A stretch of DNA of 64,000 nt from NCBI GenBank assembly GCA_024681775.1, contig JAILAF010000031.1, positions 1 to 64,000 of the forward strand. Direction: 5' to 3'. The translations under genes and the position numbers were made by a program. This DNA is from Lachnospiraceae bacterium. GTDB lineage: Bacteria; Bacillota; Clostridia; Lachnospirales; Lachnospiraceae. Below are positions 1-64,000 of the stretch, in pieces. Position 1 is the stretch's first letter. Each line of letters opens with the position of its first letter. The notes beneath the pieces were generated by a model, which was not told where the DNA came from, ran no database searches, and saw only the letters and a list, made by a program, of their open reading frames with translations.

Positions 1-39
1 TTGCAAGGAAGCAATCATTAATTTCAAGGAGGAAAAATT

Positions 40-852
40 ATGGTAGTACAGCACAACTTAACAGCAATGAACTCTAACAGAATGCTCGGTCTGACTCAGT
101 CTACGCTGGCTAAGTCCACCGAGAAGCTCTCTTCCGGTTACAGAGTCAACCGTGCAGCAGATGATGCAGCAGGTCTGGCTATTTCCGAGAAGATGCGCCG
201 TCAGGTTCGTGGCCTGACTCAGGCTTCTTCCAATGCACAGGACGGTATCTCCGCAGTGCAGACCGCAGAAGGTGCTCTGAACGAAGTTCACGACATGCTG
301 CAGCGTATGAATGAGCTGGCTGTCAAGGCGGCAAACGACACCAATACCACTGAGGACCAGAAATACATCAATCAGGAGGTACAGGCACTCGTTTCCGAGA
401 TCGATCGTGTTGCAAGCACCACCACCTTCAACAACCAGAACCTGCTGGATGGCTCTTTCACTGGCAAGGGACTTCAGGTTGGCGCAGAAGCAAACCAGAT
501 CATCACTCTTTCCATTGCTTCTATGAAGGCAAGTGGCCTTGGAGTTAGTGGCATCAGCGTTAGTGGAACTTCCGGTGCTCAGGGCGCCATCAGCACCATC
601 AAGGCTGCTATCAGCTCCCTGAATAGCCAGAGATCCGCACTTGGTGCAGTTCAGAACAGACTTGAGCATACGATCAAGAATCTGGACAACATCGCTGAGA
701 ATACTCAGGCTGCTGAATCCGCTATCCGTGATACCGATATGGCTACTGAGATGGTTAAGTTCTCTAACCAGAACATTCTGCAGCAGGCTGGACAGTCCAT
801 GCTGGCACAGGCTAATCAGTCCAATCAGGGCGTTCTTTCCCTGCTCGGCTAA
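40..852 (+). CDS. hag: Flagellin
   Basis: 270 aa; N-term MVVQHNLTAMNSNRMLGLTQSTLAKSTEKLSSGYRVNRAADDAAGLAISEKMR and C-term DTDMATEMVKFSNQNILQQAGQSMLAQANQ typical of flagellin; SD aaggagga upstream. Confidence 0.97.
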   Translation: MVVQHNLTAMNSNRMLGLTQSTLAKSTEKLSSGYRVNRAADDAAGLAISEKMRRQVRGLTQASSNAQDGISAVQTAEGALNEVHDMLQRMNELAVKAANDTNTTEDQKYINQEVQALVSEIDRVASTTTFNNQNLLDGSFTGKGLQVGAEANQIITLSIASMKASGLGVSGISVSGTSGAQGAISTIKAAISSLNSQRSALGAVQNRLEHTIKNLDNIAENTQAAESAIRDTDMATEMVKFSNQNILQQAGQSMLAQANQSNQGVLSLLG

Positions 853-894
853 TCAGTCTAGGCGTAAGAGGAATTGCCTAACAGCACTACCAAG

Positions 895-924
895 AGAGGG
901 AACCCGTAAGGGTTCCCTCTTTCT
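895..924 (+). terminator. Rho-independent terminator after flagellin
   Basis: AGAGGGAACCC-gtaa-GGGTTCCCTCT followed by T-rich tract. Confidence 0.85.
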
Positions 925-948
925 CATTTGAGCCAAGGAAGCAAGAAC

Positions 949-970
949 GGACCGGGGTATCCCCCGGTCC
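949..970 (-). terminator. Hairpin downstream of the minus-strand nonulosonate operon, probable terminator
   Basis: GGACCGGGG-tatc-CCCCGGTCC just 3' of the minus-strand CMP-sugar synthetase; weak T tract. Confidence 0.45.
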
Positions 971-978
971 GTGTGTCG

Positions 979-1749
979 TTAATTGGATACTTCCATCATT
1001 TGATTGGCAATCCTGTATATTTCAGCAAGTAGAGGATCTTTGGCGCAAAACGATTCGTGCAACTGCTGCATCATTTCAAAATCTTCTTCGGAATCGATAT
1101 CTAAAACCAGATAATCAGTCATCACGGAGATCCCGCAATTGTGATCGAGAATGGTCCCATTGAAATTGCTTCTAAGGAAATCAGGAGAGTATGCGTATAT
1201 GCTTGCGTTTAACTCATATGAAATGGGAGCCTGTTGCCTTGCGGTATAGTTTGAGGCACAGATTTTTCGGTAATATCCGTCCGTTTTTAGCTCGACCATA
1301 TTGAAGTAAGGGCTTCTTCTGGCCTCCACGACACTGAATACCAGATCATAAACTCCTTTTATGTACTCGGTAATGATGTTCTCCACATCCTCCACCCGTC
1401 TTAGCGGAGAAGTGATGTCTAAGTCGACTACGACATCCGGAGAGATGTCGGAGCAGGACAAAAGAGTATCTTTTATTACGGCGACTTTTGCTACGCTATC
1501 ACCTGCCAGTTCAGGCTTGCGCTGTATGAGCCGAATGGGAACAATACTTTGCCTTTGAACCAGATCTACCAGAGGTGCGCTGTCGGTATTCAGGCAGACT
1601 GTTACATTGTGATCTGGATGCTTGTCCATATATCCCTTGATCACTGCAAGAGAATAATATGCAAGAGGAACCCCTCTCATTTCTTTCAGATTCTTATTCT
1701 TAAAGCCTTTAGATCCTGCACGACCGCATATGGTGAATAATATGTTCAT
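979..1749 (-). CDS. Acylneuraminate cytidylyltransferase family protein (CMP-nonulosonate synthetase, LegF/NeuA-like)
   Basis: FTICGRAGSKGFKNKNLKEMRGVPLAYYSL and VVDLDITSPLRRVEDVENII motifs; adjacent NeuB and NeuC homologues. Confidence 0.9.
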   Translation of the reverse strand: MNILFTICGRAGSKGFKNKNLKEMRGVPLAYYSLAVIKGYMDKHPDHNVTVCLNTDSAPLVDLVQRQSIVPIRLIQRKPELAGDSVAKVAVIKDTLLSCSDISPDVVVDLDITSPLRRVEDVENIITEYIKGVYDLVFSVVEARRSPYFNMVELKTDGYYRKICASNYTARQQAPISYELNASIYAYSPDFLRSNFNGTILDHNCGISVMTDYLVLDIDSEEDFEMMQQLHESFCAKDPLLAEIYRIANQMMEVSN

Positions 1750-2687
1750 TTTTTTATAGGCACCCTTCCTTGCGTAAGTTGAAGAAGATCGATTCCATGG
1801 TGATAGCCGTCTTCGATATCAGTTTTTCTTTCGATCATCTCAAGAAAATGAATCAACTCTCTTTTTTGATAATCATCACGTTCCTCGTGAAAGTCCAGTG
1901 TTTTTCCCGTTACTGAAAAATGAATTTGATTGTTTGCAATATCACCAATGATTGTCTCTGCTTCTGTAAAAATCTGAATTTCTCGGATTGTTTTTCTTCC
2001 GAAATAGTCCAAATGCAATTCTGCAATTTTGTCGGGATAATCTGCAATATATATAGCAAAGTCGTCGCTGTCGATTTCAAGATTTGATTTTTTGCCGATC
2101 ATGGCTTGAACTTGCACCGGCGGACCAAACAGGTAAGTAAGATAGTCCCATTCATGAATGAGATCAATGCTTACGCCGCCACCCATATCTTTGTGGGCGC
2201 TATAAGTATCTCTGTAGTCCTGCCCGGGGCGCCATTCAGGCAGATAACTGGAAGAAATGCTTCGGACAGAAAAAACATCTTCAGGAGAAATATTATTCTT
2301 AATCCACTGAATTACAGCATTATATCGTAAAGGGGCAGCAACATAGTAGACGGAATCATTTCTGGTTGCAAAGGATTTGGCTTTAACAATCTGCGTCAGT
2401 GGGACTACCGGCTTTTCGATAAAAAAGTGTTTTCCCTTGTCGTGAAACAACTTGAGGGATTCCAGATGCATATCGGTTGGATTGGTAATGAAAATTACAT
2501 CATAATCTCCCGGAACATCTTCCGGAGAGTCATATATGTTATCCGCACCATCGACAGATTCTTTTTTTCTTCGGAAGGCGTCTATATACAGATCGATCCC
2601 TCTGCTGTTACAGACTGCCTGCAGATTCCGGATATGCCTTTTGGCGATGGAACCGATCCCTACAAAACATACTTTCAGTTTTTTCAC
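1746..2687 (-). CDS. Gfo/Idh/MocA family oxidoreductase
   Basis: VCFVGIGSIAKRHIRNLQ nucleotide-binding N-term, FIEKPVV motif; proposed GTG start at 2687 with SD GGAG, 1 nt from the upstream stop. Confidence 0.85.
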   Translation of the reverse strand: MKKLKVCFVGIGSIAKRHIRNLQAVCNSRGIDLYIDAFRRKKESVDGADNIYDSPEDVPGDYDVIFITNPTDMHLESLKLFHDKGKHFFIEKPVVPLTQIVKAKSFATRNDSVYYVAAPLRYNAVIQWIKNNISPEDVFSVRSISSSYLPEWRPGQDYRDTYSAHKDMGGGVSIDLIHEWDYLTYLFGPPVQVQAMIGKKSNLEIDSDDFAIYIADYPDKIAELHLDYFGRKTIREIQIFTEAETIIGDIANNQIHFSVTGKTLDFHEERDDYQKRELIHFLEMIERKTDIEDGYHHGIDLLQLTQGRVPIKK

Positions 2688-2688
2688 C

Positions 2689-3657
2689 TTATGCTCCCAA
2701 TGAATCAATGATCTCGAGGATCTTTTTGTCTTGTTCAAATGTGTACCGTGCGGGTACATGATTCAAGACGATGTCAAAGAATTGACGTATCTCGTTTTTG
2801 TAAGCGTTCTCCACAATGAATGCTCTGTACCCGTCTTTGTGCTCGGCCGCTTCTTTTAATGTGACATTCACAAGTTCTTTCGTAACCGGATCATATTCAT
2901 GGATATGATCCGGGGTTCCGTCCCAGGAAATATAGGCATTCTCTGCATAGGCTTCCAGCTTTCTGACTGCTACGGGAGAAACGACATCCACAACAAGAAT
3001 ACCTTTGTTTCCGTTCTTATGATCGATCTTGATCAGGAAATTATCATGGAAATCAATATCGAGATCTGTCATTTTATCGGATGCAGCGTGAGCGGAAGTG
3101 ATTTCTCCGAAGGAGTCGTTAAGCCAAGGAAGTTCAATGGCCAGTATCTCGCGACAACCGTTTGTCCGCTTATCCCCGATAAAGAAATCTTTGTAGGTTT
3201 CCCAAGGATGCCAATCGGGAAGATACTGTCCAATATGATAGATATAATTCCACCGTTTTTTGGAACTGATTCTGGAACCGATGTATTGTATTTCTTCACG
3301 GTAGAGAAACGTGGAAGACAGGAACAGAGTTACTTCTTTTTCTTTAGCGAGCAGAATGTTTTCATCATAGCCGTCATATACAAGGTTCAGCTCGGTAAAG
3401 ACATGCCATCCCCTTGACAGGCAATCCTTTATGAGTGCCGAATGGGACAGGGGAGAGGTACAGACAAAGGCGCAGTCAACCTGTATATCAAGGGAATCCA
3501 AAGAAGAAAAGCATGAAATGGAGAACAACGCTTCGGACTCTGTTCTGCGGTCTTCCCGAGCGTCGATTCCGATGATCGTGTATTCAGGAAACAATTCCTT
3601 TATCAGACGGATCCGCCGTTTGCCCATGGATCCCAATCCAATTACAACGATATTCAC
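2689..3657 (-). CDS. Gfo/Idh/MocA family oxidoreductase
   Basis: MNIVVIGLGSMGKRRIRLIKE Rossmann start; tandem with another Gfo/Idh gene. Confidence 0.8.
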   Translation of the reverse strand: MNIVVIGLGSMGKRRIRLIKELFPEYTIIGIDAREDRRTESEALFSISCFSSLDSLDIQVDCAFVCTSPLSHSALIKDCLSRGWHVFTELNLVYDGYDENILLAKEKEVTLFLSSTFLYREEIQYIGSRISSKKRWNYIYHIGQYLPDWHPWETYKDFFIGDKRTNGCREILAIELPWLNDSFGEITSAHAASDKMTDLDIDFHDNFLIKIDHKNGNKGILVVDVVSPVAVRKLEAYAENAYISWDGTPDHIHEYDPVTKELVNVTLKEAAEHKDGYRAFIVENAYKNEIRQFFDIVLNHVPARYTFEQDKKILEIIDSLGA

Positions 3658-3672
3658 GTGAAAAGCGCCTCC

Positions 3673-4830
3673 TTACACTTCCAGATCATAGAATTTTTTC
3701 TTAAGATCTATGTTTCCGGAAAAAACTGTTTTTATTGTCGTTTCAGAAATAAGCTCAGCAGCGTGCCCATCACCGTAGGGGGTTCTGACTTTTTGACATA
3801 ATGATTTGTGATCTTCAGACAATGCTCTGTTGATCGCTTCAATAATGGCCTTACTTGATGGAGCACAGTTGATAGTGCTTTCTGACTGCAATCTTCCTCT
3901 TTGCCGGTCTCCGATGTTTACAGTGGGAATATGAAAGGCCGGAGCCTCTATGATACCACTGGAGGAATTTCCAAGGACAAACTCGGAGTACTTCATCAGG
4001 GAAAGGTATCGATGAACACCAAGAGAAGCATGTACATGGAGATTTTTAACTTCCTGTTCGGCAGCATCAAGAAGCGCGTTGATCCTGGCACCACCGAGAT
4101 CAGCATTTGACTTCGTTACGATAAATTCTATGGCGGGAAAAGCACTGACAGCATCCAGGAAATTACGGATCAACTCGTCGATATCAGAATCATCCAGCGT
4201 AACGGGATGATACGTACAAATTGCATATCTGCAATCTGACAAACCAATGCTTTCAAGGGCTTGCTCTCTGGTCATATCTGCTGCGGACAGAATATTGTCA
4301 ATGCTGGTCGATCCAAAATTGAAAACACGGGACGGATCTTCGCCAAGTTGGATCACACGTTTTTTGCTTATTTCGTTTGTGACAAAATGCAGATAGCTGA
4401 TCTTAGAAATGCAATGGCGAATCCATTCGTCCCAGGCACCTTCTGTAGTATCTCCTCCACAAAGGTGGAATACGGGAGTTTTGGTGTTTCCTGCGGCAAT
4501 GGCGATTGCAAGGGTTTCATATCGATCTCCGAGAAGAAGAACAGCGTCGTACCGCTCCTTTACAAACAGCGTGGTAAACTTTTCCAAACAATCTGCTTGA
4601 TTTTCAGAGATGTTTAACTCTGACCCCGACAAAATGCTAATAGCCACTTTGTGGTCTATGCGCTCTTTTATTTCATTGACTGTCAGACCGTATTCTTCTG
4701 ACAGGTGAGTACCGGTAACGATAAGCTCTACCCGCAGATCACCCGATTCCTGTTTTCGTAGTTCTCGGATCACAGGTGATAATAGCCCATATTCTGCCCT
4801 TGTTGCGGTGATAACGGCAATTTTCTTCAT
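3673..4830 (-). CDS. neuC: UDP-N-acetylglucosamine / N,N'-diacetylbacillosamine 2-epimerase (hydrolysing), NeuC/LegG-like
   Basis: MKKIAVITATRAEYGLLSPVIRE, LLGDRYETLAIAIAA, GNSSSGIIEAP motifs. Confidence 0.93.
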   Translation of the reverse strand: MKKIAVITATRAEYGLLSPVIRELRKQESGDLRVELIVTGTHLSEEYGLTVNEIKERIDHKVAISILSGSELNISENQADCLEKFTTLFVKERYDAVLLLGDRYETLAIAIAAGNTKTPVFHLCGGDTTEGAWDEWIRHCISKISYLHFVTNEISKKRVIQLGEDPSRVFNFGSTSIDNILSAADMTREQALESIGLSDCRYAICTYHPVTLDDSDIDELIRNFLDAVSAFPAIEFIVTKSNADLGGARINALLDAAEQEVKNLHVHASLGVHRYLSLMKYSEFVLGNSSSGIIEAPAFHIPTVNIGDRQRGRLQSESTINCAPSSKAIIEAINRALSEDHKSLCQKVRTPYGDGHAAELISETTIKTVFSGNIDLKKKFYDLEV

Positions 4831-5819
4831 AATTCAATCAACTCATCTTCGCAAAAATCTCGCACGGCTCTTGTGCCAAGCACTTCATTCCATCGCATGG
4901 GGCTGATCCCGTTCCCGGGGCGCTTTACGGTTAAGTTTTCTGTTGATAACAGTTCACCAGCCTTAATATTTCTTTTGGCAATAATGCTTTTCCTGGCAAC
5001 AGAGAGGTTTTTTTGTTCAGAAGGAGACGGAGTTTTGATGCCGGAGCCCAGGGCTTTTTCTATGTGTCTGATATTTGAGACCATTTGCGCAAGTTCTTCG
5101 GGTTCCAAACTGGCCTTGTGATCGGGCCCTTCCATTTCCCTGCTAAGTGTAAAGTGCTTTTCGATTATGGAAGCCCCGAGTGCCACTGCAGCTACAGGCA
5201 CCTCAATTCCTTTCGTGTGGTCAGAATAACCTACTTCCAGGCAAAAGGCATCCCGCATGGTCTGCATCGCTCTTAAGTTTACATCTTCAAACGGAGTTGG
5301 ATACTCGGTATTACAATGTAACAGCGTGATCTCTCCTGATCCGTTTTCTCGAAGCACCTTAATCGCTGTATCGATCTCAGACATTTTGCACATTCCGGTC
5401 GACATGACGACAGGTTTAGATGTTTTTGCCAATTCCACAAGGTAGGGGTAATTCGTGATCTCGCCTGAAGGAACCTTCCAAAAGGGCATATGGAGTTCGC
5501 TCAGGAAATGAATACTGTCCATGTCAAAAGGAGTGGACAAAAAGCAGATCCCAATCTCGTCACAGTACTTCTTGAGTTTTATGAATTCTTCATATGAAAG
5601 CTCCAGTTTCTTCAGCATGTCTGCTTGAGTGCCCTGTCCAGTGGCGTTTTTCTGGTAATCCGCTTTCTGAGCACTCTTTGAAACCAGATTCTCTGATTTG
5701 AAAGTCTGAAACTTAATGCAATCAACGCCGGCCTTTTTTGCTGCGTCGACCATTTTACAAGCTAATTCCAAGCTTCCGTTATGATTTACGCCTGCTTCGG
5801 CAATGATAAATACACTCAT
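4827..5819 (-). CDS. neuB: N-acetylneuraminate/legionaminate synthase (NeuB/LegI-like) with C-terminal SAF domain
   Basis: FIIAEAGVNHNGSLELACKMVDAAKKAGVDCIKFQTFK; GYSDHTKGIEVPVAAVALGASIIEKHFTL; SAF-like C-term. Confidence 0.96.
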   Translation of the reverse strand: MSVFIIAEAGVNHNGSLELACKMVDAAKKAGVDCIKFQTFKSENLVSKSAQKADYQKNATGQGTQADMLKKLELSYEEFIKLKKYCDEIGICFLSTPFDMDSIHFLSELHMPFWKVPSGEITNYPYLVELAKTSKPVVMSTGMCKMSEIDTAIKVLRENGSGEITLLHCNTEYPTPFEDVNLRAMQTMRDAFCLEVGYSDHTKGIEVPVAAVALGASIIEKHFTLSREMEGPDHKASLEPEELAQMVSNIRHIEKALGSGIKTPSPSEQKNLSVARKSIIAKRNIKAGELLSTENLTVKRPGNGISPMRWNEVLGTRAVRDFCEDELIEL

Positions 5820-6484
5820 TGTTCAATCACCTTGCATGGATTTCCATAAGCTGTCACATGATCCGGGATGTCCGTTACAACTACGCTGCCCGCACCAATC
5901 AGGGAATTCTTTCCGATCCGGATACATTGTCTTATGACGGAACCGGCACCGATATGAGTTTCCTCTCCGATGGATACGCTCCCGCACAATAGGCTTCCGG
6001 GGCTGATATGAACAAAATCGTTAATCCGGCAGTCATGCTCTATGATTGCACCGGTATTGATAATGGAATGGCTCCCAATCCGGCAACCAATATTCACAAT
6101 GGCATTTTTTCCCACAAATACACCGACTCCGAGATTAGCCTGCTCGGAAACAATGGCAGATGGATCAATAATTGTCGGAATGGAAAAGCCAATCTCCTGA
6201 ATGACCGATCCGATATGTTTTCTCCCGGAAGGGTCTCCAATGCTTCCAAGTGTGATGAATGCAGATCCCCAATGTTCAGAAAATAACACCGAAAGATCGG
6301 CATCTATACCCACAAGGTAATTGGAAACAATGCTATCTGCTTCGAGTTCCCTGTAGTTATCTGCGTCTTTGGCAATAACGCCAATCTTTTCGTATGAGTC
6401 ACTTCTTAACAGGGTGTCCAGCACGGAATGGCAATGGCCGCCTCCACCAATCAATAAAATGTTCTTGCTGATTTCGAGACTCAT
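5816..6484 (-). CDS. NeuD/PglD/LegH-family sugar O/N-acyltransferase (left-handed beta helix)
   Basis: LLIGGGGHCHSVLDTL N-term; hexapeptide repeats; AYGNPCKVI C-term. Start at MSLEIS preferred over the longer ORF (to 6523). Confidence 0.88.
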   Translation of the reverse strand: MSLEISKNILLIGGGGHCHSVLDTLLRSDSYEKIGVIAKDADNYRELEADSIVSNYLVGIDADLSVLFSEHWGSAFITLGSIGDPSGRKHIGSVIQEIGFSIPTIIDPSAIVSEQANLGVGVFVGKNAIVNIGCRIGSHSIINTGAIIEHDCRINDFVHISPGSLLCGSVSIGEETHIGAGSVIRQCIRIGKNSLIGAGSVVVTDIPDHVTAYGNPCKVIEQ

Positions 6485-6564
6485 TTTGTGATTTTTCCCT
6501 TTTTCATATGTATGTGGTAGCAAATGGATAAACTATATTATCAAGATATAAAAGAACATGATTT

Positions 6565-6593
6565 ATTATACAATTATGCTTTCTGAAGGTAAA
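6565..6593 (-). promoter_or_regulatory. Sigma-A-type promoter for the minus-strand nonulosonate operon
   Basis: On minus strand: TTTACC-17 bp-TATAAT; near-identical copy at 37900-37928. Confidence 0.7.
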
Positions 6594-6620
6594 TAGTTTC
6601 CATAAGGCAATCCGTAACAA

Positions 6621-6649
6621 TTGATATAGTATCATTTGCGTGATACTAT
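6621..6649 (+). promoter_or_regulatory. Sigma-A-type promoter for the plus-strand glycosyltransferase block
   Basis: TTGATA-17 bp-TACTAT; shares TTTGCGTGATACTAT with 37960-37988. Confidence 0.6.
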
Positions 6650-6752
6650 AAAATATATTATGAATTCGAGTTTTAACGATTTTTAAGGCGTCACGAGTGC
6701 TCCAAAAAATATTTGCATAAATAATTCCAAGTAGTTTTTTGAGGCCATTCTT

Positions 6753-7946
6753 ATGAGCAGGATATTAATATTCCGTAGAGGAAATTTTTGCTATAATTCG
6801 TTAAATGTTTTTTCTCAATGTCTTGCATCTTCCCTGGAAAAATTGGGCTATTCTGTTGTTTTCTTCGACGTGCATAAAGAAGGAACTATCGATTTAGAAG
6901 AAGTCTCAGTCGTCAGAGAATATGATTTTGATGCGGCTATCGCATTTAATGCCGGAGGACAGCATAATACATGTTTACCTGATGGTAGAAACCTCTTTGA
7001 TGCGTATGAAATCCCATTTTTTAACTACATTGTTGATCATCCGCTTGCTCACCATGGCAATATGACTTCTACTTGCAGTAACTATTATGTGATTTGTGTA
7101 GATGGAGAACACAAAGAGTATGTAGATAGACATTATCCCCGTGTAAAAGAAGCCTTCTTTTTACCTTTGGCAGGGCTTGGGGATGATGATTATTTAATAG
7201 ACTCATTTGAGGATTATAAGCGTCGCCCGTTTCAGCTGGGCTTTACCGGGAGTTTTGATGATTTTAGAGTGTTGGATGAAGAAATAAGTGGATATCCGAC
7301 ACTTCTCCAAAAAATTATAAACGCTCAAATCGATATACTTCTTTCCGAAAGAAATCTGGGCATTGAACAATCTCTTACCCTGGCGCTGGACTCAATGAAC
7401 CTGCTGAAAGATACTGATATTTCATTCGAACAGTATGCCGTTTCTACAAGAATAGTAAATCGATGGATAAAGGCGTATATACGCGAGGAGGCTATAAGAT
7501 ACCTGGCGGCCGGCAGAGTGCCAATTCACATCTGGGGTTCCGGGTGGGAGAAGATGAGGGATTTGCCGAACGATTCTTTGATAGTGCATCCTGCTGTTGC
7601 ATATGAATCTTTGCCGGAAATATGTCAAAATACGCAAATTTGTTTTAATAATATGCCCTGGTTTAAACAGGGCATGCATGATCGCGTTCCGACTGCGATG
7701 CTTGCCGGTGCAATGGTTCTTTCGGATAGCAGCAGATACGTGGATCGATTGATAAATGAGTATGGGGAAGTGGTCTGTCTTTATGACATTTCTCAACTTA
7801 GTGAATTGCCGGGTCTTGTTAACGATTTGATAAAGTCACCAGAAAAATGTTATGAAATAGCAACGCATGGGAAGAATATAGCAACTGAGTGTTTTACCTG
7901 GAATGATGTTGCTCGGAAATTTGCACAAATAGTGGATGGATTGTGA
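6753..7946 (+). CDS. CgeB-like glycosyltransferase (family 1-type C-term)
   Basis: 397 aa; GT-B-like C-terminal FNNMPWFKQGMHDRVPTAMLAGAMVLSDSS. Confidence 0.65.
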   Translation: MSRILIFRRGNFCYNSLNVFSQCLASSLEKLGYSVVFFDVHKEGTIDLEEVSVVREYDFDAAIAFNAGGQHNTCLPDGRNLFDAYEIPFFNYIVDHPLAHHGNMTSTCSNYYVICVDGEHKEYVDRHYPRVKEAFFLPLAGLGDDDYLIDSFEDYKRRPFQLGFTGSFDDFRVLDEEISGYPTLLQKIINAQIDILLSERNLGIEQSLTLALDSMNLLKDTDISFEQYAVSTRIVNRWIKAYIREEAIRYLAAGRVPIHIWGSGWEKMRDLPNDSLIVHPAVAYESLPEICQNTQICFNNMPWFKQGMHDRVPTAMLAGAMVLSDSSRYVDRLINEYGEVVCLYDISQLSELPGLVNDLIKSPEKCYEIATHGKNIATECFTWNDVARKFAQIVDGL

Positions 7947-8004
7947 GCATTTGGAGGCAAAAGTGCCTCTGGTGTGGGAAATAGAGGGGGAATGAGAGCG
8001 GAGA

Positions 8005-9414
8005 ATGATTGAACTGGACCAAGGTTTAATTGAGGATATTTCAGAGGTTACTTACAAAAATGTGTTTGTATATAGGTATTTGACCGAGAAATTGTTCTAC
8101 GTAGAAGATGAAGATGAATTAATAAATAACTCCGCATATAGTGGCAAGAATCCGCCGTTGCTCCAGATGAAGGGATCTGAATATGTAGTTGAGACTGTTC
8201 TGAAATCCTATTATGAAAGGTTGGAGCCACGGGATTATCTGTTTATTGGAGGGATGTTTAGAAAAAATATCGGCGGAGAATTGGTACATACGGCGTTGGA
8301 TCCATATATCGATCTGCTTGATGCGTCAAAGTATACGATGATCGAGCCCTGCAACGAAATCAATTCGGAGATTCCCTTGCACACAATTAATTGTCATCCG
8401 ATCTTACGAAACCATATTGTCAATGGGTATGGAATAGATCGTATTGATTTGGCAGAACTGGAAGAAGCGATGAATGATTCACTTTTTCCTGTTGTGGAAA
8501 GGTTCTATGCACTTCGATTACCTCATTGCCAGAAAGAAAGTATTTTGTCGTCGCTGCAATGGTCACTCGCTTTACGAAGAGCGTATATGTCCTTTTATGA
8601 AGAAGTAATAAGAAGAGTGGCTCCTAAGGTGGTTTTGCATTCGCATGGAACATCTCGCAACTGTTGCTACGCTTACGAAGTGGCCAAGAGAAATGGCATC
8701 CCATGTATAGAAATAGACCACGGAGCAATTATTCACACTCGACGTTATACACAAAATTCTAAGTATTCGGACTTACATTTTTCGTTTAGTGATTTGGCTG
8801 AGAAATCCGCGCGAGACCTAGGAGTAACCAATGTTCGCGCAGTAGGGAAACCGGGAGTGCTGCAAAAGGGAGAAGACTATGCAGGACTAAACATGAGGAT
8901 TACAGTGGTTTGCGTTATCTCCAGCTGCGAACAAGGGCTTCTGGAGAAAGCCGGTATTTTGTCTGAAATGTTGCCTTCAGAATCATACATTGTAATGTAC
9001 AAACGGCATAGTGCAGAAAAGTGGGATGAAGAAACAGACGGATACATTAGAAAAACATATTCACGACTCAAAGTTATGGAGTTTGGAGTCGATATTAATG
9101 ACATATACAGAATCAGCCATATTGTAATCGGGGAAAAAAGTACGGCTTTATTAGAAGCAATCCCCTATGAGCACATAAAAATACTAATAAATAAAAGGAG
9201 GAATGATACTTCATTAGAAGAGGGCGGATGTTTGGCATTTTTTGAACAGGTAGTGAACAACGAGGAAATGATTTATACAGAGAGTGTTGATGAAATGTAT
9301 AAAGAAATCATGTCCTATGACAGGCTAAATAATTTCCGTCCCAAAGGTGACATTTATTGGCACAAGGATCCGGAAAAAAGTTTTCTCAAAAGTCTTGAAT
9401 GTTTTCACAGTTAG
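8005..9414 (+). CDS. Uncharacterised GT-B-like protein (possible nonulosonic acid/polysaccharide transferase)
   Basis: 469 aa; VVLHSHGTSRNCCYAYEVAKRNGIPCIEIDHGAI and IVIGEKSTALLEAIPYEHIKILIN resemble GT-B capsule-type or polysialyltransferase-like folds. Confidence 0.45.
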   Translation: MIELDQGLIEDISEVTYKNVFVYRYLTEKLFYVEDEDELINNSAYSGKNPPLLQMKGSEYVVETVLKSYYERLEPRDYLFIGGMFRKNIGGELVHTALDPYIDLLDASKYTMIEPCNEINSEIPLHTINCHPILRNHIVNGYGIDRIDLAELEEAMNDSLFPVVERFYALRLPHCQKESILSSLQWSLALRRAYMSFYEEVIRRVAPKVVLHSHGTSRNCCYAYEVAKRNGIPCIEIDHGAIIHTRRYTQNSKYSDLHFSFSDLAEKSARDLGVTNVRAVGKPGVLQKGEDYAGLNMRITVVCVISSCEQGLLEKAGILSEMLPSESYIVMYKRHSAEKWDEETDGYIRKTYSRLKVMEFGVDINDIYRISHIVIGEKSTALLEAIPYEHIKILINKRRNDTSLEEGGCLAFFEQVVNNEEMIYTESVDEMYKEIMSYDRLNNFRPKGDIYWHKDPEKSFLKSLECFHS

Positions 9415-9429
9415 AGAAAGGAGCAAAAA

Positions 9430-10545
9430 ATGTTTTATTGTAAAAAATGTGTAATGCCTAATACTCGACCTGGAATTTCTTTTAATTCGGAAGGGGTATG
9501 CTCTGCTTGTCAGTCATATGAGAGAAGAAAAACCATCGATTGGGATGCTCGATGGAAGGAGTTTGAGGAGATATGTGATAAGTACCGTGGAATGAATGGG
9601 GATGGGCCTGATTGCGCAATTGCTGTATCAGGAGGAAAAGACTCGCACTATCAGGTTCATTTGATGAAGAATGTAATGCATATGAACCCTATACTGTTTT
9701 CTGTAGAAGATAACTTTCCTATGACAGAGGCAGGAAAACATAATCTAAAAAATATTTCCGAGGAATTCGGATGCCCGATCATCAGTTTGAAACCGGATAT
9801 CGAAGCCCAAAAAAAATTAATGCGATACATGTTTGAAACATATGGGAAACCCACGTGGTACATTGACAGATTGATCTACACATACCCTCTTCTTATGGCA
9901 GTTAAGTTTAATACGCCGCTTCTTGTTTATGGCGAAAACGTGAGTTATGAATACGGAGGGGCAGATGCCAAGGAGACATATTCAGCAAAAGAACAACTGT
10001 GCAATGGTGTGGCAATTGGGATAGATGAGAAAGAATTGATCGAGGGAGCAGGCGTTGATGTTCAGGACCTTTACTTGACCAGAGCTCCTCGGGAAGAGGA
10101 ACTGGCAGCGCTGGATCCAATCTATATATCATATTTTACGCAGTGGAACAGTTTCAAAAATTATGAATTTGCCAGAAAACACGGGTTCCATGATCTTTCG
10201 CACGAATGGAATCGGACGCATCACGTAGAGAACTTTGATCAAATCGATAGCCGGGCATATTTGGTTCATTCATGGATGAAATATCCGAAATTTGGTCATG
10301 CTTCTGCAACGGACTATGCTGCTCGAATGGTACGATACGGTTATATAACGCGAGATCAGGCAGTACAGATGGTGAGAGATCATGACGGAAATTTGGATCC
10401 GTTATGCGTCAGGGATTTTTGCGATTTTTGCGGATATTCCGAATCTGAATTCTGGCAGATTATTGATAGTCTTTACAATACGGAACTGTTTGAAAAAGAC
10501 AATTCCGGTAAATGGGTGCTAAAGAATCCGGTTTGGAATGAGTGA
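9430..10545 (+). CDS. N-acetyl sugar amidotransferase (WbpG/PseA/PtmG family)
   Basis: CKKCVMPNTRPGISFNSEGVCSACQSYE zinc-type Cys motif; AIAVSGGKDSHYQVHLMK PP-loop. Confidence 0.93.
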   Translation: MFYCKKCVMPNTRPGISFNSEGVCSACQSYERRKTIDWDARWKEFEEICDKYRGMNGDGPDCAIAVSGGKDSHYQVHLMKNVMHMNPILFSVEDNFPMTEAGKHNLKNISEEFGCPIISLKPDIEAQKKLMRYMFETYGKPTWYIDRLIYTYPLLMAVKFNTPLLVYGENVSYEYGGADAKETYSAKEQLCNGVAIGIDEKELIEGAGVDVQDLYLTRAPREEELAALDPIYISYFTQWNSFKNYEFARKHGFHDLSHEWNRTHHVENFDQIDSRAYLVHSWMKYPKFGHASATDYAARMVRYGYITRDQAVQMVRDHDGNLDPLCVRDFCDFCGYSESEFWQIIDSLYNTELFEKDNSGKWVLKNPVWNE

Positions 10546-10546
10546 A

Positions 10547-11692
10547 TCATATTGGCACAACGGAAAGAATATCTGAAAGTCGGTTTTTATAGGAATATTC
10601 TTTCAATATTTTTTCCCTTCCTTTTTCTGCCAGGGCAATCCGTTCGGTATCGTGGGACAGGTAATAGGAGGCTTTCTCTACAGCCTCCTCCAGGCTTGAA
10701 TAAAGAATTACTTCTTCCCCATCGATGAAATTTTCGGCCAATTCCGGTTGATAATTTGACATAAGCGCCCCGCCGCAAGCCATGATATCCAGGGAGCGTA
10801 AGGGAATTCCGGATAGAATGCTTCGCAAAGTGGGGCAAAGATTAATTTTGCTGTAACGGAAAACTGCGGGCATTTCTGTATGATATTTTACAGGGCCCAT
10901 ATATTTCACATGGGAAGAAAAAGGGTAGGGGTGATCGGAATAAAATTTTGTTTCGAATAAATCACCCAATGTGTCCAATAACGTTACTCGCTCTGCGTAG
11001 GTGATCTGCTTCTCCAGAGCGTATGCTAATCCCTTTTTTGTCAGTATTGTGCTGAACCCTTTTTCACGGAAGGATGTGTTGATTCGATCCATTAATTCTT
11101 GTGTCAGCATGGGTGTAATAAGGTCTGTTCCGTAGATTTCGAGCTGAACGTCGATAGCGCTTTGGAGATAGCCTTTTGTGTACTCGTCCATGGGTAAGAG
11201 TAGAGGCTCTAATGAGGTTTCATATAATCTGCCAACGAAGGCTACTTCTCCACCGAGCTTTCGATATCCTTCCGAGAAACGGATGGCAGAAATCCGTTCA
11301 GCATTTACTGCCAGAGGCATATGGAAAACAGTAGTGATTCCCTGCTTTTGATACCGGGTGACCTCTTCTCTGTCAAATAAAAAGATCCGATTTGTTTCCA
11401 ATGGGAAGTAGTGCTCCAGTTCTTCTGCCAATGGAGAGTCGCAACTCCAGGAAACATAAGGGATTTTAGCTTCATTTGCTACGATTGCAACAACGGGATA
11501 GAAGTTGACACTAAAGATCATATCAAAGGGCTCAGATGCCAGTTTTTTTTGAAATCGATCGTAAAAAAAGTCATCTTTGCATCGATTATCGAAATGATAG
11601 TAAACGGTGCGCACATAATGCCCCATAGTTTGCAGAGTATCTAATATATCGTTATACAGATAACTCCCCATATCATAGAATAGGATTCTCAT
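10547..11692 (-). CDS. DUF3880/CgeB-like glycosyltransferase
   Basis: FSVNFYPVVA, IPYVSWSCDSP, INLCPTLRSILSGIPLRSLDIMACGGALMSNYQPEL shared with paralogues at 31-37 kb; start MRILFYD at 11692. Confidence 0.8.
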   Translation of the reverse strand: MRILFYDMGSYLYNDILDTLQTMGHYVRTVYYHFDNRCKDDFFYDRFQKKLASEPFDMIFSVNFYPVVAIVANEAKIPYVSWSCDSPLAEELEHYFPLETNRIFLFDREEVTRYQKQGITTVFHMPLAVNAERISAIRFSEGYRKLGGEVAFVGRLYETSLEPLLLPMDEYTKGYLQSAIDVQLEIYGTDLITPMLTQELMDRINTSFREKGFSTILTKKGLAYALEKQITYAERVTLLDTLGDLFETKFYSDHPYPFSSHVKYMGPVKYHTEMPAVFRYSKINLCPTLRSILSGIPLRSLDIMACGGALMSNYQPELAENFIDGEEVILYSSLEEAVEKASYYLSHDTERIALAEKGREKILKEYSYKNRLSDILSVVPI

Positions 11693-11807
11693 AAGTACAC
11701 CCTTTCGTTGTTGACTTTGCAAATATTGTATCATAATCAAAATAAATGGAGAATTTTTTGGGATGTTTCTCTATTGAATATTTGCATTCCTTGGGAGAAA
11801 GCAAAGG

Positions 11808-13373
11808 ATGGATAAAACCCTCACAGAACTGAAAAAAGAGATAATGAAAAACCCTACGGCGATTTCGAATGAAGCAATCGCACTGATTAACACGATAGTG
11901 TCTGGATGGGAATCGCTTCTTCCAAGCGCAAGAGAGAGTATTTTTTCGTTTGTATCCGAACTGGCGGATGGTACATCGGCAGCCAATGGGTTGTTTTTGT
12001 ATTCTTGGTTGCTGGCGCTGGAAAATAAGCCGCAATACCTGATTAAGCTTCAAGATATAGGTATGCGAAGTGAAACACTCTCTATCGAGACTCGGTATTT
12101 TTGGCTGAGACAATGTGATGTCAAAATATTCAAATCTCCTCAAATTGCAACAAAAGAAACTAAGATCAATCAATGGAAATGGTTGAGAAAGCTGACAAAT
12201 GAATATGCTGAGATATTGGAGAATGAGTATGGGAGATCATTAAGGAAAATTCCATATAGCGAACGAAATTCTTCGTATGTTATCGTGTTGGCAAGTCAAA
12301 TTTTATCAAAACTGCATAGCCCTACGATGATAACGCTGGACAGATGCAAAACAATGATTGAAAGATGTAACAAGACGGTTTTGCTAATAAATGTCGCAGA
12401 TGGAATAACACAAGTAGGAAGTACCCAAATTTGGGGGAAGTTTATAGAGAGCTATGTGGAAGAGTATACGGAAGTCGATCGGTTGGAATGGGAAGGGTGT
12501 TCGATTCCATTTTTTCAATGCAACCCGGATATGCCGAATAGGGATGTGATTGATTATTTGCTGGGATTTATTGCCCAGCGTCCTCCTGCATTTGTTGTGA
12601 GCATTGGTGGAGGGGATCTTTTCACGGGATTAGTTAATCGCTTGGTTCCGGTGCTCACGGTTGGCATGTCTGCATCAATCCCTGGCGATGATACTGATTA
12701 TGTTTCAATTCCCGGTGAATTGAGCGATGAGGATAAAGCGGTTGTAAATGCGTTGCACATAGATGAAAACAAAATATTGCGTAGCCTGTTTACCTATTCC
12801 ATACAAAAGAAATGCGGGGAATATAAAAGAAAAAACTATGGACTGTATGAAGATGATCAGGTGCTGGCGGTAGTAGGGAATCGGCTAAATGAAGAACTAA
12901 CGGATGAATTTTGGAAAGTGATGGAGCAGATTCAGGATCCTTTTACTAAGATTTTTCTGATTGGTGAGTATTCGGATGAGTGCTTGAAGGATCTGGAGCT
13001 CCGGTATCCTTTACTTGCCGGAAGAGTAATAAATGGGGGATATGCGAATGATCTGAGAGGGGTTTTGAAAATATGCGATTTATTTGTCAATCCCAGGAGA
13101 TCGGGGGGAGGAACCTCCGCAGTTATTTCTTTGGATGCGGGGGTTCCGGTTATAACATTGCGCTATGGTGATGTTTATTATGTCGCCGGAGATGATTTCG
13201 CAGCAGAGGCAATTGAGGATTATCCCGAAATAATCGAGCAATATCGGAATGATTTGGCGTATGTGAAGAGCCAGAAGGAAAAAGCTTTGAAGCGAGCAAG
13301 TATTCTTCAAGATACAGAAGGGGAATTTTGTAAACTTATCGCTTCCTTGGAAATACATATATCAGGAGAATAA
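11808..13373 (+). CDS. Large GT-B glycosyltransferase-like protein
   Basis: 521 aa; C-terminal VNPRRSGGGTSAVISLDAGVPVITLRYGDVYY resembles the nucleotide-sugar site of GT-B enzymes. Confidence 0.6.
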   Translation: MDKTLTELKKEIMKNPTAISNEAIALINTIVSGWESLLPSARESIFSFVSELADGTSAANGLFLYSWLLALENKPQYLIKLQDIGMRSETLSIETRYFWLRQCDVKIFKSPQIATKETKINQWKWLRKLTNEYAEILENEYGRSLRKIPYSERNSSYVIVLASQILSKLHSPTMITLDRCKTMIERCNKTVLLINVADGITQVGSTQIWGKFIESYVEEYTEVDRLEWEGCSIPFFQCNPDMPNRDVIDYLLGFIAQRPPAFVVSIGGGDLFTGLVNRLVPVLTVGMSASIPGDDTDYVSIPGELSDEDKAVVNALHIDENKILRSLFTYSIQKKCGEYKRKNYGLYEDDQVLAVVGNRLNEELTDEFWKVMEQIQDPFTKIFLIGEYSDECLKDLELRYPLLAGRVINGGYANDLRGVLKICDLFVNPRRSGGGTSAVISLDAGVPVITLRYGDVYYVAGDDFAAEAIEDYPEIIEQYRNDLAYVKSQKEKALKRASILQDTEGEFCKLIASLEIHISGE

Positions 13374-13377
13374 TCAG

Positions 13378-13851
13378 GTGAAGATTGCATTTGTGGCATC
13401 TGAAACAAGCAGTTTGGCATATGCCCAAGAAAAGATATGTAGAATTGTAAACGAAAGCTTCCCTAACGCAGAAATTGCTTTTTTTCTTCGGAAAGACCAA
13501 ACGGATAATTTGAATGAAATTAAGGAATTTGCCCCGGAGCTTATGGTTACATGGAATCTCGAAGGATTTGAAATGTGTACGATTATGGATGCTATTGCTT
13601 ATAATCTTCTGCATTGCAGGCAGCTGCATCTTCTTCCCGGTACCGGTTGGGATACAGAAGAAAACCGAAAAATATTACGCAAGCAATTGAGTCTGACTAT
13701 GTTTTTCTACTGCGGCGATGAGGAGCAGAAAAGACGTTTGACAGAGATTAATCCGGATGTACCATTTTTGGAGATAAACCCATCACTTATGGCGGAAGAG
13801 GGGGTGTGGGAGACTCTGCCGAAAATGATAAGTTCTGTGATGGAGAACTGA
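13378..13851 (+). CDS. Small hypothetical protein, possibly a GT N-domain-like fold
   Basis: 157 aa, GTG start, 4 nt after the preceding ORF; no strong motif. Confidence 0.6.
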   Translation: MKIAFVASETSSLAYAQEKICRIVNESFPNAEIAFFLRKDQTDNLNEIKEFAPELMVTWNLEGFEMCTIMDAIAYNLLHCRQLHLLPGTGWDTEENRKILRKQLSLTMFFYCGDEEQKRRLTEINPDVPFLEINPSLMAEEGVWETLPKMISSVMEN

Positions 13852-13897
13852 CAGTTTGTGGAGCCTGGCTTGTGGGAAAAATAGTCGATAGAACGGA

Positions 13898-15022
13898 ATG
13901 AAAACTATGGGAAAACAAATCAATGTTACTCGTTCATCAATGCCTCCTTATGAAGAATTCATTGAGGCCATAAAGCCCCTATGGGAAAGTCACTGGCTCA
14001 CCAATATGGGGAAATATCATAATGAACTTCAGGAACGATTGAAGGAATATCTTGGAGTGGAAGGCCTCTCGCTGTTGGTCAATGGACATATGGGGCTTGA
14101 GTTGGGACTGCAGGCCTTTGGTTTTCCGGAAGGCGGAGAGGTCATAACGACTCCTTTTACATTTATTTCGACAACACATGCCATAGTGCGAAATAAATTA
14201 AGACCGGTATTCTGTGATGTGAAGCCGAAAGACGGGACTATTGATGAAACAAAAATTGAAGAGCTGATCACAGAAAAAACTGTAGCGATTCTGCCCGTTC
14301 ATGTATACGGAAACCTGTGTAATACGGAAGCAATAGAAAGAATTGCCAGAGATTATAATCTTAAAGTTATTTATGATGCCGCGCATGCATTTGGTGAAAG
14401 TGTTAACGGGCGAGGCATCGGAAGCTTTGGCGATGCTTCCGTGTTCAGCTTTCACGCAACCAAAGTATTCAATACCATCGAGGGCGGGGCGGTTGCATTT
14501 CATGAGCACCAGATCTATGAAAAACTGTACAATCTGAAGAATTTTGGAATCAGAGGAGAGTCTCTGGTCACTGAAGTGGGCGCAAATGCAAAAATGAATG
14601 AAGTCTGCGCAATTATGGGGCTTTGTAACCTTGAGCATTTGGAAGATGCCATTGCATCGAGAAAAAAAGTATTTGACACGTATGTCGCAGAGCTGGCGGA
14701 CGTTGAAGGAATTGATATTTTTAGAATTGTTAAGGACGGAGAAGTGAACAATTATGCTTACTTCCCGATTCTCGTTAATGATCCATATCCTCTCAGTCGA
14801 GACGAATTATATCTTTCGATGCATGAAAAGGATATTTTTCCCCGCAAGTATTTTTATCCGATCACATCCGATCAGAATTGCTTTAGAAATAAATATAAAA
14901 ATCTAAATCTTTCTGTCGCAAGGGAACTGTCGGAGCATGTTCTTACGTTACCAATCTATGAGGGACTTATGGAAGAAGACCAGAGAAGAGTAATAAATTC
15001 TATCAAAACTACGGGCAAATAA
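13898..15022 (+). CDS. DegT/DnrJ/EryC1/StrS-family sugar aminotransferase
   Basis: TTPFTFISTTHAI, YDAAHAFGESVNGRGIGSFGDASVFSFHATKVFNTIEGGA PLP-site motif. Confidence 0.93.
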   Translation: MKTMGKQINVTRSSMPPYEEFIEAIKPLWESHWLTNMGKYHNELQERLKEYLGVEGLSLLVNGHMGLELGLQAFGFPEGGEVITTPFTFISTTHAIVRNKLRPVFCDVKPKDGTIDETKIEELITEKTVAILPVHVYGNLCNTEAIERIARDYNLKVIYDAAHAFGESVNGRGIGSFGDASVFSFHATKVFNTIEGGAVAFHEHQIYEKLYNLKNFGIRGESLVTEVGANAKMNEVCAIMGLCNLEHLEDAIASRKKVFDTYVAELADVEGIDIFRIVKDGEVNNYAYFPILVNDPYPLSRDELYLSMHEKDIFPRKYFYPITSDQNCFRNKYKNLNLSVARELSEHVLTLPIYEGLMEEDQRRVINSIKTTGK

Positions 15023-15043
15023 TTAAGCAAAGAGGGGATAAGA

Positions 15044-16972
15044 ATGTGTGCTATTTGTGGGTTCTTTAGCTTTAGCGGACCGATGTATGGCGAATATGAA
15101 AAAGTAAGGGAATCAATGCGTTCCATGTTGCATCGTGGACCGGATGATCAAGGGGCGGTATCGATAAATGTTGATAACGGTATTTATGGCATTAATCTGG
15201 AGCAGAGTGATTATCCAGAAAAATGTGATGGCATTTTTGGGTTTAACAGATTGAGTATAAAGGATTTAAGCTCTGAAGGGCACCAGCCGATGGTGTCTGA
15301 CGACAATAATGTCGCACTGATATTTAATGGTGAAATCTATAATGATAGCGAGATAAGAGATGAGTTGCTAAAAGCAGGCTGGGTGTTCAGAGGACATTCA
15401 GATACTGAGGTGTTGCTCAAATGCTATTTGGAGTACGGATTCGATGTGACTGTCAGAAAACTGAACGGTATGTTTGGGTTCGCAATTGTAGACCTTCGTT
15501 TAAATCGGCTTTTTATTTCCAGGGATAGATTTGGTATCAAACCAATATATTACTGTATTCAAAAAGGGATGATTTCTTTTGCCTCGGAGTTGAAAGGACT
15601 CATCCCTTTTTCGAATGTTACTCGAGAAATAGATATAGATGCTTATAACTCGAGAATAATGTTTTCAAGACTAAGTGACAGAGTGTTGTTAAAAAATGTT
15701 CAAATGCTCGACCCTGGGTGTTTTTTATGTGCTTCCTTTGATGGAGTTATCAATCAAGGAAAATATTGGGATATCGATAAATACATCAGAGTAAACGACA
15801 GATTTAATAATATTGAAGAGGCAATAGATGAATTAGATGTTCTTCTTGAAAATGCTGTAAGACGACAAATCGTATCAGATGTTCCTGTGGGGTGCCAGGT
15901 TTCGGGTGGTATTGATTCAACCTTGATTTGCTATTATGCAAATAAAACAGGTGGACAAACTATCAAGGACGGGATTTCGATAGTAGACAGTAGCAAAACA
16001 GGGAAAAATGAAGAATACTATATCGATCAAGTTGGCGAAAGGCTGGAGTTAAATATTCATAAACATTGGATGGATGAGGATTTTTTCTTAAAAAATTTTC
16101 AATATGCATCCTGGTGTAATGATGCTCCACTATATCAACCATATTTTGTTTCTTTCTATTTGCTAGCAAAAGAAGCAAAAAAATATGTGACTGTTCTAAT
16201 GAGTGGAGAGGGAAGCGATGAAACAGCCGGAGGGTATGGAAGATTTTCTGCCGGATTGTTCTTCCCCTTTATACAAAAAAATATTGAGGTTTCCAGTACG
16301 ATAAAGAAATATGACAGTTTCGCGGAATATGAGATCATGTCAGATTCCACAATCACGGGTTTTTGTACGAAGGGATATCGGGGGGCTAATGATTTAATAG
16401 CAACAGAAGTAGACAGGTTTAACAGACTTAGCGGTTCTGATTTCACAAAGCAACTGAAATATGAGACTCTTTATCGCCTCCCTGAAGCTTGCCTTCGGCA
16501 GGACAAAATGACTATGGCTGCAACGATAGAAAATCGTGTGCCACTGCTGGACAATGAGGTTGTGGATTTCGTTATGACGTTGCCGGAAAGTTACTTAATC
16601 CGGTTCGCCGATACATCACCATGTAATCTTGGACCAAACCCTTTCAGATGGGTTGAGGGAAAATACATATATAAGGAACTGCTGAAAAGAAAGTTCGGGC
16701 ATGAATTTGTATATCGAAAAAAAGGCATTATGGTCTTCGATGAAAAGAAAATACTAAGTGGAGATGGATTCAAAAATTTATATTTTGAGATCATTTATCC
16801 ATCAATGCGGGATAGAGATATGGTTGATTATATATATATCAATAATCTCTATGAAAGAATAGATTCGCTTAGTAAAAATGAGGTTAACCTTTTTTGGAGA
16901 TGTATAGGCCTTGAACTATGGACGATGCAGTTTATAGATGGAAAATACATCCCAACATCTATACCTCAATAA
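15044..16972 (+). CDS. Asparagine synthase (glutamine-hydrolysing)-like amidotransferase
   Basis: MCAICGFFSF (Cys2 nucleophile), MLHRGPDDQG, GCQVSGGIDSTL PP-loop. Confidence 0.94.
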   Translation: MCAICGFFSFSGPMYGEYEKVRESMRSMLHRGPDDQGAVSINVDNGIYGINLEQSDYPEKCDGIFGFNRLSIKDLSSEGHQPMVSDDNNVALIFNGEIYNDSEIRDELLKAGWVFRGHSDTEVLLKCYLEYGFDVTVRKLNGMFGFAIVDLRLNRLFISRDRFGIKPIYYCIQKGMISFASELKGLIPFSNVTREIDIDAYNSRIMFSRLSDRVLLKNVQMLDPGCFLCASFDGVINQGKYWDIDKYIRVNDRFNNIEEAIDELDVLLENAVRRQIVSDVPVGCQVSGGIDSTLICYYANKTGGQTIKDGISIVDSSKTGKNEEYYIDQVGERLELNIHKHWMDEDFFLKNFQYASWCNDAPLYQPYFVSFYLLAKEAKKYVTVLMSGEGSDETAGGYGRFSAGLFFPFIQKNIEVSSTIKKYDSFAEYEIMSDSTITGFCTKGYRGANDLIATEVDRFNRLSGSDFTKQLKYETLYRLPEACLRQDKMTMAATIENRVPLLDNEVVDFVMTLPESYLIRFADTSPCNLGPNPFRWVEGKYIYKELLKRKFGHEFVYRKKGIMVFDEKKILSGDGFKNLYFEIIYPSMRDRDMVDYIYINNLYERIDSLSKNEVNLFWRCIGLELWTMQFIDGKYIPTSIPQ

Positions 16973-17036
16973 CATATGGAAGAGCAATCCGAATATAGAT
17001 TTCATGAACTAAAATAATTATAGAGAGATCAAAGGA

Positions 17037-18254
17037 ATGAAAAAAGCGTTAGTACTTGCCGGAGGGTTACCGCAAATCGAACTGATAAATGAGCTAAAGC
17101 AACGAGGGTATTATACCATATTGGCTGATTATTCAGTGAGACCGCTTGCAGAAAAGTATGCTGACAAGTTTTACAGAGAGAGCACGCTGGACATACCCAA
17201 AATTACAGAAATAGCTCTGGAAGAAAAGGCGGATATGATTATTTCCTGTTGTACAGATCAAGCCCTTTCTACTGTTGCCGTGGTGGCCGATAAACTGGGA
17301 TTGCCATGTTATATTGACGAACAAACCGGTTGGAACGTCACAAATAAAAGAGAGATGAAACGCATTTTTAAAGAAAATGGTATTCCGACTGCCCCGTTTG
17401 TTATTACAGATACTGAAGACGTAAATGTTGAAATGAAATATCCGTTGGTTGTAAAACCCGTAGATTGCAACAGCTCTAAAGGGGTTGTAAAGGTCTATAG
17501 GGCAGAAGAGTTAAAAGAAGCAATAAAAGGTAGCTTAGCCTATAGCAGGGATAACAAGGCGATTATTGAGGAGTTTGTAGATGGAGAAGAGATATCTGTA
17601 GACGCTTTTGTTACAGATGGAAAGGTAGAAATTCTATGTACATCCTGTAGCGAAAAAATAAATAATGACAGGGGCTTTGTCATATGGAAAGGGATATCAC
17701 CGGCTACGGACGATGCAAATATAATACATAAAATTTATAGTATTATATGTAAAATAGTTGATGCGTTTAAGTTGAATAATTGTCCCATGCTTGTACAAAT
17801 GATAAAGCATGGAGAGGAATTGAGTGTAATCGAGTTCAGCGCCAGAACAGGGGGGTGTCTAAAGTACAGAATGATTGAAAAGGCATGTGGCTTCGATGTT
17901 ATTAAAGCTACGGTTGACCTTTTTGAAAGCAGAAAGGTAAACATCAATCTGATTGAGCAGAAAAAAATGATATCGGATGAGTTTCTTTATTGCAATGCCG
18001 GAGTGTTTGACCATATTGAAGGAGCAGACATCTGTAAAAAAAATGGATGGATCACTGAATTCTACGAGTTAAAAAGAAAAGGAACAGAATTTCATCATGT
18101 AGGGTGTAGCGGGGATAGGGTGGCTGCAATATTGATAGAGGCCGAGAATTATGATGAGTATGTGGATAAACATAATAAGGTGGCAGCATCGCTAAAAGTA
18201 ATCGATGTTTCGGGAAACGATATCATGAGACACGATCTTTATCCTGTTTTATAA
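17037..18254 (+). CDS. ATP-grasp family ligase
   Basis: KKALVLAGGLPQIELINELKQRGY; YPLVVKPVDCNSSKGVVKV; IEEFVDGEEISVDAFV. Confidence 0.9.
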   Translation: MKKALVLAGGLPQIELINELKQRGYYTILADYSVRPLAEKYADKFYRESTLDIPKITEIALEEKADMIISCCTDQALSTVAVVADKLGLPCYIDEQTGWNVTNKREMKRIFKENGIPTAPFVITDTEDVNVEMKYPLVVKPVDCNSSKGVVKVYRAEELKEAIKGSLAYSRDNKAIIEEFVDGEEISVDAFVTDGKVEILCTSCSEKINNDRGFVIWKGISPATDDANIIHKIYSIICKIVDAFKLNNCPMLVQMIKHGEELSVIEFSARTGGCLKYRMIEKACGFDVIKATVDLFESRKVNINLIEQKKMISDEFLYCNAGVFDHIEGADICKKNGWITEFYELKRKGTEFHHVGCSGDRVAAILIEAENYDEYVDKHNKVAASLKVIDVSGNDIMRHDLYPVL

Positions 18255-18265
18255 AGGGAATTGTT

Positions 18266-19618
18266 ATGTCAAATGTAGCTAAGGATTTTGTAAAGGAAAT
18301 AGATCAAGTATTTAACAACGATTTACCTCTTAGAGTTAAAAGCAGGGCGAAGTATGCTTTTTTGGATTATATTTGCGTGACTTTGGCCGGAGCGGAATAT
18401 AACAGATCCAAACTGGAAAAATACCTGGCACTGTCAGATGGTGAAGAGGCAAGATATTGCATTATAGGCATAGAAAGCAAAGCATCTCTGAAAGATGCGG
18501 TGTTTTTAAATGGATTAAGTGCGCACTCGCTTGATTATGATGATGGAACAAATGCAGGAATTATTCATTTGGGTTCTCCGATTTTTTCCGTTTTACTCGG
18601 GATTGCGGAAAAATACGATATCGGTTTGGATAGATTTTATCGCGCTGTAGTGGCAGGATATGAAGCGTCGTTCTCTATGGCATATGCTATGCAGCCGATT
18701 CACAAAAAAAAGGGGTATCACGCAACTGGAACCTGTGGAATTATCGGGGCTACATTGGCAATATGTTATGCGTTGAATTACACTGAAAAGGAAAAATTTA
18801 ATGCGTTCAGTACGGCGTGCATCTCAGCTTCAGGAATGCTTAAGGTACTAGATGAGAGTTCGGAGCTTAAGCCATACAATGTGGCAAAGACAGCTCTTAT
18901 GGCACTAGTGTCTGCACAGATGGCAAAAGCTGGATTTGAAGGACCGGAAGATCCCTTGGGCGGAGCAAGAGGGTATTTCGCCATGATGACAGGAAATAAG
19001 GATTTAATACCAACAAAGCCATGCCTTGACAGTATTTCTGCTATTGAACGAGCATACATAAAGCCATATGCTGCGTGTAGATACTGCCATCCGTCTATCG
19101 AATGTTCAATAAAAATCAGGCAACAGTTGCTGGAAAAAGAAGAAATTAGGAGCATTAACAGAATAGAAGTAAGGACATATTCTTTGGCAATAAATGGTCA
19201 CGATCATATACACATAACAAATGCCTCATCTGCAAAGATGAGCATTCCTTATAGTGTATGTGTTGCACTGCTTTTTGGAAAAGCAGGTTTAGGTGAATAT
19301 AGTGACAAACTGATTGATAATACAGAAATTAATGAGTTGATAAAGAAAGTGGAAGTTATTGCAGATGACGAGATGGATGCACACTTTCCCGAAAAACAGA
19401 TAGCCTCTGTAAGAGTGCTGACGCGAAATGAGATATATGAAGAATCGGTGGAGTATCCGAAAGGAGAAATGCAAAACCCTTTTTCTGAGGATGAGTTTGA
19501 ACATAGATTTTTTGAAATGTGCAGATATGCAGGCAAATCTGAGGAAGTAATTGCTCTTCTGTATGATGCAGTGTTGGCTGAAAACAAGAGTGTAAAAGAA
19601 ATAGTGAGTATCCTATAA
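18266..19618 (+). CDS. MmgE/PrpD family protein (2-methylcitrate dehydratase-like)
   Basis: LDYICVTLAGAEYNRS; NGLSAHSLDYDDGTNAGIIHLGSPIF; PYAACRYCHPSIECSI. Confidence 0.88.
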   Translation: MSNVAKDFVKEIDQVFNNDLPLRVKSRAKYAFLDYICVTLAGAEYNRSKLEKYLALSDGEEARYCIIGIESKASLKDAVFLNGLSAHSLDYDDGTNAGIIHLGSPIFSVLLGIAEKYDIGLDRFYRAVVAGYEASFSMAYAMQPIHKKKGYHATGTCGIIGATLAICYALNYTEKEKFNAFSTACISASGMLKVLDESSELKPYNVAKTALMALVSAQMAKAGFEGPEDPLGGARGYFAMMTGNKDLIPTKPCLDSISAIERAYIKPYAACRYCHPSIECSIKIRQQLLEKEEIRSINRIEVRTYSLAINGHDHIHITNASSAKMSIPYSVCVALLFGKAGLGEYSDKLIDNTEINELIKKVEVIADDEMDAHFPEKQIASVRVLTRNEIYEESVEYPKGEMQNPFSEDEFEHRFFEMCRYAGKSEEVIALLYDAVLAENKSVKEIVSIL

Positions 19619-19631
19619 GTGAGGTGTTTGA

Positions 19632-20603
19632 GTGAAACTAATACTTGGTACGATGACATTTGGAGAGTCCGTATTTTATCCGGATGTTGAACAGTACATT
19701 AATGCATTTTTGAACGCCGGATATGACGAACTGGACACAGCCTATGTATACAATGACGGAAATAGTGAACGGCTGCTGGGAGAGGTGTTACCCGGGATTA
19801 ATCAATCATGCAAGATTTCTACGAAAATAAATCCAAGGATTAGTGGAAAACTGGATGCAGATGCTGTATATAAGCAGTTAACTGAAAGCTTGGAGCGAAT
19901 GAAGAGAACGTCAGTAGAAACGGTATTTCTTCATTTCCCTGATCCGCAGACTCCCGTAGAAAATGCGCTGGGAGCTATGGCAGATATGCATGATCAAGGG
20001 AAGTTTAGGGAATTGGGGTTAAGTAATTTTCCGGCTTGGATGGTGGCAGATGTATGGCATATCTGCGATAGACATGGGTGGGTTCTCCCCACGGTTTATG
20101 AGGGGGTATACAACCCTTTGACAAGAGGTGCAGAAAGTGAGCTGAATGACTGCTTAAATGCTTTTGACCTTCGTTTCTATGCATATAATCCGACAATGGG
20201 TGGATTGCTCACCGGGAAGTATACGAGCGTAGACGATACTCCTGAGGACGGACGATTCACTCACCGCCCCGGGTATCTGGAGAAGTATTGGAAGAAATGT
20301 AATTTTGACGCTTTGGATGTAATCAGAAAAGCTATCAAACCACATGGAATAACGATGGTTGAAGCAACTTATCGATGGTTGGCGTATCATTCCATGCTTG
20401 ACAGCGGTCGTGGAGATGCGATCTTGATTGGGGCTAGTAAGCTCAATCATCTGCTTCAGAATATGGAATCGGTAAACGCCGGGCCGTTACCGGATGATGT
20501 GATAGAGGCGATGAATGTGGCGTGGAAGATTTGTCGAGGAGAAAGCCGTGATTACTTCACCCTTTACAAAGGCAAGGGAAGTGTGGGAGGCGAGAAGAAA
20601 TAA
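19632..20603 (+). CDS. Aldo/keto reductase (AKR7-like)
   Basis: GTG start; LILGTMTFGESVF, ELDTAYVYNDGNSERLLGE, GLSNFPAWMVADVWHICDRHGW. Confidence 0.9.
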   Translation: MKLILGTMTFGESVFYPDVEQYINAFLNAGYDELDTAYVYNDGNSERLLGEVLPGINQSCKISTKINPRISGKLDADAVYKQLTESLERMKRTSVETVFLHFPDPQTPVENALGAMADMHDQGKFRELGLSNFPAWMVADVWHICDRHGWVLPTVYEGVYNPLTRGAESELNDCLNAFDLRFYAYNPTMGGLLTGKYTSVDDTPEDGRFTHRPGYLEKYWKKCNFDALDVIRKAIKPHGITMVEATYRWLAYHSMLDSGRGDAILIGASKLNHLLQNMESVNAGPLPDDVIEAMNVAWKICRGESRDYFTLYKGKGSVGGEKK

Positions 20604-21743
20604 TTGTTAGACCAGGAGAAAGTATTTAAATCGTTAGCAAATCATGGGGTTTCGTTTTTTGCGGGTGTTCCGGATAGCTATTTAAATGGGTTTTGTAATT
20701 ATGCTCTGGAAAATTGTGGGGACCGAAATGTGATAACGGCAAACGAAGGGAATGCTGTTGCGCTGGCTGTGGGGCATTATTTGGCCACAAAGGAGATTCC
20801 GCTTGTTTATATGCAGAACAGCGGAGAAGGAAACACTGTAAATCCTATTGCAAGCCTTGCAGATAAGAATGTGTATGCCGTTCCGATGCTTCTTCTTATT
20901 GGTTGGCGTGGGCAGGGGGACACGGAACCAAATCACCCGCAGCATAAGCTCCAAGGGGAAATAACAACTTCTTTGCTCGATATTCTTCACATTCCATATT
21001 CTGTAATTGAAGACAATGATGAAAAATTCGAGGGAATTGTTGATAGGGCAGTCAAGTATTGCACAGAGACCAGGGGCATATACGCTTTTGTCGCTCCGAA
21101 GGGTGTTATGGCATCGAATGAGAAAGAAAACCTTGTGGATGATACCTATCCTATGAGCAGAGAAGAAGTAATTGAAGTGTTCTTGGATACGCTTCCGCCG
21201 GACACTATCTATATTGCAACTACAGGTCGTACGTCTCGGGAACTGTTTTTCCTTAGAGAAAGAAGGGGGGAGACGAAGGAACATGACTTTCTGAATGTGG
21301 GGGCTATGGGACATGCCAGTTCGATTGCTCTCGGGATTGCTTTATCAAAACCCGGTAGAAAAGTGGTTGCTCTGGATGGTGACAGTTCAGCCATTATGCA
21401 TATGGGAGCAATGACGATGGTGAGCAAGATCTCCGCTCCCAACTTTATTCATGCAATTCTCAACAATGGTGCTCATGAATCTGTTGGCGGACAGCCCTCT
21501 GCAGGGTACAAGCTGAATTGGACAAAGATTGCTGAGGCATGTGGATATGAAACAATCGGCGGGGCTGTGGGAACTAAAGAAGAACTGAAAGCGGCGATTA
21601 ATTCGCTAAATGACTGTGGACATGCTTCATTTATCGACTGCCGCATCCACAAGGGTTTGACACACAAACTGCCACCAATCATTTTTGACCACAGGGCGTC
21701 TGTAGATGCATTAATGGATGATTTGAGGCGTAACGGGGGCTGA
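20604..21743 (+). CDS. ThDP-dependent decarboxylase, phosphonopyruvate/sulfopyruvate decarboxylase-like
   Basis: TTG start abutting the AKR stop; VYMQNSGEGNTVNPIASLADKNVYAVPMLLLIGWRGQGDTEPNHPQHKLQGE; VVALDGDSSAIMHMGAM ThDP motif, NNGAHESVGGQPS. Confidence 0.9.
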   Translation: MLDQEKVFKSLANHGVSFFAGVPDSYLNGFCNYALENCGDRNVITANEGNAVALAVGHYLATKEIPLVYMQNSGEGNTVNPIASLADKNVYAVPMLLLIGWRGQGDTEPNHPQHKLQGEITTSLLDILHIPYSVIEDNDEKFEGIVDRAVKYCTETRGIYAFVAPKGVMASNEKENLVDDTYPMSREEVIEVFLDTLPPDTIYIATTGRTSRELFFLRERRGETKEHDFLNVGAMGHASSIALGIALSKPGRKVVALDGDSSAIMHMGAMTMVSKISAPNFIHAILNNGAHESVGGQPSAGYKLNWTKIAEACGYETIGGAVGTKEELKAAINSLNDCGHASFIDCRIHKGLTHKLPPIIFDHRASVDALMDDLRRNGG

Positions 21744-21774
21744 AAGCAGTACGATTCGGAGAAAGGACATAGAT

Positions 21775-22677
21775 ATGAATAGTATGGATCAAACGAGAGA
21801 ATTTTTACGTTCTATTGGCTTGCCGGGAGGAGACGCATATGATCTTCCCACAAGCCACAAGTGCTTTGCTGATGGGGGACAGTATCGATTTGAAGTCCCG
21901 GGGATTCAAGGGCCTAAAGTGATGCAGGCACTCTTAGAAGCTATGGACAGTTATGGCCTTTATCTTCATCGCGTCACACAGACGCAAGGCATTATGTGCT
22001 TGACGGATGAGGATATTACAAAGATGGTAGAACTTGCTCATAAATGGGAAACGGACTTGATCCTTGCGATTGGCCCCCGTGCCACCACGGATACTTCTGC
22101 TTCCGTTCACACTGAGGAGGGAGTGAGAATGGGGTACCGTCTTCGTGGACAAGAGCAGATCGTCAGAGCTATTGAAGATGTTAAGCGTGCAGTTCGTCTT
22201 GGTTGTCGCGGGTTCCTGGTTTACGATGAAGGCTGTTTGTGGGTGCTGAATGAAATGCGTAAAGCAGGTGAGATACCGGGCGATTGTCATTTTAAGGTTT
22301 CTGCTCATGCCGGACATGGAAATCCTTGTTCTGCAAGGCTTTTGGAAACGATTGGAGCGGATTCGATCAATCCCGTGCGTGACATTCAGCTTCAAATGCT
22401 GGGAGCGTTACGTCAGGCGGTAAATTGTCCCATTGATATTCACACTGAAAATCCTAAGTCCACGGGTGGATTTATCCGGCACTATGAAGTTCCGGAGATG
22501 ATACGTGTAGCCGCTCCAATCTATCTTAAGACCGGTGGTTCTGTTGCAGCCACCCATTCTTGGGACAGTACAGAAGAAGATGCTAAGAAAAGGGCGAAGC
22601 AGTGTGCGCTTGTTAAGCGTGTGATCGATGAGTATTATCCCGAAGCTAAATGGAGCCCCAAGGGTAGTTTGCTGTAG
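21775..22677 (+). CDS. Uncharacterised probable TIM-barrel enzyme
   Basis: 300 aa; GCRGFLVYDEGCLWVLNEMRK, FKVSAHAGHGNPCSARLLETIGADSINPVRDIQLQML, CPIDIHTENPKSTGGF; family not recognised. Confidence 0.7.
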   Translation: MNSMDQTREFLRSIGLPGGDAYDLPTSHKCFADGGQYRFEVPGIQGPKVMQALLEAMDSYGLYLHRVTQTQGIMCLTDEDITKMVELAHKWETDLILAIGPRATTDTSASVHTEEGVRMGYRLRGQEQIVRAIEDVKRAVRLGCRGFLVYDEGCLWVLNEMRKAGEIPGDCHFKVSAHAGHGNPCSARLLETIGADSINPVRDIQLQMLGALRQAVNCPIDIHTENPKSTGGFIRHYEVPEMIRVAAPIYLKTGGSVAATHSWDSTEEDAKKRAKQCALVKRVIDEYYPEAKWSPKGSLL

Positions 22678-22736
22678 TAGGCGCTTGAATCAAACTTCTT
22701 AGGATGCGTTCATCATAGGAGAAAGAAGCAAAGAAT

Positions 22737-23882
22737 ATGAGACACCATATGTACAACCCGGATTTTAAGTTTGTGATTGAACCAGAGCATTTTGATAAAC
22801 ATACGGATCGGGAATTATTACAGTATTGTCTTGGGGCTACGATGTACATGCCGGGGTTTAAAGATTTTACGCCTAAGATTCTTTCCAATACTATGCCTGG
22901 TCTGACAAGCATGGTTCTTTGCTTTGAGGATGCTTGCCCGGAAGAAAAGCTTCCCGAGGCTATGGAGAATGTTCATAGTTTGCTGACGACTGTTACTGAG
23001 TCTGTTGATAATGGGACCTTAGATGGGGATAAAGTCCCTTTGATTTTTGTGCGTGTTCGTAATTTGGAACAATTCAAGGAGTTTGGCGAAAAACTGACCC
23101 AACAGGAGGTGCAATCCCTGTGCGGAATCAATTTTCCCAAGTTCAACGCAGAAAATGGGTATGAATATTTTTCGTATTTGAAGGACTTGAATGTTCGCTT
23201 CGGAGAAATAATCTATGGAATGCCGATTATAGAGGATAAAGAAGTCGCATACAAGGAGAGCCGTTTACAGGAACTGACAGGAATCAAGAAAATTCTTGAT
23301 AAGTATAAAGACCTGGTTCTTCAGGTTCGAGTTGGAGCCACCGATTTTTCTTCTGTTTTTGGCGTGCGCCGTGGTGTTGGGTATTCGGTGTATGATATCA
23401 TGACTGTTCGTGAATGCTTGAGTGATATAATTAACATGTTCGGGCGTGATAATGACTATGTTGTTTCCGGCCCGGTTTGGGAGTATTTCCGCGCCCCGAA
23501 GGAACTGATGTTTGAGGAATTGCCTCACTATGGGATAGAGGACTATTTGGTAAAGCGGCAGCCCCTGGTAAATAATGAAGTTGATGGACTGCTCCGAGAG
23601 GTTATCCTTGATAAGGCAAATGGCTTTGTTGGGCGTACGGTGATTCACCCTACACACGTGAAGTTTGTGAACGCAATGATGGCTGTGACGAAGGAAGAGT
23701 ATGATGACGCCTGTCAGATTCTTGGCGCAGGTGGTGGTGTGGTCAAAGGGGCCGGGGGAAATAAGATGAACGAAATTAAACCTCATACCAATTGGGCAAA
23801 GAAGATTTTTAACCGAGCAAGAGCTTATGGAGTAATACAGGATGAAAGCGGGCATGTGAAGCTTTTTGCAGTGAATGATTGA
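22737..23882 (+). CDS. HpcH/HpaI aldolase/citrate lyase-like C-C lyase
   Basis: SMVLCFEDACPEEKLPEAMENVHSLL; LVLQVRVGATDFSSVFGVRRG; GRTVIHPTHVKFVNAMMAVTKEEYDDA. Confidence 0.82.
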   Translation: MRHHMYNPDFKFVIEPEHFDKHTDRELLQYCLGATMYMPGFKDFTPKILSNTMPGLTSMVLCFEDACPEEKLPEAMENVHSLLTTVTESVDNGTLDGDKVPLIFVRVRNLEQFKEFGEKLTQQEVQSLCGINFPKFNAENGYEYFSYLKDLNVRFGEIIYGMPIIEDKEVAYKESRLQELTGIKKILDKYKDLVLQVRVGATDFSSVFGVRRGVGYSVYDIMTVRECLSDIINMFGRDNDYVVSGPVWEYFRAPKELMFEELPHYGIEDYLVKRQPLVNNEVDGLLREVILDKANGFVGRTVIHPTHVKFVNAMMAVTKEEYDDACQILGAGGGVVKGAGGNKMNEIKPHTNWAKKIFNRARAYGVIQDESGHVKLFAVND

Positions 23883-23928
23883 CATGATTCACAATGATAG
23901 TTGATGAATTCTTTCAAGGTATGCACAT

Positions 23929-24438
23929 ATGATTGAACTGAGAACACCGATTAGCGAAAAAGATGTGGCGAGACTGCAGGTTGGAGATACGTTAGAAATC
24001 TCCGGTTACATTCTCTGTGGTCGGGATGCTGTTCTTCCGAAAGTGCTGAAGATGATAGAGGAAGGTAAGACGGAGGATCTGGGAATTGACTTGCATGGGC
24101 AGGTTATCTTTCACACCGCGGTCAGTCCGGCCGGCGTGGGCCCTACTTCAAGCAATAAGGTGGAAATTGAAAGCAGTTTTGAACCTTTAAGTATGGCCGG
24201 TATCAAAATACACCTGGGAAAAGGGAAGCTATGCAGGGAAACTATTGAGGCACTTGATAGGTGTCGTGCGATATACGCCGTAATCCCGCCTGTGACTGCA
24301 TTGTTGGGATCAAAAACAATTGAGGAGAGAGTTATTGCGTTCCCTGAGCTAGGAATGGAGGCCCTTCATCTCATCAAAGTTGATAGGTATCCGGCAATTG
24401 TTGGTGCAGCACACGGGAGGTCTATCTATGAAAGATGA
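23929..24438 (+). CDS. Fumarate hydratase / L(+)-tartrate dehydratase beta-subunit-like protein
   Basis: LQVGDTLEISGYILCGRDAVLPKV; HTAVSPAGVGPTSSNKVE class I fumarase C-domain motifs. Confidence 0.88.
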   Translation: MIELRTPISEKDVARLQVGDTLEISGYILCGRDAVLPKVLKMIEEGKTEDLGIDLHGQVIFHTAVSPAGVGPTSSNKVEIESSFEPLSMAGIKIHLGKGKLCRETIEALDRCRAIYAVIPPVTALLGSKTIEERVIAFPELGMEALHLIKVDRYPAIVGAAHGRSIYER

Positions 24439-25285
24439 TGTGGTCAAGCTTGTCAGAGATACTCTTGTGGAGGCGGGGTCTACATTTCGCTCTGATAAGA
24501 AAGAAGCATATAAGAGAGCAATCAATTTGGAGACTGATGAGAAAGCCAAGTGGGTTATGGAAACGATTCTTTTTAATGCCGAAGTTGCAGAGAAAAGTCA
24601 TGGCCCGCTTTGTGATGATACAGGAATTCCGCATGTTGTTTTAGAAGTTGGTCCGGACTGCCCGGTAACAGGTCGGCTGTTAGGAGAGATCAGGCAGGGG
24701 ATTGCCGAAGGACTAAGAAAACTTCCGGGCAGACCGATGGGGATCATGGGCGATGATAGTCACCGGATTGATCAATCCGGCGGGTTGAATCCTGATAGTG
24801 CCGGAGTTGAGCCGGCACCAATACTTATTCGTCCTACAACGGATAACGTGATCCGGCTCCATATCCTTATGCTTGGAGGGGGCCCCGCAATTAGGGCGAA
24901 AACGTTTCGTGTTTTTCATAAGCACAATACCCAGGTTGTTCTTGATGAAATTGTGAGATGGGCAACGGAAGGCGTGGAGGAACTTGGTTGCACGCCTTGC
25001 ACACTGGCTGTTGGTGTAGGACGAAGTCATTTCGAAGCAACAAGTATGATGCTTCAAGCTCAGGTGGACGGCCGGTATGATATTCAATCAGAGATGGAAC
25101 AAGAGATAACAAAGAGAGTAAATGAAGCGCATATTGGACCTTTAGGATTGGGGGGAAAAACGACTGTACTTGCCACCTTTATGAAGGTTGGACCACAGAG
25201 AGCGAGTGGGGTTCGCATTGTGTGTGTTCGCCCCGCCTGTTGTTTTGAACCCAGAATTGCCACGGTGGAGCTTAGGCAAACGTAA
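24428..25285 (+). CDS. Fumarate hydratase / L(+)-tartrate dehydratase alpha-subunit-like protein
   Basis: PLCDDTGIPHVVLEVG; LGGGPAIRAKTFRVFH; LGCTPCTLAVGVGRSHFEATSMMLQAQ; GLGGKTTVLATFMKVGPQRASGVRIVCVRPACCFEPR. Start MKDDVVK at 24428, overlapping the beta subunit by 11 nt. Confidence 0.88.
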   Translation: MKDDVVKLVRDTLVEAGSTFRSDKKEAYKRAINLETDEKAKWVMETILFNAEVAEKSHGPLCDDTGIPHVVLEVGPDCPVTGRLLGEIRQGIAEGLRKLPGRPMGIMGDDSHRIDQSGGLNPDSAGVEPAPILIRPTTDNVIRLHILMLGGGPAIRAKTFRVFHKHNTQVVLDEIVRWATEGVEELGCTPCTLAVGVGRSHFEATSMMLQAQVDGRYDIQSEMEQEITKRVNEAHIGPLGLGGKTTVLATFMKVGPQRASGVRIVCVRPACCFEPRIATVELRQT

Positions 25286-25431
25286 TAGGTGTTGGGAGTA
25301 TTTCTGATAATATAGAATTGACATGAATTGGGAATCAATTGCATGGGAAAGAGCATTACAAGTGACGCTGATGAGGGAAATAACTATTTCCCAAAGTGAT
25401 TTCAATCTGTTGGAGGAAGGGGCCGCATAAT

Positions 25432-27498
25432 ATGAATGGTTCAGAAACGAAAATGATCACTATTTTGGTTAATTATCTTGCGAAACTGAAAGATGACTTG
25501 GAGGGAGATATTCATTTGGAAGATGCCGCACAACGCGTTGGGGCAATTCCGCCCATTCTTGATAAGATAAGTGATAACATCGTAAGAAGTGTGCTGGAAC
25601 CATATAAAGAATATTTTGATGGTGTGAGGCTCTTCTACGATAGATGCAGAAATGTTGAGTTCCTTGACGCCAATCTTCAGGATGCGTATGATTCGATTAT
25701 TTTACTGATAAAGTGTTTGGGGGAAATAATAGAGGCGTTGCGTGATAGAGAAGGAAGATGTCCTTGTTGTGGAGCAAGGGTAGTATATCTACCTCTTCCT
25801 TCATATTATCAGGAAATGAAAGAAAAATATGGAATTACGTATAATGCTCATGCTGAAACGCTAAATAAGGAAAAGTACCTATGTCCTTCATGCCAAAGTT
25901 CTGATAGGGATCGAATGATTGTTTCGTTTTTGGAAAAGATCGGACTTTCCGAATCACCGGAAGGGACAAAAGTTTTACAGATTGCGCCGGCACATAGTAT
26001 AGACAATTGGATAAAGGAGTGGTGTCCAAACATAGTCTATGATACAACCGATCTATTTATGGATGGAGTAACGTTCCGAACAGATATCCAAGACATGAAA
26101 AATGTTGAAAACGGGACGTATGATCTGATTATTTGCTCGCATGTTTTGGAGCATGTGCAAGATGATAGAAAAGCTTTATCAGAATTAAAACGGGTACTGA
26201 AAGAGGATGGGGAAATTGTTTTTCTTGTCCCGGTGGACTTGAATAGAGATGATATAGATGAAGAATGGGGGCTGTCCGAAGAAGAAAATTGGAAACGCTT
26301 TGGGCAAGGGGATCATTGCAGAGCGTATTCAAAAGAAGGCTTGATTGAAAGATTACGGGAGCAGTTTTTTGTTCATCAGTTAGGAAAAGAGTACTTTGGT
26401 GAGACTGTTTTCGAACAGTGTGGGTTAGCGGATACAAGTATTCTGTATGTATTATCTAAGGATGAGAATGTAGATCTTCATAAGGGCTGGATTCCGGTGA
26501 TAGATCAAGATTTGTGCCAAAACGGTCCCCTGGTGAGCGTTCTCTTGCCGACATATAATCATGAAAAATATGTGGAAAGAGCAATAGAGAGTGTGCTTAA
26601 CCAAAGCTATAAAAATCTTGAGATACTGGTGGCAGATGATGGGTCTACTGACAGGACTCCGGAGATTTGCAGGAAGTACTCGAAATATTTTGCTAAAGAA
26701 TATTACTTTGAAGAGAACTTAAGAGGCAGAGCTGAATTTCTCGCTACGCAGGCAACAGGGAAGTATGTTGCATTGATGCATTCAGATGATGTGTGGGACA
26801 AAGATAAAATAGCAATTCAAGTGAAAGAATTGGAAGAAAAAGGCGGCATATCTCTCACTTGGGCACTCTGTATTAATGATGATGGAGAAATTGAGAAAAT
26901 ATCCGGCTTTGTACAGAAAAACAGAAGTCGTGATGAATGGTTGCAGTTTTTCTGGGAATACGGGAATTGCATCTGCAATCCTTCGCTGGTAATGCCCAGG
27001 GAATTGTTTATGAAGCGCCAGAAGCACGGATGGTCATGTAAACAATTACCGGATTATTTTAAATGGATTGATTATGTACAGGAGACGGAATTACATATCG
27101 TACAGTATCCGCTTACTCAAATGGGAATTCATTACAGTGGATATAATGCAAATGATAGCGCTCCGACGGTAGAGAACAAGTATAGGCACCTGCTGGAAGA
27201 TGGAATCCACTGGATGACTGTTCTTCAGGACATGGAAGACGATATTTTCCTTTCGGCATTTGGCAAATACTTTAGAAAACAAGACGCATCGACCAAGGAA
27301 GAATTGATGTGTGAAAAGTATTTTCTCATGCTTGATTCGGATTATGTGGCAAGGCAGGGGGCTGCAATAAACTATATGTCCATAAATTTCCTGCAACTAA
27401 GGGACTGCCTTAAAGAAAAATATAACTATCTCAGAAATGATTTTTATGCGGATGAAGTGAAAAAAGGTTTCATTCCACTGTTGTTGTCACAAAATTAG
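25432..27498 (+). CDS. Fusion protein: CxxC-containing SAM-dependent methyltransferase plus GT2 glycosyltransferase
   Basis: CPCCGARVVYLP...CPSCQSSDRDRM; YDLIICSHVLEHVQDDRKALSELKRVLKEDGEIVFLVP; then VSVLLPTYNHEKYVERAIESVLNQSYKNLEILVADDGSTDRTPEI. SD ggagg before ATG 25432. Confidence 0.88.
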   Translation: MNGSETKMITILVNYLAKLKDDLEGDIHLEDAAQRVGAIPPILDKISDNIVRSVLEPYKEYFDGVRLFYDRCRNVEFLDANLQDAYDSIILLIKCLGEIIEALRDREGRCPCCGARVVYLPLPSYYQEMKEKYGITYNAHAETLNKEKYLCPSCQSSDRDRMIVSFLEKIGLSESPEGTKVLQIAPAHSIDNWIKEWCPNIVYDTTDLFMDGVTFRTDIQDMKNVENGTYDLIICSHVLEHVQDDRKALSELKRVLKEDGEIVFLVPVDLNRDDIDEEWGLSEEENWKRFGQGDHCRAYSKEGLIERLREQFFVHQLGKEYFGETVFEQCGLADTSILYVLSKDENVDLHKGWIPVIDQDLCQNGPLVSVLLPTYNHEKYVERAIESVLNQSYKNLEILVADDGSTDRTPEICRKYSKYFAKEYYFEENLRGRAEFLATQATGKYVALMHSDDVWDKDKIAIQVKELEEKGGISLTWALCINDDGEIEKISGFVQKNRSRDEWLQFFWEYGNCICNPSLVMPRELFMKRQKHGWSCKQLPDYFKWIDYVQETELHIVQYPLTQMGIHYSGYNANDSAPTVENKYRHLLEDGIHWMTVLQDMEDDIFLSAFGKYFRKQDASTKEELMCEKYFLMLDSDYVARQGAAINYMSINFLQLRDCLKEKYNYLRNDFYADEVKKGFIPLLLSQN

Positions 27499-27554
27499 AG
27501 CAGAGTCTTTTTCAAACAGAAGCCCTATAAGGTAAGCGTAGTTACGGATAGCCT

Positions 27555-28658
27555 ATGGATAAGATCGCATTTATCATTTGCCACAACAATGAACAGTATT
27601 TGGAAGAATGCATATTTTACCTTTCCAAACTCCACATTCCTGAAGGGATGGAAACGGAGAATATTTGTATTTCCGAAGCTAAGAGCATGGCAGCCGGATA
27701 TAACGAAGGAATGAAAGCCTCGGATGCGAAGTATAAAGTTTACCTACATCAGGATGTATTTATCACGGATACAGAGTTCCTTGTATCAATCAGTAAAGTA
27801 TTTCAATCTGATCCGAAGATAGGGCTGTTGGGAGTGTACGGGGGAAGCAAAATCCCCGAAAACGGCTCCTGCTACGATAAGTGGGATATCGGATGGATAA
27901 GAGCGAGCAATGGGAATCGGGAGGTGGAGCTGCGAAAGGAGTATAGCGGGCCAAATGGGAAAGGATACTACGAAGCGGAAGCAATTGATGGAATGCTGAT
28001 GGCAACTTCGGTAGATCTTTTCTGGAGAGAAGATCTTTTTGACGGGTTTGATTATTATGACGTTTCGCAGAGTGTGGAGTTCCTGCGTTCAGGATATCGA
28101 GTAGTTGTTCCGGCATTTGATGCGCCTCCCTGCATACATGACTGCGGATACAGTAAACTTGTGGAATATGACCGATATCGAAAAATATTCTGTGAAGCAT
28201 ATGGTGGGGGCTTTCATTATGATGGAGCACAGGCTGTGGATCCGTCGCAAAAAGAGGCGATCAAATTGACAGAATGCCTGTTTGTAAAATGCTGTGAATT
28301 ATTTGATAAAGGTGATCTCTCAGGCGCATTTACGATTCTTGAGCAGGTAGACGGAAGGCTGCATGTTTTTCATAATGGATTGAACAAGCTTTGCAATATG
28401 AGAAAGGTTTATTTGAATGAAACGGGACAGCATGTGTTTTCTTTCGGAGAAATACCTGTTGCTGAGCTTATTGAAAAATATGATACGATTCGATTTATGC
28501 TTAGGCGTGCGGAATTCGAAAAGGAAGAAGCTGTTTTTTCTGCACACATAAAAGAGTTGGTCGACAGCGGAATCCTGTCAAGGGAATCGGTATGCATGCT
28601 ATACCCTACAGTCAGTACTGACCCCGGAGGGTGTATAAAGCGTATTTGGTCGTTGTAA
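27555..28658 (+). CDS. Glycosyltransferase family protein (GT2/GT-A-like)
   Basis: KIAFIICHNNEQYLEECIFYLSKLHIP; EAKSMAAGYNEGMKASDAKYKVYLHQDVFI. Confidence 0.75.
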   Translation: MDKIAFIICHNNEQYLEECIFYLSKLHIPEGMETENICISEAKSMAAGYNEGMKASDAKYKVYLHQDVFITDTEFLVSISKVFQSDPKIGLLGVYGGSKIPENGSCYDKWDIGWIRASNGNREVELRKEYSGPNGKGYYEAEAIDGMLMATSVDLFWREDLFDGFDYYDVSQSVEFLRSGYRVVVPAFDAPPCIHDCGYSKLVEYDRYRKIFCEAYGGGFHYDGAQAVDPSQKEAIKLTECLFVKCCELFDKGDLSGAFTILEQVDGRLHVFHNGLNKLCNMRKVYLNETGQHVFSFGEIPVAELIEKYDTIRFMLRRAEFEKEEAVFSAHIKELVDSGILSRESVCMLYPTVSTDPGGCIKRIWSL

Positions 28659-28687
28659 GAACCGCATATTTGTTCCTTCTTAAAAGG

Positions 28688-28703
28688 TTATGTCATGACA
28701 TAA
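28688..28703. repeat. Perfect 16-bp palindrome upstream of the LegB-like gene
   Basis: TTATGTCATGACATAA, just before the SD. Confidence 0.7.
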
Positions 28704-28715
28704 TGGAGGTTTTAT

Positions 28716-29924
28716 ATGTTTCATTTAGACAGCTTTATCGCAGAAGAAGTAACCCATCGTTCGGTATCCATGTTTGCAGAGGATGTGGAGCGGAGTAGAG
28801 ATGCATTGAAAGCTTCCATCGAGGGGAAATCCGTGCTGGTGATCGGCGGAGCGGGATCCATCGGATCTGCGTTTATCCGCACCATCCTGCCCTTTAAGCC
28901 CGGCGCTCTGGTGGTGGTGGATACCAACGAAAATGGTTTGGCAGAGCTTACCAGAGACCTGCGTTCCACGAAGGGAACTTACATCCCCGAGGACTATATC
29001 CCCTATCCCATGGATTTCGCCTCTCCGGCTTTTGAAAAGATGTTCCGCAGACGGGGTGGATTTGACATCGTGGCAAATTTCTCCGCTCACAAGCACGTGC
29101 GCTCGGAGAAGGATATTTACAGCATGGAGGCGCTCCTTCGCAATAATCTGCTCCATGCAAGAGAACTGTTAGTTCTTCTTTCGGAGCTTCCCCCGCAGGA
29201 GTATTTCTGCGTATCTACGGACAAGGCAGCGGACCCCGTGAATGTCATGGGCGCATCCAAGCGGATCATGGAGGATCTGATTTTCTGCTATAGTGACAGA
29301 TTCCCGGTACGGACAGCCCGCTTCGCCAATGTGGCATTTTCCAACGGATCTCTTCCCGACGGATTCCTGCACCGGCTGCAGAAGCACCAGCCTCTTTCGG
29401 CTCCCAGTGATGTGCGCAGATATTTTGTGAGTCCTGCGGAGGCGGGGCAGATCTGCCTGCTTTCCTGCATTCTGGGGGAGAACCGCGAGATCTTTTTCCC
29501 GAAGCTGAATGAAGTCCAGATGATGACCTTTGATCACATCGCCATTAAGCTTCTGGAGGCGCATGGATATGAGGCAAGAGAGTGTGACTCTGAGGCAGAG
29601 GCTGTTGAGCTGGCAGCAGTCATGCAGGAGGGGGATCGTAAGTACCCTGTATATTTCTCCAAGTCCGATACCTCCGGCGAAAAGCCTGCAGAGGAGTTCG
29701 TGGCAGGGGGAGAGGCTGCGGATATGGAACGATTTGAAGCGTTGGGCGTTATCACGGGGAAGGAGATTCCGGATAAGGGCAAGCTGTTCCGATTCTTGAA
29801 TCGCCTGGAGGATGTGCTGGACAGGGAGGATACCACAAAGGAAGAAGTGGTGGAGCTGCTGGAGGAGTACCTGCCGAACTTCCGTCACATCGAAACCGGA
29901 CGATCACTGGACAGCAAAATGTAG
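28716..29924 (+). CDS. CapD/LegB/PseB-like NDP-N-acetylhexosamine 4,6-dehydratase family protein
   Basis: VLVIGGAGSIGSAFIRTILPFKPGALVVVDTNENGLAELTRDLRS; NFSAHKHVRSEKD; STDKAADPVNVMGASKRIMEDLIF. Confidence 0.9.
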   Translation: MFHLDSFIAEEVTHRSVSMFAEDVERSRDALKASIEGKSVLVIGGAGSIGSAFIRTILPFKPGALVVVDTNENGLAELTRDLRSTKGTYIPEDYIPYPMDFASPAFEKMFRRRGGFDIVANFSAHKHVRSEKDIYSMEALLRNNLLHARELLVLLSELPPQEYFCVSTDKAADPVNVMGASKRIMEDLIFCYSDRFPVRTARFANVAFSNGSLPDGFLHRLQKHQPLSAPSDVRRYFVSPAEAGQICLLSCILGENREIFFPKLNEVQMMTFDHIAIKLLEAHGYEARECDSEAEAVELAAVMQEGDRKYPVYFSKSDTSGEKPAEEFVAGGEAADMERFEALGVITGKEIPDKGKLFRFLNRLEDVLDREDTTKEEVVELLEEYLPNFRHIETGRSLDSKM

Positions 29925-29956
29925 AGCGTATTTTACTGTGAAAGCGAGAATGTGGA

Positions 29957-30982
29957 ATGGATCAGATCAGTGTGATTCTCCCCTGCTATAATGTGGCTCC
30001 CTATTTGGACAGATGTCTGACCTCTTTGACTACCCAAACTATCGGTGTGGAGCGGCTGCAGATTCTCTGCGTGGACGACGCGTCCACAGATGATACCCGA
30101 GAAAAACTCCGGGAATGGGAGCAGCGTTTCCCAGAGAATCTTTGCATCATTGAGTGTTCGGAAAACAGGCGCCAGGGCACCGCACGTAACATCGGACTCC
30201 AATATGCTGCCGGGAAATATGTGTCCTTTGTGGATCCGGACGATTGGGTTGAACCATCTGCCTTTGAAGTGCTTCTGCAGGTTATGGAAGCGGAGCGCCC
30301 CCAAATGGTGCAATGCGGATTTGTACGGGACTTCGGTGACGGAAAACCTGACGTAAATGTCGGGAAGAACGCATCCTACAAAAAGATGGATATCAACTCC
30401 GGAGAAAAGCGGAGCCACAAGATTGCACTTACGGGTTCGGAACCAATGGTATGGGGACGGCTTCTGGAACGGGAATACCTGGTGAGGGAAGGGTTGGTAT
30501 TCCCGGAAGATCTGGCATATGAAGATAACTATTGGTGCTTGCTCCTTTCCGGAACCATAGAGAAGTATTGTGTTCTGGAGGCACCATTATACCATTACTG
30601 TGTAAATGGATCCTCTACCATCCTTAAGAACAATGCCGAGTATCATACGGACTTCCTTACGGTGCAGCTTTTGGCATTGGAAGAGGCAGAGCGCAGGGGA
30701 TGGGTGAATCTGTATCCGGATGCCATGGAATTTCATTTTCTTCATGGCGCATACCTGGACTTCTTGAAGATCATTTGTCTGCGCTATGACAATCCGCCCT
30801 ATGCGTTGTTCCGTCTGGTACAGGAGATTGTTGGAAGCAGGATGATGGTACGAAGAGATAATCCATACTATGCTGATGGATTTACGGAATTTCAGAAGCT
30901 TTTGCTAGGATTAATAGAGTGTAATGTGACCAAAGAACAATTCCGAGAAGTTGCGGTAAAAGTAAAGTCTCTTGGAATTTAA
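29957..30982 (+). CDS. GT2 glycosyltransferase
   Basis: ISVILPCYNVAPYLDRCLTSLTTQTIG...VDDASTDDT...RRQGTARNIGLQYAAGKYVSFVDPDDWVE. Confidence 0.95.
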   Translation: MDQISVILPCYNVAPYLDRCLTSLTTQTIGVERLQILCVDDASTDDTREKLREWEQRFPENLCIIECSENRRQGTARNIGLQYAAGKYVSFVDPDDWVEPSAFEVLLQVMEAERPQMVQCGFVRDFGDGKPDVNVGKNASYKKMDINSGEKRSHKIALTGSEPMVWGRLLEREYLVREGLVFPEDLAYEDNYWCLLLSGTIEKYCVLEAPLYHYCVNGSSTILKNNAEYHTDFLTVQLLALEEAERRGWVNLYPDAMEFHFLHGAYLDFLKIICLRYDNPPYALFRLVQEIVGSRMMVRRDNPYYADGFTEFQKLLLGLIECNVTKEQFREVAVKVKSLGI

Positions 30983-31002
30983 TGAATGGCGAGGAATGAG
31001 AA

Positions 31003-32163
31003 ATGACCGGAATTTTGCTGGTCTGGGAGTGCTTCGGATGTGCTGATATCCTGGAGGCATTTCGTCAAGAAGGGCATACCATCAGAGAAGTAAATACCAC
31101 TCAGGAGGAACTCCTTTCGGGAGATATGTCATTACTCCTGGATGAACTTCTTCAAACCTGTGATCCTGATTTTGTTTTTTCGTTCAATTATTTTCCTAAT
31201 CTGGCGATTTATTGCAAAGAGAAAGGAATCCCGTATCTGTCCTGGACATATGACAGCCCATACATTCATCTGTATTCCTATACTCTGATCTATCCTACTA
31301 ACCGGGTATTTGTGTTTGATTCCGATACCTACTTGAAATTCCATTCTCAAGGAATCGATACCGTCCGTTTTCTTCCAATGGCAGCAAATCCCAAACGCCT
31401 CATGAAACTGAAGGCACTGTTCGAAAATAACAAAAATATCCCTGCGAAAAATGGGATTACCTTTATAGGCTCGCTATATGATACAGAGCACGATTTCTAT
31501 GGAAGGATGAAAGGCCTAAGCGCCTATACGGAGGGATTTCTCCGGGGACTTATGGAGTCTCAGAAATGTCTCTATGGACAGGATATCGTGGAACCTGCCC
31601 TGACGAAGGAAGTTCTGGAGGATATGCACAAGGTACTTCCTCTGGAGCCTAAGAGTGACACTGTGGCTACAATGGAATACCTTTTTGCACAGTATGTGTT
31701 GCATCGTCGCATTACTGCCGAGGAGAGAAGGGCGTTTCTGGAGATTTTGGGGAAGGGATTCCCGGTAGACGTTTATACATCGCTTCCAGCAAAGGAACTT
31801 GCAGGATGCAGACTCCATAACCCGGTAGACTTTTATGAAGAGGCGCCCAAGGTATATGCTGCTTCTGCTATAAATTTAAATATTTCCCTCCGAAGTATAG
31901 TAAACGGAATTCCCCTTCGATGTTTTGAAATCTTGGGGAGTGGCGGATTCCTGCTGACAGACTATCGGGGGGACATGGAACTGTTTTTTGAGGAGGGAAG
32001 GGATTATGCATCCTTTTCTGATCAGGGAGAATTAATTCAGAAAGTACGCTATTACTTAGCACATGAAGAGGAGAGGCGTGCCATGGCAGAGAGCGCTCAT
32101 CGGAAGATTTCGGAAGCGCATACATATAGGCATCGAGTTCGAGAGATGTTGGATTCTTTGTAA
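31003..32163 (+). CDS. DUF3880/CgeB-like glycosyltransferase
   Basis: FSFNYFPNLA, IPYLSWTYDSP, NRVFVFD, INLNISLRSIVNGIPLRCFEILGSGGFLLTDY. Confidence 0.85.
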   Translation: MTGILLVWECFGCADILEAFRQEGHTIREVNTTQEELLSGDMSLLLDELLQTCDPDFVFSFNYFPNLAIYCKEKGIPYLSWTYDSPYIHLYSYTLIYPTNRVFVFDSDTYLKFHSQGIDTVRFLPMAANPKRLMKLKALFENNKNIPAKNGITFIGSLYDTEHDFYGRMKGLSAYTEGFLRGLMESQKCLYGQDIVEPALTKEVLEDMHKVLPLEPKSDTVATMEYLFAQYVLHRRITAEERRAFLEILGKGFPVDVYTSLPAKELAGCRLHNPVDFYEEAPKVYAASAINLNISLRSIVNGIPLRCFEILGSGGFLLTDYRGDMELFFEEGRDYASFSDQGELIQKVRYYLAHEEERRAMAESAHRKISEAHTYRHRVREMLDSL

Positions 32164-32187
32164 TAGCAGGTTACGGAGTATTTGCAA

Positions 32188-33342
32188 ATGAAAGTTGTAT
32201 TGATCGACTGGAATAGCTACGGCAATGTTTCAATAGAGCGACTGTTTGCGAAAAATGAATATTTAGTCAAAAAGACTCCCTTCTCGGAGCGAATGAGTCG
32301 GGAAGAACGGGAGAAAGCGGCGAGTGAGTTGCGTTCGCTTTTGCAGTGTTTTGTACCGGATTATGTGTTCTCATTTAATTATTTTCCGCCTGTTGCGGAA
32401 GCCTGCAATGAGACGGGGACGCCGTACATTTCCTGGATTTATGACAGTCCTTTCTTTCACCTCTATTCCTGCACAGTTCCACTCCCCTGTAACCGGATTT
32501 TTGTATTTGATGAGGGCATCCTGGTACCTTTTGGTGGAACGGTACCTACGGTGCATTATCTGCCTTTAGCGCCTCTTTTGGGTGAGTTGCCCCAGCTACC
32601 GCCATTGGGGAGCGGCGCGGACATTTCCTTTGTGGGATCCCTCTATTCCGAGAAAAAGCACAGGATTTACGATCGTTTTGCGGAGATTCCTCCCTTTATG
32701 AAGGGCTACTTAGATGGCCTGGCCAGGGCGCAGAGACATGTGTATGGAGTAAATTTTCTGGAAAGCTTTCTGACGCCTGAGATCCTGGAGGAATTACAAA
32801 AGATTTATCCCATGGATCCCAATGCGGCTAATGTTATGACTCCGGCACAGCTATATTCTCAGTTTGTTTTTTCAAGGCAGGTTACTGCCATAGAACGGCA
32901 GGAGACCATGGAACTGCTGGGGAGAGAATTAGAAGGATATCGACTGGAACTTTATACAAATGATGCGTCTGTCAGAATTTCGGGAGTCGATAACAAGGGG
33001 GCTCTGGATTATTATGATCAGATGCCACAGGTCTTTGCGGCATCCAGAATTAATCTGAATATTACACTGCGCAGCATATTGACCGGTATTCCGCTGCGGG
33101 CTATGGACATTATGTATTGTGGAGGACTGTTGCTAAGCAACTATCAGGAAGAACTGTGTCACTACTTTGTGCCGGGAGAGGATCTGGTGATTTATGAGAG
33201 TCCAGAGGACTTGCTGAACAAGGCGGAGTACCTGCTGAGTCACGAGAAGGAGCGAGCAGATATCGCTGCTTCCGGATGCCGGAAAGTACGTGAGGAGCAT
33301 TCTTTGGAGAAACGTTTGGTACAAATGGAGGAGTATCTCTAG
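32188..33342 (+). CDS. DUF3880/CgeB-like glycosyltransferase
   Basis: FSFNYFPPVA, TPYISWIYDSP, NRIFVFD, INLNITLRSILTGIPLRAMDIMYCGGLLLSNYQEEL; ATG 32188 better placed after SD than the ORF start. Confidence 0.85.
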   Translation: MKVVLIDWNSYGNVSIERLFAKNEYLVKKTPFSERMSREEREKAASELRSLLQCFVPDYVFSFNYFPPVAEACNETGTPYISWIYDSPFFHLYSCTVPLPCNRIFVFDEGILVPFGGTVPTVHYLPLAPLLGELPQLPPLGSGADISFVGSLYSEKKHRIYDRFAEIPPFMKGYLDGLARAQRHVYGVNFLESFLTPEILEELQKIYPMDPNAANVMTPAQLYSQFVFSRQVTAIERQETMELLGRELEGYRLELYTNDASVRISGVDNKGALDYYDQMPQVFAASRINLNITLRSILTGIPLRAMDIMYCGGLLLSNYQEELCHYFVPGEDLVIYESPEDLLNKAEYLLSHEKERADIAASGCRKVREEHSLEKRLVQMEEYL

Positions 33343-33403
33343 AAAAGAGAATACGCTACCAGAGTGATTAAGGGAGAAATGATATTACGGAGACAATAGG
33401 ACT

Positions 33404-34540
33404 ATGAAAAAATCAGTATATATTGCTGGGACAAGTAAAGTGGCCTATTTCATTCAAGATCTATTGAATAGTGAGAATGTAATTTTCCTGGGCTATGTAT
33501 CTTTGAATCAAGAACTGGAGAATCAGGCTGTACGCGGAGGATATCCTCTCATTTCAATGAATCGGTTGAAGAGTGAACAATATGACTATTTATTATTCAG
33601 CGAAGATACTGAGTTTGACAAATCTGATGATAGGAATATTTCGCTGTTTAATTGCATGAGTTTTCTTAGTTTTTTTTTAAGCCCGGAATATTATTTGTTA
33701 AGAAAAAAAGCTTTATCTGATATGAATAATGAGGACGCATGTGGGATTGTGACGGGTATGTCCTATGTGCAAAGAGGACTAATTCCTGAACACCTGACAA
33801 AAAGATTATGCATGTGTGCCGCTCCCTGCCAAGATCTTTATTATGATTTTTTCTCTTTAGCAGATGCATTAAGAAGAATGACACAGAAACTGAAATATGT
33901 GGTTATGGGGATTTCTCCATATTCGTTTCGTTATGACCTTTCATTAAGCCAAGAAAATAGCGCAAGAGTTTTGTATTATTATCGTGAATTTGGGGAAACA
34001 CATAATTTTGCAGTCACGGAAGACGGCATAGCTCTAATGGAGAGATATGATAAGGTTTTTGACGAAATCTGTTATCCAGAATGGCGTAATATTGTTTTTG
34101 ACTTATTTTTTGAGGATTCTTTAGAGCGAAACGATGAAAGTTTCAGTTATGGAAGCGGCGATGACATAAGACAAGAGGAGAGCCTCGAAAAAATGAGAAA
34201 GATCGGGAATAAGCCTTATCCGGAAACCGTCGCAGAAAACGAAATGATTTTTGGTATGTTTCTTGAACTGTGTGCACGGCATGGAATAAAAACTGTGGTG
34301 TTGATTCCGCCGTTTTCTAGATTTTTTAGAGAGCATTTTCCTATGGAGTATGTGGAGGAGGCTAGGGCTATTATCCGGAGCCATCACGCAAAATACGAGT
34401 TTGAGGTATTAGATATGTACGATTCCCCCGAGTTTTTGGATGATAAGTATTTTGCGGACGAAGACCACTTGAATGTATTTGGAGCGGATAAACTGACTGC
34501 TAGATTAGATGAGTTTTTATCAGAAAGATATTATGAGTAG
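33404..34540 (+). CDS. SGNH/DltD-like hydrolase or O-acyltransferase (putative)
   Basis: GIVTGMSYVQRGL block-I-like and DEDHLNVFGADKLTARL block-V-like (DxxH) motif. Confidence 0.55.
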   Translation: MKKSVYIAGTSKVAYFIQDLLNSENVIFLGYVSLNQELENQAVRGGYPLISMNRLKSEQYDYLLFSEDTEFDKSDDRNISLFNCMSFLSFFLSPEYYLLRKKALSDMNNEDACGIVTGMSYVQRGLIPEHLTKRLCMCAAPCQDLYYDFFSLADALRRMTQKLKYVVMGISPYSFRYDLSLSQENSARVLYYYREFGETHNFAVTEDGIALMERYDKVFDEICYPEWRNIVFDLFFEDSLERNDESFSYGSGDDIRQEESLEKMRKIGNKPYPETVAENEMIFGMFLELCARHGIKTVVLIPPFSRFFREHFPMEYVEEARAIIRSHHAKYEFEVLDMYDSPEFLDDKYFADEDHLNVFGADKLTARLDEFLSERYYE

Positions 34541-34674
34541 AGGGCAAGTTCCCTTGATTGATATCCCAAACGAACATGTGATTTTGAAGGTGAGATCGTT
34601 TATTGCTAATTGGTCGCAAAAATGGCTCTAGTAAGAAAAGAAGAAAGTGAGATCTGTTTGGAGGAGGAAAACCG

Positions 34675-35712
34675 ATGCCATCTATTTCTGTAATTTTACC
34701 CTGCTATAATGTTTCGCGTTGGATTGATCGCTGCCTGCAATCTTTAGCGGATCAGACCATTGGGGTGGAAAATCTAGAGCTGATCTGTGTGGACGATTGT
34801 TCCACGGATGATACCGCAGAAAAGATAGCAGCATGGGAGCAAAAGTATCCTGAGCAGATTTTGCTGATCAAATCAGATACGAATAGGCGAATCGGTGGAG
34901 CCAGAAATATCGGAATGCAGTATGCAACGGCCGAATGGATCGCATACATTGATTCCGATGACTGGGTAGAACCCATGTATATGGAAAAACTCTATCAAAA
35001 GGCAACCACAGGAAAGTACGATGTAATCTGCTGCTGGAATGTTCGAGATACAGCGACGGATCTGCATTTGTTGTCTCCTGAGGAATTACTGACAGGGAAA
35101 GCAGATCGGGAGATTTTTGTTTGCTCCGATGAAGATCGGAAGCAAATGATTCATGCGCAGCCAATGAAACTCAGCGCGTGGACGAAACTAATTCGGCGAG
35201 CATTTCTGGAGGAAAATGAGATTGGCTTTGTGGAAGGGTTGGCCTATGAAGACATCATCTGGGGAGAACTGATGCATCTATGCGTGAACAGTACGTACAT
35301 CCTGGAAGAAAGACTCTACCATTACTTTGTAAATACGGAATCTACTGTTATGAGTAAATCTGCAGATTATCAGCCAGATATGCTTACGGTGCAATCATTG
35401 TTGTATCGAGAATGGGACAGGAGAGGTGCACTTGCAAAGTATCATGATGAAGTGGAATTTGAATTTATTTATTCTTGTCTTTTGGCTTTTGTAAAACTAT
35501 TGGCATTACGTTTTGAAACACCACCTTATTCCTTGTTCCGCTTGCTTCAAATTTTTGCACAGGAACATTTTCCGGATTATTTGAACAATTACTACTTTGT
35601 AAAGGAGGATACCCCGGAGTTGCACAGGCAGATCGCACAGGCAGTATCACTTCCGCTGACGAAAAAGCAGTTTTTGGAATTTGCTGAGAATGTAAAGACA
35701 ATAGGATTATAG
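34675..35712 (+). CDS. GT2 glycosyltransferase
   Basis: ISVILPCYNVSRWIDRCLQSLADQTIGVENLELICVDDCSTDDT...GGARNIGMQYATAEWIAYIDSDDWVEP. Confidence 0.95.
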   Translation: MPSISVILPCYNVSRWIDRCLQSLADQTIGVENLELICVDDCSTDDTAEKIAAWEQKYPEQILLIKSDTNRRIGGARNIGMQYATAEWIAYIDSDDWVEPMYMEKLYQKATTGKYDVICCWNVRDTATDLHLLSPEELLTGKADREIFVCSDEDRKQMIHAQPMKLSAWTKLIRRAFLEENEIGFVEGLAYEDIIWGELMHLCVNSTYILEERLYHYFVNTESTVMSKSADYQPDMLTVQSLLYREWDRRGALAKYHDEVEFEFIYSCLLAFVKLLALRFETPPYSLFRLLQIFAQEHFPDYLNNYYFVKEDTPELHRQIAQAVSLPLTKKQFLEFAENVKTIGL

Positions 35713-35720
35713 GGTTTGAG

Positions 35721-36896
35721 ATGAGAATACTCTACTATTATTGGGGTGAAAACAGCAAGGAAGACTGCGTAGATGCGCTGTTGCGCCTGGGGCATGAAGT
35801 TCAGGTATGGACCCTGCCGATGGAAAATTATACTTCCGATCCGATTTTTTCAGAGAAAGCGGAGCAAATGGTTTCTGTGTTCGTGAAACAGGGAGGTGGA
35901 AGTGCTTGTCTTTTTTCCTTTGATTATTTTCCGCTTTTGTCTGAAGTGGCTCTTGCCTCCGGGTTACCGTATATCTCCTGGGTATACGACTCGCCGCATT
36001 ACACATTGGAATCCCTGACATTGGGGAATCCCTGCAATTATGTTTATATTTTTGACAGGAGTCTGGAGAAGCACTATCGGGAATTGGGTGTCAGTGCGGT
36101 ACATCACATGCCGCTGCCTGTGAATGTTAACCGAATAGACAGGCTTTTGAAAGAGAAAAACAGGGGGAAGCTACGGTATGAGCATGAAATCTGCTTCTTG
36201 GGCTCCCTTTACAATGACGAGTATGATTTCTATGAGCAAATCGGTTATCTTCCGGAAGACCTGAAAACCTATCTGGACGATGTGATTCGGGTGCAAGGAG
36301 AACTGATTGGGAAAGATGTCGTATCAGAACTTTTGCCTGCAAAGATGTGTGATGTTTTGGAAAAGTATGTTAAAGCGGATCTGGGACCGGAATTTCGAAA
36401 TGCCAGGGATACAATTTTTCAAAACATGTTACGAAAAAAGGTAACGGTAAATGAAAGGCAGTCTTTACTTATGATCCTGGGGCAACGTTTTTCGACAGAC
36501 CTCTATTCGGGAAAAGAACCTCCTGCAGATCTGCCTGTTCGGTACTGTGGGACGGCAGATTATCATAACGAGATGCCTGTCGTTTTCTCCAGGAGTAAGA
36601 TCAATTTGAATATCACGCTTCGGAGTATCTTGACCGGTATTCCGCTGCGCGTAGTGGATATCCTTGGTGCCGGAGGATTTTGCCTGACAAATTATCAGGA
36701 AGAATTATCAGAGTATTTTTCGGACGGGAAAGAGCTGGCGTGGTTCGAGAGTAAACAGGAAATGTTAGAGAAGGCGGAATATTTTCTGGCGCATGACCGG
36801 GAACGGGAATGCGCTGCTGCGGCAGGTCGAAACGCCGCAGAGCGCTTCTTCTCATACGATGTGCTTCTTCCGAAGGTATTTTCGAATCTGTGTTGA
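35721..36896 (+). CDS. DUF3880/CgeB-like glycosyltransferase
   Basis: FSFDYFPLLS, LPYISWVYDSP, NYVYIFD, INLNITLRSILTGIPLRVVDILGAGGFCLTNYQEEL. Confidence 0.85.
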   Translation: MRILYYYWGENSKEDCVDALLRLGHEVQVWTLPMENYTSDPIFSEKAEQMVSVFVKQGGGSACLFSFDYFPLLSEVALASGLPYISWVYDSPHYTLESLTLGNPCNYVYIFDRSLEKHYRELGVSAVHHMPLPVNVNRIDRLLKEKNRGKLRYEHEICFLGSLYNDEYDFYEQIGYLPEDLKTYLDDVIRVQGELIGKDVVSELLPAKMCDVLEKYVKADLGPEFRNARDTIFQNMLRKKVTVNERQSLLMILGQRFSTDLYSGKEPPADLPVRYCGTADYHNEMPVVFSRSKINLNITLRSILTGIPLRVVDILGAGGFCLTNYQEELSEYFSDGKELAWFESKQEMLEKAEYFLAHDRERECAAAAGRNAAERFFSYDVLLPKVFSNLC

Positions 36897-36908
36897 AGAC
36901 TCTTTTGC

Positions 36909-37859
36909 TCACATAAATTGTTTCATTTTCGCCATGATTTGGTCAAGCAATTGCATCTGCTCGGCATTTTTTTCAGTCAGCTCAAGGATGGTGTCTTCAA
37001 GGGTGGTATCCACCATGGCAGATTCGATAAAGTGCTCCATGAGACTAATGTAAAAGGGCGATTTTTCGGCATACTCCCACCAGAGTTTTTCAATGTCAAA
37101 GTGAACATTTCCGTTTTCCCATGGCTTATAGCCCGGGTAGTGGATTATCGTCACGGCCTTTTTTACTTCGTCGTAGGTTATTCCGGCGTTATGAGCTACT
37201 CTGGCAAATAGATTGTATTTCTGGCAGTCCACGTAGCCTACTTTTTTCCAATGAACCCAGTTGAGAATATCCTGATCCGGAGCTTCCATTTGGTAATCCC
37301 ATGCTTCAAAGGCTTTCACATAGATTTGGAAGCTGTAGTTTTTTCTAAGTTCGGCATAATTCATAAGCATCATGCCCGCATTAAAGTATCTGTAGCCGTA
37401 TCTGTAGGCCTCCGAAAGCATTTCATTATTTTTCGGTCCATAGGTTTCCGGCTGATTCAGGCCGCATTTGTCATCTGCAGCGATGATTTCTTTTCCGTCA
37501 AAAGGAAGGTAGTAAAGATCCTTCAGAGAGCCGTTGATGATCATATCGCCGTCCAAATACAGGATCCTGTCTAAACTCTCAGGAAGAAGTTCGAGCATCA
37601 TCAGCCTGTAGTAGGTTTCTATGCTCCACTGCTCATTTCTTGGAAGTTTATCACTGAATTTTCCCCGGTCAACCACAATAGAATGCACCGTAACTCCGTA
37701 TTCTGAAAGTGTTTCTTGCATCAAGGAGATATCTTCTGCGGTAAGCTCGCTATTTAATAGATATGCATCCACTTCTTCTTCGTTGTTCATGCCGAGAGAG
37801 AGAAGCATCACAGTGGTGTAGGGAATATATTTTCTGTTGAGAGCGGTGACAATATTCAT
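36909..37859 (-). CDS. GT8-family glycosyltransferase
   Basis: MNIVTALNRKYIPYTTVMLLSLGMNN; ETYYRLMMLELLPESLDRILYLDGDMIINGSLKDLYYL; IIHYPGYKPWENG. Confidence 0.93.
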   Translation of the reverse strand: MNIVTALNRKYIPYTTVMLLSLGMNNEEEVDAYLLNSELTAEDISLMQETLSEYGVTVHSIVVDRGKFSDKLPRNEQWSIETYYRLMMLELLPESLDRILYLDGDMIINGSLKDLYYLPFDGKEIIAADDKCGLNQPETYGPKNNEMLSEAYRYGYRYFNAGMMLMNYAELRKNYSFQIYVKAFEAWDYQMEAPDQDILNWVHWKKVGYVDCQKYNLFARVAHNAGITYDEVKKAVTIIHYPGYKPWENGNVHFDIEKLWWEYAEKSPFYISLMEHFIESAMVDTTLEDTILELTEKNAEQMQLLDQIMAKMKQFM

Positions 37860-37899
37860 ATGTATCCTTTGTTTTAGGAATGTAAAAGACTATACTTCT

Positions 37900-37928
37900 A
37901 TTATAATGTCATGCTATTTGAAGGTAAA
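37900..37928 (-). promoter_or_regulatory. Sigma-A-type promoter for the GT8 gene
   Basis: Minus strand TTTACC-17 bp-TATAAT, near-copy of 6565-6593. Confidence 0.7.
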
Positions 37929-37959
37929 TAGTTTTCGCGGGGTTGGATGGCCTGAATAA

Positions 37960-37988
37960 TTGCGATGGTGGCGTTTGCGTGATACTAT
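37960..37988 (+). promoter_or_regulatory. Sigma-A-type promoter, plus strand
   Basis: TTGCGA-17 bp-TACTAT with the shared TTTGCGTGATACTAT block. Confidence 0.5.
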
Positions 37989-38130
37989 TAATTTTTTATG
38001 TAAATTCGATTTTTTGATTTCCGAAGTTGCAAAGATTCTCCATTTATTCGCGTTATGTAGGCGAGCGGATATTCGAGGCTATCTCTATGTTCATAAACCG
38101 CTACTCTATTTGCGGAGGCCGGAATAGGCA

Positions 38131-38376
38131 TTTAATCCTATGGGGCAGGCCGTTGTTGATACTTATTACCAGGCGCAGGGTTGGGATTATTCCGCCATCG
38201 ACAGTTTTCTGCAGGAGGTGGTCCTGAATGGGGAGGATCCACGGAAGGAAGGCAGGGAAAAAGTATTTTCCGAGGAACTGGATTATTTCGGAAAAAACGG
38301 CGTTTTGGCATCGGAAATGATTTTTAAAGACATTCTGGGAGTGCTTTCGGAAGAAGAAAACCGGAGTGCAGAATGA
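38131..38376 (+). pseudogene. Possible truncated gene remnant (C-terminal fragment)
   Basis: FNPMGQAVVDTYYQAQGWDYSAIDSFLQEVVLNGEDPRKEGREKVFSEELDYFGKN reads like a conserved C-terminus; upstream in-frame stop TAG at 38125 and no SD. Confidence 0.35.
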
Positions 38377-38405
38377 AATGACGGATAGGAAAGAAAGTGG
38401 GCTGT

Positions 38406-39347
38406 ATGGAAAAGGAATTGGTAACGATCATCACGCCCTGCCATAATTCTGTGGAATACCTGGACAGATATTGGAAGAGCATCACATCGCAGACCTTCGG
38501 GATGGAATGGATGCAGATAATTATAGTGGATGATGCTTCGGATGATGATGGATATACGGTGGCAAAACTACGCGCATTTGAGACGCAGTTCCCGGAACAA
38601 GTTGCGGTGATTGAACTGTCGGAAAATGTCCGCCAGGGCGGGGCCAGAAATGTGGCGTTAGAATATGCTCGAGGGAAATATATCCAGTTTGTAGATTCGG
38701 ATGATGAGCTGGTTCCAGAGGCGATTGCCACCCTCTACGCGCTGGCAGAAGAATATCAAACGGATCTGATTCATTACAATTCCACCTATTTAGGACAGGA
38801 CGCTATGGCCGTCATACGGAATCGGGCTGATAGAGTGCAGCTTCTTTCTTCAGGGTATTTTTCCTGCGGGCACAGTATGAAGTTTTACAGAAGAGACCTT
38901 ATTCTGCGGACGGGATCCAGGTTTGCGGTGGGAAAGGTGTATGAGGAGCCGTTGTTTACCTATCCGTTTCTGTTTACGGCAAATCGAATCCTCTTTCTGA
39001 AGGAAAATTATTACAAAGCGACTGTTCGGGAAGCATCCACGATGAGTTCTACGGCGAAACTCCATATCATGGATCATCCCAGGGTTCAGTTGGAATTACT
39101 TGAGTTTCTGTTGGATAGAGGATATTTGGAAGAATATTCGGAGGAAATCGAGGAATATTTCATTTGGTCCTTCTTCTACGAGATTATGACTAATATTCTC
39201 GCCATGGGAACGGATTGCGTTTCTCCGGAAGACCTTCTCTGGTTGAAAAGGACATGCTTGGAGTTGTTTCCAAACTGGGAAAGCAACCAATATATAAAAA
39301 ACTATGATGACAAAAGGATGGCTATCCTAAACTTGCTGAAGGGGTAG
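38406..39347 (+). CDS. GT2 glycosyltransferase
   Basis: VTIITPCHNSVEYLDRYWKSITSQTFG...VDDASDDDG...RQGGARNVALEYARGKYIQFVDSDDELVPEA; GTG at 38397 is an alternative start. Confidence 0.92.
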   Translation: MEKELVTIITPCHNSVEYLDRYWKSITSQTFGMEWMQIIIVDDASDDDGYTVAKLRAFETQFPEQVAVIELSENVRQGGARNVALEYARGKYIQFVDSDDELVPEAIATLYALAEEYQTDLIHYNSTYLGQDAMAVIRNRADRVQLLSSGYFSCGHSMKFYRRDLILRTGSRFAVGKVYEEPLFTYPFLFTANRILFLKENYYKATVREASTMSSTAKLHIMDHPRVQLELLEFLLDRGYLEEYSEEIEEYFIWSFFYEIMTNILAMGTDCVSPEDLLWLKRTCLELFPNWESNQYIKNYDDKRMAILNLLKG

Positions 39348-39429
39348 TGGAAAATTCTGTTTTCAGATATGGTCAAGAAAAATAGTCGATTATTCTCCCT
39401 ACATATCGTTGTTATTTGACAAAAAATAA

Positions 39430-39461
39430 CTCTGCCTTGTGCCGACATGCGCAAGGCAGAG
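39430..39461 (-). terminator. Terminator-like hairpin downstream of the Rpn gene
   Basis: CTCTGCCTTG...CAAGGCAGAG with T-rich tract on the minus strand. Confidence 0.75.
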
Positions 39462-39480
39462 CATGCAATCAGATACGATA

Positions 39481-40350
39481 TTACTTAGTTGCTCCTGCCA
39501 TGAAACTGGAGCAGATGTTTTTGGCGCGTTCGACGATGCTTGCCTCGAAGCCCTCTTCGAGAAGCACATCTTCGGATGTGCCTTCTTTCATGCGCAGGAT
39601 GGCCTGCTCCAGCTGGGTGGCGCCGACCTCGCGGCCTTCTTCACGACCTTTTTCACGACCTTCCAACAAGCCATTGTCATATTGTCCTTTTGCGTATTTC
39701 TCTACTGCTTCACACATAGTAGCTTTTCCCTCCTCGTCTACCTTGAAATGCCGGACTCCGTCTTCCAGTTCGGAATAATGGAAGCCTGTAACGTCTCGTC
39801 TCCTGAAATCAGCCATTAATCGCCCTAATGAATCGTCGCCTTCATAGGCTCCATTGACGTAAATGATATGATTTCCGTCTCCGAAAGGCTGGCTGTCGCC
39901 GACCTTTCGCTCTACGAAATACAGCGGTTTATCCTGTTTGAAATAATCCGTCTCTGTAATGAAAATCACATAGGAGTCTCGAATGGATGTGAATTCCCCT
40001 TTTTCCTTCAGCATCCTTGAATCCAACATTGCGGAATGGAATCTGGCACGTTTTGGGTGAGCGCCGCTCTGTTTCCGTTGCACTTCGCAGTCGAAATGTC
40101 TGCCTTTTTCGTCTTTGGCAAACACGTCCAGTCGGATCGATCGTCCACCCACCAGAGGATTTTTCATCTCTTCCTGTCCGATAGCATCGATCACTTGAAC
40201 TTCTTTTTGCAGGATCGTGCCAATGAGCAGTTGCGTCGCCGGGATGTTGTGGTCGAAGACTCTGGACATCAGATCGTCGTCCATCAGCGACATGTTTTCG
40301 ACCATTTTCCGGATTTCTTCCGGATACTCGCTTACCTTTTTTTCTGCCAT
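39481..40350 (-). CDS. Rpn family recombination-promoting nuclease / PD-(D/E)XK nuclease family transposase
   Basis: MSLMDDDLMSRVFDHNIPATQLLIGTILQ; IRLDVFAKDEKGRHFDCEVQRKQSGAHPKRARFHSAMLDS; start MAEKK preceded by aaaggagc. Confidence 0.9.
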   Translation of the reverse strand: MAEKKVSEYPEEIRKMVENMSLMDDDLMSRVFDHNIPATQLLIGTILQKEVQVIDAIGQEEMKNPLVGGRSIRLDVFAKDEKGRHFDCEVQRKQSGAHPKRARFHSAMLDSRMLKEKGEFTSIRDSYVIFITETDYFKQDKPLYFVERKVGDSQPFGDGNHIIYVNGAYEGDDSLGRLMADFRRRDVTGFHYSELEDGVRHFKVDEEGKATMCEAVEKYAKGQYDNGLLEGREKGREEGREVGATQLEQAILRMKEGTSEDVLLEEGFEASIVERAKNICSSFMAGATK

Positions 40351-40492
40351 AGATAATGCTCCTTTCTTACTCGCAGGAGCGCGCACAACTATGGCAAATA
40401 GACTTTTGGCTCCTGCTTATTGTGAAATGGGATATTTAAAGCAGGAGTAGACCGAATCATCAGACAAAAAAGAGTGATAGAAAAAAGAAATA

Positions 40493-40526
40493 CTCTGCTT
40501 TGCAGAGACTATAGCACAAAGCAGAG
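40493..40526. repeat. Hairpin nearly identical in stem to 39430-39461, on the other side of the Rpn gene
   Basis: CTCTGCTTTG...CAAAGCAGAG followed by CATGC, as in the left copy. Confidence 0.75.
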
Positions 40527-40778
40527 CATGCGAGCAAGTGTTTTTTCCTCGGGTTTTGCCCTGTGCCGGCTGTCAACATACGCCCACGTGCTCACGCGAA
40601 CAATCGGACTGTACAAAATGTTGATGGATGGACATTTTGAGTCTGCAAAATGTTGATGACTTGTGATAGGTGTGGCGGGATTCCTTGATTTTTTACCCTT
40701 GCAAGCCGATAATGAATTTATATGGGGCTCACAGATTCCGGAGCCCTTGGAATATCCGCCTTAAGAAAAGGATGGTAA

Positions 40779-41957
40779 ATGATTATGGATCACATGATTC
40801 CTCTCGCCATACCGAATTTTGAAGGAAATGAAAGAAAATACGTGGACGATGCCGTGGACCAGGGATGGGTCTCCACCGGTGGCGCCTACATCACCCGGCT
40901 GGAAAAACAGATGGAGGAATTCCTGGGCGTGCCCGAGGTGGCGGCCTGCCAGAGCGGTACTTCCGCGTTGCATCTGTCTCTCATCGACATCGGCGTAGTG
41001 CCCGGTGACATGGTCATCGTTCCCACCCTCACCTTCATCGCCGCGGTCAATCCCGTGCGGTATTGCTACGCAGATCCCATCTTCATGGACTGTGACGATT
41101 CCCTTTGCATGGATCCCGTAAAGCTCCGCCGTTTCCTGGAGACGGAATGTGAAAAAGGCGAATCGGGGCAGACGATTTACCGGAAGACCGGACAGGTCGT
41201 AAAAGCCATCGTGGTGGTTCATGTCTTTGGCAATCTGGCAGATATGGAGCAGATTTGTGACATCGCCGTTGCCTATGGCCTGAAGGTCGTAGAAGATGCC
41301 ACCGAGGCACTGGGCAGCAGGTTCATTTCCGGCCGCTACGCCGGTCGCTATGCCGGTACTCTGGGCGACTACGGTGCCTACTCCTTTAACGGCAACAAGA
41401 TCATCACCACCGGCGGTGGCGGTGCCGTTACCGCGAAGGACCCCGAGGCCGTTCGTCATCTGCGTTACCTCTCCACCCAGGCCAAGGACGATCCCCATTA
41501 CTACATTCACCACGAGATCGGCTACAATTACCGCATGACCAATGTGCAGGCGGCTCTGGGCGTCGCTCAGATGGAGGAGCTGCCCTCCTTTATCGAGCGC
41601 AAGCAAAAAGGCTATGCCCTGTATGAGCAGCTCCTGGCGGGATTCCCAAATGCTCGCCTCATTCCCTTCCGGGAGGGCACCGAATCCAACAAATGGTTCT
41701 ACTCCCTGCTCATCGACCGCGACAAAGTAAAGGCCCCCATCCGGGAGATCATATCGGAACTGGAGACTCGTAAGATCCAGACCCGTGCCATCTGGGGGCT
41801 GATCCATGAGCAGCGCCCCTACGCAGGCAGCACCGTATATGAAATGGAGAAGGCACCCTACTACAGTGAGCGTGTCATCAACCTCCCCTGCAGCACCCAG
41901 ATCACCGAGGAAGAGATCCGGTATGTAGCTGAGACGGTAAAGGCAGTGCTGGGGTAA
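40779..41957 (+). CDS. legC: LegC-family DegT aminotransferase
   Basis: IPLAIPNFEGNERKYVDDAVDQGWVSTGGAYITRLEKQMEEFLGVPEVAACQSGTSALHLSL; VEDATEALGSRF; GDYGAYSFNGNKIITTGGGGAV. Confidence 0.88.
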   Translation: MIMDHMIPLAIPNFEGNERKYVDDAVDQGWVSTGGAYITRLEKQMEEFLGVPEVAACQSGTSALHLSLIDIGVVPGDMVIVPTLTFIAAVNPVRYCYADPIFMDCDDSLCMDPVKLRRFLETECEKGESGQTIYRKTGQVVKAIVVVHVFGNLADMEQICDIAVAYGLKVVEDATEALGSRFISGRYAGRYAGTLGDYGAYSFNGNKIITTGGGGAVTAKDPEAVRHLRYLSTQAKDDPHYYIHHEIGYNYRMTNVQAALGVAQMEELPSFIERKQKGYALYEQLLAGFPNARLIPFREGTESNKWFYSLLIDRDKVKAPIREIISELETRKIQTRAIWGLIHEQRPYAGSTVYEMEKAPYYSERVINLPCSTQITEEEIRYVAETVKAVLG

Positions 41958-42128
41958 AAACGCATGGTTGCTGGAAGCAGACCGAAACGGTCTATCGAAT
42001 GACAAAAAGTCAATAGCAAAATTCCGGAAAATTACGGTGATCCGTAATATACGAAAAACCTCCCATCCATCATAATTGTGCCGAATGCGATCCATGACGA
42101 TCATCGCGGAAAGGAGGAACAAAGCGGA

Positions 42129-42464
42129 ATGGCTCAGCAGTCTGTTGCCGAAAAGATCAAAAGCCTGGCCGACCTGAAGGGTTGGAACTCGGCGGCTTTG
42201 AGCAGATTCAGCGGTGTTCCTTACAATACCGTTCATGACATTATGATAGGAAAAACGGCGGAGCCGGAGCACGATACCATCTGCAAGCTGGCGGCGGCAT
42301 TGCAGATCTCCCCGATCTACCTGTACCAGATGGGGCCGGAACTGACGGTGATCGAAAGCGAAACGGATGTGCAGGTCCTCCGGATGGTCCACAGGATGGA
42401 TCCCGGCGGGGTGGAGCGCTTCCTTCGCTACGGAAAAGGAATATTGGATGCACTGAACGGGTGA
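42129..42464 (+). CDS. XRE-type helix-turn-helix regulator
   Basis: VAEKIKSLADLKGWNSAALSRFSGVPYNTVHDIMIGKTAEPEHDTICKLAAALQI; SD aaaggagga. Confidence 0.88.
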   Translation: MAQQSVAEKIKSLADLKGWNSAALSRFSGVPYNTVHDIMIGKTAEPEHDTICKLAAALQISPIYLYQMGPELTVIESETDVQVLRMVHRMDPGGVERFLRYGKGILDALNG

Positions 42465-42766
42465 AGAGTAACTAATGCGGTTACTCTTTCTTTTTGCAGA
42501 AAACTATTTGAAACAATATAATCGCGTAAAACAGTTAAGACAAGGCATTTACGGAAACTATCCGTTCAAACCACAGCAGGGATGCAGTCCCGGCAGGCCA
42601 CGTGAGGAGGTTGTTCGCCGCACAAACAGCCCTCGGCCGACCACCGCACAGGGCCTGACTGTTGAAAAAAACAGGCACCGGCCGACCACCGGACAAGCCT
42701 GCCCATGAGGGAAAAGGGAGAAAACAACAACCGGAAAGAGGAACATTCGAGAAAAGGAGAACTCAA

Positions 42767-43495
42767 ATGAAAGAAAAGTATGTATTTTTCCCCATGTCAG
42801 ACCGGGAATACCGCACCTCGTACCCTGCATGCGCAGCCGCCTCCATCGGCCCGATGCGGTTCCTGATCTGCGTTCTTTTCCCTGCGGAGGACGACTTTCG
42901 TACCTATCCCCTCACCTGGGAGGAACTCCGGGACAGGCAGCGGGCGCGTCTCATCTGTTCTGCGGAGGACCGGGCTCCCGTTGCAGATCCGCTGCGGAAC
43001 GGCAGCCGGGTGCAGGTGCGGGATCTGCCGAAAGAGTGGGAACTCTTCGACAAGCGGGAGATCGCTGGTACGCAGAGCCCTCTTACGAAATGCACCTACC
43101 GGATCTTCCGGCATGTGTTCCCGGAGCTGTGTGATCCGGGAATGCTGATGGCCCGCAGGATCCTGAAGGAGATGTCCCACCTGTGTCCGCCCAGGCTCCT
43201 GCGCCTGGGGGCCCATTTTCTCCTGACCCACGAAAAGCGGATCGGCGGGGTCTGTGCCTTGGCTTATCCGGGGCTTCTGGAGGAACTGGCAGCAAAATGG
43301 CAGGCGGGGTATTATCTGAAACTCTACCATCGGGATTATGTGGAGATCTACCCGGAGACGGCGGAAGGGCTGCGGGAGCTGCGAGAGGAGCTGCGAAAAG
43401 GTGAGCCGGAGCAGGATCCGACCCTGCTCCCCTGTCCGCAGATCTTCCATTTTTGCTACGGACGCAGGGAACTGCAGCACCTGGAGCTACACTAA
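42767..43495 (+). CDS. Hypothetical protein
   Basis: MKEKYVFFPMSDREYRTSYPAC; preceded by SD aaaaggaga. Confidence 0.7.
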   Translation: MKEKYVFFPMSDREYRTSYPACAAASIGPMRFLICVLFPAEDDFRTYPLTWEELRDRQRARLICSAEDRAPVADPLRNGSRVQVRDLPKEWELFDKREIAGTQSPLTKCTYRIFRHVFPELCDPGMLMARRILKEMSHLCPPRLLRLGAHFLLTHEKRIGGVCALAYPGLLEELAAKWQAGYYLKLYHRDYVEIYPETAEGLRELREELRKGEPEQDPTLLPCPQIFHFCYGRRELQHLELH

Positions 43496-43563
43496 AGCCG
43501 CTTTGACACCGCTCCCCAAACCCCGTAAAATAGGGGAGAAAAACTGCAAAAGGAGGGGGATAT

Positions 43564-43746
43564 ATGAGTCTTCCCAAGGACCCCAATATGCTGCTGAGCG
43601 TGGTAAATACGAAATTGCGGGATTTTTACGACAGTTTGGAGGATCTGTGCGCCGCGGAGGACGCTGATCCGGCGGAACTGACAGAGACCCTCGCCCGCGC
43701 GGGCTTTTCTTTTGATGAAAATCTTCATCAGTTTACCAAAAAGTGA
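43564..43746 (+). CDS. DUF4250-like small protein
   Basis: 60 aa MSLPKDPNMLLSVVNTKLRDFYDSLEDLCAAEDADPAELTETLARAGFSFDENLHQF; SD aggaggg. Confidence 0.8.
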   Translation: MSLPKDPNMLLSVVNTKLRDFYDSLEDLCAAEDADPAELTETLARAGFSFDENLHQFTKK

Positions 43747-43777
43747 TACCGTAAAGAGCCAAAAGGCGGTATACTGT

Positions 43778-43864
43778 AGGGTGGTGCTCTGATAAGAGCG
43801 CCCGCGAGCGGATGAGCCGAGAGGCTCGTTCAGGTTAATAATGTTCGGATGCATCCCGCACCCT
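43778..43864 (+). ncRNA. Candidate structured 5' UTR/cis-regulatory RNA upstream of gpmI
   Basis: Closing stem AGGGTG/CACCCT; internal hairpins GTGCTCT-gata-AGAGCGC and GAGCC-GAGA-GGCTC; ends 10 nt before SD aaggaga. Confidence 0.5.
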
Positions 43865-43886
43865 AGCCAAAGATAAGGAGAGATTT

Positions 43887-45494
43887 ATGGCAGCACAATT
43901 AAAACGCAGACCCGTAGTACTGATGGTTTTGGACGGCTTCGGCCTTTCCCCGGAGCACGACGCCAATGCCGTGTACATGGCCAAGACGCCCAACCTGGAC
44001 CGGATGATGGCGGAGTGCCCTTTTCAGCAGGGCCTGGCTTCCGGTATGGCGGTAGGCCTTCCCGACGGCCAGATGGGCAATTCCGAGGTGGGGCACATGA
44101 ACATCGGCTCCGGCCGCATCATCTACCAGGATCTGACCCTCATCACCAAGCACATTCAGGACGGTGTCTTTTTCAAGAATGAAGAGCTGTTGCACGCCAT
44201 TAACAACTGCAAGGAGAAGGGCTCCGACCTGCACATCTGGGGCCTGCTTTCCGACGGCGGTGTCCACAGCCACAATACGCACCTCTATGCGATCCTGGAG
44301 CTGTGTAAGAGAGAGGGGCTGGAGAGAGTCTACATCCATCCTTTCTTCGACGGCAGAGACACGCCGCCCGCATCCGGCAAGGATTACCTGCAGGCGCTGG
44401 TGGATGAGACGAAAAAGATCGGCGTGGGCAAGGTAGCCAGCCTGCACGGCAGATATTATGCGATGGACCGCGACAACAACTGGGACCGCATCCAGAAGGC
44501 ATACGATGCGCTGGTGCTGGGTGAGGGCAATAAGGGAACCGATCCCGTGGAAGCAATGCAGGCTTCTTATGACGCGGGTGTCACCGACGAGTTCGTGGTA
44601 CCCACCGTTCTGACGGATGAGGCCGGAAAGCCCGTTGCCACCGTAAAGCCCGGCGACTCCGTGATCTTCTTTAACTTCCGCCCCGACAGAGCACGTGAGA
44701 TCACCAAGGCCTTCTGCTTCTCCGACGAGGACATCGCAGCCCAGGGCGGCGATCCTGCCAATACCAAGAGCATCGCACACCTGAAGAGAGCCAAGGGCTT
44801 CATCCCTCTCACCTATGTGTGCTTTAAGGATTACGACGAGACCATTCCGGGCAAGTTCGTTGCCTTCAAGAAGGAAGAGATCAAGAATACCTTCGGTGAG
44901 TTCCTGGCGCAGAACGGCTTGAAGCAGCTCCGCCTGGCAGAGACCGAGAAGTACGCGCATGTGACCTTCTTCTTCAACGGCGGCATCGAGGAGCCCAATC
45001 CCGGCGAGGATCGCATCCTGGTGAATTCTCCCGCGGTTGCTACCTATGATCTGCAGCCCGAGATGAGTGCTCCCGAGGTAAGCGCTAAGCTGAACGCAGC
45101 CATCGCTTCCGGAGAATATGACGTGATCGTCATTAATTTTGCAAACCCTGACATGGTGGGACACACCGGTGTCCTCCAGGCTGCCATCACCGCTGTGGAG
45201 CGTGTGGACGAGTTCGTCGGTTCCGCAGAAGCTGCCGTGAAGCAGGCAGGCGGCGTGCTCTTCATCTGTGCGGACCACGGCAATGCCGAGCAGATGGTGA
45301 ACCATGAGACCGGTCAGCCTCACACCGCACATACCACCAATCCCGTTCCCTTCATCCTGGTGAATTACGACGATGCTTACACCCTGCGGGAAGGCGGAAA
45401 GCTCTGCGACATCGCTCCCACCCTCATCGAGATCATGGGACTGGAGAAGCCTGCGGAGATGACCGGAGAGTCTCTCCTGGTAAAGAAAGCCTGA
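43887..45494 (+). CDS. gpmI: 2,3-bisphosphoglycerate-independent phosphoglycerate mutase
   Basis: RPVVLMVLDGFGLSPEHDANAVYMAKTPNLD; MGNSEVGHMNIGSGRIIYQDL; FICADHGNAEQM. Confidence 0.98.
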   Translation: MAAQLKRRPVVLMVLDGFGLSPEHDANAVYMAKTPNLDRMMAECPFQQGLASGMAVGLPDGQMGNSEVGHMNIGSGRIIYQDLTLITKHIQDGVFFKNEELLHAINNCKEKGSDLHIWGLLSDGGVHSHNTHLYAILELCKREGLERVYIHPFFDGRDTPPASGKDYLQALVDETKKIGVGKVASLHGRYYAMDRDNNWDRIQKAYDALVLGEGNKGTDPVEAMQASYDAGVTDEFVVPTVLTDEAGKPVATVKPGDSVIFFNFRPDRAREITKAFCFSDEDIAAQGGDPANTKSIAHLKRAKGFIPLTYVCFKDYDETIPGKFVAFKKEEIKNTFGEFLAQNGLKQLRLAETEKYAHVTFFFNGGIEEPNPGEDRILVNSPAVATYDLQPEMSAPEVSAKLNAAIASGEYDVIVINFANPDMVGHTGVLQAAITAVERVDEFVGSAEAAVKQAGGVLFICADHGNAEQMVNHETGQPHTAHTTNPVPFILVNYDDAYTLREGGKLCDIAPTLIEIMGLEKPAEMTGESLLVKKA

Positions 45495-45505
45495 GAAACG
45501 ATTCT

Positions 45506-45527
45506 GAGAATTCGCATGCGAATTCTC
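45506..45527. repeat. Perfect 22-bp palindrome between gpmI and the UDPGP gene
   Basis: GAGAATTCGCATGCGAATTCTC. Confidence 0.8.
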
Positions 45528-45547
45528 CTCACGGAGGAAAATACTTC

Positions 45548-46774
45548 ATGAATCTTGACAGTGCAAAAGCAAAACTGGCGACCTTTGGCCAGGAGCATGT
45601 ATTGCGCTATTTTGACGAACTGGATCCGGCCCTGCAGAGCAAACTGCTGGACCAGATCGAAGCAACGGATATGTCCATCCTGGACTCCTGCCATCACCGG
45701 GAGGAACTGGCAAAAAAAGGCGTGATCACGCCCCTTGCCTGCATGGAACTGCCGGAGATAGAAGCGCATGCGGATGAGTATCGCGAGATCGGCGAGAAAG
45801 CCATCCGGGAAGGCAAGGTGGGCGCCGTGCTGCTGGCAGGCGGCATGGGCACCAGACTGGGCTCCGATGACCCCAAGGGCATGTACAACATCGGCCTTAC
45901 CAGAGATCTCTACATTTTCCAGTGCATCATCGGCAATCTGATGGATGTGGTGGACAGTGTGGGTGCCTGGGTGCATCTTTTTGTGATGACCAGCGAGAAA
46001 AATCATGACGCAACTGTCAGATTTTTGACGGAGAAGAATTTCTTCGGCTACGATAAGGGGCACATCCACTTTTTCCAGCAGGAGATGGCTGCCGCTACGG
46101 ATTACGACGGCAAGATCCTCCTGGAGGAGAAGGGCCGCATGGCAACCTCTCCCAACGGAAACGGCGGCTGGTTCATTTCCCTGATCCGGGCAGGCCTCCT
46201 GGATACCATTCATTCCGAGGGCATCGAGTACCTGAACGTTTTTGCCGTGGACAATGTGCTGCAGCGCATCGCGGATCCCGTGTTCGTGGGCGCTACCATG
46301 GCAAAGGAATGCTCCGTCGGTGCCAAGGTGGTCCGGAAAAACGCGCCGGATGAGAAGGTGGGCGTCATGTGCCTGGAGGACGGCAGACCTTCCATCGTGG
46401 AGTATTACGAGCTGACGGAAGAACTGATGAACGCAAAGGACGAAAAGGGGGATCCGGCCTACAATTTCGGCGTGATTCTGAATTACCTTTTCGCAGTGCC
46501 CGAGCTGGAGCGGGTGGTGGACGGCGATCTGCCGCTGCATGTGGTGGAGAAGAAGATCCCCTGCCTGGACGAGAACGGCAATTTCGTGAAGCCCGAGAGC
46601 CCCAACGGATTTAAGTTTGAGAATCTTGTGCTGGATATGATCCATCAGATGGACAGCTGTCTGCCCTTCGAGGTGGAGCGGGAGCGGGAGTTTGCTCCCA
46701 TCAAGAACGCTACCGGCGTCGATTCGGTGGAGAGCGCAAGAGCGCTCCTGCAGAAAAATGGTGTAATGTTGTAA
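45548..46774 (+). CDS. UDPGP-type UTP-sugar-1-phosphate uridylyltransferase
   Basis: VGAVLLAGGMGTRLGSDDPKGMYNIGLTRDLYIFQ; IFFQQEM-like and FENLVLDMI motifs. Confidence 0.93.
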   Translation: MNLDSAKAKLATFGQEHVLRYFDELDPALQSKLLDQIEATDMSILDSCHHREELAKKGVITPLACMELPEIEAHADEYREIGEKAIREGKVGAVLLAGGMGTRLGSDDPKGMYNIGLTRDLYIFQCIIGNLMDVVDSVGAWVHLFVMTSEKNHDATVRFLTEKNFFGYDKGHIHFFQQEMAAATDYDGKILLEEKGRMATSPNGNGGWFISLIRAGLLDTIHSEGIEYLNVFAVDNVLQRIADPVFVGATMAKECSVGAKVVRKNAPDEKVGVMCLEDGRPSIVEYYELTEELMNAKDEKGDPAYNFGVILNYLFAVPELERVVDGDLPLHVVEKKIPCLDENGNFVKPESPNGFKFENLVLDMIHQMDSCLPFEVEREREFAPIKNATGVDSVESARALLQKNGVML

Positions 46775-46775
46775 T

Positions 46776-46919
46776 TGCTCGACAAGGAGGAGTGTTTGAA
46801 AAATGAATCCGATGATTTATTTTTCAAACGTCGGTTTGAGCCGGGCTCAAACCGTATGATGGCATCGCCGAATTGGAGATTCGGCTCGCCGTCTCGCACA
46901 AAGTGCTCGACAAGGAGGA
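46776..46919. repeat. 16-bp direct repeat (duplicated SD region) flanking three hairpins upstream of galE
   Basis: TGCTCGACAAGGAGGA at 46776-46791 and 46904-46919; hairpins at 46794-46829, 46832-46854, 46867-46885. Confidence 0.8.
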
Positions 46920-46922
46920 AAT

Positions 46923-47942
46923 ATGAGTAAGATTTTGGTTACGGGAGGCGCCGGATTCATCGGCAGCCACACCGTGGTAGAGCTTCAGAATGCAGGATAT
47001 GACGTGACCGTGGTGGACAATCTGTCCAACTCCAGTGAAAAGTCCCTGGAGCGGGTGGCAGCCATCACCGGCAAGAAGGCCCCTTTTCACAAGGTGGACA
47101 TTTGCGACCGGGAAGGACTGGAAGCTGTCTTTGCGGCAGAGCATCCCGATGCGGTGATCCATTTCGCAGGCCTGAAGGCGGTGGGAGAGTCCACGCAGAA
47201 GCCCTGGGAGTACTATGAGAACAATATCGCAGGGACATTGACACTGGTGGATGTGATGCGGAAAAACGGCTGTAAGAATATCATCTTTTCTTCCAGCGCT
47301 ACGGTGTACGGCAATCCTGCGGAGATCCCCATCACCGAGAACTGCCCCAAGGGACAGTGCACCAACCCTTACGGCTGGACCAAGTCCATGCTGGAGCAGA
47401 TCCTGTCCGACATCCAGAAGGCGGACAAGGAGTGGAATGTGATCCTGCTGCGCTACTTTAACCCCATCGGTGCGCACAAGTCCGGCACCATCGGCGAGAA
47501 CCCCAACGGCATCCCCAACAATCTGATGCCTTACATCACCCAGGTGGCTGTGGGCAAACTCCCCGAGCTGGGCGTCTTCGGAAACGATTATGACACCCAT
47601 GACGGAACCGGCGTGAGAGATTACATCCATGTGGTGGATCTGGCAATCGGACATGTGAAGGCCCTGAAGAAGATCGAAGAAAAAGCCGGCCTGAAGATCT
47701 ACAATCTCGGCACCGGCCAGGGATACAGCGTTCTGGATATCGTGAAGAATTTTGAAGAGGCGACGGGGGTGAAGATCCCTTACACCATCAAGCCCCGCAG
47801 ACCCGGCGACATCGCCGAGTGCTACGCGGATGCAAGCCTTGCAAAGGCGGAGCTGGGCTGGGAAGCACAGTACGGCATCCGGGAGATGTGCGAGGATTCC
47901 TGGAGATGGCAGAAGAACAATCCCAACGGATTTGAGGATTAA
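46923..47942 (+). CDS. galE: UDP-glucose 4-epimerase
   Basis: [69 protein letters not shown]. Confidence 0.98.
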
Positions 47943-48208
47943 ACATCCTCTTCGATGACTCGGATCTCCAGATGATCGAAGGGGATCTCCTCCACGAAGG
48001 AATCTCTGGTAAAGCGGGTCGCGGAGATCCGCTTGAAATCCGAAATGTTACTGTCCAGCCAGATGGGGTGCGGAAGGTCCTTTTCCTTGCAGACCCTGTC
48101 GATGGCATGAAAAATTTTATGCGTACGGGTATCTTCGGTGGCGTCCTCTACCACCAGGTCCCAGAGCATATGCGTATTTTGAAAGGCCTTCGCCCATAAT
48201 CTGAACAT
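47939..48208 (-). CDS. Hypothetical small protein
   Basis: 89 aa [54 protein letters not shown]; convergent with galE. Confidence 0.65.
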
Positions 48209-48333
48209 GGCAACCTCCGTGAATGTATCAAAACATCCTGACTATAGCACAGCAGGGGCGGGGAGCGCTACCCTTCCTTTGAAGCCGGAAGGGGACTTCG
48301 GCGGCGGAGCGACCAAAAGGGGTACAGAATCAA

Positions 48334-49041
48334 ATGGAATGGTACGAAACCGGTGACGGCGTCGAGACCTGGCAGGAAGTCCTGCTGGTCTACAATGCGG
48401 CGCTGCGCCAGATAGAAACGAAGATGGAGATCCTGAACGAGGAGTTCCAGCATGTCCATCAATACAATCCCATCGAGCATATCAAGTCCAGGATCAAAAC
48501 GCCGGAGAGCATCGTGAAAAAGCTGCGGCGCAACAACCTGGATTCCACCATAGAGAATATGGTGAACCATGTGAACGATATCGCGGGCATCCGCATCATC
48601 TGTTCCTTTACTTCCGACATCTACCGCATTGCGGATATGATCGAGAAGCAGCGGGACATCAAGGTCATGACCGTGAAGGATTATATCATGTTCCCTAAGG
48701 CCAGCGGATATAAGAGCTATCACATGATCGTGACGGTCCCCGTGTATCTGTCGGACAAAACGGTGGATGCCAAGGTGGAGATCCAGATCCGCACGGTTGC
48801 CATGGACTTCTGGGCCAGCCTGGAGCACAAGATCCATTACAAATTCGAAGGCGACGCTCCCGAACATATCAAGCAGGAGCTGGTGGACTGCGCCCATATG
48901 GTGTCCGATCTGGATGACAAAATGCTGCAGCTCAACGAGGAGATCCTGGAACTGAGCCATATGCAGGAAGTGGAGCGCGAGGAGCGCGAGAAGGAACGCA
49001 GACGGCAGCAGGAACTGGAGAATCAGATCCATCAGAGCTAA
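48334..49041 (+). CDS. GTP pyrophosphokinase family protein (RelQ/YjbM-like small alarmone synthetase)
   Basis: IKSRIKTPESIVKKLRRNN...NDIAGIRIICSFTSDIYRIADMI...YKSYHMIVTVPVYLSD...VEIQIRTVAMDFWASLEHKIHYK. Confidence 0.95.
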   Translation: MEWYETGDGVETWQEVLLVYNAALRQIETKMEILNEEFQHVHQYNPIEHIKSRIKTPESIVKKLRRNNLDSTIENMVNHVNDIAGIRIICSFTSDIYRIADMIEKQRDIKVMTVKDYIMFPKASGYKSYHMIVTVPVYLSDKTVDAKVEIQIRTVAMDFWASLEHKIHYKFEGDAPEHIKQELVDCAHMVSDLDDKMLQLNEEILELSHMQEVEREEREKERRRQQELENQIHQS

Positions 49042-49274
49042 ACTCCCCATAAAATGAGGAGTGCCCGGAACCTTGCGGTCCCGGGCTATTATGAAAAAAT
49101 GATCGAATTACCTTTTCCCTTGCTCTTTACAATTCAGAGTATAGCGAAAAAATGTGAACAAACTATGAACACAATGTAAATCCTTGGTAACTATTTACTA
49201 AGAAATAAAAAAACCCGACACTTTTTTGTATATATTGCACAATAAATCAGGGGTGAAAGTGAGGAGAAGCGAGT

Positions 49275-49820
49275 ATGGATTCATTTTTTGATCAGTTGTC
49301 CGAGAAGGTGAATGCGCAGGAGATGATCCGGGCCAACGGCCAGGCGGAGAGCGAGGCCATGGAGGCTGTCCGTGCCCAGGTGACGGAGTACAAGACCTGC
49401 CTGGATCGCATGACCGGCATCTGCCAGGAGCTGGGCGGGATCCGTGATCAGATGGCAGCTCTGCCGGATCATCAGGCGGAAGGTTGCGTCAGCGATGCGG
49501 CCATTGCAGACCTGAAGTCCAGACTGGAAGAGCTGACCAAAGAGAGCGACGAGAGACTGCAGCGCATCGCGCAGCTTCAGGAGAGCCTGGAGGGCAAGAT
49601 GGGCAGCAGGGATGATTTCCATAATGAATGTGTTCGCCTCTATCGCAATGTGCAGTCTGTAGTCAAGGAAGAAACGGAAAAGACCTCCGAGGCGCTGACC
49701 GCTGAGGTGAAAGCCCTCTCCGGAAGGAGCAAGGTGACGCTCTTCTTTGCGGTCATGGGATTTTTGATGGGCACTGCAGCCGCAGCGGTTACGGTTCTCA
49801 TTCATTTCGGAGTATTTTGA
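49275..49820 (+). CDS. Hypothetical coiled-coil protein with C-terminal transmembrane helix
   Basis: Heptad-like charged region, then VTLFFAVMGFLMGTAAAAVTVLIHFGVF. Confidence 0.75.
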   Translation: MDSFFDQLSEKVNAQEMIRANGQAESEAMEAVRAQVTEYKTCLDRMTGICQELGGIRDQMAALPDHQAEGCVSDAAIADLKSRLEELTKESDERLQRIAQLQESLEGKMGSRDDFHNECVRLYRNVQSVVKEETEKTSEALTAEVKALSGRSKVTLFFAVMGFLMGTAAAAVTVLIHFGVF

Positions 49821-51388
49821 TGATCCGCGGAGCTGTGAAAACCATCAAATGGAATCTGGTAAAGTGGAGTTTGCTGACGATCTTTGTCAGCATTCTCTTT
49901 ATGGACAGACCGGCGGAAGCGGTGACCGTTCACAGAGATCTTTGGACCGTTACGATCGGCGGATGCGAGGTCGGCACCGTGGCGGATCCTGCGGATTTTG
50001 CTCCCGTCCTGCGACAGGCGCGCAGGGCGCTTGCTGCGGAAAATGAGGGCATGGTCTTCCTGAAAGCGGAGCCGGAATATTCCCATATAGAAGGAACGGG
50101 CTTCCCGGACGGGGAAGAAGTTCTGAAGGATCGCACCAAAGAGACATTAAAGGCCTGCGTCATCACGGATCTTCAGCCCTCCTATGCGGTGAAGATCGGC
50201 GATTTCCTGGTGTATCTGTCCTCTGCGGAAGAGGTGCGGCAGCTCCTGCAGGCGGCGCTGGACAAATACGAGCCGGAGGGGAACTTCCGGGTCGGCCTGG
50301 TGCGGGATGCGGACAGAACGCTGCGGACCCTGACCTCCCGGGTGGAAAAACGGGAGGAAGCCGTAACCACGGCATCGTCGCTCCTTCCCGCTTCCGGCGT
50401 ATCCGCTGAGATAATGGCGGAAAAAGCAGCGGAGATCCCTGCGGAGCAGATGGACTTCGGGGATTTTGACCTGGGGGTCCTGGACATTGATTTTTCCCGG
50501 AGGGTGGAAGTGACGGAAGGCTACGCCGGCAGCTCACAGATCCTCTCTCTGGAGACGGCGGTGGCGGAAGCTACCCTGGAGGAAGCAGTGCCCGATATCT
50601 ACGTGGTGCAGCCCGGAGATACCCTCTCCCAGATCGCGGAGAAGGTGAACATCCCCATGGACCGGCTGGTGGAGCTGAACCCCGAGAAGCTGGAAAGCAC
50701 GGCCTCCGTGATCCGGGTGGATGACCGGCTGACCATCACGGTGCCGGAGCCGGCCCTTTCGGTGGAGTGGGCGGATCTGGAATATGCGGAAGAGACCTAC
50801 GACGCGGACATCGTCTACGTGGACCGGGATGACTGGTATACCACCAAAACCAACGTGATCCGGCAGCCTTCCGCAGGATTCCGTCGGGTCATCGCGGAAA
50901 GCTACTATCTGAATGACCGCCTTCAGGGCCGGGAGATCCTGAAGGAAGAGGTAGTGATGGAGGCCATTGCCAAGATCGTGGAGCGGGGCACCATCATACC
51001 TCCTACTTATATAAAACCCATTTCCGGCGGACGGTTCTCCTCGGGCTTCGGGAAGCGGGTATCCCCCACCAAGGGAGCCAGCACCTACCACAAGGGTGTG
51101 GACTGGGCGACTCCCACCGGCACCACGGTCTTTGCCTCCAGCGGCGGCACGGTGTCCAAGGCGGGCTGGGGCAACGGCTACGGTTATGTGGTCTACATCG
51201 ACCATCCCGACGGCCGCCAGACCAGGTACGGGCACTTAAGCCGGATCCTGGTGAGCGTGGGAGACAAGGTGAGCCAGGGACAGACCATCGCCCTCTCCGG
51301 CAGCACCGGTGTCAGCACGGGACCACATATCCACTTCGAGATCCTCATTGACGGAAAGCAGGTAAATCCGCTCAATTACCTGGATTGA
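49820..51388 (+). CDS. LysM- and M23-domain cell-wall peptidase
   Basis: YVVQPGDTLSQIAEKVNIPMDRLVELNPEKL LysM; FSSGFGKRVSPTKGASTYHKGVDWATPTGTTVFASSGGTV...HIHFEILIDGKQVNPLNYL M23. Confidence 0.95.
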   Translation: MIRGAVKTIKWNLVKWSLLTIFVSILFMDRPAEAVTVHRDLWTVTIGGCEVGTVADPADFAPVLRQARRALAAENEGMVFLKAEPEYSHIEGTGFPDGEEVLKDRTKETLKACVITDLQPSYAVKIGDFLVYLSSAEEVRQLLQAALDKYEPEGNFRVGLVRDADRTLRTLTSRVEKREEAVTTASSLLPASGVSAEIMAEKAAEIPAEQMDFGDFDLGVLDIDFSRRVEVTEGYAGSSQILSLETAVAEATLEEAVPDIYVVQPGDTLSQIAEKVNIPMDRLVELNPEKLESTASVIRVDDRLTITVPEPALSVEWADLEYAEETYDADIVYVDRDDWYTTKTNVIRQPSAGFRRVIAESYYLNDRLQGREILKEEVVMEAIAKIVERGTIIPPTYIKPISGGRFSSGFGKRVSPTKGASTYHKGVDWATPTGTTVFASSGGTVSKAGWGNGYGYVVYIDHPDGRQTRYGHLSRILVSVGDKVSQGQTIALSGSTGVSTGPHIHFEILIDGKQVNPLNYLD

Positions 51389-51394
51389 TACTAA

Positions 51395-51580
51395 GGTCAC
51401 GGTGAAAAATGCGATGCACGCTTGCGTGCAGGAGCATTTTTTCATCGGTGACCTGAACAACCATGAGCAAGAAGCGATTTCCTGCGTTAGCGGGAAATCA
51501 GCGGATTGTGAATGGTTGTAGGATTGCGGGAGCCGCTATGCGGCGGAGCAATCCGTAGTAGCAATCCGTAGTAGCAATCC
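51395..51580. repeat. Series of intergenic stem-loops plus a 13-bp tandem repeat
   Basis: GGTCACGGTGAAAAATGC.../GCATTTTTTCATCGGTGACC; ACAACCAT.../ATGGTTGT enclosing GATTTCCTGC-gtta-GCGGGAAATC; GTAGTAGCAATCC x2 at 51555-51580. Confidence 0.75.
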
Positions 51581-51594
51581 TGACAAAATATTTC

Positions 51595-51623
51595 TTGACG
51601 AACCTTGCACAGTATGCTATATT
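51595..51623 (+). promoter_or_regulatory. Sigma-A-type promoter upstream of rpmG-secE-nusG
   Basis: TTGACG-17 bp-TATATT. Confidence 0.75.
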
Positions 51624-51722
51624 TCATAGGCAGCTGATTTTCGGGCTTATTTTTTTGTCTAAAAATATCCCCCGGAAAACGCTGTTTAAACCCTTTGTTA
51701 TTAAGAATTCGGAGGAAACACT

Positions 51723-51872
51723 ATGCGTACCAAGATTACTTTAGCCTGCACCGAGTGTAAGCAGCGCAACTACGACACTACCAAGGATAAGAAGACCATG
51801 CCCGACCGCATGGAGATCAAGAAGTACTGCAGATTCTGCAAGAAGCACACCCTTCATAAGGAAACCAAGTAA
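51723..51872 (+). CDS. rpmG: 50S ribosomal protein L33
   Basis: [49 protein letters not shown] (49 aa, below the ORF-track cutoff); SD cggagga. Confidence 0.97.
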
Positions 51873-51927
51873 TTTTGCGCAATCCGTAAGCTGCCGCTGC
51901 GACGGCGTTTGAGTAAGGGAGGCTTTC

Positions 51928-52134
51928 ATGGCAAAAGCTGCAGAGAAGAAAGATAAGGGACCCGGCTTCTGGGCCGGTGTCAAGGCGGAATTCCACAAGG
52001 TCTTCTGGCCTGATAAGGAAGAGACGTTCAAGCAGTCTGTTGCCGTTGTTTCCATTTCCGTTGTCCTGGGTGCGATCATTGCCCTTCTGGACTATCTCGT
52101 TCAGAACGGTGTCAACTGGCTCACCACACTGTGA
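51928..52134 (+). CDS. secE: Preprotein translocase subunit SecE
   Basis: GPGFWAGVKAEFHKVFWPDKEETFKQSVAVVSISVVLGAIIALLDYLVQ; between rpmG and nusG. Confidence 0.95.
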   Translation: MAKAAEKKDKGPGFWAGVKAEFHKVFWPDKEETFKQSVAVVSISVVLGAIIALLDYLVQNGVNWLTTL

Positions 52135-52149
52135 TAAGGAGGGAAGCAG

Positions 52150-52671
52150 ATGGCAGAGGCGAAATGGTATGTTGTGCATACCTACTCCGGATATGAGAAT
52201 AAGGTAAAGGTTGACCTGGAAAAGACCATCGAGAACAACAGAGCTCTGGGTGAGAAGATCCTGGAGGTCCGCGTTCCCATGGAGGATGTCGTCGAGATCA
52301 AGAACGGCGTCAGAAAGACCGTTTCCCGCAAGCTGTTCCCCGGCTATGTCCTGGTGAACATGGAGATGAACGACGAGACCTGGTATGTTGTCCGCAACAC
52401 CAGAGGAGTCACGGGATTCGTGGGCCCCGGAAGCAAGCCGGTGCCCCTGACCGATGCCGAGATGAAGCCCCTGGGCATCCGCACCGATAAGGTCAGTATC
52501 GACTTCGGCGAGGGAGATACCATTGCCGTTGTTGCAGGCGTCTGGAAGGACACCGTGGGTGTCGTCCAGAAGCTGGATCAGAACAAGCAGACCGCAACCA
52601 TCAATGTGGAGATGTTCGGCAGAGAGACTCCTGTGGAGATCAGCTTCGCCGAGGTCCGCAAGCTGAACTGA
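52150..52671 (+). CDS. nusG: Transcription termination/antitermination protein NusG
   Basis: KWYVVHTYSGYENKVKVDLEKTIENN; RKLFPGYVLVNMEMNDETWYVVRNTRGVTGFVG; KOW domain. Confidence 0.98.
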   Translation: MAEAKWYVVHTYSGYENKVKVDLEKTIENNRALGEKILEVRVPMEDVVEIKNGVRKTVSRKLFPGYVLVNMEMNDETWYVVRNTRGVTGFVGPGSKPVPLTDAEMKPLGIRTDKVSIDFGEGDTIAVVAGVWKDTVGVVQKLDQNKQTATINVEMFGRETPVEISFAEVRKLN

Positions 52672-52678
52672 ACTGCAT

Positions 52679-52742
52679 AAAAGCCGCAGGCTTTTGTGCA
52701 GGAAGTGATGCTTATTGAGGAACGAAGCGAGTCAATAAGATG
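52679..52742. repeat. Two-hairpin intergenic cassette, copy 1
   Basis: AAAAGCC-gca-GGCTTTT then CTTATTGA-ggaacgaagcgag-TCAATAAG. Confidence 0.8.
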
Positions 52743-52895
52743 ATAAGTTGATACTTTACGGCAACTGCCGTTTGAGTATACGTGCGCCGCTGATCGCACT
52801 GCGAAGCGCGGCGTGCAGCAGTGGGAGCGACTTTTCGTCGCGCCGTTAACCACAAAGTCCGTTTTTTTTCGGACCATTTATTAGGAGGTGCCATT

Positions 52896-53321
52896 ATGGC
52901 AAAAAAAGTAGAAGGCTATATCAAGTTACAGATTCCGGCCGGCAAGGCAACCCCGGCTCCCCCGGTAGGTCCCGCACTGGGCCAGCACGGCGTCAACATC
53001 GTAGAGTTCACGAAGCAGTTCAATGCACAGACTGCTGACAAGGGCGACACCATCATCCCCGTTGTCATCACTGTCTATGCTGACCGCTCCTTCAGCTTCA
53101 TCACCAAGACTCCCCCTGCTGCTGTCCTTCTGAAGAAGGCATGCAACATCAAGAGCGGCTCCGGAGTTCCCAACAAGACCAAGGTAGCAACCATCTCCAA
53201 GGCAAAGCTGCAGGAGATTGCCGAGCTCAAGATGCCCGACCTCAATGCCGCAAGCATCGAGGCAGCCATGAGCATGATCGCAGGCACTGCCAGAAGCATG
53301 GGAATCACTGTTGAAGAGTAA
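52896..53321 (+). CDS. rplK: 50S ribosomal protein L11
   Basis: [43 protein letters not shown]. Confidence 0.99.
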
Positions 53322-53377
53322 CTTTGAATTCATTGGGAGGCAGATCATCTGCCGTTAGAACCTGGGAGGAAAAATAA

Positions 53378-54070
53378 ATGAAGCACGGAAAGAAATATAT
53401 CGAGGCTGCAAAGAATGTAGATCGCGCAACCTACTACGAGCCCGACGAGGCTGTTCGTCTGGTCAAGCAGACCGCTACCGCTAAATTTGATGAGACCATC
53501 GAGCTGCACATCCGTACCGGATGTGACGGCCGTCACGCAGATCAGCAGATCCGCGGCGCAGTGGTTCTCCCCAACGGAACCGGTAAGACCGTTAGAGTCC
53601 TGGTCATCGCAAAGGGAGATAAGCTGGCTGAGGCTGAGGCTGCAGGTGCAGATCATGTTGGTGGCGAGGAGCTGGTTCCCCGCATTCAGAACGAGGGCTG
53701 GCTGGATTTCGATGTCGTTGTCGCTACCCCTGATATGATGGGTGTTGTGGGACGTCTCGGTAAGATCCTCGGACCTAAGGGCATGATGCCCAACCCCAAG
53801 GCAGGTACCGTTACCATGGATATCGCAAAGGCAATCGCCGATATCAAAGCCGGTAAGATCGAGTACCGTCTTGACAAGAGCAACATCATCCATGTGCCTC
53901 TCGGCAAGGCTTCCTTCACCGAGGAGGCTCTGCAGGAGAACTTCAATGCTCTGCTGGATGCCGTTTCCAAGGCAAAGCCCAGCACGCTGAAGGGCCAGTA
54001 CCTGAAGAGCATTACCTTAAGCAGCACCATGGGCCCCGGCGTCAGAGTTTCCACTGCAAAGTTTGCTTGA
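53378..54070 (+). CDS. rplA: 50S ribosomal protein L1
   Basis: [48 protein letters not shown]. Confidence 0.99.
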
Positions 54071-54154
54071 TCCTAAGTGATCCATAGAAAATACGAATGA
54101 TGCTTGCATCAATGAGGATTTTCTATGAGAGACCTGAACAGATCAAAAAAATAT

Positions 54155-54183
54155 TTGACATACCACAAAGAATCTGATAACCT
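54155..54183 (+). promoter_or_regulatory. Promoter upstream of the L10 leader
   Basis: TTGACA-17 bp-TAACCT (weak -10). Confidence 0.5.
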
Positions 54184-54189
54184 ATCAGA

Positions 54190-54320
54190 GGTTTTGAACC
54201 AAGCCGAAGACAGCAGGCAGGAAGTGAGAACTTCCGGTAAGTCCAGCCGAGGTAGAGATTAAACAATCTGTTTTAACATCTCACTCTCCTGCGTCTTCAC
54301 GCAGGAGAGTTTTTTTCGGC
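54190..54320 (+). ncRNA. Ribosomal protein L10 leader with terminal hairpin
   Basis: AACCAAGCCGAAGACAGCAGGCAGGAAGTGAGAACTTCCGGTAAGTCCAGCCGAGG then CTCTCCTGCGTCTTCACGCAGGAGAGTTTTTTT, directly upstream of rplJ; boundaries approximate. Confidence 0.9.
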
Positions 54321-54347
54321 TCCAAATCTATAAGGAGGTAAGAGAAC

Positions 54348-54953
54348 ATGGCTAAAGTTGAACTGAAAAAGCCCATTGTGGACGAGATCTCCGCACATGT
54401 TGACGGCGCTGCATCCGTAGTGCTGGTTGACTACCGCGGACTGACCGTTGCACAGGACACCGCACTTCGTAAGCAGCTCCGTGAGGCCGGTGTCGTGTAC
54501 AAGGTGTACAAGAACACCTACATGACCATGGCATTCAAGGGCACTGATTTCGAAGGACTTTCCGAGTATCTGGAAGGCCCCAGCGCAGTGGCAATTGCTA
54601 AGGATGATGCTACCGCTCCCGCAAGAGTGCTGGCAAACTTTGCGAAGACCGCTAACAAGCTGGAGATCAAGGGCGGCGTTGTGGAAGGCACCGTATACGA
54701 TGCTGCCGGCATGGCAGAGATCGCTAAGATCCCTTCCAGAGACGAGCTGCTCTCCAAGCTGCTTGGCAGCCTGCAGAGCCCCGTTACCAACTTCGCTCGC
54801 GTTATGAAGCAGCTGGCTGAAAAAGGCGGCGCAAGCGAGGCAGAAGCAGCAGCTCCCGCTGAGGAAGCAGCTGAGGCTCCCGCAGAAGCACCCGCTGAGG
54901 CTGAAGCTCCCGCAGAGGCACCTGCCGAGGCAGAGGCTCCTGCTGAGGAGTGA
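54348..54953 (+). CDS. rplJ: 50S ribosomal protein L10
   Basis: ASVVLVDYRGLTVAQDTALRKQLREAGVVYKVYKNTYMTMAF; Ala/Glu/Pro-rich C-terminal extension. Confidence 0.98.
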   Translation: MAKVELKKPIVDEISAHVDGAASVVLVDYRGLTVAQDTALRKQLREAGVVYKVYKNTYMTMAFKGTDFEGLSEYLEGPSAVAIAKDDATAPARVLANFAKTANKLEIKGGVVEGTVYDAAGMAEIAKIPSRDELLSKLLGSLQSPVTNFARVMKQLAEKGGASEAEAAAPAEEAAEAPAEAPAEAEAPAEAPAEAEAPAEE

Positions 54954-54962
54954 AGTTTGAAT

Positions 54963-55030
54963 AAAAGCTGATAAGCTTTTGTTCGAACGAAACGATGCTT
55001 ATAGAGGAGCGAAGCGAGTCTATAAGAGCA
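54963..55030. repeat. Two-hairpin intergenic cassette, copy 2
   Basis: AAAAGC-tgataa-GCTTTT then CTTATAGA-ggagcgaagcgag-TCTATAAG. Confidence 0.8.
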
Positions 55031-55077
55031 TGTAAGATGAATAGATAATTTCGAAAACTGATTAGGAGGAAATAAAA

Positions 55078-55449
55078 ATGGCAAAGTTGTCCACTCAGGA
55101 ACTGATTGATGCGATCAAAGAGCTTTCCGTTCTGGAGCTGAATGATCTGGTTAAGGCTTGCGAGGAGGAGTTCGGCGTTTCCGCAGCTGCAGGTGTTGCA
55201 GTTGTCGCTGCCGGCCCTGTTGCAGCAGCAGAGGAGAAGACCGAGTTTGACGTCGAGCTGACCGAGGCTGGCGCAGAGAAGGTTAAGGTTATCAAGGTTG
55301 TCCGTGAGATCACCGGACTGGGCCTGAAGGAAGCTAAGGACGCCGTTGAGGCAGCTCCCAAGGTAATCAAGGAGCAGGCTGCAAAGGCTGAGGCTGAGGA
55401 GATCAAGAAGAAGCTGGAAGAGGTTGGCGCAAAGGTCACCCTGAAGTAA
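55078..55449 (+). CDS. rplL: 50S ribosomal protein L7/L12
   Basis: [58 protein letters not shown]. Confidence 0.99.
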
Positions 55450-55480
55450 TTCTTCTCTCTGATTTCAATCATAAATGGCA

Positions 55481-55513
55481 GACCGGCGGACCCCTTTTGG
55501 GTCCCCGGTCTTT
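55481..55513 (+). terminator. Rho-independent terminator after rplL
   Basis: GACCGGCGGACCC-cttt-tGGGTCCCCGGTC-TTT. Confidence 0.8.
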
Positions 55514-55592
55514 ATCCATTTTTACAGACATCTCTCTTTATCGATATTTTTTCTCGAAAATCCCATATTTTTACAAATCCATAAAAATTTCC

Positions 55593-55621
55593 TTGACCGT
55601 GGTGCGCCCTTGTGCTATGAT
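55593..55621 (+). promoter_or_regulatory. Sigma-A-type promoter upstream of rpoB
   Basis: TTGACC-17 bp-TATGAT. Confidence 0.75.
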
Positions 55622-55701
55622 ATATGGTGCGCGTTTGCGCAGTATTGCTGAAAAGGCGCTTTTTTAAGCAAATTTGAAGAAAGAACGGGGTGAAAAGGTC
55701 A

Positions 55702-58700
55702 ATGGAAAAGAACAGAATCCGCCCAGTCGAAGGAACCAAAGTCATGCGTATGAGCTACGCAAGACAGAAGGAAGTCCTCGAAATGCCCAACCTGATCGAG
55801 GTCCAGACGGACTCCTATCAGTGGTTTTTGGACGAGGGTCTGCAGGAAGTGTTGGACGATATCTCTCCCATCACTGACTACAGCGGTGCTCTGAGTCTGG
55901 AATTCGTCAGCTATGAGCTTCGCAAGGAGGAGAAGAAGTACACCATCGAGGAGTGCAAGGAAAGAGACGCCACCTATTCCGCTCCCCTGTTTGTCAAAGT
56001 CCGCCTTCACATCAAGGACAAGAAGGACATTCAGGAGCAGGAGATCTTTATGGGCGATCTGCCTCTGATGACCGACACCGGTACCTTCGTGATCAATGGC
56101 GCAGAGCGTGTCATTGTCAGCCAGCTGGTCCGTTCCCCCGGGATCTATTATGGCGTCGGACATGACAAGATCGGTAAGAAGCTCTATTCCTGCCAGGTCA
56201 TCCCCAACCGTGGTGCATGGCTGGAGTATGAGACTGACTCCAATGATGTATTTTACGTGCGCGTTGACAGGACCCGTAAGGTTCCCGTTACCGTGCTGCT
56301 TCGTGCGCTCGGACTCGGCACCAACAGCGAGATCCGTGCCGTATTCGGCGATGAGGCCAAGATCGAGGCCAGCTTCGCTAAGGATACCGCCATCACTCCC
56401 GAGCATGAGGAGGGCAGCTATGAGAGCGGCCTGACGGAGCTGTACCGCAAGATCCGTCCCGGCGAGCCCGCCAGCGTGGACAGCGCAGAGAGCCTGATCC
56501 ACGGCATGTTCTTTGACCCCCGCCGCTATGACCTGGCGAAGGTGGGCCGTTATAAATTCAACAAGAAACTGGCTCTGAAGAACCGTATCCGTGGCCGCAT
56601 CCTCGCTGAGGATGTTGTGGATCCTTCCACCGGCGAGCTGATCGCGTCCAAGGGCGACAAGGTGACTGTGGAACTGGCTGATACCATCCAGGATTCCGCT
56701 GTTGTTTACGTTGTCATCCAGACCGAGGAGAAGAACGAGCGTGTTCTTTCCAATATGATGGTCGACCTGACCCACTATGTGGATTGCGACCCCAAGGATT
56801 TCGGTATCAAGGAGCGCGTATACTATCCTCTGCTGAAGGAGATCCTGGATGAGTTCGGCGATCAGCCGGAGGCTCTTTTTGATGCCCTGAAGCGCAATGC
56901 GCACGAGCTGGTGCCCAAGCACATCACCCGCGAGGATATTTTTGCTTCCATTAACTACAACATGCATCTGGAGGCTGATCTGGGCAACTCCGACGACATC
57001 GACCATCTGGGCAACAGAAGGATCCGTGCCGTAGGCGAGCTGCTGCAGAACCAGTACCGCATCGGTCTGTCCCGTATGGAGCGTGTGGTGCGCGAGCGTA
57101 TGAGCACCCACGACGCAGAGGATGTGTCCCCTCAGAAGCTGATCAATATCAAGCCTGTGACCGCTGCCGTGAAGGAGTTCTTCGGATCCTCCCAGCTGTC
57201 CCAGTTCATGGATCAGAACAACCCCCTGGGCGAGCTGACCCACAAGAGAAGACTTTCCGCACTGGGCCCCGGCGGTCTGTCCCGTGACCGCGCCGGATTC
57301 GAGGTGCGTGACGTGCACTATTCCCACTACGGAAGAATGTGCCCCATTGAGACCCCCGAGGGTCCCAACATCGGTCTGATCAACTCCCTGGCAAGCTATG
57401 CCCGTATCAACGAGTACGGCTTTGTGGAGGCACCTTACCGTGTGATCGACCACAGCGATCCCAAGAATCCCCGCGTCACCGAGGAAGTGGTCTACATGAC
57501 CGCGGACGAAGAGGACAATTACTGGGTAGCACAGGCAAACGAGCAGCTGGATGCGGAGGGACATTTCGTCCGTAAGTCCGTCTCCGGCCGTCACCGTGAG
57601 GAGACTCAGGAGTATCCCAGAGAGAAGTTCGATTACATGGACGTCTCTCCTAAGATGGTGTTCTCCGTTGCTACCGCTCTGATCCCCTTCCTGCAGAACG
57701 ATGACGCAAACCGTGCACTGATGGGATCCAACATGCAGCGGCAGGCAGTGCCTCTGATGACCACCGAGGCTCCCGCTGTCGGAACCGGCATGGAGATCAA
57801 GACCGCAGTGGACTCCGGTGTCTGTGTGGTCGCAAAAGCTCCCGGTGTCATCACTTACGTCTCCGCGGATACCATCCGTGAGATGACCGATGACGGTGAG
57901 GAGATCGAGTACAAGCTTACCAAGTTTGCCCGTTCCAACCAGGGCAACTGCTATAACCAGAGACCCATCGTGTTCAAGAAGGAGCGCGTTGCCGCAGGTC
58001 AGGTCATTGCGGACGGTCCTTCCACCTCCATGGGAGAGCTGGGTCTGGGCAAGAACCCTCTGATCGGATTCATGACCTGGGAGGGTTACAACTACGAGGA
58101 CGCAGTCCTGCTTTCCGAGCGTCTGGTGAGAGACGATGTCTACACCTCCATCCACATCGAGGAGTATGAGGCAGAGGCTCGTGACACCAAGCTGGGACCC
58201 GAGGAGATCACCCGCGACATCCACGGTGTCAAGGAAGATACCCTGAAGGATCTGGACGAGCGCGGCATCATCCGCGTGGGCGCGGAGGTTCGCGCCGACA
58301 GCATCCTGGTAGGTAAGGTCACTCCCAAGGGAGAGACCGAGCTGACCGCAGAGGAGAGACTCCTGCGCGCCATCTTCGGCGAGAAGGCAAGAGAGGTGAG
58401 AGATACCTCCTTAAAGCTCCCTCACGGCGAGTACGGAATCGTTGTGGATACCAAGGTATTTACCCGCGAGAACAGCGATGAGCTGGCTCCCGGTGTCAAC
58501 ATGGCAGTCCGCGTTTACATCGCACAGAAGAGAAAGATCTCCGTCGGTGATAAGATGGCAGGTCGTCACGGAAACAAGGGTGTCGTTTCCCGCGTGCTTC
58601 CCGTGGAGGATATGCCTTTCCTGCCCAACGGCCGTCCCCTGGATATCGTGCTGAATCCTCTGGGCGTGCCTTCCCGTATGAACATCGGACAGGTCCTGGA

Positions 58701-59628
58701 GATCCACCTTTCCCTGGCAGCCAAGGCGCTGGGCTTCAATGTCGCAACGCCCATCTTTGACGGCGCAAGTGAGAAGGATATCACCGATACCCTGGCTTTG
58801 GCCAACGATTACGTCAATCTGCCCTTCGACGACGAAGAGGCGAAGAAGAAGGCTCAGAAGAACGGCGAGACCTACGACAAGAAGGCGCCCACCTTCACTT
58901 CCCTGCACAAGGATGAGCTGAACGACGACGTGTTTGATTACCTTTCCGAGAACCGCGACCACAGAAAGCTGTGGGAGGGCGTTCCCATCAACGCCGACGG
59001 TAAGGTCCGTTTAAGAGATGGCCGCACCGGCGAGTACTTCGACAGCGCCGTTACCATCGGTCACATGCATTATCTGAAACTGCACCACCTGGTAGACGAC
59101 AAGATCCACGCCCGTTCTACCGGCCCGTACTCCCTGGTTACCCAGCAGCCTCTGGGTGGCAAGGCACAGTTCGGCGGACAGCGTTTCGGAGAGATGGAGG
59201 TTTGGGCACTGGAGGCCTACGGCGCATCTTACACGCTGCAGGAGATCCTGACCGTGAAGTCCGATGACATCATCGGTCGTGTCAAGACCTACGAGGCCAT
59301 CATCAAGGGCGAGAACATCCCTCAGGCAGGTATCCCCGAGTCCTTCAAGGTCCTGCTGAAAGAGCTGCAGGCTCTGGGTCTGGATGTCAGTGTGCTGGAT
59401 GAGAACCGCGAGGAAGTGAAACTGAAGGAAAACATTGATTACGGTGACATCAACTACCGTTCCGTAATGGAAGGCGACCGCAAGTCTACCTCCGAGCGCG
59501 AGGGCGACGAGCTGGCAAGCAACGGTTATCTGGAGCAGGAGTTCGTGGACGGACAGCTTGAGACCATGGACGACGGCGACGAGTTCGATGCCGATGATGA
59601 AGATTTTGTCGGGGAAGATGAGGAATAA
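55702..59628 (+). CDS. rpoB: DNA-directed RNA polymerase subunit beta
   Basis: [49 protein letters not shown]; start MEKNRIRP at 55702 or GTG at 55690. Confidence 0.99.
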
Positions 59629-59675
59629 ACCGATCCGTAACCGGGATTTTCATGAAGGAAAAGGAGAGTAATTCA

Positions 59676-63395
<3,720 letters not shown>

Positions 63396-63424
63396 GGAAA
63401 ACCGCGTTTTTCGGGAGGTGCCGG

Positions 63425-64000
63425 ATGAAATATCTGGTAACGGGCGTGGCCGGGCAACTGGGCCATGACCTGATGAATGAATTGCACAAGCGTGGGATCG
63501 AAGCCGTGGGCAGCGACCTGGCGCCGGAATATGCCGGTGTCCGTGACGGGAGCCCCGCGGCGGACATGCCCTATGTTTCCATGGATATCACCGATCGGGA
63601 CAGGGTGCTGGAGGTCATCGAAAGCGTCCGCCCGGACGGGGTCCTGCACTGCGCCGCCTGGACTGCGGTGGATGCTGCGGAGGACGAGGATAAACGGGAA
63701 AAGGTCGCAGCCATCAATGCCTGCGGTACGCAGAATATCGCGGACGCATGCAAAGAGGCGGGCTGCAAGATGCTCTACCTGAGCACCGATTACGTCTTTG
63801 ACGGCACCGGTGAAAAGCCCTGGGATCCGGACTGCAAGGATTACGCCCCCTTAAATGTCTACGGGCAGTCCAAGCTGGACGGAGAGCTGGCGGTGAGCGG
63901 CACGCTGGAGAAATATTTCATCGTCCGTATCGCCTGGGTCTTCGGCATCGGCGGCGGGAACTTCATCAAGACCATGCTGCGGCTGGGACAGACCCATTCG
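63425..64000 (+). CDS. rfbD: dTDP-4-dehydrorhamnose reductase, partial (runs off the window)
   Basis: MKYLVTGVAGQLGHDLMNELHKRG; HCAAWTAVDAAEDE; YLSTDYVFDGTGEKPW; NVYGQSKLDGE. Confidence 0.93.
   Translation, partial: MKYLVTGVAGQLGHDLMNELHKRGIEAVGSDLAPEYAGVRDGSPAADMPYVSMDITDRDRVLEVIESVRPDGVLHCAAWTAVDAAEDEDKREKVAAINACGTQNIADACKEAGCKMLYLSTDYVFDGTGEKPWDPDCKDYAPLNVYGQSKLDGELAVSGTLEKYFIVRIAWVFGIGGGNFIKTMLRLGQTHS

Follow-up and report, generated by a model that had tools for sequence, protein, structure and literature searches.

The window analyzed here, a 64,000-nucleotide stretch of DNA from a Lachnospiraceae bacterium, contains eight open reading frames on the + strand between positions 17037 and 25285. 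Their content and coordinates agree with the initial annotation, and Pfam and NCBIfam searches concur with the names it gave; gene calls were scored by codon usage, and a few antisense shadow ORFs remain. The first gene (17037..18254) encodes an ATP-grasp carboxylate-amine ligase of the L-amino-acid-ligase/PylC type (ATP-grasp_4, LAL_C2 traces), and the second (18266..19618) an MmgE/PrpD-superfamily enzyme. An aldo-keto reductase (AKR; Aldo_ket_red, 19632..20603) and a ThDP decarboxylase of the phosphonopyruvate decarboxylase family (Ppd; TIGR03297, 20604..21743) follow, together referred to as tail A. Next come a 300-aa protein of an unnamed family, identified as a TIM barrel from its AlphaFold model (21775..22677), a citrate-lyase-like C-C bond lyase (CCL; PF15617, 22737..23882), and the beta (TtdB; PF05683, 23929..24438) and alpha (TtdA; PF05681, 24428..25285) subunits of a class I fumarase/tartrate-dehydratase-like enzyme. 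The start of TtdA is likely 24428, not the TTG at 24380. As first described, AKR and Ppd abut (end at 20603, start at 20604) and TtdB and TtdA overlap. Because this spacing is kept across ~60 other loci (median gap of 0 for AKR-Ppd and −11 for TtdB-TtdA), it is not accidental.

The cassette is surrounded by fliC, NeuB/C/A and glycosyltransferase genes, confirming the setting described earlier. Immediately upstream, also on the + strand, lie a DegT-type sugar aminotransferase (13898..15022), whose best full-length match is DesI (293 bits, under the cut-off of 650), and an AsnB-like glutamine amidotransferase identified by family searches (15044..16972), relatives of which (57–60%) adjoin the cassette in two other loci (L064 and L083). 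Downstream, a methyltransferase-glycosyltransferase fusion recognized by Pfam (25396..27498, + strand) belongs to the glycan island. The GC content of the island is mostly 37–49%, versus 50–59% for the housekeeping region rightward of ~40 kb.

Within the cassette, conservation is highest for the 300-aa protein, which has 561 relatives among 84,980 species genomes. The best 80 of these share 85–92% identity and mostly retain the entire cassette in identical order. Specifically, the order PrpD-AKR-Ppd-TIM barrel-CCL-TtdB-TtdA recurs with nearly abutting genes in ~60 of the 80 species-level loci, where TtdA and TtdB are found in 71/80, CCL in 71/80, Ppd in 60/80 and AKR in 59/80. Cultured carriers include Acetatifactor muris, Hungatella effluvii, Sporofaciens musculi and Sarcina sp. 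DSM 11001, and the host habitat is mostly the rumen or gut. In 43 of 60 well-covered loci, NeuABC, RmlAB, a flippase, a sugar transferase or other glycan families lie within 10 kb. The eight genes are thus no chance neighborhood, and the initial proposal of a single conserved cassette, usually placed among surface-glycan genes, holds. The seven-gene operon looks like an undescribed route to a small organic acid for subsequent attachment to an amino sugar. A literature search, covering open-licence papers and therefore weak evidence for novelty, found no description of the gene set.

The model of the 300-aa protein is a confident TIM barrel (pLDDT 91), and sequence searches found nothing in Pfam or NCBIfam and no close relative in the PDB. 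Foldseek searches with two AlphaFold models gave generic TIM-barrel matches only (TM ~0.45–0.55), led by class II aldolases, U32 and ketopantoate hydroxymethyltransferase. Nine residues are invariant (E40, D151, E152, K174, N199, D203, D221, R235 and K252), none of them His or Cys, suggesting an acid-lysine active site. The fold matches the U32 protein Mk0906 (TM 0.5), and a 96-residue stretch is 30% identical to a U32-like 895-aa protein. Assignment to peptidase U32 was rejected, as PF01136 gave no match even at an E-value of 1.

CCL matches PF15617 C-C_Bond_Lyase over its full length (381 bits over 340 residues). It is a C-C lyase, as annotated, but not a classic HpcH/HpaI enzyme, since PF15617 is a separate citrate-lyase-like family. 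In the MmgE/PrpD enzyme, which has both the N- and C-terminal domains, alignment located the Asp/His/Lys positions that are catalytic in cis-aconitate decarboxylase. Among proteins of solved structure, it is closest to the B. subtilis IRG1-like protein, iminodisuccinate epimerase and cis-aconitate decarboxylase, and its scores against the PrpD equivalogs fall below threshold (41 bits vs a cut-off of 575, and 33 vs 458). Aligned with canonical subunits, TtdA keeps the three Fe-S cluster cysteines C62, C188 and C272. The canonical fumarase-type motifs (GPTTSxRMD in beta, KNTGDNTPA in alpha) are missing from the cassette enzyme, where GPTSSNKxE and other residues stand in for them in >95% of 73–75 TtdAB copies. 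Judged by these residues, the cassette TtdAB is distinct from the housekeeping fumarase.

PrpD, citrate-lyase-like and fumarase-like proteins are all families of central metabolism, so the cassette might be a variant citramalate- or 2-methylcitrate-type fragment (propionate, aconitate or anaplerotic) residing on a mobile island and not specifically tied to glycans. We regard this as highly improbable: the genome already encodes a separate canonical fumarase (404 vs 167 bits), the substrate motifs of TtdAB are rewritten, the TIM-barrel protein is lacking in 30 of 30 congeners, and the cassette has no CoA ligase, CoA transferase or citrate synthase. A housekeeping TCA or propionate role was rejected on the first two of these grounds.

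The most informative new finding is that the end of the pathway appears to be exchangeable. Loci carry either Ppd and AKR (class A, 60 loci) or a D-2-hydroxyacid dehydrogenase, PGDH (class B, 15 loci); one has both and eight have neither (Fisher p 5e-10 for exclusivity, kinship ignored). Tail type switches ~10 times along the TIM-barrel tree, and at one locus (L054) PGDH-PrpD and PrpD-AKR-Ppd flank a single core. Mutually exclusive tails imply a branch point at a 2-oxo acid, which would be decarboxylated and reduced by one tail and only reduced by the other. The earlier suggestion that decarboxylase and reductase work as a pair on such a putative acid is supported.

The family name of the ThDP enzyme raises the question of whether it truly decarboxylates phosphonopyruvate or sulfopyruvate, so that the island would decorate the glycan with 2-hydroxyethylphosphonate, aminoethylphosphonate, isethionate or taurine. 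The protein does match the TIGR03297 equivalog (387 bits vs a cut-off of 312.5), and a taurine-containing peptidylamido-glycan is known on a clostridial flagellin (PMC5207245). However, we found no PEP mutase (PF13714) in the Acetatifactor, Sarcina, Sporofaciens or L057 genomes or in the window genome, where absence is not absolute because the assembly is 92% complete. The phosphosulfolactate synthase ComA occurs in 0/10 cassette genomes, with control genomes positive. The ThDP motif is GDS in the window Ppd, in place of GDG, and nearly every cassette copy has GDS, GDC or GDA against the canonical GDG...NN; the PEP-mutase-bearing genome of L035 encodes a second, separate Ppd with GDG. Such chemistry would also leave CCL, TtdAB, PrpD and the PGDH alternative unexplained. 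We therefore rejected phosphonate and coenzyme-M-type sulfonate chemistry, with the caveat of assembly completeness, and consider this reading very improbable.

Evidence for a glycan role comes from gene overlaps. TtdA and a sugar transferase are paired in 6 loci (median gap −1), a sugar transferase and an ATP-grasp gene in 8 (median −4), and the TIM-barrel gene and a sugar-transfer ATP-grasp gene in 4 (median −4), typically overlapping in all three cases; in the sister arrangement, cassette genes overlap the sugar transferase. The first non-core gene upstream is of ATP-grasp type in at least 17 of 61 loci; elsewhere it often encodes a flippase or another glycan function. In 16 loci an ATP-grasp gene lies directly 5′ of PrpD (median gap of 25 bases). 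These ligases are diverse (20–49% identity). The ATP-grasp gene, initially counted as an integral member of the cassette, is present in 33 of 60 well-covered loci and is not obligatory; its absence from nearly half of the loci and the diversity of the ligases speak against a glycan role. Glycan islands are also hot spots of horizontal transfer, and some of the co-location could be hitch-hiking.

The initial annotation also placed the cassette within a flagellin glycosylation island. The cassette genes do co-occur elsewhere, along with glycan genes, but none of the other loci has a flagellin gene nearby; the tie to flagellin is specific to the window locus and was rejected as a general statement. 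By contrast, the proposed association with an amino-sugar aminotransferase and an ATP-grasp ligase recurs. Nine further cassette loci have close DegT relatives (48–61%), with DegT-RmlA-RmlB in a row in five, and all ten loci, the window included, have an ATP-grasp gene. RmlB and RmlA are encoded on the same contig in the window genome, so RmlA, RmlB and the DegT aminotransferase are all available, as an N-acylated amino-sugar pathway of the anthrose/viosamine type needs. The DegT-type enzyme probably provides the acceptor amino sugar, to which the ATP-grasp ligase, sometimes accompanied by the DesI-like aminotransferase and RmlA/RmlB, probably links the product as an amide.

A different picture emerges from ~20 loci in which DctM and a 96-aa membrane protein, often with LysR, lie directly upstream. 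There, the operon could serve catabolism or scavenging: an imported di- or tricarboxylate-like acid, from diet or other microbes' glycans, would be cleaved by the C-C lyase and fermented, decarboxylase and reductase would dispose of the 2-oxo acid, and glycan neighbors would be incidental in hypervariable regions. The DctM permease, found without an SBP, occurs in over a third of well-covered class A loci, and ATP-grasp is present in 2/17 permease-bearing class A loci versus 18/28 without. With DctM and LysR present and ATP-grasp rare, import and breakdown fit as well as synthesis, and a catabolic role is possible for this subset. The rumen or gut habitat of most hosts is in keeping with it, as is the presence of more distant homologs of the TIM-barrel protein and of TtdAB in catabolic-looking operons, which contain CitDEF citrate-lyase subunits, GlcD-Etf, malic enzyme, Ldh2 and Tct/TRAP transporters. 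The initial annotation had named catabolic loci free of glycan genes as evidence that would count against it; we found these for distant TIM-barrel relatives (30–73% identity) only, and not for near-identical cassettes. Glycan genes are still present in 10 of the 17 permease loci, strict glycan genes accompany 32 of the 40 well-covered class A and B loci that lack the permease, and ATP-grasp is found in 12 of 12 well-covered class B loci. Together with the overlaps between cassette genes and sugar-transferase or sugar-transfer ATP-grasp genes, these counts speak against catabolism, which we consider rather unlikely.

With moderate confidence, we favor a mobile, CoA-independent operon that makes an unusual small hydroxy-carboxylic acid to decorate a surface glycan. 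We infer the route as follows, in its direction as in every substrate and product. CCL, TtdAB (an Fe-S hydro-lyase) and the TIM-barrel enzyme would interconvert small di- or tricarboxylic acids to yield a 2-oxo acid. In the window, the ThDP decarboxylase would convert this acid to an aldehyde and AKR would reduce the aldehyde to an omega-hydroxy acid; in the sister tail, the D-2-hydroxyacid dehydrogenase would give a 2-hydroxy acid directly. An MmgE/PrpD enzyme matched to the tail may tailor the product by dehydration, epimerization or decarboxylation. The ATP-grasp ligase would then activate the carboxylate and join it to an amino sugar in amide linkage. The acceptor is most likely a 4-amino-4,6-dideoxyhexose nucleotide, supplied by the combined action of RmlA, RmlB and the DesI-like aminotransferase; glycosyltransferases would place the decorated sugar on flagellin in the window organism and on polysaccharides elsewhere.

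More tentatively, and at a little short of even chance, we suggest that this CoA-free pathway, centered on a new TIM-barrel family, supplies hydroxy acids as interchangeable decorations of surface glycans, shared horizontally across several gut phyla, with the tail swap changing the decoration. If so, the surfaces of gut bacteria would carry a widespread chemical modification that is as yet undescribed, the operon would cleanly exemplify biosynthesis with exchangeable final steps, and a highly conserved family would gain a function. The database names phosphonopyruvate decarboxylase, fumarase and methylcitrate dehydratase would need correction for cassette genes. A mobile, shared pathway for such decoration would matter ecologically, because sensitivity to phages and recognition by the immune system are both influenced by surface glycans.

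Among the closest known systems are those that make anthrose and N-acyl viosamine, in which 4-amino-4,6-dideoxyglucose, formed by RmlA, RmlB and DegT, is N-acylated with an unusual hydroxy acid made by neighboring genes. The cassette resembles them in its association with amino-sugar enzymes and in its putative acid-making genes. In the known systems, the acid is a CoA or ACP thioester transferred by an acyltransferase; the cassette, in contrast, has no CoA enzyme, an ATP-grasp ligase as the candidate and entirely different acid-building enzymes. In C. difficile type B flagellin, a taurine-alanine-glycine peptidylamido group is amide-linked to Fuc3N; the fliC locus has a D-alanine-ligase-like gene, and the terminal-group genes encode an acyltransferase, a ligase and an alanine dehydrogenase (PMC5207245). 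No counterpart of the PrpD-Ppd-TIM-CCL-TtdAB cassette is described in that paper. Phosphonate tailoring of glycans, which pairs PEP mutase with Ppd, is similar in placing a Ppd-family decarboxylase in a surface-glycan locus and differs in that no PEP mutase was found and the cassette Ppd subfamily has the GDS motif. Ter-associated biosynthetic operons, from which PF15617 presumably takes its name, have the PF15617 C-C bond lyase and ATP-grasp enzymes in common with the cassette; to our knowledge, its other enzymes are not known from them. PF15632 is likewise named after Ter-associated biosynthetic operons. The Pfam-scanned ORFs of the window include no TerD-type family, and 6 of 61 upstream neighbors match ATPgrasp_Ter.

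The eight genes of the initial annotation (17037-25285, + strand), an ATP-grasp ligase gene followed by PrpD, AKR, Ppd, TIM barrel, C-C lyase (CCL), TtdB and TtdA, all lie where it placed them on one strand, and their family assignments hold in family searches. The sole cassette product with no Pfam or NCBIfam match is the 300-residue protein encoded by 21775-22677, which is a TIM barrel in its AlphaFold model (mean pLDDT 91); no close fold was found in the PDB, the best matches all being generic barrels (TM about 0.45-0.55). The window is contig C81 of a 2.9-Mb draft genome that is 92% complete.

The TIM-barrel protein is absent from all 30 same-genus genomes and from all others among the 58 relatives searched, and is matched in 10 other genomes among 391 of the class, with 35-90% identity along most of the protein. 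Across 84,980 species genomes, 561 relatives were found, of which the best 80 share 85-92% identity over the full length and come mostly from rumen or gut Clostridia. Single loci among these 80 are labelled Spirochaetales, Victivallales and Kiritimatiellae, the out-of-phylum cases being MAG labels. Some carriers are in culture, among them Acetatifactor muris DSM 23669, Hungatella effluvii, Sporofaciens musculi, Sarcina sp. DSM 11001 and two isolates of Lachnospiraceae. Because loci were chosen by similarity to the window's TIM-barrel protein, the frequencies reported here hold for the near family only. The order PrpD-AKR-Ppd-TIM-CCL-TtdB-TtdA recurs across loci with median gaps of 10, 0, 36, 45, 36 and -11 bases. 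The initial annotation is sound, and the cassette reaches more widely than it could tell. Horizontal transfer is indicated by the high identity between families and by the lack of the protein in congeners. Dedicated pathways that supply acyl precursors to amino sugars of surface glycans are a known kind; the literature searched appears to contain no description of this set of enzymes or of the protein family at its centre.

The 84 non-redundant loci differ in their tails: 60 carry Ppd and AKR without PGDH, a D-2-hydroxyacid dehydrogenase by family search (class A, the window type), 15 carry PGDH without the Ppd-AKR pair (class B), one carries both, and eight, mostly on short contigs, carry neither. 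One locus (L019) has Ppd and is missing AKR. The tail switches about 10 times on the TIM-barrel protein tree, in which few branches are strongly supported and only two switches are forced by these. TIM-barrel and TtdAB are nearly constant between the classes. In L054, PGDH-PrpD and a separate PrpD-AKR-Ppd surround a core with a single copy each of TIM-barrel, CCL and TtdAB; its two PrpDs share 39% and 51% identity with the window's PrpD, and PrpD type therefore follows the tail. L057, L084, L091, L096, L099 and L103 also have a tandem or near-tandem of two unlike PrpD-like genes, whose identities to the window's PrpD are commonly about 50% and 26%. The simplest reading is that the core makes a 2-oxo acid common to both tails, which tail A would decarboxylate to an aldehyde and then reduce, and tail B would reduce to a 2-hydroxy acid. 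In keeping with CCL action on a C-C bond, the L104 operon is missing CCL and contains an HMGL-like aldolase-family protein (PF00682) together with Ldh2.

Several database names suggest other chemistry. The cassette Ppd scores as phosphonopyruvate decarboxylase, a name that is probably misleading: PEP mutase was not found in the window's genome or four further cassette genomes, none of ten cassette genomes encodes ComA, and the ThDP motif, normally GDG, is GDS in nearly all cassette Ppds. We rejected the phosphonate and ComA-type readings on these grounds, within the limit set by the 92% completeness of the window's genome. One genome with PEP mutase (L035) has a second Ppd, with GDG, beside the cassette Ppd with GDS. 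A housekeeping fumarase role for TtdAB was likewise rejected, since the window's genome separately encodes a canonical class I fumarase (404 bits versus 167 for the cassette TtdA) and in TtdAB the three cluster cysteines are retained and the canonical fumarase-type subunit motifs are not. The PrpD-like protein scores far below PrpD equivalog cut-offs, and its nearest solved proteins are a B. subtilis IRG1-like protein and iminodisuccinate epimerase; dehydratase is thus just one possible activity.

Clear surface-glycan genes (sugar transferase, NeuA/B/C, RmlA/B, flippases, TupA or GT2) lie within 10 kb in 43 of the 60 loci that span 14 kb or more. Class B offers gene overlaps, which are stronger than proximity alone: six loci pair TtdA with a priming sugar transferase gene, typically in overlap (median gap -1), and four have the TIM-barrel gene overlapping an ATP-grasp gene associated with sugar transfer. 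NeuB was identified by sequence in eight loci, seven of them independent, L017 and L040 being one contig; with roughly a single copy per genome it is expected in <1% of 20-kb windows (rough binomial p about 1e-8, using 8/60 and ignoring kinship). The other loci showed no flagellin gene near the cassette, so the proposed flagellin tie is a setting of this window and wrong as a rule.

An ATP-grasp ligase is present in 33 of the same 60 loci, and the window's groups with L-amino-acid ligases and PylC, i.e. carboxylate-amine ligases. Close relatives (48-61%) of the window's DesI-like aminotransferase occur in nine other cassette loci, and all ten loci contain ATP-grasp; five of them have RmlA and RmlB after the aminotransferase. 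The window's genome has RmlB and RmlA on the same contig. From these gene associations we infer probable amide formation with a 4-amino-4,6-dideoxyhexose, for which anthrose (PMC9614988) and the amide-linked taurine-alanine-glycine group of C. difficile type B flagellin (PMC5207245) are precedents.

A serious rival is an import and breakdown role for the cassette, or one in scavenging the same acid. About 20 loci (L033, L073, L086, L089, L091 and about 15 more) carry, upstream of PrpD and often with LysR, a DctM-type permease without binding protein and a 96-residue membrane protein with no Pfam match; ATP-grasp is rare there (among well-covered class A loci, 2/17 versus 18/28 without permease; p 7e-4). 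Distant TIM-barrel relatives (30-73% identity) lie in operons that look catabolic, with CitDEF, malic enzyme and Ldh2. As judged from sequence, the originally proposed 2-oxo acid node, glycan setting and ATP-grasp attachment are supported in outline, shorn of the flagellin tie.

The window's glycan island (about 1-40000) looks horizontally acquired; its GC is mostly 37-49%, versus 50-59% over the housekeeping region (40000-64000) with rplA, rplJ, rpoB and rpoC. Adjoining fliC, 979-5819 encodes NeuB, NeuC, a cytidylyltransferase and two adjacent GFO/IDH/MocA-type reductases, possibly an unusual nonulosonic acid branch; the reductase pair has a counterpart only in L052 (71-72%). A WbuX-type N-acetyl sugar amidotransferase (9430-10545; 339.8 bits, cut-off 203.2) suggests that this island also provides an acetamidino sugar or a related one. 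Among loci fetched for distant TIM-barrel relatives, 13 contain a PanB-like ketopantoate hydroxymethyltransferase, which often adjoins relatives at 30-38% identity (L139-L141, L145, L146, L150, L151, L154, L157 and L026); in L026 the pair is accompanied by formate-tetrahydrofolate ligase, FolD and TRAP genes.
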